21,064 bases of DNA from a virus, in IMG/VR virus record IMGVR_UViG_3300030090_000206, positions 1 to 21,064 of that record. The stretch is one strand, 5' to 3'. Position numbers and translations under genes: made by a program. A model generated the notes under the pieces. The model had not been told where the DNA came from, made no database searches, and was given only the letters and a program-made list of their open reading frames with translations. Shown here in pieces: positions 1-21,064 of this stretch (positions are counted from its first letter, which is position 1; each line of letters begins with the position of its first letter).

Positions 1-1
1 A

Positions 2-931
2 ACACTTAACAGTTTGCTCGGCCCTGACAAGTGGCTATGGATGATGACTGGCACCCCCGCCGCACAGAGTCCACTGGACGCATACGGTCTGGCTAAACTT
101 GTTAACCCGAAAGCGGTGCCACGCTTCTTTGGCTCTTTCCGTGACCAGACCATGATCAAGGTCACAAACTTCAAGTGGGTGCCTAAGCCCAACGCTACAG
201 AGACAGTCTTCAAAGCATTACAACCAGCGATACGGTTTACCAAGGAAGAGTGTCTTGATCTACCTGACATCATATACACAACTCGTGACGTACCACTCAG
301 CCGTCAGCAGGATAAATACTATAAAGAACTAAAGAACCGCATGGTCATGGAGGCTGCGGAAGAAACGGTGACAGCGGCAACAGCGGCAGTGAACATGAAT
401 AAGCTGTTACAGATAAGTTCTGGCGCGGTGTATACCGACGACAACGAGGTGGTGGAGTTCGACATCAAGCACAGATACAAGGTTCTGCGCGAGGTGATTG
501 ACGAATCCAGCAAGAAAGTTCTCGTGTTCGTACCGTTCAAGCACACGATCACACTGCTTGCTGAGAAGCTACGTAAAGACAAGATACCTACGGAGGTCAT
601 CAGCGGAGCAGTCAAGGCCAGTGACCGTACGCGCATCTTCAAAGAGTTCCAAGAAACAGATACTCCACGAGTGCTGGTCATCCAACCGCAAGCGGCGGCA
701 CACGGCGTAACGCTGACCGCTGCCAACACAATCGTATGGTGGGGGCCGACAAGCTCTGTCGAAACTTATGCACAGGCGAATGCTCGTATCCATAGAACGG
801 GTCAGGATCACAAGTGCACCGTTGTGCAGTTACGAGGATCGCACATAGAAAAGCGCGTGTACGCACTTCTAGATAACAAAATAGACACACATACAAAAAT
901 TATAGATCTTTACCAAGAAATACTTGATTAA
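2..931 (+). CDS. SNF2-family DNA helicase, C-terminal part (5' end outside window)
   Basis: The reading frame is open to the window edge, so the N-terminal lobe with Walker A and DEAD/DEAH box is missing. What remains begins just before motif III (MMTGTP) and continues through the second RecA-like lobe. Visible helicase-C motifs are VLVFVPFKHT (motif IV region), RVLVIQPQAAAHGVTLTAA (motif V region) and the diagnostic QANARIHRTGQ (motif VI with its arginine finger). This pattern is typical of SNF2-type ATP-dependent DNA translocases in phage replication modules, where they are thought to remodel or unwind DNA at forks or during recombination. The gene ends with TAA. The next gene starts about 50 bases later behind its own promoter-like sequence. 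The family assignment is firm; the exact role in phage replication is inferred. Confidence 0.9.
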   Translation, partial: TLNSLLGPDKWLWMMTGTPAAQSPLDAYGLAKLVNPKAVPRFFGSFRDQTMIKVTNFKWVPKPNATETVFKALQPAIRFTKEECLDLPDIIYTTRDVPLSRQQDKYYKELKNRMVMEAAEETVTAATAAVNMNKLLQISSGAVYTDDNEVVEFDIKHRYKVLREVIDESSKKVLVFVPFKHTITLLAEKLRKDKIPTEVISGAVKASDRTRIFKEFQETDTPRVLVIQPQAAAHGVTLTAANTIVWWGPTSSVETYAQANARIHRTGQDHKCTVVQLRGSHIEKRVYALLDNKIDTHTKIIDLYQEILD

Positions 932-952
932 GTTACTAGCTGTAACTATATT
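924..952 (+). promoter_or_regulatory. Candidate sigma70-like promoter
   Basis: TTGATT at 924-929 (4 of 6 matches to the -35 consensus) and TATATT at 947-952 (5 of 6 to the -10) are separated by exactly 17 bases. Transcription would start near 959, about 22 bases before the ATG at 981. The site overlaps the last codons of the helicase gene and would drive the genes from 981 to 6262. This is a pattern match only; no expression evidence is available. Confidence 0.45.
931..947. promoter_or_regulatory. Candidate operator palindrome in promoter spacer
   Basis: AGTTAC (931-936) and GTAACT (942-947) form a perfect 6-bp inverted repeat around TAGCT. It fills the spacer between the -35 and -10 boxes almost exactly. 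A palindrome there is where a dimeric regulator would bind to block or remodel a promoter. The small helix-turn-helix protein encoded at 1391 in the same transcript is one candidate binder. The same repeat could instead be a weak RNA hairpin. Confidence 0.35.
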
Positions 953-967
953 GCATTTCTCGGCAAT

Positions 968-973
968 GGAAGG
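968..973 (+). promoter_or_regulatory. Ribosome binding site for the gene at 981
   Basis: GGAAGG lies 7 bases before the ATG at 981. It favours that start over the in-frame TTG at 924 (inside the preceding gene) and the ATG at 966, which has no such site before it. Confidence 0.7.
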
Positions 974-980
974 ACAAAAC

Positions 981-1391
981 ATGGCTGATGCGAAAAATGT
1001 AGACGGTGTACCTCTACCAAAACTGACTCAGGCTTATCTGAATCTAAAAGCGGCTAGAGACGAACTGTCTGCGGAGTACAGGAAGGCTGACGAAAAACTT
1101 GTCAACAAGCAAAACAAAATCAAGAGCGCGTTGCTCAGTTACCTCAAAGAAAACGACATCAAGAGTGTTAAGACTGATGCTGGTACGTTTTACCGTACCG
1201 TTAAGCAGAAGTATTGGACATCTGATTGGGAATCTATGCACCAATTTATTTTGGAGCATGAGGTGCCAGAGTTTCTTGAAAAGCGTTTACACCAAGGAGC
1301 GGTTAAGCAGTTTCTCGAAGAGAATCCTGAATTACTGCCGAAGGGACTAAACGTGGATTCTGAGTATGCGCTAACGATAAGGAAGGCGTGA
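981..1391 (+). CDS. Small coiled-coil phage protein, Gp157-like layout
   Basis: This encodes 136 residues. The N-terminal half (about residues 15-60) is a charged, heptad-like helix rich in Lys, Glu and Ala. It is followed by a compact segment with IKSVKTDAGTFYRTVKQKYW, then a C-terminal helical part. A long helix followed by a 'TDAGTFY' beta segment resembles the layout of siphovirus Gp157-like proteins found near recombination and ssDNA-binding genes, but similarity is not strong enough to assign the family. The start at 981 is chosen for its good ribosome binding site. The stop TGA overlaps the next ATG by one base, so it is translationally coupled to the helix-turn-helix gene. A role in DNA metabolism is inferred from neighbours. 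Confidence 0.8.
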   Translation: MADAKNVDGVPLPKLTQAYLNLKAARDELSAEYRKADEKLVNKQNKIKSALLSYLKENDIKSVKTDAGTFYRTVKQKYWTSDWESMHQFILEHEVPEFLEKRLHQGAVKQFLEENPELLPKGLNVDSEYALTIRKA

Positions 1392-1630
1392 TGGAGCAAT
1401 TAGTTCCGATTGAAGATGTTGCGAAACATTTTGGTGTGTCATTATCCACTGCCCGTAAATGGGTGAGGGATGGGGTCATACCGAAAAACACGTACATAAA
1501 GATAGGGCATACCCAAAGATTCGCTTTGGCAACGATTGCAGAAACTCTGTTAAAGGGTGAAGCAGTAGCTGATGAATCTGAAACGGAGGGGTTTGACCCC
1601 ACCAGTTTTGATCCTGATGAAGACGTGTAG
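1391..1630 (+). CDS. Helix-turn-helix DNA-binding protein (excisionase/MerR-like)
   Basis: This encodes 79 residues. Residues 5-45 have the HTH_17/excisionase pattern: PIEDVAKHFGVSLSTARKWV, then a wing-like RDGVIP...YIKIGHTQRFAL. The C-terminus is acidic (ESETEGFDPTSFDPDEDV). Such small winged-helix proteins act as transcription regulators or as recombination directionality factors. No integrase gene is visible in this window, so a regulator is at least as likely as an excisionase. AAGGAAGG at 1379-1386 serves the ATG at 1391. A GTG three bases upstream (1388) is also possible but fits the TGATG overlap less well. It may act on the palindrome at 931-947 (inference). Confidence 0.8.
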   Translation: MEQLVPIEDVAKHFGVSLSTARKWVRDGVIPKNTYIKIGHTQRFALATIAETLLKGEAVADESETEGFDPTSFDPDEDV

Positions 1631-2280
1631 TGCGTCGAGTCAGTTTACAGGGTAACAAGTTTACTGGGTTAGATCACCAACCAGACGGCACGGTAGCAGA
1701 CGTGATTATTGTAAACGCAGCGGGAGTATCGCGCTCGTATTACAAAGATAGTTACGATCCGAACGCTAGACGTTTGCCGACGTGTTGGTCAAAAGACACT
1801 CAGAGACCAGCTCCCGAAGTGCCAGATAACCAAAAGCAGAGTGCGCGTTGTATGGACTGCACGCACAACATAAGAGGTTCTGGTGAAGGTGGGGGTAGGG
1901 CTTGTCGGTTTGGGCAGCGTTTAGCAATCGTTGAAGAACGAGCGTTAAAAACGGTCTACCAATTGCAAGTCCCTGCCTCTTCGATATTTGGCAAAGCAGC
2001 AGGTAAGAGTTCGATGCCCTTGCAGGCTTATGCCAAGTTTTTGTCTGGGCATGGAACGCCCAGCGCAGCGGTGGTGACGAGAATAAGTTTTGATACGGCT
2101 AGTGTCGTGCCAAAGCTGTTCTTTTATCCCCAGAGACCATTAGAAGAGCAAGAGCTTATTTTAGTGAGAGAGATGGTGGACAGTGACGAAACATTAGAAG
2201 CGATTGCTTTCGACGTTACGCCACATAATCGTGAAGGTTCGCCCTTCACTGCTACTGAAGGGTTTACGATAGCCAACTAG
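1630..2280 (+). CDS. Four-cysteine (putative zinc-binding) phage protein
   Basis: This encodes 216 residues and starts with GTG, which shares its first G with the TAG stop of the previous gene. The central part holds Cys52, Cys74, Cys77 and Cys92 (spacing C-X21-C-X2-C-X14-C) in the setting TCWSKD...CMDCTHN...ACRFGQRLAIV, which looks like a structural zinc site. It sits between likely beta-rich segments at residues 18-40 and about 105-200. Proteins with this CWS...C..C...C pattern occur among phage replication genes, but I know no proven function. Its place directly before the ssDNA-binding protein gene, 9 bases apart, suggests an accessory role in replication or ssDNA handling. Function unknown. 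Confidence 0.8.
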   Translation: MRRVSLQGNKFTGLDHQPDGTVADVIIVNAAGVSRSYYKDSYDPNARRLPTCWSKDTQRPAPEVPDNQKQSARCMDCTHNIRGSGEGGGRACRFGQRLAIVEERALKTVYQLQVPASSIFGKAAGKSSMPLQAYAKFLSGHGTPSAAVVTRISFDTASVVPKLFFYPQRPLEEQELILVREMVDSDETLEAIAFDVTPHNREGSPFTATEGFTIAN

Positions 2281-2289
2281 GAGACCAAA

Positions 2290-3024
2290 ATGGCTGATGA
2301 TTATAAGTATTACACAATAGAGAATGTCGAGGCTCTATACCCAAAACTCGACGCTACGTACAAGTTTGACCAGACTGCGAATGGCGGCAAGGGTGCCTCT
2401 GTTAAGTGCGATCCGTTGGATGACAATGCCGCATATGAAATATCTTTTGTCATGGATGCAACGAAAGCCAAGACTTTGCACAAGGCAATGAGGCTGGCTT
2501 ATCAAGCTGGTAAAAAAGATGGTTGGCCTGATAAGTTTCCTAACCCGCTGAAAAAACAGGAAGATGGTCGTTGGGTAGGTAAGGCCAGACTGAAAGGCGC
2601 ATACGGCAGCGATAAAACAACCGTACTGCAAGTCGATGCCAAAAATAACAAGCTGCCGTCAGATTTTCAGCTAACCACAGGTAGCACCGTAAACGTGGCG
2701 TTCACGTTTGTACCATACGCTATCAACGGTTATGGCGTTAGTTTGAGGCTTAGTGCTGTGCAAGTCATCGACTACAAGCCTTTAGCGGCACGTTCGCCTT
2801 TCGGCGTCGTAGATGGGGGCTTTGTAGCGCAACCTGATAACCCGTTTACAGATACAACTCGTAGCACGATTGATGAGCCTGAAGATGACAGCGATGACAT
2901 TTTCGGTGATGAGCCAGACACCTCTGAGATAGAGGAACCAAAAAAGGTCGTAAAGAAATCTACTCCCGCACCCAAGGAAGATGACGACGATCTGAGTGCC
3001 ATTGTTGAGGATTGGGATGACTAA
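2290..3024 (+). CDS. Single-stranded DNA-binding protein, gp2.5-like
   Basis: This encodes 244 residues. The first ~175 are consistent with an OB-fold: alternating beta segments such as GSTVNVAFTFVPY and GYGVSLRLSAVQVIDYKP. The final ~45 residues are strongly acidic and end with DDDDLSAIVEDWDD, including an aromatic residue near the terminus. That arrangement is the hallmark of T7 gp2.5 and similar phage ssDNA-binding proteins (DUF2815 type), whose acidic tail contacts polymerase and helicase-primase. It would coat ssDNA at the fork. AGGAG at 2279-2283 precedes the ATG. Its neighbours, the Cys4 protein upstream and the primase-helicase downstream, fit this role. Fold and family are inferred from pattern, not alignment. 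Confidence 0.85.
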   Translation: MADDYKYYTIENVEALYPKLDATYKFDQTANGGKGASVKCDPLDDNAAYEISFVMDATKAKTLHKAMRLAYQAGKKDGWPDKFPNPLKKQEDGRWVGKARLKGAYGSDKTTVLQVDAKNNKLPSDFQLTTGSTVNVAFTFVPYAINGYGVSLRLSAVQVIDYKPLAARSPFGVVDGGFVAQPDNPFTDTTRSTIDEPEDDSDDIFGDEPDTSEIEEPKKVVKKSTPAPKEDDDDLSAIVEDWDD

Positions 3025-3040
3025 ACCTTAGCAATCACTC

Positions 3041-3101
3041 CGCTGTGACTAGGGGTTCTAGTTTCCCCCGAAAAAGATGCGCCGACATCTCTGTCACAGC
3101 G
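3041..3101. promoter_or_regulatory. Branched inverted-repeat element before the primase-helicase
   Basis: CGCTGTGAC (3041-3049) and GTCACAGCG (3093-3101) are perfect 9-bp complements. The 43 bases between can form two smaller hairpins: ACTAG/CTAGT (3048-3052 with 3058-3062, sharing two bases with the outer stem; alternatively GGGG/CCCC pairing) and AGATG/CATCT (3075-3079 with 3086-3090, loop CGCCGA). Together they make a three-way junction. No T-run follows, so it is not a standard terminator. It could be an mRNA leader structure, a protein-binding site or part of an origin. Confidence 0.5.
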
Positions 3102-3124
3102 TACCCTCGGCACTGGGTGCAAAA

Positions 3125-6031
3125 ATGAACACGATAGAATTTTTACGTTGGGTGCTACCACCCGAAGGGGCATACGTCGCCTTTATACATAGCTCGACAG
3201 CAGGTAGGCACCGGCAAGTATATTTTGATTCGCTAGAAGAACTAGCGGAAGCCGCTGAGTATTACGATCAAGAGGGTTGTGACGTTTACTTTGCGATGGG
3301 TAACTTCAAAGAGAAGGGGACTCGTCGGGCAGAGGATGTTAGCCACATAAGATCTTTCTTTCTTGATTTAGATTGTGGTGAGGACAAGGCGGATACCGGC
3401 AAAGGTTTTGCCACACAGGGAGAGGCGATACGCAAACTACAAGACTTCTGCGTATCATTAAAATTACCAAAACCTCTTATAGTGAACTCAGGTCGTGGAC
3501 TCCACGTCTACTGGGTGTTAAACGAGCCGGTGCCAGTAGAAGAGTGGAAGCCGGTAGCTGAACAGTTCAAACGTAAATGCAAAGAGTTTGGATTAGAAAT
3601 AGATCCTGCTGTCCCATCAGATGCTGCGCGGGTTCTACGGGTGGTTGGAACACGCAACCACAAACCCGATATTCCTGCGCTGGTAGAACCTGTAAATAAA
3701 ACACCCGACAAAATTAACTTTGATTTTTTCGGCAGCAAGGTGGGCATAGACACACTCACACTGCCACAAAAGCGCGTGGCAGAAGAGGGGCCATCTAACC
3801 TACGCGAAGCTATCATCCAGAACCTCAAATATAACTTCAAAGATATTCTTTTGAAGTCATCTAACAACAAAGGCTGCAAGCAGCTTGCACGCATAATTAA
3901 GGGTCAAGCAGAGGCGAGTGAGCCGATGTGGAGAGCAGGGTTGTCCATCGCTAAGTTCTGTGAAGATGGTGACAAAGCTGCACAAAAAATATCTGAGAAG
4001 CACCCTGAGTACACGCCAGAGCTAACGCTCAAGAAGTTGGATCTAATTAAAGGCCCATACCGTTGCACTACATTCGATGAAAATGAAGGTGGCATATGCC
4101 CCGACTGCCCACACTGGGGCAAGATCAGTTCGCCGATTGCACTGGGGCGCAGGGTGTCAGAAGCAGAGATCAACGAAGACGGTACATATGCAAATGACTT
4201 TGGGGATCAGCAATTACAAACAGGTCATGCCACGCTGGTAGAAAAGTTGCCTTGTCAGGATGTTTCTACACAACACGTTATACCGTTATATCCTCGCCCG
4301 TACTTTCGTGGGTCTAACGGCGGTGTGTACGTCAGGAACATCAGCCAAGACGGAGAAGTCGATGAGCATGTTATCTATCATCACGATGTATACGTGACAC
4401 AACGCATACTAGATGTGGAAGCAGGTGAGACTGTGGTTTGTAGAATACACCTGCCGAAAGACGGTGTGCGAGAGTTCACGATGCCGCTTACAGCAATGAC
4501 TTCTCGTGAAGAGTTCCGTAAGAATATGGCGATGCAGGGCGTTGCCGTCCCACGAATAGACGATTTGATGCAGTATATGATTACTTGGGTAAACGAGTTA
4601 CAGACAACTTCTACAGCAGACACCGCGCATCGGCAGTTTGGTTGGGCTGACGAAACTATGGGTGCGTTCATCGTGGGCGATAAAGAAATACACGCAGATT
4701 ATATTCAACATAACCCCCCATCCACATCTACCGCTGCTTACATCTCGTACTTTCAACCGAAGGGCACGTTGGATGCGTGGAAGAAAATGGCTAATTTCTA
4801 CAACACTAGGCCAGAGTTACGGATGCACCAATATGTTGTGTGCACGGCATTCGGTTCTCCTTTGATGAATTTCTTACCCCAAAATGCTTGCGCGTTGCAT
4901 GTACATAACAACTTGAGTGGGACTGGTAAAACCGCAGCTATACGGGTAGCAGCCTCGGTATGGGGGGCTGAAAAGGGCATGATGACACCCGAAGCCGCTA
5001 CCGATGCGTTCAAATTTAATCGTGCAGAACTGTTACGTAACCTACCGTTCTATATAGATGAATTGACCAACACGGAAGGGAAGCAGCTAAGTAATTTGGT
5101 TTACCAAATATCCGCTGGAGAACAACGTGGTCGCATGTCTAGTGGCTCTAACCAAGAACGCACTCGTGGGGAGTCATGGCATTTTCTATGTGTTACCACC
5201 GGCAACGCAAGCGTCGTTCAGCGTATTTCAGCAGATAAGCAAGCGCCGAAAGCAGAGGCCCAGCGGATACTAGAGTGGAGAGCAGAGCGTGTGTTCAGTG
5301 ATACTGAAAGCAAAGAGGAGACTGATACTTTTGATATGGCCCTCAAAGATAATTATGGGCACGCAGGTATAATCTACATACAGTACGTTATGCAGAACTT
5401 AGATTCAGTCAGAAATCTTGTTTTAGCCACACAAAAACTCATAGATAGAAAAGCAGGGCTTACCTCTGAAAATCGTTTTTGGTCTGCCGGTGCTGCTTGC
5501 ACGATAGCCGGTGCACGTATCGCATGTCATTTAGGGCTTGTTGACTACGATCTAAAAGGTTTATTTGCATGGACTATCGCGCTGTTGAAGGCTAACAAGG
5601 CAGCGGTTGAAGATATGGGGGTCTCTGTAGAGCAGACTTTGACTGACTATTTGACGGAGAACTACAACAACATACTGATTCTTAAAAGCACTGATGACCT
5701 ACGTAGCACGTCTGGTAACGGGCTAGACAACATCGTAATACCTGACGCACTACCGAAGGGTAAGCTGGTAGCACGTTATGAGACAGATACAAAGAAAGCG
5801 TACATAGTTCCTAAGTTTTTGAAGTCGTGGTGCGCTACACATCAGATTGACTACAGTGCATTTGTAGAGGGCATGATGAAAAACATGGGTGGCAAGCGTG
5901 TACAGATGCGGCTTGGCAAAGGCACTCATGCAGGATCAATGCTACCGAACAGCAGGGTGATAGCCGTTGACTGTAACTTGTTTGGAGATACCACCGAGGG
6001 TGAGGATAATCTATACGACACCGAAGAGTAG
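3125..6031 (+). CDS. Primase-helicase: AEP-type primase fused to DUF927-like helicase
   Basis: This encodes 968 residues. The N-terminal archaeo-eukaryotic primase (AEP/RepB-like) domain shows all three motifs: LDLD with Asp81 and Asp83, SGRGLHVYW (122-130, His127), and an arginine-rich DAARVLRVVGTRNHK (166-180). A cysteine cluster follows (Cys314, Cys325, Cys328, with His330 nearby), possibly a zinc site. The C-terminal DUF927-like ATPase has a Walker A GTGKT (599-603) and a Walker B FYIDE (642-646). The protein would make primers and unwind DNA at the phage fork. The ATG at 3125 is preferred because the protein then begins MNTIEFLRWVLPPEG, like relatives. An in-frame ATG at 3077 would add 16 atypical residues and lies in a hairpin. 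Neither start has a strong ribosome binding site. Confidence 0.9.
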   Translation: MNTIEFLRWVLPPEGAYVAFIHSSTAGRHRQVYFDSLEELAEAAEYYDQEGCDVYFAMGNFKEKGTRRAEDVSHIRSFFLDLDCGEDKADTGKGFATQGEAIRKLQDFCVSLKLPKPLIVNSGRGLHVYWVLNEPVPVEEWKPVAEQFKRKCKEFGLEIDPAVPSDAARVLRVVGTRNHKPDIPALVEPVNKTPDKINFDFFGSKVGIDTLTLPQKRVAEEGPSNLREAIIQNLKYNFKDILLKSSNNKGCKQLARIIKGQAEASEPMWRAGLSIAKFCEDGDKAAQKISEKHPEYTPELTLKKLDLIKGPYRCTTFDENEGGICPDCPHWGKISSPIALGRRVSEAEINEDGTYANDFGDQQLQTGHATLVEKLPCQDVSTQHVIPLYPRPYFRGSNGGVYVRNISQDGEVDEHVIYHHDVYVTQRILDVEAGETVVCRIHLPKDGVREFTMPLTAMTSREEFRKNMAMQGVAVPRIDDLMQYMITWVNELQTTSTADTAHRQFGWADETMGAFIVGDKEIHADYIQHNPPSTSTAAYISYFQPKGTLDAWKKMANFYNTRPELRMHQYVVCTAFGSPLMNFLPQNACALHVHNNLSGTGKTAAIRVAASVWGAEKGMMTPEAATDAFKFNRAELLRNLPFYIDELTNTEGKQLSNLVYQISAGEQRGRMSSGSNQERTRGESWHFLCVTTGNASVVQRISADKQAPKAEAQRILEWRAERVFSDTESKEETDTFDMALKDNYGHAGIIYIQYVMQNLDSVRNLVLATQKLIDRKAGLTSENRFWSAGAACTIAGARIACHLGLVDYDLKGLFAWTIALLKANKAAVEDMGVSVEQTLTDYLTENYNNILILKSTDDLRSTSGNGLDNIVIPDALPKGKLVARYETDTKKAYIVPKFLKSWCATHQIDYSAFVEGMMKNMGGKRVQMRLGKGTHAGSMLPNSRVIAVDCNLFGDTTEGEDNLYDTEE

Positions 6032-6262
6032 ATGTCAGACATAACGCTAAGGTTGTATGACTTGAACCCTGACGGGGTACGCATCGTTGTTGACTGGGGT
6101 GCTATGGTGGTCGGAAGTTCAGTATTCATACCGTGTATCAACACAAACAAAGCGTTGCAGCAGGTGAAACGTATCTGCGTAGAAGAGTTGGAGTGGGATG
6201 TGCGTGCGAAAATGGTTATAGAAAAGCCGTTTTCAGGTGTTCGCGTATGGAGAATCGTGTGA
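6032..6262 (+). CDS. Small protein of unknown function
   Basis: This encodes 76 residues. The ATG follows the TAG of the primase-helicase without a gap, with GAAGAG just upstream, so it is coupled to that gene and is the last of the plus-strand run. The sequence is mostly alternating beta and helix (LRLYDLNPDGVRIVVDW, SVFIPCIN, then a helix ALQQVKRICVEELEWDVRAK and a final VRVWRIV). It is mildly basic in the centre and has no membrane segment. A compact alpha/beta fold is likely. I do not recognise a family. Its place suggests a DNA-metabolism accessory. It is followed by the terminator at 6314-6356. Confidence 0.7.
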   Translation: MSDITLRLYDLNPDGVRIVVDWGAMVVGSSVFIPCINTNKALQQVKRICVEELEWDVRAKMVIEKPFSGVRVWRIV

Positions 6263-6275
6263 TACGATCCGCTTC

Positions 6276-6303
6276 GATAAGGTCGGTCTCCAGAGGTCTT
6301 ATC
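6276..6303 (+). terminator. Weak hairpin upstream of main terminator
   Basis: GATAAG (6276-6281) pairs with CTTATC (6298-6303), with possible G-U extension inward. It is followed by a pyrimidine-rich TTCTCTCCT rather than a pure T-run. It may be an auxiliary terminator or a 3'-end protecting hairpin. Confidence 0.3.
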
Positions 6304-6313
6304 TTCTCTCCTG

Positions 6314-6356
6314 CCCCTCTATCGTAGACTTCCCTTCACTGCGGTAGAGGGGTTTT
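6314..6356 (+). terminator. Rho-independent terminator for the plus-strand genes
   Basis: CCCCTCTATCGTAG (6314-6327) pairs with CTGCGGTAGAGGGG (6339-6352) over 14 positions with two G-U wobbles and an 11-base loop. It is followed by TTTT (6353-6356). On the minus strand the same stem lacks a U-tract after it, so termination of the converging virion transcript here would be less canonical. The minus-strand stop codon (6355-6357) overlaps the T-run. Confidence 0.85.
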
Positions 6357-9300
6357 ACAATCCCAAGTTGTCCCATATGGTTAGGGTGTCATCGTATTCG
6401 GCAGCACTCTGTTTCATGTCATTGAACATGCGAGGGTTAATAGTGACACCGTAGTGCATCTTTTTTGACGTACGCATGTGCTGCGCCATAGATCTTTTTA
6501 TAGTGTCTGGTGTTATGGCGAAACTAGGGTAGGTTGAATTGAACTCTAGCATTTCTTGTCGTAAACGCATCGCCCTAGAATAGTCGCCAGCTCGTACGGC
6601 TGAGTAGTATTTACGTAACAAGCCGGTGCGTTGTTTCGCGGCTTTACTAGATATTTTCTTGAGTTGAGCATTCTCAGCAAGTTGTCTGGTATACGAAGCA
6701 GGAGCAAAACCAAAAAACTGTGCTACAAGTAAGGGCGCGGATATATCTTCTACAATTACGTCACCACGTTGCGTTTTAGCGCCATCTTCGTAGAATCGGT
6801 ACGCTTTTAATGGGTTACGTAAGAAAGCAGGAGCCATTGACTCCGCACCTCTATAGATTTCGCCATCTAGCATTTTGTCAATTCCGCGATCTATTTGCAG
6901 TGTTTGACCAACCACAGGGCCACCAAGCACTTCAATAAGGTCATACAAGAACGGCTGTTGCTTCTCTATCAGCCTGTCTCGAAATATAAGGTCGGATAAT
7001 CCCATTCGGCTTGCTACATCTACACCAAGAACAGCATTGACTGGGCCTGAGTAAAGTTCTTCTCCTATAGTCTTGCGAACTACAGTATCAAAATCTTCGT
7101 CGTCATCACCCTTAAACAGATCATAAACCGTGGCAACCACACCGTATAACGGTAAACCTTGAGCGCCTGCCATTAACGCTGAACCACCCATGACACCAAA
7201 CAGTTGTCTACGCGCCTGTGCCTTTTCTGCCGGTGTACCCCTAATAGACTCATTAGCTAATTTAGCTATAAGCTCTACCATCTGTATGCCATAGCGTTTG
7301 TATAAGAAAGCAACCTTACCAATGTTTCGTTGAGCATATCTCGGAGCGGATGCAGCGGCAGTGCCGCCGTTGGTAAGCTCCACTTCATATACAGCAAACT
7401 CAGCAGCTTCACGGTATTCAGCTTCACTTAATTTGATGTTGGCTTTTTCTTTCGGAGACAGAGCGTTAAAATCTGCTTTGGACAAATTGTTCTTGGCACG
7501 CTTCATCGAGTCCACTTTCAAACGATAGGCCGCAGCAAGACCCACCTGACGTGTCATACGTTCACCATGATGAAACAGGAACCCGGAGACTGCGCCGATC
7601 TTTCCTCGTACGCTATCAATCTCTTCCATGTCCAACGTGTCGTACACGATGGATTTATTTAGCTGACCTTGTTCCTCTGCAACTTTAGCCAGCATTTCAA
7701 ATTCTTTTATTTCTGGAGGTATGCCTTCAGCGCCATAATCGTAGTTATCAATGGATGGAGCCGCAGGAACCATAACTTGTTCAGTGCCATCTGGCCCCAT
7801 AGCTTCTGCTGGGGCTTCACGTTTTTTAATAAACGGCAGGTATTTATAGTTTTCATCAGTTTTCCCTGCATTCTTAAATAGTCGTACAGCCTCTCCTATG
7901 GCTTTTGTAGTATCGCTATAACCAAAATACTCGCCATCATCACCCCTAGTGCCTGCTAAGTGTGGAGCAATTACCATAGGTATCTGCGAGAAGTTGACCA
8001 ACACGGAAGACAAGTTCAGACCTAAAGTTGTGGCAAACCCGAATGTAGTGAGGTTTTTAGCCCAATTCTCTACGTCAGGATTTTTAGCGAAGTCGATGCG
8101 TTTCTTTACTTCTGCGAGATACTGTCTAGCTGCGTCTTTGTCTTTCTGCGAGGCATTTGACTTGTCATATTTTTTGAAGTCTTCGTCTAACTCAGCCTCT
8201 AGTTTTTGAAACTCTGAGGCAAACTCCATCCGCACAATTTGGCGTGCGACAGATGCGGTGCGGATGCGTAAGGCCCGTACCATATCGTGTTGTGGATATT
8301 TAGCGTCTCGTAAGATCGCGGGGTCGCCAATAAAACCACGGTATCCCTCACGACTTCTAAATGATTGTGCAAAAGATCTTTCAGGTAACGTGTCCAAAAA
8401 GAGTTTTATCACTTCGTCTCGGACGCCTTCCTCTACGTCATTTGCACTTAACACGTTAAGCACATTGTTTACAAAAGACCCAGCAGGTGCGTTGTTGTAC
8501 CTTGGCTTTTCGTTGCCTCGGAACGCTCGCATATCCGTGAGATTTATCTCATCTGCGATTGCGTTTAGCTCCTCCATAGCTTTTCTACGCTGAGACTTAG
8601 ATTCAAAGGACTCCGTAAAATACTCGCTCTGCCCTGTATTTGGATCAGTGGCGGTGTACTCTAATCGGTACTCGCCTTCACGTATCAAAGGAAAATAAGG
8701 GTCAATGGTGGCGTTTTTATATAGCTTATTAATTAGTTCGTCGTAGACGTTCTTGCGTTTTTCGGGATCTAAGTTTGTGGCTTCAAGCCTTACTTTCAGC
8801 ACTTCACCGACTTGCTTGTACAACGCTTCGTAAGTGTTACGAATCGTTCTATAGATCTTCTGCCCGTCCTCTCCCAGTGAAGTCCAATCGCCATCCGATG
8901 CGTGCATAGCATCGTATTCGGCTAACTTGTCAGCGTCTTCTTCATACGTCTTTCTGTCTTTAGACGGGTCTACGCCGATTAAAGAGCTGTATGGCATCAG
9001 CCTATTAAGAATATCTACCTTCTTTTTATTGTTTTTAGCGAAATTAGATATTTTATTAATCGTTGCATCCACAGGCCGTTTAAGTTCCTGTAGCCGCCCA
9101 CCTTCTTTCAGCACTAGCTCTCTAACTTTGCCGATCTTAGGTATGTACTTTCTAGCCAACATATCCAGACCGTTAAGACTAAGGAAGCCCAATATGGCAC
9201 TTCTACCCCTTTCTGGTATTGAAGAGTCTGCAACCACGTCTTGTATACGTTGCACGCCTTTGGAATTAAGTATGGGTATATTTTTGTAAGCACTAGATAA

Positions 9301-12300
9301 CGTCTTAGACGCATATTCTTCCGGTCTACTAACCAGCGCAAAGTTTGGCGTCCGTGCTTGCACGACCGATGAGTCTTCTTCAGCTTCTGCAAGCTGCTTC
9401 GTCTGGTTGTCAAATCCTTCTTTTACGCCTTTTAGATCTGATTCCCTTGGATTTAACAGTGAAGTTTGCACCCGCAACAGTTCATTTAAAGCAGTATTAT
9501 CTTTTGGCGGTAAACTCAATAATTTACGTAGGGCGTCTACAAGAGCTTTCCACAATGTAGAGGTGCCTTTACCCACTTCACCAGTGCGAGGGTTGTACGG
9601 AACAGAGTCAAGAAAATCTTGCATTTCACTGTCGGTGAGTCCCCACGCCAACAGCTCGTTTGGATCTGTTAGATAATTTGTTCCTGTCCCCTCACCAGCT
9701 AAACTTTTTATGACGGGGTGCAGGTCATCGTAATCATCGTCTGTCTTAGTAGGATCTTCAATGTAATCATTTATTTGCTTTTCTATATACCTCATTATTT
9801 CTGAATATAAATTAGATAGATCAGCAGCGTCTCTTTGTAATTTATTGGTGGTTGGTATTAACTCGCGCTCAAAAGCAGCATTGGTAGCCATCGTCACAGC
9901 GTGTATGGCTTCGTGTAGCAAAGTTTTATGAGTAAGTCCGTTGTGTGCAGAGAGTGCGCTATCAGTTGCTTTTAAACGTACGATTATTCTTTGCTTTTTA
10001 TAGTCATAAACCGCTTGACCTCGCACGCCGGTCTTTACAACATTCCCCCCTACTTTGTTCACACGGTACTTAAAGTCGTAACCGATGTTTTCCATGCGTT
10101 GAATTAATTTGACTAGATTTTTAGCCAGTAGTAACTCAAACGGATTGTTAGCGTTACGTTGAACATTCTTTACAGCATCTACTAAAGTACCGCCTACTGT
10201 TTCTTTTAACAGCCGGTCACGTTCCGCTGTTAGCTTTTCGGGCGTTTTGCCTTGGGCTATTTCTTCCGATTCTGGAAATCGTTGTAGACCCGCTTTGTCG
10301 CCAACGGAATATTGTGTGCCCTCAATCCTTCTTAGATTAGGATTTGCATTTTCTAGCCTTGCATATTCGTCGTATGATTCTTTGCGTGTGGGAGGTTTAT
10401 CACCATACTCTTTTGCTTCCTCCACTCGCTCTTTATGAAACTCTTGCATAAGTTTCAAGCGTTCATTCTGTGGTAGTCGGGGAGTTTTTTTAGCGCGAGG
10501 AGTTTTTTGCCCCTCTATCTCTTCTTTACGTTGGCGTACGTTTTCAACAGCTTCTGCAAGCTCTTCCGCCTGTTCTGTTAGCAATGCCTCATCAGCATCA
10601 GTATCGACTAGCTGTTCGTCTAACGTATCTTGTGCTTCTTCAAACTCTACAGGCGTAGAATCAGGTTCATCTTTTATTTCTTCGGCGGTTCTGCGGCGTT
10701 TTTGAACCCCAGTTTGCGGTTCTACTTGTTGCTCTACGTCACCAACTTCCCGGAAGTCAGTAACAAAATCCTCTAAACGTGTTACTACACCGTCTATATC
10801 AGGCTCGGTTCCCGGTTCATTTGTAAGTTCTGTTTGTATCTCCTCTATAAGTTCTATTCTTCTTAGCTCCGCAACAGCACGTTCTGCTGAACCTTCTTCG
10901 AGCGCAGATATTTCTCTCTGAATATTTATGAGATCTTGCGCTAGAACTAGCCTTCTATCTTCAACCGTTTCATCTACGGCAGGAGGTGCGTCAGTTACTT
11001 CTTCAGTTACTTCTTCAACTGTTTCATCTACGACAGGAGGTGCGTCAGTTACTTCTTCAACTGCTTCTTCAGTTACTTCTTCAACTGCTTCTTCAGTTAC
11101 TTCTTCAACTGCTTCTTCAGTTACTTCTTCAACTGTTTCATCTACGACAGGAGGTGCGTCAGTTACTTCTTCAACTGTTTCATCTACGACAGGAGGTGCG
11201 TCAGTTACTTCTTCAGTTACTTCCTCAACCGCTTCTTCAACTGTTTCATCTACGACAGGAGGTGCGTCAGTTACTTCTTTACCCGTTTCCTCTCGTTTCT
11301 TTTGAAGTTCCTCTACAGCCTCATCTACTTTCTTCTTACGCTCTTCTTCAGTTTCAACGACTATTTCAGGCTCTTCTCCCTCGCGTTCAATAACTGTAAC
11401 CGCTGCAATATCATCACCAGCAGGCACTTCACCGCTAACTACTTCCTCTGCTTTTTGCCTTATCGCTTCTTCTGTTTTTTCAGTTTGAAGTCTAGCTTCA
11501 GCGTCTTCTCTAGCCGCAACGTCGCCACCGAGCACAGTGGTAGTACCACGTATGGAACCACCTAACAGACCACCAGCTATACCAGCTTCACGATATTCAG
11601 CAAGAGCCTCTTCGTCATCTATAGGCAGTCCTGCTTGAGCACGCTCAAGAACTTGTTGTCCTATTTCTGTGGGCGCTTCTACTACAGCACCGGCTACAGT
11701 GCCTTTAGTTCCACGAGTAAATATACCTCCCCCGCCGATAGTACGATTGGTAAGTCCAAGCCCACCAACCAGTAAGCGGTCAACAATACCGTCAAGTATT
11801 GCTTGAGGTATTGCAGTAAGGGCTGCTGCACCTTCATCTATTTCAGTTCTAAGCCCTGCCTCTATGGCTTCTTTTTGCCGCTCACGGTTCATACCATAAA
11901 AGAACGGCAAACCAGCGGCACTAGCACCGGCAACACCGGCAATACCAGTACCCAAAGCTCCTAGACCTAAAAGCGGGGCAGCGGCAGCGGCTCCAATACC
12001 GCCAGCAATACCCGCAGCCATTGCGGGAGCAGACTCAGCAGCTATACCACCTAAATAAGAAAAGAAGTCTCCAACGCCTTCAATATCGTCGAATCTGGTT
12101 TGGAACCGTGCTTTGCGTTGCGCGTCAGCTTCATTTTCAAGAGCTACTTCGGCACCGTACTGTTCAAGTCCTTCAAGACCTAAAATCCTACCAAGACCTT
12201 CAAGAGTAGAGCCTGTAGCCTGCCCTACTATGTCTGTGCCAATATCTAGCCCTCTAGCAAGAGAGCCGCGTTGAGCTTCTCTATACTGTAAAGCAAGATC

Positions 12301-12498
12301 ACGTTCGCGTTCACGAAGTTCCTCTAGACGTTCGCGGCGTTGCCGTTCTCTTTCTTCAATTTGTGCGGCGTAGTTGGGTTCAAAGATTGAAGACAGTCCA
12401 GCGCGTTCTATATCTCGTCGGATTGCGGCTGCTCCTGCCATATCCCCACGAGCTTCTAGTACATCTATAGCTCTTCTTGCCTCCGCTAATGTAGGCAT
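6355..12498 (-). CDS. Giant polyvalent virion protein with internal zinc metallopeptidase motif
   Basis: This encodes 2047 residues. In order: a basic/acidic coiled coil (about 45-80); an Ala/Gly-rich hydrophobic stretch (about 149-202); an acidic repeat region (about 408-512) with five copies of VTDAPP[VA]VDETVE; a zincin-like domain with HEAIH at 862-866 in TLLHEAIHAVT and a candidate third ligand Glu948 in DPNELLAWGLTD; then a long helical region containing DPYFPLIREGEY (near 1265), LNLSSVLVNFSQIP (near 1489) and a hydrophobic segment near 1767-1795. The last part resembles the LPD38-type region of phage polyvalent proteins. The layout suits a protein packaged in the head and injected, but that is inferred. 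The ATG follows the previous stop directly without a clear ribosome site, so it relies on coupling. It is last in the operon. Confidence 0.85.
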   Translation of the reverse strand: MPTLAEARRAIDVLEARGDMAGAAAIRRDIERAGLSSIFEPNYAAQIEERERQRRERLEELRERERDLALQYREAQRGSLARGLDIGTDIVGQATGSTLEGLGRILGLEGLEQYGAEVALENEADAQRKARFQTRFDDIEGVGDFFSYLGGIAAESAPAMAAGIAGGIGAAAAAPLLGLGALGTGIAGVAGASAAGLPFFYGMNRERQKEAIEAGLRTEIDEGAAALTAIPQAILDGIVDRLLVGGLGLTNRTIGGGGIFTRGTKGTVAGAVVEAPTEIGQQVLERAQAGLPIDDEEALAEYREAGIAGGLLGGSIRGTTTVLGGDVAAREDAEARLQTEKTEEAIRQKAEEVVSGEVPAGDDIAAVTVIEREGEEPEIVVETEEERKKKVDEAVEELQKKREETGKEVTDAPPVVDETVEEAVEEVTEEVTDAPPVVDETVEEVTDAPPVVDETVEEVTEEAVEEVTEEAVEEVTEEAVEEVTDAPPVVDETVEEVTEEVTDAPPAVDETVEDRRLVLAQDLINIQREISALEEGSAERAVAELRRIELIEEIQTELTNEPGTEPDIDGVVTRLEDFVTDFREVGDVEQQVEPQTGVQKRRRTAEEIKDEPDSTPVEFEEAQDTLDEQLVDTDADEALLTEQAEELAEAVENVRQRKEEIEGQKTPRAKKTPRLPQNERLKLMQEFHKERVEEAKEYGDKPPTRKESYDEYARLENANPNLRRIEGTQYSVGDKAGLQRFPESEEIAQGKTPEKLTAERDRLLKETVGGTLVDAVKNVQRNANNPFELLLAKNLVKLIQRMENIGYDFKYRVNKVGGNVVKTGVRGQAVYDYKKQRIIVRLKATDSALSAHNGLTHKTLLHEAIHAVTMATNAAFERELIPTTNKLQRDAADLSNLYSEIMRYIEKQINDYIEDPTKTDDDYDDLHPVIKSLAGEGTGTNYLTDPNELLAWGLTDSEMQDFLDSVPYNPRTGEVGKGTSTLWKALVDALRKLLSLPPKDNTALNELLRVQTSLLNPRESDLKGVKEGFDNQTKQLAEAEEDSSVVQARTPNFALVSRPEEYASKTLSSAYKNIPILNSKGVQRIQDVVADSSIPERGRSAILGFLSLNGLDMLARKYIPKIGKVRELVLKEGGRLQELKRPVDATINKISNFAKNNKKKVDILNRLMPYSSLIGVDPSKDRKTYEEDADKLAEYDAMHASDGDWTSLGEDGQKIYRTIRNTYEALYKQVGEVLKVRLEATNLDPEKRKNVYDELINKLYKNATIDPYFPLIREGEYRLEYTATDPNTGQSEYFTESFESKSQRRKAMEELNAIADEINLTDMRAFRGNEKPRYNNAPAGSFVNNVLNVLSANDVEEGVRDEVIKLFLDTLPERSFAQSFRSREGYRGFIGDPAILRDAKYPQHDMVRALRIRTASVARQIVRMEFASEFQKLEAELDEDFKKYDKSNASQKDKDAARQYLAEVKKRIDFAKNPDVENWAKNLTTFGFATTLGLNLSSVLVNFSQIPMVIAPHLAGTRGDDGEYFGYSDTTKAIGEAVRLFKNAGKTDENYKYLPFIKKREAPAEAMGPDGTEQVMVPAAPSIDNYDYGAEGIPPEIKEFEMLAKVAEEQGQLNKSIVYDTLDMEEIDSVRGKIGAVSGFLFHHGERMTRQVGLAAAYRLKVDSMKRAKNNLSKADFNALSPKEKANIKLSEAEYREAAEFAVYEVELTNGGTAAASAPRYAQRNIGKVAFLYKRYGIQMVELIAKLANESIRGTPAEKAQARRQLFGVMGGSALMAGAQGLPLYGVVATVYDLFKGDDDEDFDTVVRKTIGEELYSGPVNAVLGVDVASRMGLSDLIFRDRLIEKQQPFLYDLIEVLGGPVVGQTLQIDRGIDKMLDGEIYRGAESMAPAFLRNPLKAYRFYEDGAKTQRGDVIVEDISAPLLVAQFFGFAPASYTRQLAENAQLKKISSKAAKQRTGLLRKYYSAVRAGDYSRAMRLRQEMLEFNSTYPSFAITPDTIKRSMAQHMRTSKKMHYGVTINPRMFNDMKQSAAEYDDTLTIWDNLGL
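10968..11275 (-). repeat. In-frame tandem repeats in the giant virion protein
   Basis: Five copies of a near-identical unit start at 10968, 11022, 11136, 11178 and 11244 (each reads TTTCATCTACG.CAGGAGG on the plus strand). Shorter 24-base units encode EEVTEEAV and repeat about three times between 11051 and 11125. Spacings are all multiples of 6, so the frame is kept. The product is a very acidic, probably extended linker between the N-terminal hydrophobic part and the protease domain. Confidence 0.9.
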
Positions 12499-14196
12499 TT
12501 AGGGGCCGCTGTTTGCACTAGCTAAGGCAGCATTGCCTTCTTCAGATGAAGTGTAAGAAATAGGTGTTCTGAGACCCCCCATACGTTGCTTTGCGGCTTC
12601 AATTTCCAATTGTTTTGTATCTAACATTCTTTCAAATCGTTCAAGGTCGGCTGATTGAGCCTCCACCAAAGTGTCTCTTTGCTTCGTAAGTATCTCTTCT
12701 TCTTTTTCGGATAACTGCCCGGTGCCTAATTTCATGAATTGGGGCATCGCATTTACATCTGCTTGTACCACAGCTCGTTGTTCAAATACTTTTAGCTTGA
12801 GGTTTAATATGTTGTTTGCGGCAGTTTCTATGTTTTCTTCGGTTATTTTTAGTTCCGTTAAACGATTACGTTCCATGTCATTTATTATTGATCTGACATT
12901 GGTTTGTGCTGTTAGTGATGCGTTGGCTATATCAACAACAGATTTTTTCTCTGCCGCGTCGGCGGTTGCTAAGAAAGAACGAGCGTTAGCTTTCTGCTCA
13001 TTAACACCATTTACAGCGTTTTGATACGCATTAGCAGCATCTGCACCGAAGCGTCTATTAAGTTCCATAGCCGTTGTATCAACAGCAAAAAGATCTTGGT
13101 CAAGTTGTCTTCTACGTTCAGCTTCTTCCCTACGTAGTTTCCCGCCAATTCCTGCTCTTGAAGCACGAGTACCCGCAGCACCAAGAACATCAACTATTCT
13201 ATCCAAACGCGATGGAGTCGCAGCCTCGTACGATTCTCTTATTCGGTCTTGTGCATCTTTAAGTCTTTGACGACTATCACTTATTTGAGCAAGTCCTTCT
13301 AATCTAGATACAGCCTCATCTCCCGCTAACCCAGCATTCAATAATAGCTCTTCTTGTGCACTGGTTCGCAACGCTGGGTCTGTTGTATAAGCCGTAAGCC
13401 CCTCTGGAATATCCTGTAAACTAAGTACGTCTTGAATATCTTGTTGTCTCTGTTGTTGCATTAGTTGTGCAGCAACGTTGGCTTGATCAATAGCCTCTTG
13501 CTGTGCAGCAGCAACCTCTTCAGCATCACTTTCTACAATTTCATCAACCGAGGTCTCTAGAGGTGTTACATTGTCTCTGTCCCTTCGCACACGACGCCTA
13601 GTCGTTCCTGATAAAACTCTCTCTTCATCCTCTTCTTCAGCAAGAAATCTACCAAGTGGATCTAACCCTTGTTCTGCCATAAGACGTTTGAATTCTTCTA
13701 ATTTTACAATGGCAGGCGCGTTCATTCTTTCTACTTGCGCTTTCAAAAACTCAGCTAACTCATCTGAGCCTAGCCCTTCTGGCACTTGCACACTTCCAGC
13801 TTCACTAAACCCAACAATACCGCCTTGTGCTAGCTGCACTGGGCGTGCTCCGCTCATCATCCCTTGAGCCATCTGCTGCTGTTGAGCCATCTGCTGCTGT
13901 TGAGCCATCTGCTGCTGTTGAGCTATTCCTTGAGAAGCATTACTCACCGCTTCAGATTCTTTTCGGATATATTCGCTTCTAAGACCCTGTTCTAACTGGT
14001 CTTTTACCGTGCTCGGATCGGTTTGTGCATTAGCCATCATTTCGTTTTTTGCAGCATCAAGGTCTTTCTTGAGCTTTTGCATGGCTAATAGATCTACTAG
14101 ATCTTGAGTTACATTCGCTCGCTTCTGTAGTTCTTCAAAATTACCGGCGTAGGCATCTTGAGTTCTTTCAACTTGGCTAATAATGTTATCTAACAT
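12499..14196 (-). CDS. Helical virion protein (probable internal/ejection protein)
   Basis: This encodes 565 residues, almost entirely predicted helix and rich in Gln, Glu, Ala and Arg. Coiled coils are likely at residues 1-90 and in the C-terminal half. Three copies of QQQQMA lie near residues 94-111, followed by a glycine motif VQLAQGGIVGFSEAGSV that resembles short Gly-rich stretches in other marine phage virion proteins. A charged segment EEEDEERVLSGTTRRRVRRD follows. I see no catalytic motif. It starts two bases after the previous stop and is followed at once by the giant protein gene. The operon position suggests a structural or ejected core protein. Exact function unknown. Confidence 0.75.
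   Translation of the reverse strand: MLDNIISQVERTQDAYAGNFEELQKRANVTQDLVDLLAMQKLKKDLDAAKNEMMANAQTDPSTVKDQLEQGLRSEYIRKESEAVSNASQGIAQQQQMAQQQQMAQQQQMAQGMMSGARPVQLAQGGIVGFSEAGSVQVPEGLGSDELAEFLKAQVERMNAPAIVKLEEFKRLMAEQGLDPLGRFLAEEEDEERVLSGTTRRRVRRDRDNVTPLETSVDEIVESDAEEVAAAQQEAIDQANVAAQLMQQQRQQDIQDVLSLQDIPEGLTAYTTDPALRTSAQEELLLNAGLAGDEAVSRLEGLAQISDSRQRLKDAQDRIRESYEAATPSRLDRIVDVLGAAGTRASRAGIGGKLRREEAERRRQLDQDLFAVDTTAMELNRRFGADAANAYQNAVNGVNEQKANARSFLATADAAEKKSVVDIANASLTAQTNVRSIINDMERNRLTELKITEENIETAANNILNLKLKVFEQRAVVQADVNAMPQFMKLGTGQLSEKEEEILTKQRDTLVEAQSADLERFERMLDTKQLEIEAAKQRMGGLRTPISYTSSEEGNAALASANSGP
13864..13917 (-). repeat. 18-base tandem repeat (QQQQMA x3)
   Basis: Three identical 18-base units (TTGAGCCATCTGCTGCTG on the plus strand) are followed by a partial fourth. 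The identical codons suggest a recent slippage expansion. Confidence 0.9.
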
Positions 14197-14198
14197 GA

Positions 14199-15314
14199 CT
14201 ATGTGCCTGTCTCTGGATCTGTGCCTGTGCCCGGATCTGTGCCTGTGCCCGGACTTGTGCTTGCTTCAGGCGGTAAGATTCCAAAGGATCGTAAAAGCTC
14301 TATAAGATATGCTGTATTTGTTCCTAGTTCACTCACACTGCTAGGATCTACAAACTCACGTTGAGTGGCTCCTATCGGTAAACCTTGGAGCATGTCTGAC
14401 TTAAATCGCAGCATCTCAAAAGGCTGCATACGTTCTTTTTCAAACTGTAGATAGTCGGCAGTTATACCCTCTTGCTCAATATCACGCTGCTCTCGACCAG
14501 CTTCACGTATATCCCGTAACGCACTTAAACCATAACGACGATCAGCTTCTTCTGCTGCAATTCTACGACGTTCTTCTTGGTTGAATTGGTCACGTCTGTC
14601 TTCTCGTGCAGCATCCCTGCGTCTTTTACGAATATTAAACTGATCTCTTCTTCTTTCTTCTGCTAAACGCTGTTCTTGTTGTTCTTTATTAAACTGATCT
14701 ACACCGACTTCAGCGATACGCTGGCGCATCTTTTGTTCTGTGTTGAATTGGTCACGCGCTTGTGTAAACGCATCTAAATAGGCTTTACCAGTAATATTTG
14801 CCTGTATATCGGCTAGATTACGTCCTCCCTCAGATTCCATAACAGCTTGACGACTACCACCAAAAGCACCTGCTCTAGTTAGTCTTCCTGTGTCAGCAAT
14901 GCGGCTTATCTCTGCTTGACGCCTTGCTTCTGCTAACTGCGGCTCTAGTGCAGCTTGTAGATAAGGGTTCATGTACCTATCTACTTGTTTACCTGTAAAT
15001 CGTCGAGCTTTCATGCCAGACAAGTCATAAGACTCAGGAGTAAACCCTGCTTGATATTTAGAGCCAAGGCCAAAGTTACCACCAAACGTATTTACAGTAG
15101 TTGTTTGGTTAGGATCTATACCCCCATATCCAGCAAATGCTTTTGTTTGGAGTCCACTTTCTCCAGCAGTAAGCGGCCCTGTGTATGCTTGATAAGGCGC
15201 AGCGGCAAGAGCTTCAGTCTCGCCAAGCATGGTGGTAACGTAAGGGCCAGCATACTCAGCAAGACCTGACTGTGTGCCAGCTATTTCGCCTGTAGGATCA
15301 GTTGGATCACTCAT
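14199..15314 (-). CDS. Virion protein with QFN-rich coiled coil
   Basis: This encodes 371 residues. The N-terminal third is Gly/Thr/Tyr-rich (YQAYTGPLTAGESGLQTKAF). Next comes a signature common in marine phage structural proteins: YMNPYLQAALEPQLAEARRQ followed by AGAFGGSRQAVMESEGGRNL (about 110-170). A long, strongly charged helix follows (about 185-290), with recurring DQFN/QFNxE units set among Arg/Glu runs. The C-terminus ends in PGTGTD-type repeats. The start ATG overlaps the previous stop (ATGA) and has an AGAGGG site 7 bases before it. Likely an internal or tail-associated structural protein. The family is recognised by pattern; no biochemical function is known to me. Confidence 0.8.
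   Translation of the reverse strand: MSDPTDPTGEIAGTQSGLAEYAGPYVTTMLGETEALAAAPYQAYTGPLTAGESGLQTKAFAGYGGIDPNQTTTVNTFGGNFGLGSKYQAGFTPESYDLSGMKARRFTGKQVDRYMNPYLQAALEPQLAEARRQAEISRIADTGRLTRAGAFGGSRQAVMESEGGRNLADIQANITGKAYLDAFTQARDQFNTEQKMRQRIAEVGVDQFNKEQQEQRLAEERRRDQFNIRKRRRDAAREDRRDQFNQEERRRIAAEEADRRYGLSALRDIREAGREQRDIEQEGITADYLQFEKERMQPFEMLRFKSDMLQGLPIGATQREFVDPSSVSELGTNTAYLIELLRSFGILPPEASTSPGTGTDPGTGTDPETGT
14202..14260 (-). repeat. 18-base repeats encoding PGTGTD at a C-terminus
   Basis: Units of roughly GTGCCTGTGCCCGGATCT (plus strand) recur about three times with small changes and give SPGTGTDPGTGTDPETGT at the extreme C-terminus of the 371-residue virion protein. The outer boundaries are approximate. 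Confidence 0.75.
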
Positions 15315-16222
15315 GCTTTAGCCCTCTTTGATAACATCGCAAGCACTTTATCTGCATCTATATTTTTCTGTTGTTTGGGGTTGCCAGTAGCTTTAGTACG
15401 GACACTTTTCATAAAATCCTGTAGCGCATCTGCACCCGCATCAGAGTTACCATTACCAAGCATTGCTACAACGTCAGCAGGTAACACAAACTCTCCATGA
15501 CTCAACCGTGCTTCTTGCACACCATCAATATTGCCCTTTACAAGATCAGCTTGACCGTCAGAATCACCTTCTAAATAGCCCCCACCCTGTAATACTGAAC
15601 CACCTCTCGCAAGACCTTCTGCCTGTTTTTTAGCTGCGGCACGCGCTTCTTCCACTGTCATGCGCTCTTCGCCTTCCGGTCTTTTTGCGTATATAACGTC
15701 AGAAAAATAACGCCTACCCGCACTGCCGGGGCGACGACCTGTATCATCGCGTTCTATTCGTTCGCGTATAGCAGTTAGTTTAGGCACCTCACCTTGATAC
15801 CCAACTTGAGGAACTTTGGGGCTAAATTTACCACGGTCTCTGAGTGCACTTGCTAGAGCTAAAGCTGCTAGAGTCCCGCCTATGGGCGAGTTGCCAACAT
15901 TAATTCCTAGTGATGACATTACTCTTTGGAACAAATTTGGGCGACTTGAGGCCGATTTATCAAACATATTGTAATCAATATCAGCATCGGCTGGGCCAGA
16001 TTTGCTAGAGCCAGATGTTCTTAATAAATCGTCAAGCTCAAACCCATATAAAGGGTCATCGTCTGTGCCATAGTTGATAAACATATTGTAATCAATATCA
16101 GCATCGGCTGGGCCAGACGTAGAAGGGCCAGAGGTTTTTAGTAGGTCGTCAAGGTCATCAAACGATATTTCGCTTTCGTCATACTTTGTGGAAGTGCCCA
16201 TAAAAGGTAAATTTAAAAACAT
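15311..16222 (-). CDS. Virion protein with duplicated N-terminus and GEFVLPADVV motif
   Basis: This encodes 303 residues. The N-terminus carries two copies of a module with DDLL[KR]TSG and SGPADADIDYNMF. The middle is basic with a short hydrophobic stretch (GGTLAALALASALRD). The C-terminal part has a strongly conserved marine phage signature: GDSDGQADLVKG, then ARLSHGEFVLPADVVAMLGN, a compact domain whose role is not known to me. GGAGG at 16229-16233 sits 6 bases before the ATG at 16222, which overlaps the previous TGA by one base. A GTG at 16225 is possible but less likely. Its end overlaps the next gene by four bases. Probably structural; function unknown. Confidence 0.8.
   Translation of the reverse strand: MFLNLPFMGTSTKYDESEISFDDLDDLLKTSGPSTSGPADADIDYNMFINYGTDDDPLYGFELDDLLRTSGSSKSGPADADIDYNMFDKSASSRPNLFQRVMSSLGINVGNSPIGGTLAALALASALRDRGKFSPKVPQVGYQGEVPKLTAIRERIERDDTGRRPGSAGRRYFSDVIYAKRPEGEERMTVEEARAAAKKQAEGLARGGSVLQGGGYLEGDSDGQADLVKGNIDGVQEARLSHGEFVLPADVVAMLGNGNSDAGADALQDFMKSVRTKATGNPKQQKNIDADKVLAMLSKRAKA
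15962..16117 (-). repeat. Exact 39-base direct repeat within a virion gene
   Basis: The same 39 bases occur at 15962-16000 and 16079-16117, 117 bases (39 codons) apart and in frame. They encode SGPADADIDYNMF twice. Surrounding bases are similar in protein but diverged in DNA, so the core identity stands out. Confidence 0.95.
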
Positions 16223-18603
16223 CACTTGCCTCCGACTATACGCAGTAGCTCATCAACACTACCATAAGAGCCTTTTGCCGCACCACCACCAGCAAAAGAC
16301 CTATCTAAACCAGCTAAGTATTTAGCTATTATATCTACTTCTGCCTCTCGTTCACCCTTATCAAATATTGTGTACCCTGTATCTCGTATGTACCGAGGTG
16401 ATCTAGGGAGACTAAACGGTGCACCTAAGCCTACACTGGGTAGGTTCACATCTACTTCAGGTAAGTTCACATCTACTTCAGGTAAGTTCACATCTACTTC
16501 AGGTAAATCCACATCTACTTCAGGCAGATTCTCATACACCTCTTCAACGGTTTCTTTTACAGGTTGTATCAATTCATCATCTACTTTCCTGCCTACCTCT
16601 TTAGTCGTTTCGACTATTGGTTTAGTTATAGGTTCAGTTACTTCTTGTACGGTTTCTTTAACAGGCTGTAGCACTTTGTCGTCTATTGACCTGCCTACAT
16701 CTTTTGCAACGTCTATGACAGGCTCTACGGTATCCTTGACTGGTTGAAGAATAAGATCGTCTATGGCGCTACCTGTTTCTGCTATTGCATCTCCAATCAT
16801 CTTGAGGAATTTAGGTGTTTCGATGTTGTTCGGCCCTAATGCACCGCCTTCCATGATGTATTCACCAAAACCCCTGAATATAGCGTCACCAAAATCGGCA
16901 CCCTTTGCTAGCTCCATTTGAGTTTTGTTAAGTCCTGCCTCTAAATCGTCCCTATTAATGTTGTAGTTATCTAAAAAATCTTCAGTAAACCCTACTTTAT
17001 CGAGTGCTGCTTTAGTTAATTCTGGCCCTTTCACTGCAAGAACAGCACCGACTAAACGTCCATCCGCTGCCGCATCTACAAACTTGGCTGTTTTCACTAT
17101 TTTGTTAACTGTATCGGCAGTTTTTGCGGCAGAATTTGCCGCTTGTATTAGTGCAGGGTCTGGTGCCGCAGCACCTAAAGTAAATGCGTTTGCACTGGCT
17201 TTGTTTGCTAAATCTGCTGCGTTCGCATTAAGTCCTTCTACATACCCTCCTGCCCCAGCTAGAGCAAAAGATTTTATGATGTCATTGGTGTCTCCACCTG
17301 TAGCTGCGGTTATACCAGCAGAAGTAATACCTTTAGCTAACGCAGTGCCTACTGCGGAGGTGCCGCCGCCAAATGCAGCCGTACTGGCAAGTGCTCCACC
17401 GCCGACTACAGATAAGGTTACGAGAGCCACCGTTTTAAGGGCGTCTTTAACAGAGGTATCTTTAACTTCTTTGGTGCGTATTTCACCAAAAGTCATAGGG
17501 TCATATAGGTAGGTAGACCCGTCTTTTGTTTGGCGAATAGGCTGTACACCGTACTTGGCATACATGGCCTGAAGCATAGGATCACGTTTATACGCTTCTA
17601 TTAAAGCCTCTTGATACCCTAATCCCTCCGTAGCTTGTAGATAAGGTATCGTTTCTGCGAGTATGGGTTTAACTAGTGATTGGAACTCAGAAATTTGCTC
17701 TTGCGAGGCAGAGGTATGTTCTTCGTAATTACCACCAAAGCTACTAATATTTGATTCACCCACACTAGGTGTAACTTCAAACCCATAGTAACTACTTAAT
17801 GCTGCCGCAGTATCTGCACCGCTGGTATTAGCTATTGTGCCATAAGCAGATTTAACTACGTCTGTATCTACGCCTACACCACCCTTCAACCCCTTTAGGT
17901 ATTCTGGGCCACCCACTTCAGATATATATTGGTCAGGCGTGAAGTCTAGTTTTGGTTTTTTCCTAGCATCTTGGGTCTTTACTGCCTTATCTATACCCTC
18001 TTCTTGAATGCCCTCTCTGCTTATGCTGCGATCAATAGCAGCTTTGGGGTCTAGTGGATCTATGACAGTGTTTCTATACACTCTGTCATAAAAGTCGTCC
18101 ACTTCATCCACGTCATCTACTGTGTCATAAACATTATTATCTGCTGCATTAAGCAGAGTGCTTTTGTAATTACTAATGGCCTCTTTAGCCGTTACAGGTT
18201 TATTTTCTCCGCGTGTCTGTATTGACTCTTCTGTAGGTGCTACAGATGTAGGTGCAGGTGCTACAGATGTAGGTGCAGGTGCCACAGATGTAGGTGCAGG
18301 TGCCACAGATGTAGGTGCAGATGTTACAGGAGCTATAGGAGCTACGAGTGGTTCTGATTGAGTTATTGGCGCAGACGTTTGAGTTGCTACAGGAGCTACA
18401 GGAGCTACAGGAGTTACGGGAGTTACGGGAGTTACAGGCGTAACAGCAGTCTGCTCTCTTGGATCTACATTCGGTCTTACCCCTACAACATCCCTTGTTT
18501 CTTCCTGCGGTGTTTTCGGTGCAACAGGTGGTATGCGCCTACGGGGAGAAACTCCATAAGGCGGTAATAATCTTGGATCAAAATTTATATCAGGTTCAAA
18601 CAT
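16222..18603 (-). CDS. Large repetitive virion protein with hydrophobic core segment
   Basis: This encodes 793 residues. The N-terminal ~130 are Pro/Thr/Val-rich with TPV and TSVAPAP repeats and look disordered. A central region (about 385-440) is hydrophobic and Gly/Ala-rich (VALVTLSVVGGGALASTAAF) and could enter a membrane. The C-terminal part has three related units (DDLILQPVKDTVEP, DDKVLQPVKETVQE, DDELIQPVKETVEE), then four LPEVDV[DN] units, and ends SVDELLRIVGGK. The ATG at 18603 overlaps the previous TGA by one base. A TTG at 18606 is also in frame. It is coupled to the 303-residue gene downstream. Composition and place suggest an internal virion or ejection protein (inference). I recognise no enzyme motif. 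Confidence 0.75.
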   Translation of the reverse strand: MFEPDINFDPRLLPPYGVSPRRRIPPVAPKTPQEETRDVVGVRPNVDPREQTAVTPVTPVTPVTPVAPVAPVATQTSAPITQSEPLVAPIAPVTSAPTSVAPAPTSVAPAPTSVAPAPTSVAPTEESIQTRGENKPVTAKEAISNYKSTLLNAADNNVYDTVDDVDEVDDFYDRVYRNTVIDPLDPKAAIDRSISREGIQEEGIDKAVKTQDARKKPKLDFTPDQYISEVGGPEYLKGLKGGVGVDTDVVKSAYGTIANTSGADTAAALSSYYGFEVTPSVGESNISSFGGNYEEHTSASQEQISEFQSLVKPILAETIPYLQATEGLGYQEALIEAYKRDPMLQAMYAKYGVQPIRQTKDGSTYLYDPMTFGEIRTKEVKDTSVKDALKTVALVTLSVVGGGALASTAAFGGGTSAVGTALAKGITSAGITAATGGDTNDIIKSFALAGAGGYVEGLNANAADLANKASANAFTLGAAAPDPALIQAANSAAKTADTVNKIVKTAKFVDAAADGRLVGAVLAVKGPELTKAALDKVGFTEDFLDNYNINRDDLEAGLNKTQMELAKGADFGDAIFRGFGEYIMEGGALGPNNIETPKFLKMIGDAIAETGSAIDDLILQPVKDTVEPVIDVAKDVGRSIDDKVLQPVKETVQEVTEPITKPIVETTKEVGRKVDDELIQPVKETVEEVYENLPEVDVDLPEVDVNLPEVDVNLPEVDVNLPSVGLGAPFSLPRSPRYIRDTGYTIFDKGEREAEVDIIAKYLAGLDRSFAGGGAAKGSYGSVDELLRIVGGK
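16229..16233 (-). promoter_or_regulatory. Ribosome binding site for the 303-residue virion protein
   Basis: GGAGG on the minus strand lies 6 bases before the ATG at 16222. It is one of the clearest ribosome sites in the virion operon and supports ATG over the GTG at 16225. Confidence 0.65.
16440..16532 (-). repeat. 21-base tandem repeat (LPEVDVN x4)
   Basis: About four 21-base units sharing TTCACATCTACTTCAGGTAA (plus strand) encode LPEVDV[DN]. Period and frame are exact, with a few base changes in the outer units. Confidence 0.9.
18234..18330 (-). repeat. 21-base tandem repeat (TSVAPAP x4)
   Basis: Four units sharing ACAGATGTAGGTGCAGGTG (plus strand) encode TSVAPAP in the disordered N-terminal part of the 793-residue virion protein. 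A shorter 9-base periodic run (TPV and APV) follows at about 18382-18444. Confidence 0.9.
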
Positions 18604-18926
18604 CAAGAAATCTCTAACAAACTAGCTACCACATGAAGCCTATTAGCGGTAGCAGCAGTTACTTTTAGTATCTCCGATTCTTCTACTACTATGGGTGCAG
18701 TTAGTAGCTCTACTGTAGCGTTAGCACTAACTGCTTTAGTCTTAAATAAACTAAATACCGCAGCAGATGCGTTGGTTAGCGTAACTGTTATGGTATCCGC
18801 ATTCCCTGAATCTTCAGACACAAGAATAGATTTAACAATCGCTGTAGTTGCCGTAGGGCACGTATAGAGCGTAGTGGCTGTGGTAGCCGTCAAATCTACT
18901 TTTGCGTTTTTGTATTGATTAGCCAA
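18603..18926 (-). CDS. Small beta-rich virion protein
   Basis: This encodes 107 residues and starts with TTG; there is no ATG in the N-terminal part of the frame. The product begins MANQYKNAKVDLTATTATTL, a start typical of a group of short marine phage structural proteins. The rest alternates short beta strands rich in Thr, Val and Ala (IVKSILVSED, DTITVTLTN, LHVVASLLEIS) and lacks charge clusters, consistent with a beta sandwich such as a decoration, tail or fibre-base protein. Its start overlaps the end of the 59-residue gene by 8 bases and no clear ribosome site is seen, so it probably relies on coupling. Family role is inferred. Confidence 0.75.
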   Translation of the reverse strand: MANQYKNAKVDLTATTATTLYTCPTATTAIVKSILVSEDSGNADTITVTLTNASAAVFSLFKTKAVSANATVELLTAPIVVEESEILKVTAATANRLHVVASLLEIS

Positions 18927-19098
18927 GGAACCATGCCTGTGCTTGAGCTTCAGGTGATGTGGCTGCTTTCCTTATGCCGTCATCCAACTGATTAAAATAC
19001 AAACGTAAGGTATTGTTGAATCGTTCAAGAAACGTCTTTTGGTACTCTTTAGGAGGATCTGGTAGTCGAGGTGCTACAAAGGTTATATCTGCTGGCAT
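18919..19098 (-). CDS. Short 59-residue protein in the tail operon
   Basis: This small gene fills what would otherwise be a gap. The product begins MPADITFVAPRLPDPPKEYQ, has a likely amphipathic helix (KTFLERFNNTLRLYFNQLDD) and ends SPEAQAQAWFLG. The ATG at 19098 overlaps the TAA of the gp10-like gene by one base, and GGAAG lies about 6 bases before it. Both the coupling and the ribosome site support a real gene. It could be a small virion or tail-assembly protein; I do not recognise its family. Confidence 0.75.
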   Translation of the reverse strand: MPADITFVAPRLPDPPKEYQKTFLERFNNTLRLYFNQLDDGIRKAATSPEAQAQAWFLG

Positions 19099-20948
19099 TA
19101 TCTTCTTCCGTCAGGACGTATGTCTAATCTAGGTGCCCCCAACTGCCACTGCACACCCAAAGCATCGGATTGTACTTTAATAGATAGCTGTCTGCCTCGA
19201 ACACGAGTGTTTACTTGAGTAGTGTATTTTTCTACGGGCACTGTGGCAGATCGTATAACAGAGGCGCTGTTCGACCCTCCTTCTGAACGGGGATCGTTGT
19301 ACCCAGAACCCGATGACTGTAGTGGCAATAACTCTAGTGTGGCTGTGGGGCTTTCTGCTGTAGAGCCATCAAAAGTTATGTCAGGCAAAATACGCCGTAT
19401 AAATGAAAATTTATCGCCATCTTCTATGTCAAATTCACCAGAAGTAATAAATGCTGTTATGGCTGTATTAGTTCCACTTTCATTGTCATCCAAACCATCT
19501 TCGTGAGTGACTAGATTGTTACTGTAAGTGGCCCCAGTAGGAAACTGCCTTACACCCGCATCCAGCCAAGCAGATCTTGATAAACTACCCACATACCAGA
19601 TATTTTGTTCATAATTGTAGACAACGTATTTATCCACTGTTGTCGAACCTGTTGATGGGTAGAACCACCATACTTCACTAAAGGCTTCGTTAGATCCTGC
19701 AAACGACTGTTCTCTTTGCTCAGAGTTTAAGTCACGAAACACATGACGTTTTACAGAACATGGCAGCACTGAAACTCTACCGTCGTATACATAAAACGAA
19801 TCTAAGCCCATCCAGTAAGTCACTCCCGCAGCAAACACCGCAGAATTTTGTGAAGCTATGGATACGTTGTCTGCTAGTAACTGCGATCCCCACACTATAG
19901 GAGCACCAACATACTGAAGTGCATACAGCGCAGCATCTGTCCAAACCAATATTTCTTGGCTAGCTTGTACGGCGTTTATTATCTCTGACCCTATAGATAG
20001 CCTTAGATCGCCAGCTTGATTAGTGGCGCTAGGAGTCCAATTAGTTGGGTCTTCTTGGTCTGACCATCTAAGGAGCATAGGGTCTTGTGTAGTTACTCCT
20101 AACGTATTAGCTCCAAAACAAAACACAAACCTACTTACGTCAGATACAAATATGAAATTTTGTATGACAGGTACATTGGATGCTCCAGATAACGTGGATA
20201 ACTCTACCGCTCGTGTAGTAAGCCCATTACTAGCATCCCAGTAGTAAATACTACCTCCGCGTGGCCCGAATATTAGGTCTTCACCAAAATTGGATTGGCT
20301 AAATAAACGCAAAGAGTCTGTAGAAGTAGCACCATTGCCCCATGTGCCTTCATTCCACCCACCAGCACCCCAACCTACTAACGGCACTACAAACTCTGGG
20401 CCGACATTTATTTGGTATTTAGCCGTTACAGAACCACCACCTGAAGCTGATGAAGAAGCTGCGCTGCTAGCCTGTATGGTATAAGTATTACCAGTAGAAT
20501 AAGTTATCTGGAACTCGCCGTTTAGTGTAAGACCACCCACCGCAGAAGCTCCGCTAAACGTAACAAAATCATTATTTATGTAGCCGCCATTAGCATCTGT
20601 AACGGTGACAGTGGTAGATCCACTAACAGTGGTAAAAGGGTCAGTGAGGGATACCCCAGAAGGTGTGCGTTCAGGCGTTACGTCAAAATACTCTCCACCT
20701 TTTTCTATATAAAATTTTAAGTTGGTGCCGATACCAACTAATTTTTGGCTGGATAGAGTTACCCAGTTAGATAAAGAACGTGCTACACCTAAATACGTGT
20801 TAGCGGATATACGCTGCCAACCGCCTATTTTCTCTGGGTATCCTGAGCGAAAACGTATTTTATCAGAGTCAAACCAGCCCTCTTCGTCCACATAACGTGT
20901 AACTTCTTTGTTCACACCGGGGCGAAGACTTAGCTTGCGTAACGGCAT
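19098..20948 (-). CDS. P22 gp10-like packaged DNA stabilization / tail hub protein
   Basis: This encodes 616 residues. The start MPLRKLSLRPGVNKEVTRYVDEEGWFDSDKIRFR and GGWQRI lead into a beta-rich protein with repeated Trp/Gly/Tyr blades (WGAGGWNEGTWG, IYYWDASNG, PMLLRWSDQEDPTNWTP, VWTDAALYALQYVGAP, YWMGLDSFYVYDGR). This matches the beta-propeller pattern of the phage stabilization protein family around P22 gp10, which closes the portal channel and joins the tail. About 90 residues of Ser/Thr/Gly-rich beta sequence (about 97-185) are inserted near the N-terminus, and the protein is longer than P22 gp10 (about 470). It ends at TAA overlapping the 59-residue gene. Family placement rests on pattern, not alignment. 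Confidence 0.8.
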   Translation of the reverse strand: MPLRKLSLRPGVNKEVTRYVDEEGWFDSDKIRFRSGYPEKIGGWQRISANTYLGVARSLSNWVTLSSQKLVGIGTNLKFYIEKGGEYFDVTPERTPSGVSLTDPFTTVSGSTTVTVTDANGGYINNDFVTFSGASAVGGLTLNGEFQITYSTGNTYTIQASSAASSSASGGGSVTAKYQINVGPEFVVPLVGWGAGGWNEGTWGNGATSTDSLRLFSQSNFGEDLIFGPRGGSIYYWDASNGLTTRAVELSTLSGASNVPVIQNFIFVSDVSRFVFCFGANTLGVTTQDPMLLRWSDQEDPTNWTPSATNQAGDLRLSIGSEIINAVQASQEILVWTDAALYALQYVGAPIVWGSQLLADNVSIASQNSAVFAAGVTYWMGLDSFYVYDGRVSVLPCSVKRHVFRDLNSEQREQSFAGSNEAFSEVWWFYPSTGSTTVDKYVVYNYEQNIWYVGSLSRSAWLDAGVRQFPTGATYSNNLVTHEDGLDDNESGTNTAITAFITSGEFDIEDGDKFSFIRRILPDITFDGSTAESPTATLELLPLQSSGSGYNDPRSEGGSNSASVIRSATVPVEKYTTQVNTRVRGRQLSIKVQSDALGVQWQLGAPRLDIRPDGRR

Positions 20949-21064
20949 TATCTGTACTCGCCTGACCTTATAAGTTCAGTGACCTCTACTGCACGATCAC
21001 CTACCTGTTCTGCCCACCTACTATCCATAAACTCGTCAGCAGCTACATCATACTGTTCACGAGA
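20948..21064 (-). CDS. Unknown virion-operon protein, C-terminal fragment
   Basis: Only the last 38 codons are inside the window. The visible part is helical and charged (EQYDVAADEFMDSRWAEQVG, then ELIRSGEYR). The TAA stop overlaps the ATG of the gp10-like gene by one base, so it belongs to the same coupled operon. Too little is visible to assign a family; a head-tail adaptor or small virion protein would fit the place. Confidence 0.65.
   Translation of the reverse strand, partial: SREQYDVAADEFMDSRWAEQVGDRAVEVTELIRSGEYR

Follow-up and report, generated by a model that had tools for sequence, protein, structure and literature searches.

The window analysed here, a stretch of viral DNA of 21,064 nucleotides, encodes a protein of 2047 residues that carries a conserved zincin-like domain inside its chain. 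Judged by sequence comparison, this domain is a polyvalent-protein metallopeptidase of the kind described by Iyer et al. 2017 (PMC5512222), and thus of a kind already known; the assignment is made because the domain matches the zincin of the N4 vRNAP. We favour, with modest confidence, the interpretation that the protein is a virion-carried, ejection-type protein whose zinc metallopeptidase would act after ejection, with the protein itself as the likeliest substrate and a host protein as a nearly equally likely one.

Organization of the giant gene and its protein

An ORF check on the window confirmed that positions 6355-12498 form an ORF, located on the minus strand, with 2047 amino acids counted from the ATG. 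This giant gene is the largest as well as the last gene of its operon, on which plus-strand replication-type genes converge. The features considered in this work are the following.

19098-20948, minus strand: 616-aa virion structural protein of the stabilization or needle-head type, in the operon of the giant gene (phrog_3287, E 6.9e-63)
6355-12498, minus strand: giant protein, 2047 aa, final gene of the late-type minus-strand operon
11479-12291, minus strand: N-terminal domain, residues ~70-340, with hydrophobic stretches 164-182 and 226-244
10939-11298, minus strand: acidic low-complexity linker with repeats, residues 401-520, 38% D+E
9379-10221, minus strand: zincin-like metallopeptidase domain, residues ~760-1040 (alignments, AlphaFold2 model, fold searches, phrog_2206)
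9901-9915, minus strand: HEAIH, residues 862-866, with H862 and H866 as predicted zinc ligands and E863 as predicted general base
9892-9894, minus strand: Thr869, three residues past the second His, invariant in the 27- and 56-sequence alignments
9655-9657, minus strand: Glu948, the E of NELLAWGLTD, situated on a subsequent core helix and predicted to be the third zinc ligand, invariant in both alignments
8722-9207, minus strand: LPD39, residues 1098-1259 (Pfam PF18858, E 6.8e-13)
7111-8334, minus strand: residues 1389-1796, which may correspond to the T7 gp16/phiKMV gp37-type body (hhalign)
6427-7362, minus strand: best stretch of PLxRFG 'tail-700', residues 1713-2024 (NCBIfam NF032893, E 3.7e-98)

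The N-terminal domain is matched by phrog_6958 'virion structural protein' (residues 40-342, E 1.9e-13), and its most hydrophobic 19-residue window, 164-182, has a mean hydropathy of 1.75. The hydrophobic N-terminal segment pointed out in the sequence-only reading is therefore real, and so are the acidic repeats, as tandem DNA repeats lie at 10991-11292 inside the region coding for the linker. A PADLOC match to ZorA that spans the linker (E 0.0076) was set aside as a composition effect. The C-terminal half had been taken as LPD38-like, which has to be revised: Pfam gives LPD39 and, at E<=0.1, no LPD38, SLT or lysozyme domain anywhere in the giant protein, and NCBIfam gives PLxRFG. The DarB-like phrog_10089 (residues 1628-2029, E 9.5e-55) overlaps the PLxRFG stretch. 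The C-terminal part is thus common to the PLxRFG/'DarB-like' giant proteins (NF032893, phrog_10089), from which the present protein differs in that Pfam detected neither a methylase nor a helicase in it. RNA polymerase was likewise not found with Pfam, leaving the zincin as the single recognised enzymatic domain by Pfam and our own alignments; according to Iyer et al. 2017 (PMC5512222), LPD39 is a potential enzyme as well.

The earlier assignment as a virion protein is supported by operon context and relatives. Relatives of the 616-aa protein carry the names stabilization or needle head protein. Comparison of the giant protein with the last late genes of DSL-LC04, Pag-Yong1, CRP-901 and HTVC023P gave no convincing match. 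A 371-aa neighbour matches similarly placed proteins of Pag-Yong1 (E 8e-12) and DSL-LC04 (E 5e-6).

Conservation of the zincin motif

HEAIH at residues 862-866 and Glu948 in NELLAWGLTD lie where the sequence-only reading had placed them. In an alignment of 27 sequences, the window included, the sole invariant columns are L861, H862, E863, H866, T869 and E948. The wider alignment of 56 sequences, with a mean column identity of 22%, has the invariant columns G827, L861, H862, E863, H866, T869 and E948. Across 119 aligned ORFs, from which a second zincin clade without HxxT was left out, HExxHxxT is unchanged, and at the position of Glu948 all 118 of the 118 aligned letters are Glu. Loci L057-L136 were found via the pattern LHE[AMG]xH[AG][VA]T, so that their HExxHxxT conservation is partly built in; Glu948 was part of no search pattern. 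Less biased evidence on the motif comes from the loci gathered independently of HExxH, from tblastn phage hits and from the survey of gp16-type proteins described below. The HExxH-independent zincin set is itself partly redundant, its 34 sequences corresponding to 18 at 90% and 7 at 50% identity.

A bare HExxH is uncommon, yet unremarkable, as 37 of 5000 residue shuffles of the giant protein yield one. Because T7 gp16 contains HERLH at 559 without a profile match, a bare HExxH was not counted as evidence. The conservation argues against a chance origin of the motif.

Among 48 informative HExxH-independent loci, which are partly redundant, 34 have the zincin, 11 have a zincin of the second, diverged clade and three have none. 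The N-terminal-domain profile is present in 50 of the 51 loci of the set gathered without HExxH. Two of these 50 (L044, L050) end before the motif, in L038 a second-clade zincin was found only in the next ORF, and in L039, L041 and L049 the N-terminal domain is present and the zincin absent. For L039 and L041 the match to the giant protein covers the N- and C-terminal parts; for L049 it is confined to the N-terminal part. VPAG_62 of Vibrio phage douglas 12A4, also without zincin, matches LPD39 and the C-terminal half. L035 and L048 have LPD38, and their blastp similarity to the giant protein is limited to the N-terminal part. Homologues lacking HExxH had been named as grounds against a zincin: for the domain itself none was found within the clade among those extending to the motif, whereas zincin-free relatives of the larger protein do exist. 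Zincins of both clades follow this N-terminal domain in proteins that otherwise differ, and in the complete relatives listed the zincin is, by position, internal to the chain and not terminal. A plasmid search with the 308 residues of the domain region gave no match at E<=0.01, and no relative was found in bacterial genomes among contigs bearing one of six exact peptide patterns.

Predicted fold and relation to N4 vRNAP

The AlphaFold2 model of the domain is a confident one (pLDDT 84.4, pTM 0.79) and places three strands, then the HExxH helix and then the Glu948 helix, which is the order of a zincin. In model numbering, helix 45-63 is followed by strands 67-74, 86-91 and 96-103 and by helix 116-136; Glu948 lies on helix 205-214, corresponding to residues 946-955. 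Helices of a variable insert separate the HExxH helix from the Glu948 helix in the model, and a variable insert between the zincin core helices is allowed by Iyer et al. 2017 (PMC5512222). The proposed geometry, in which His862, His866 and Glu948 would come together, was assessed on the secondary structure and the fold of this model.

In a second comparison with the PDB, the top 22 rows were all zincin-type structures, with Z 4.7-7.1 (rmsd 3.9-6.5, 91-170 residues aligned, sequence identity 7-19%), the top Z of 7.1 being below the level rated safe by the comparison tool. The best solved folds are M34-type peptidases (PPEP, lethal-factor family) and SprT, that is, peptidases and toxin domains, some of the latter being, as we assume, zincin folds without a working site. 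With M34-type peptidases and SprT the domain model shares a similar fold, but just 7-19% sequence identity, and the corresponding Pfam models gave sub-cut-off matches only against the 27-sequence set, where a cut-off is given. Foldseek yielded no match of the domain model to the PDB at E<=0.001. The viral fold search gave 13 matches at E<=0.001. Ranked first was an internal core protein of phiKMV-like type (7e-8), and the matches also included LPD proteins and the vRNAP of a Vibrio phage.

The N4 vRNAP (gp50) matches the 56-sequence profile at 2162-2320 with 29.7 bits, and phrog_2206, a vRNAP profile, matches the zincin domain with E 6.9e-10. Like the protein studied here, gp50 holds its zincin inside a giant chain, with HELVH at 2228 and NEFMAWGLAN; the N4-type polyvalent zincin and the present domain share three strands, the HExxH helix and a Glu on a later helix. 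In contrast, N4 vRNAP has an RNA polymerase, whereas none was found here and the C-terminal half consists of LPD39 and PLxRFG. Together, the conserved HExxHxxT with Glu948, the order of elements in the model and the N4 vRNAP profile match support the earlier zincin reading as a prediction. Twelve MPTase clades were published by Iyer et al. 2017 (PMC5512222). According to the same authors N4 vRNAP is packaged unprocessed (PMC5512222), and recombinant N4 vRNAP was handled full-length, with 1007-3500 modelled (PMC12633501), so that the domain does not simply cleave itself. In that model, 23 residues without density (2102-2124) directly precede the HExxH domain C1 (PMC12633501).

Relation to gp16-type ejection proteins

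PhiM1 gp48 matches the 56-sequence zincin profile with 40.7 bits over residues 374-515. It and phiKMV gp37 have an HExxHxxT...E domain homologous to the present zincin, with H385, H389 and E449 in gp48 and H423, H427 and E496 in gp37. By sequence, PDB 8vb2, 9sfn and 23sg all contain the domain. The gp37 and gp48 genes are the last and largest of the internal-protein genes; the giant gene is the last and largest of its operon, which may be a comparable position. The proteins of this type are shorter, however (1263-1337 aa), and have no Pfam match such as LPD39, and no relation was detectable between the N-terminal domain here and gp16-type proteins. No earlier report of the phiKMV/PhiM1 zincin was found among the open-licence PMC papers listed; the supplementary tables of Iyer et al. 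may list it.

We surveyed 15 hand-chosen gp16-type proteins (ten from 60 listed rows, plus T7, phiKMV, PhiM1, phiNV3 and VAC_51). The zincin is present in eight; HExxH is absent from six, and T7 shows HERLH alone. The second-site Glu was seen in seven of the eight; the match of SU503 ended before it. T7 gp16 has an N-terminal SLT (Pfam, 15-127, E 1.7e-31) and no zincin profile match, its HERLH 559 being a different thing.

The C-terminal half of the giant protein and the gp16-type ejection proteins may have a common body. Residues 1389-1796 aligned with the 15-member gp16-type alignment in hhalign with a probability of 93.9% (E 1.6e-7, 302 columns), and the reversed-column control gave 0.2%. 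The value was 37.9% with the eight zincin members and 64.6% with the seven zincin-free members; an earlier profile comparison with nine close phiKMV relatives had given 7.5%. As one of the 15 aligned members, T7 gp16 may be distantly related to this body. Searches of single sequences with the C-terminal-body profile gave 5.6 bits at best, and no meaningful match to N4. Compared with ejection-protein structures, the C-terminal model reached Z of just 4.0-4.5, a T7 core chain, taken as gp16 from its numbering, being among the weak matches, and Foldseek found no match to the PDB at E<=0.001.

Proposed role and alternative explanations

The giant gene would specify a very large ejection-type virion protein composed of the N-terminal domain, the acidic linker, the zincin, LPD39 and the PLxRFG C-terminal half. 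Its zincin (residues ~760-1040) would be a zinc metallopeptidase in which His862, His866 and Glu948 hold the metal while Glu863 serves as general base. The protein would be packaged in the particle and exit with the DNA, and the zincin would cleave a protein following ejection. We infer zinc binding, catalysis, packaging, ejection and substrate alike, packaging with the genome because of the operon context and the relatives. The likeliest single substrate would be the protein's own flexible stretch ahead of the zincin, and such a cut would leave the N-terminal part detached from the C-terminal half. Nearly as likely would be a host protein. Counting against self-cleavage, the model of the PhiM1 particle includes 1103 of the ejection protein's 1263 residues, so that it has segments before as well as after the domain; disordered loops are described in this protein (PMC11440229), and a cut there would be possible. 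The zincin-free relatives and the six of 15 gp16-type proteins without HExxH count against the preferred interpretation. Pro-Pro self-cleavage in the linker, suggested by the fold match to PPEP together with five VTDAPP repeats, was considered and rejected, since as a general rule it conflicts with the absence of PP before the zincin in 5 of 16 listed relatives (L009, L022, L026, L029, L032).

Alternatively, the domain could be a protease effector that cuts a cytoplasmic, membrane or periplasmic host protein early in infection and not a phage protein, which we regard as possible, if rather unlikely. The nearest solved folds, being peptidases and toxin domains, and the occurrence of zincins of two clades behind one N-terminal domain speak for such an effector, and host targets are named as one option by Iyer et al. 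(PMC5512222). No result obtained here points to a host target, however, and the mid-chain position of the domain fits self-processing equally well. Since this explanation and the preferred one both invoke a protease acting after ejection, they overlap and their likelihoods are not to be added. It is quite improbable that the fold is kept for structure alone, in capsid core assembly or packing, without catalysis in the life cycle, even though the domain belongs to the ejectosome as modelled for PhiM1 particles (PMC11440229), and N4 encapsidation is stated to require the zincin-containing region (PMC5512222). The predicted catalytic Glu and the three ligands are invariant at a mean column identity of 22%, and this argues against a pure scaffold because such residues would presumably be lost from it. 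More generally, a conserved HExxH domain may have another chemistry or a purely structural role.

Very improbable, in our view, is a cell-wall enzyme, either an endolysin/exotransglycosylase or a metallopeptidase acting on peptidoglycan peptides, for which a zinc endopeptidase cutting peptide cross-links would be possible. This explanation draws on database labels of phiKMV-, KP34- and PhiM1-like homologues, on the third viral fold match, named 'LT_GEWL domain containing', and on the PhiM1 structure paper, in which gp48 268-528 is called endolysin/exotransglycosidase-like on the basis of BLASTP and DALI (PMC11440229). That region, however, encloses the zincin match at 374-515. Furthermore, Pfam found SLT in T7 gp16 but no lysozyme or transglycosylase family in the 14 other gp16-type proteins. 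The profile phrog_342 is matched by phiKMV gp37 only from position 168 and by PhiM1 gp48 only from position 192 onward, so that the SLT-holding part of T7 gp16 is probably missing in both. The cell-wall-enzyme label on the zincin of phiKMV/PhiM1-type proteins thus looks wrong.

The post-capsid roles of enzyme-like domains in ejection proteins are poorly known, and a functional protease in this place would mean that proteolysis forms part of ejection. As an unlikely extension, many podophage ejection proteins named 'internal virion protein with endolysin domain' or 'peptidoglycan lytic exotransglycosylase' could carry a zinc protease and no wall-degrading domain, and could cut themselves in the flexible stretch ahead of the protease after ejectosome formation. 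Such a self-cut would free N-terminal cargo and so reset or dismantle the channel, and in N4 it would also separate the RNA polymerase from the C-terminal domain that autoinhibits it. 'Endolysin' or 'transglycosylase' labels were present in 13 of 30 rows sampled evenly from 698 phage records matching PhiM1 gp48 and in 12 of 30 from 751 matching phiKMV gp37, not all of which match in the zincin domain and some of which are without it. Many of the labelled rows come from Klebsiella, Pseudomonas and Vibrio phages, and the endolysin-like label has by now entered a structure paper (PMC11440229).

The giant-protein gene and its surroundings

The single open reading frame proposed from the sequence at positions 6355-12498 of the window (21,064 bases, from an IMG/VR virus record) was borne out. 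It comprises 2047 codons on the minus strand and is the final gene of a minus-strand operon encoding proteins of 616, 107, 794, 304, 371, 565 and 2047 amino acids. This operon is convergent with a plus-strand gene set; by simple scan, no intrinsic terminator was detected around their meeting point (6262-6355).

Convergent gene set
plus strand: SNF2-type helicase, end of gene
plus strand: HTH-like protein (Pfam match below the cut-off)
plus strand: T7-SSB-like protein (Pfam match below the cut-off)
plus strand: DUF927 protein

The 616-residue operon protein matches a head-and-packaging family, and its relatives are named stabilization or needle head protein. A comparable layout is found in the same genome part of phage DSL-LC04, where a stabilization protein, a tape-measure-labelled protein and a 'DNA transfer protein' precede convergent genes for nuclease and helicase. 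The 371-residue protein of the window has relatives in DSL-LC04, but no relation was detectable between the last genes of the two operons.

Domain layout of the giant protein (residues)
40-342: N-terminal part, match to phrog_6958, 'virion structural protein'
401-520: acidic repeat linker
about 760-1040: HExxH domain
1098-1259: LPD39
C-terminal part: PLxRFG 'tail-700' domain, also with a DarB-like label

The sequence-only reading had described a HExxH motif, acidic repeats and an LPD38-like C-terminal half. LPD38 was not found in the giant protein; the description holds otherwise. Short tandem repeats also occur in the 565-, 371- and 794-residue late-operon proteins (window 13864-13923, 14202-14260, 16439-16524 and 18235-18438).

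Conserved residues and predicted fold of the HExxH domain

In an alignment of 27 HExxH domains (A1, window included) six columns are invariant, namely L861, H862, E863, H866, T869 and E948; in a larger alignment of 56 sequences (A2) G827 joins these six. Among 119 ORFs with the domain, the motif is kept in all 118 that reach it and all 118 letters aligned with Glu948 are Glu, part of this set having been recovered via the motif itself, so that the less biased subset is smaller. That subset comprises 34 sequences whose search patterns did not include the motif, corresponding to 18 at 90% and 7 at 50% identity, and also takes in tblastn phage records (4 of 113 examined).

An AlphaFold2 model of residues 742-1049, which contain the domain, was built from 56 sequences (pLDDT 84.4, pTM 0.79). 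Its elements follow in the order helix, three strands, HExxH helix, Glu948 helix, which is the order given for polyvalent-protein metallopeptidases by Iyer et al. (PMC5512222). Foldseek returned no PDB match for the model at E<=0.001. In a second look at the PDB, the best 22 matches were lethal-factor-type, PPEP, Certhrax, edema-factor and SprT structures with middling Z scores of 7.1 to 4.7, followed by mixed structures with further metallopeptidases among them. Some of the best matches are presumably zincin folds without a working site, and thus the fold match alone does not demonstrate catalysis. A phiKMV-like internal core protein tops the 13 matches at E<=0.001 among viral predicted structures; the others include LPD proteins, a Vibrio phage vRNAP and a protein whose name refers to a transglycosylase domain.

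Relatives in virion RNA polymerases and ejection proteins

The window domain alone matched phrog_2206, a vRNAP family, over profile positions 2096-2248 (E 6.9e-10), and the A2 profile matched residues 2162-2320 of N4 gp50 (29.7 bits), which contain HELVH (2228) and, downstream of it, NEFMAWGLAN. The N4 preprint points out a conserved HExxH in the C1 domain (PMC12633501), and a zincin in N4 and CB1 vRNAP is mentioned in a review (PMC8472413). Taken together with our matches, this means that the kind of domain is already known from phage polyvalent proteins.

By sequence, the A1 profile matched three ejection or internal virion proteins of solved structure: chain G of 9sfn (E 4.9e-63), chain A of 8vb2, which is PhiM1 gp48 (E 3.2e-11), and chain S of 23sg (E 5e-4). 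The predicted metal-site residues are H385, H389 and E449 in 8vb2; in 9sfn the alignment puts HExxH at 423-427, and the corresponding Glu is that of ELVAWGLTD. In phiKMV gp37 the domain spans about residues 320-570. Residues 268-528 of PhiM1 gp48 are described as endolysin/exotransglycosidase-like in its structure paper (PMC11440229), and phiKMV gp37 bears the database label 'internal virion protein with endolysin domain'. Among 15 chosen large internal virion or ejection proteins (gp16-type), only T7 gp16 has Pfam SLT; the other 14 gave no lysozyme or transglycosylase Pfam match. The zincin is present in eight of the 15 and HExxH is missing from six, while the HERLH of T7 gp16 is unrelated to the zincin domain. 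Matches of phiKMV gp37 and PhiM1 gp48 to the shared family phrog_342 start only at positions 168 and 192. The simplest reading of these comparisons would be that the 'endolysin' label spread from T7 gp16 and that phiKMV- and PhiM1-type phages have a protease-type domain instead. This likely mislabelling in cultured phages is the useful surplus of the analysis.

Six proteins labelled 'endolysin' or similar (L053:3744-7757, phiKMV gp37; L138:7198-10989, PhiM1 gp48; and those of loci L148, L151, L152 and L153) gave no Pfam wall-hydrolase match and have the zincin inside the protein instead.

The C-terminal half

The model of residues 1085-2047 (pLDDT 82) had no strong PDB match. The three longest alignments among the 50 matches listed were with ejectosome chains: 8vb2_A (Z 4.5, rmsd 6.0, 238 aligned), 9jyy_I of T7 (Z 4.5, rmsd 5.4, 212 aligned) and 9vvp_L of E1004 (Z 4.0, rmsd 6.1, 224 aligned). 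In profile comparison, the C-terminal half matched the 15 gp16-type proteins at 93.9% (E 1.6e-7, 302 columns, residues 1389-1796), with 37.9% and 64.6% for smaller sets and 0.2% for the reversed control; single gp16-type sequences reached at best 5.6 bits. This half may thus share an ejection-protein body with the gp16-type proteins. A related C-terminal half with LPD39, without HExxH, occurs in VPAG_62 of Vibrio phage douglas 12A4 (L145:2584-11661, 3026 residues), which has an inorganic pyrophosphatase domain and, below the cut-off, a methyltransferase-like region.

The zincin behind the N-terminal domain

Of 51 loci found by patterns outside the HExxH motif, the N-terminal domain is present in 50, of which 48 extend far enough for the zincin to be judged: 34 carry the window type, 11 a diverged second clade and three none. 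The second clade has HE[VIL]IH, followed further along the chain by EEAVAE or a similar stretch in the seven sequences aligned, and matched the window type motif on motif in one hhalign comparison (92.6%, E 4.7e-7); by sequence, the two clades are remotely related. The two second-clade loci that were scanned for domains, L035 and L048, both carry LPD38. Thus, retention of a zincin behind the N-terminal domain in both clades, and with C-terminal halves of two or more kinds, suggests that it has a function there; it is not an absolute requirement.

Second-clade loci sharing the N-terminal domain are L035-L037, L042, L043, L045-L048 and L051. In L038 the giant gene extends over two overlapping ORFs (9791-11671 and 11557-18327) with the zincin in the second, which may reflect a frameshift, an assembly error or a real split. 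Two or three HExxH motifs, possibly tandem zincins, lie in single ORFs of L085 (2757-11531; at 846, 1200 and 1762), L081 and L078.

Possible action of the domain

The earlier interpretation as a zinc protease in a phage-injected protein is borne out to the extent that the giant protein contains a zincin and is a probable ejection-type virion protein. Judging from relatives and context, the giant protein would be carried in the particle and then ejected, and the conserved residues and fold suggest that its HExxH domain is a zinc protease.

Self-cleavage in the linker is a candidate action that would fit the domain position. According to the N4 preprint, a 23-residue linker without density directly precedes the HExxH domain in N4, and the polymerase is inhibited by the C-terminal domain; however, full-length recombinant N4 vRNAP was also handled there (PMC12633501). 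Further points against self-cleavage are that, according to Iyer et al. (PMC5512222), N4 vRNAP enters the particle unprocessed, and that the particle model of PhiM1 covers most of gp48 (1103 of its 1263 residues). Any self-cleavage would therefore have to wait until ejection. A host protein is nearly as likely a target as the protein's own linker.
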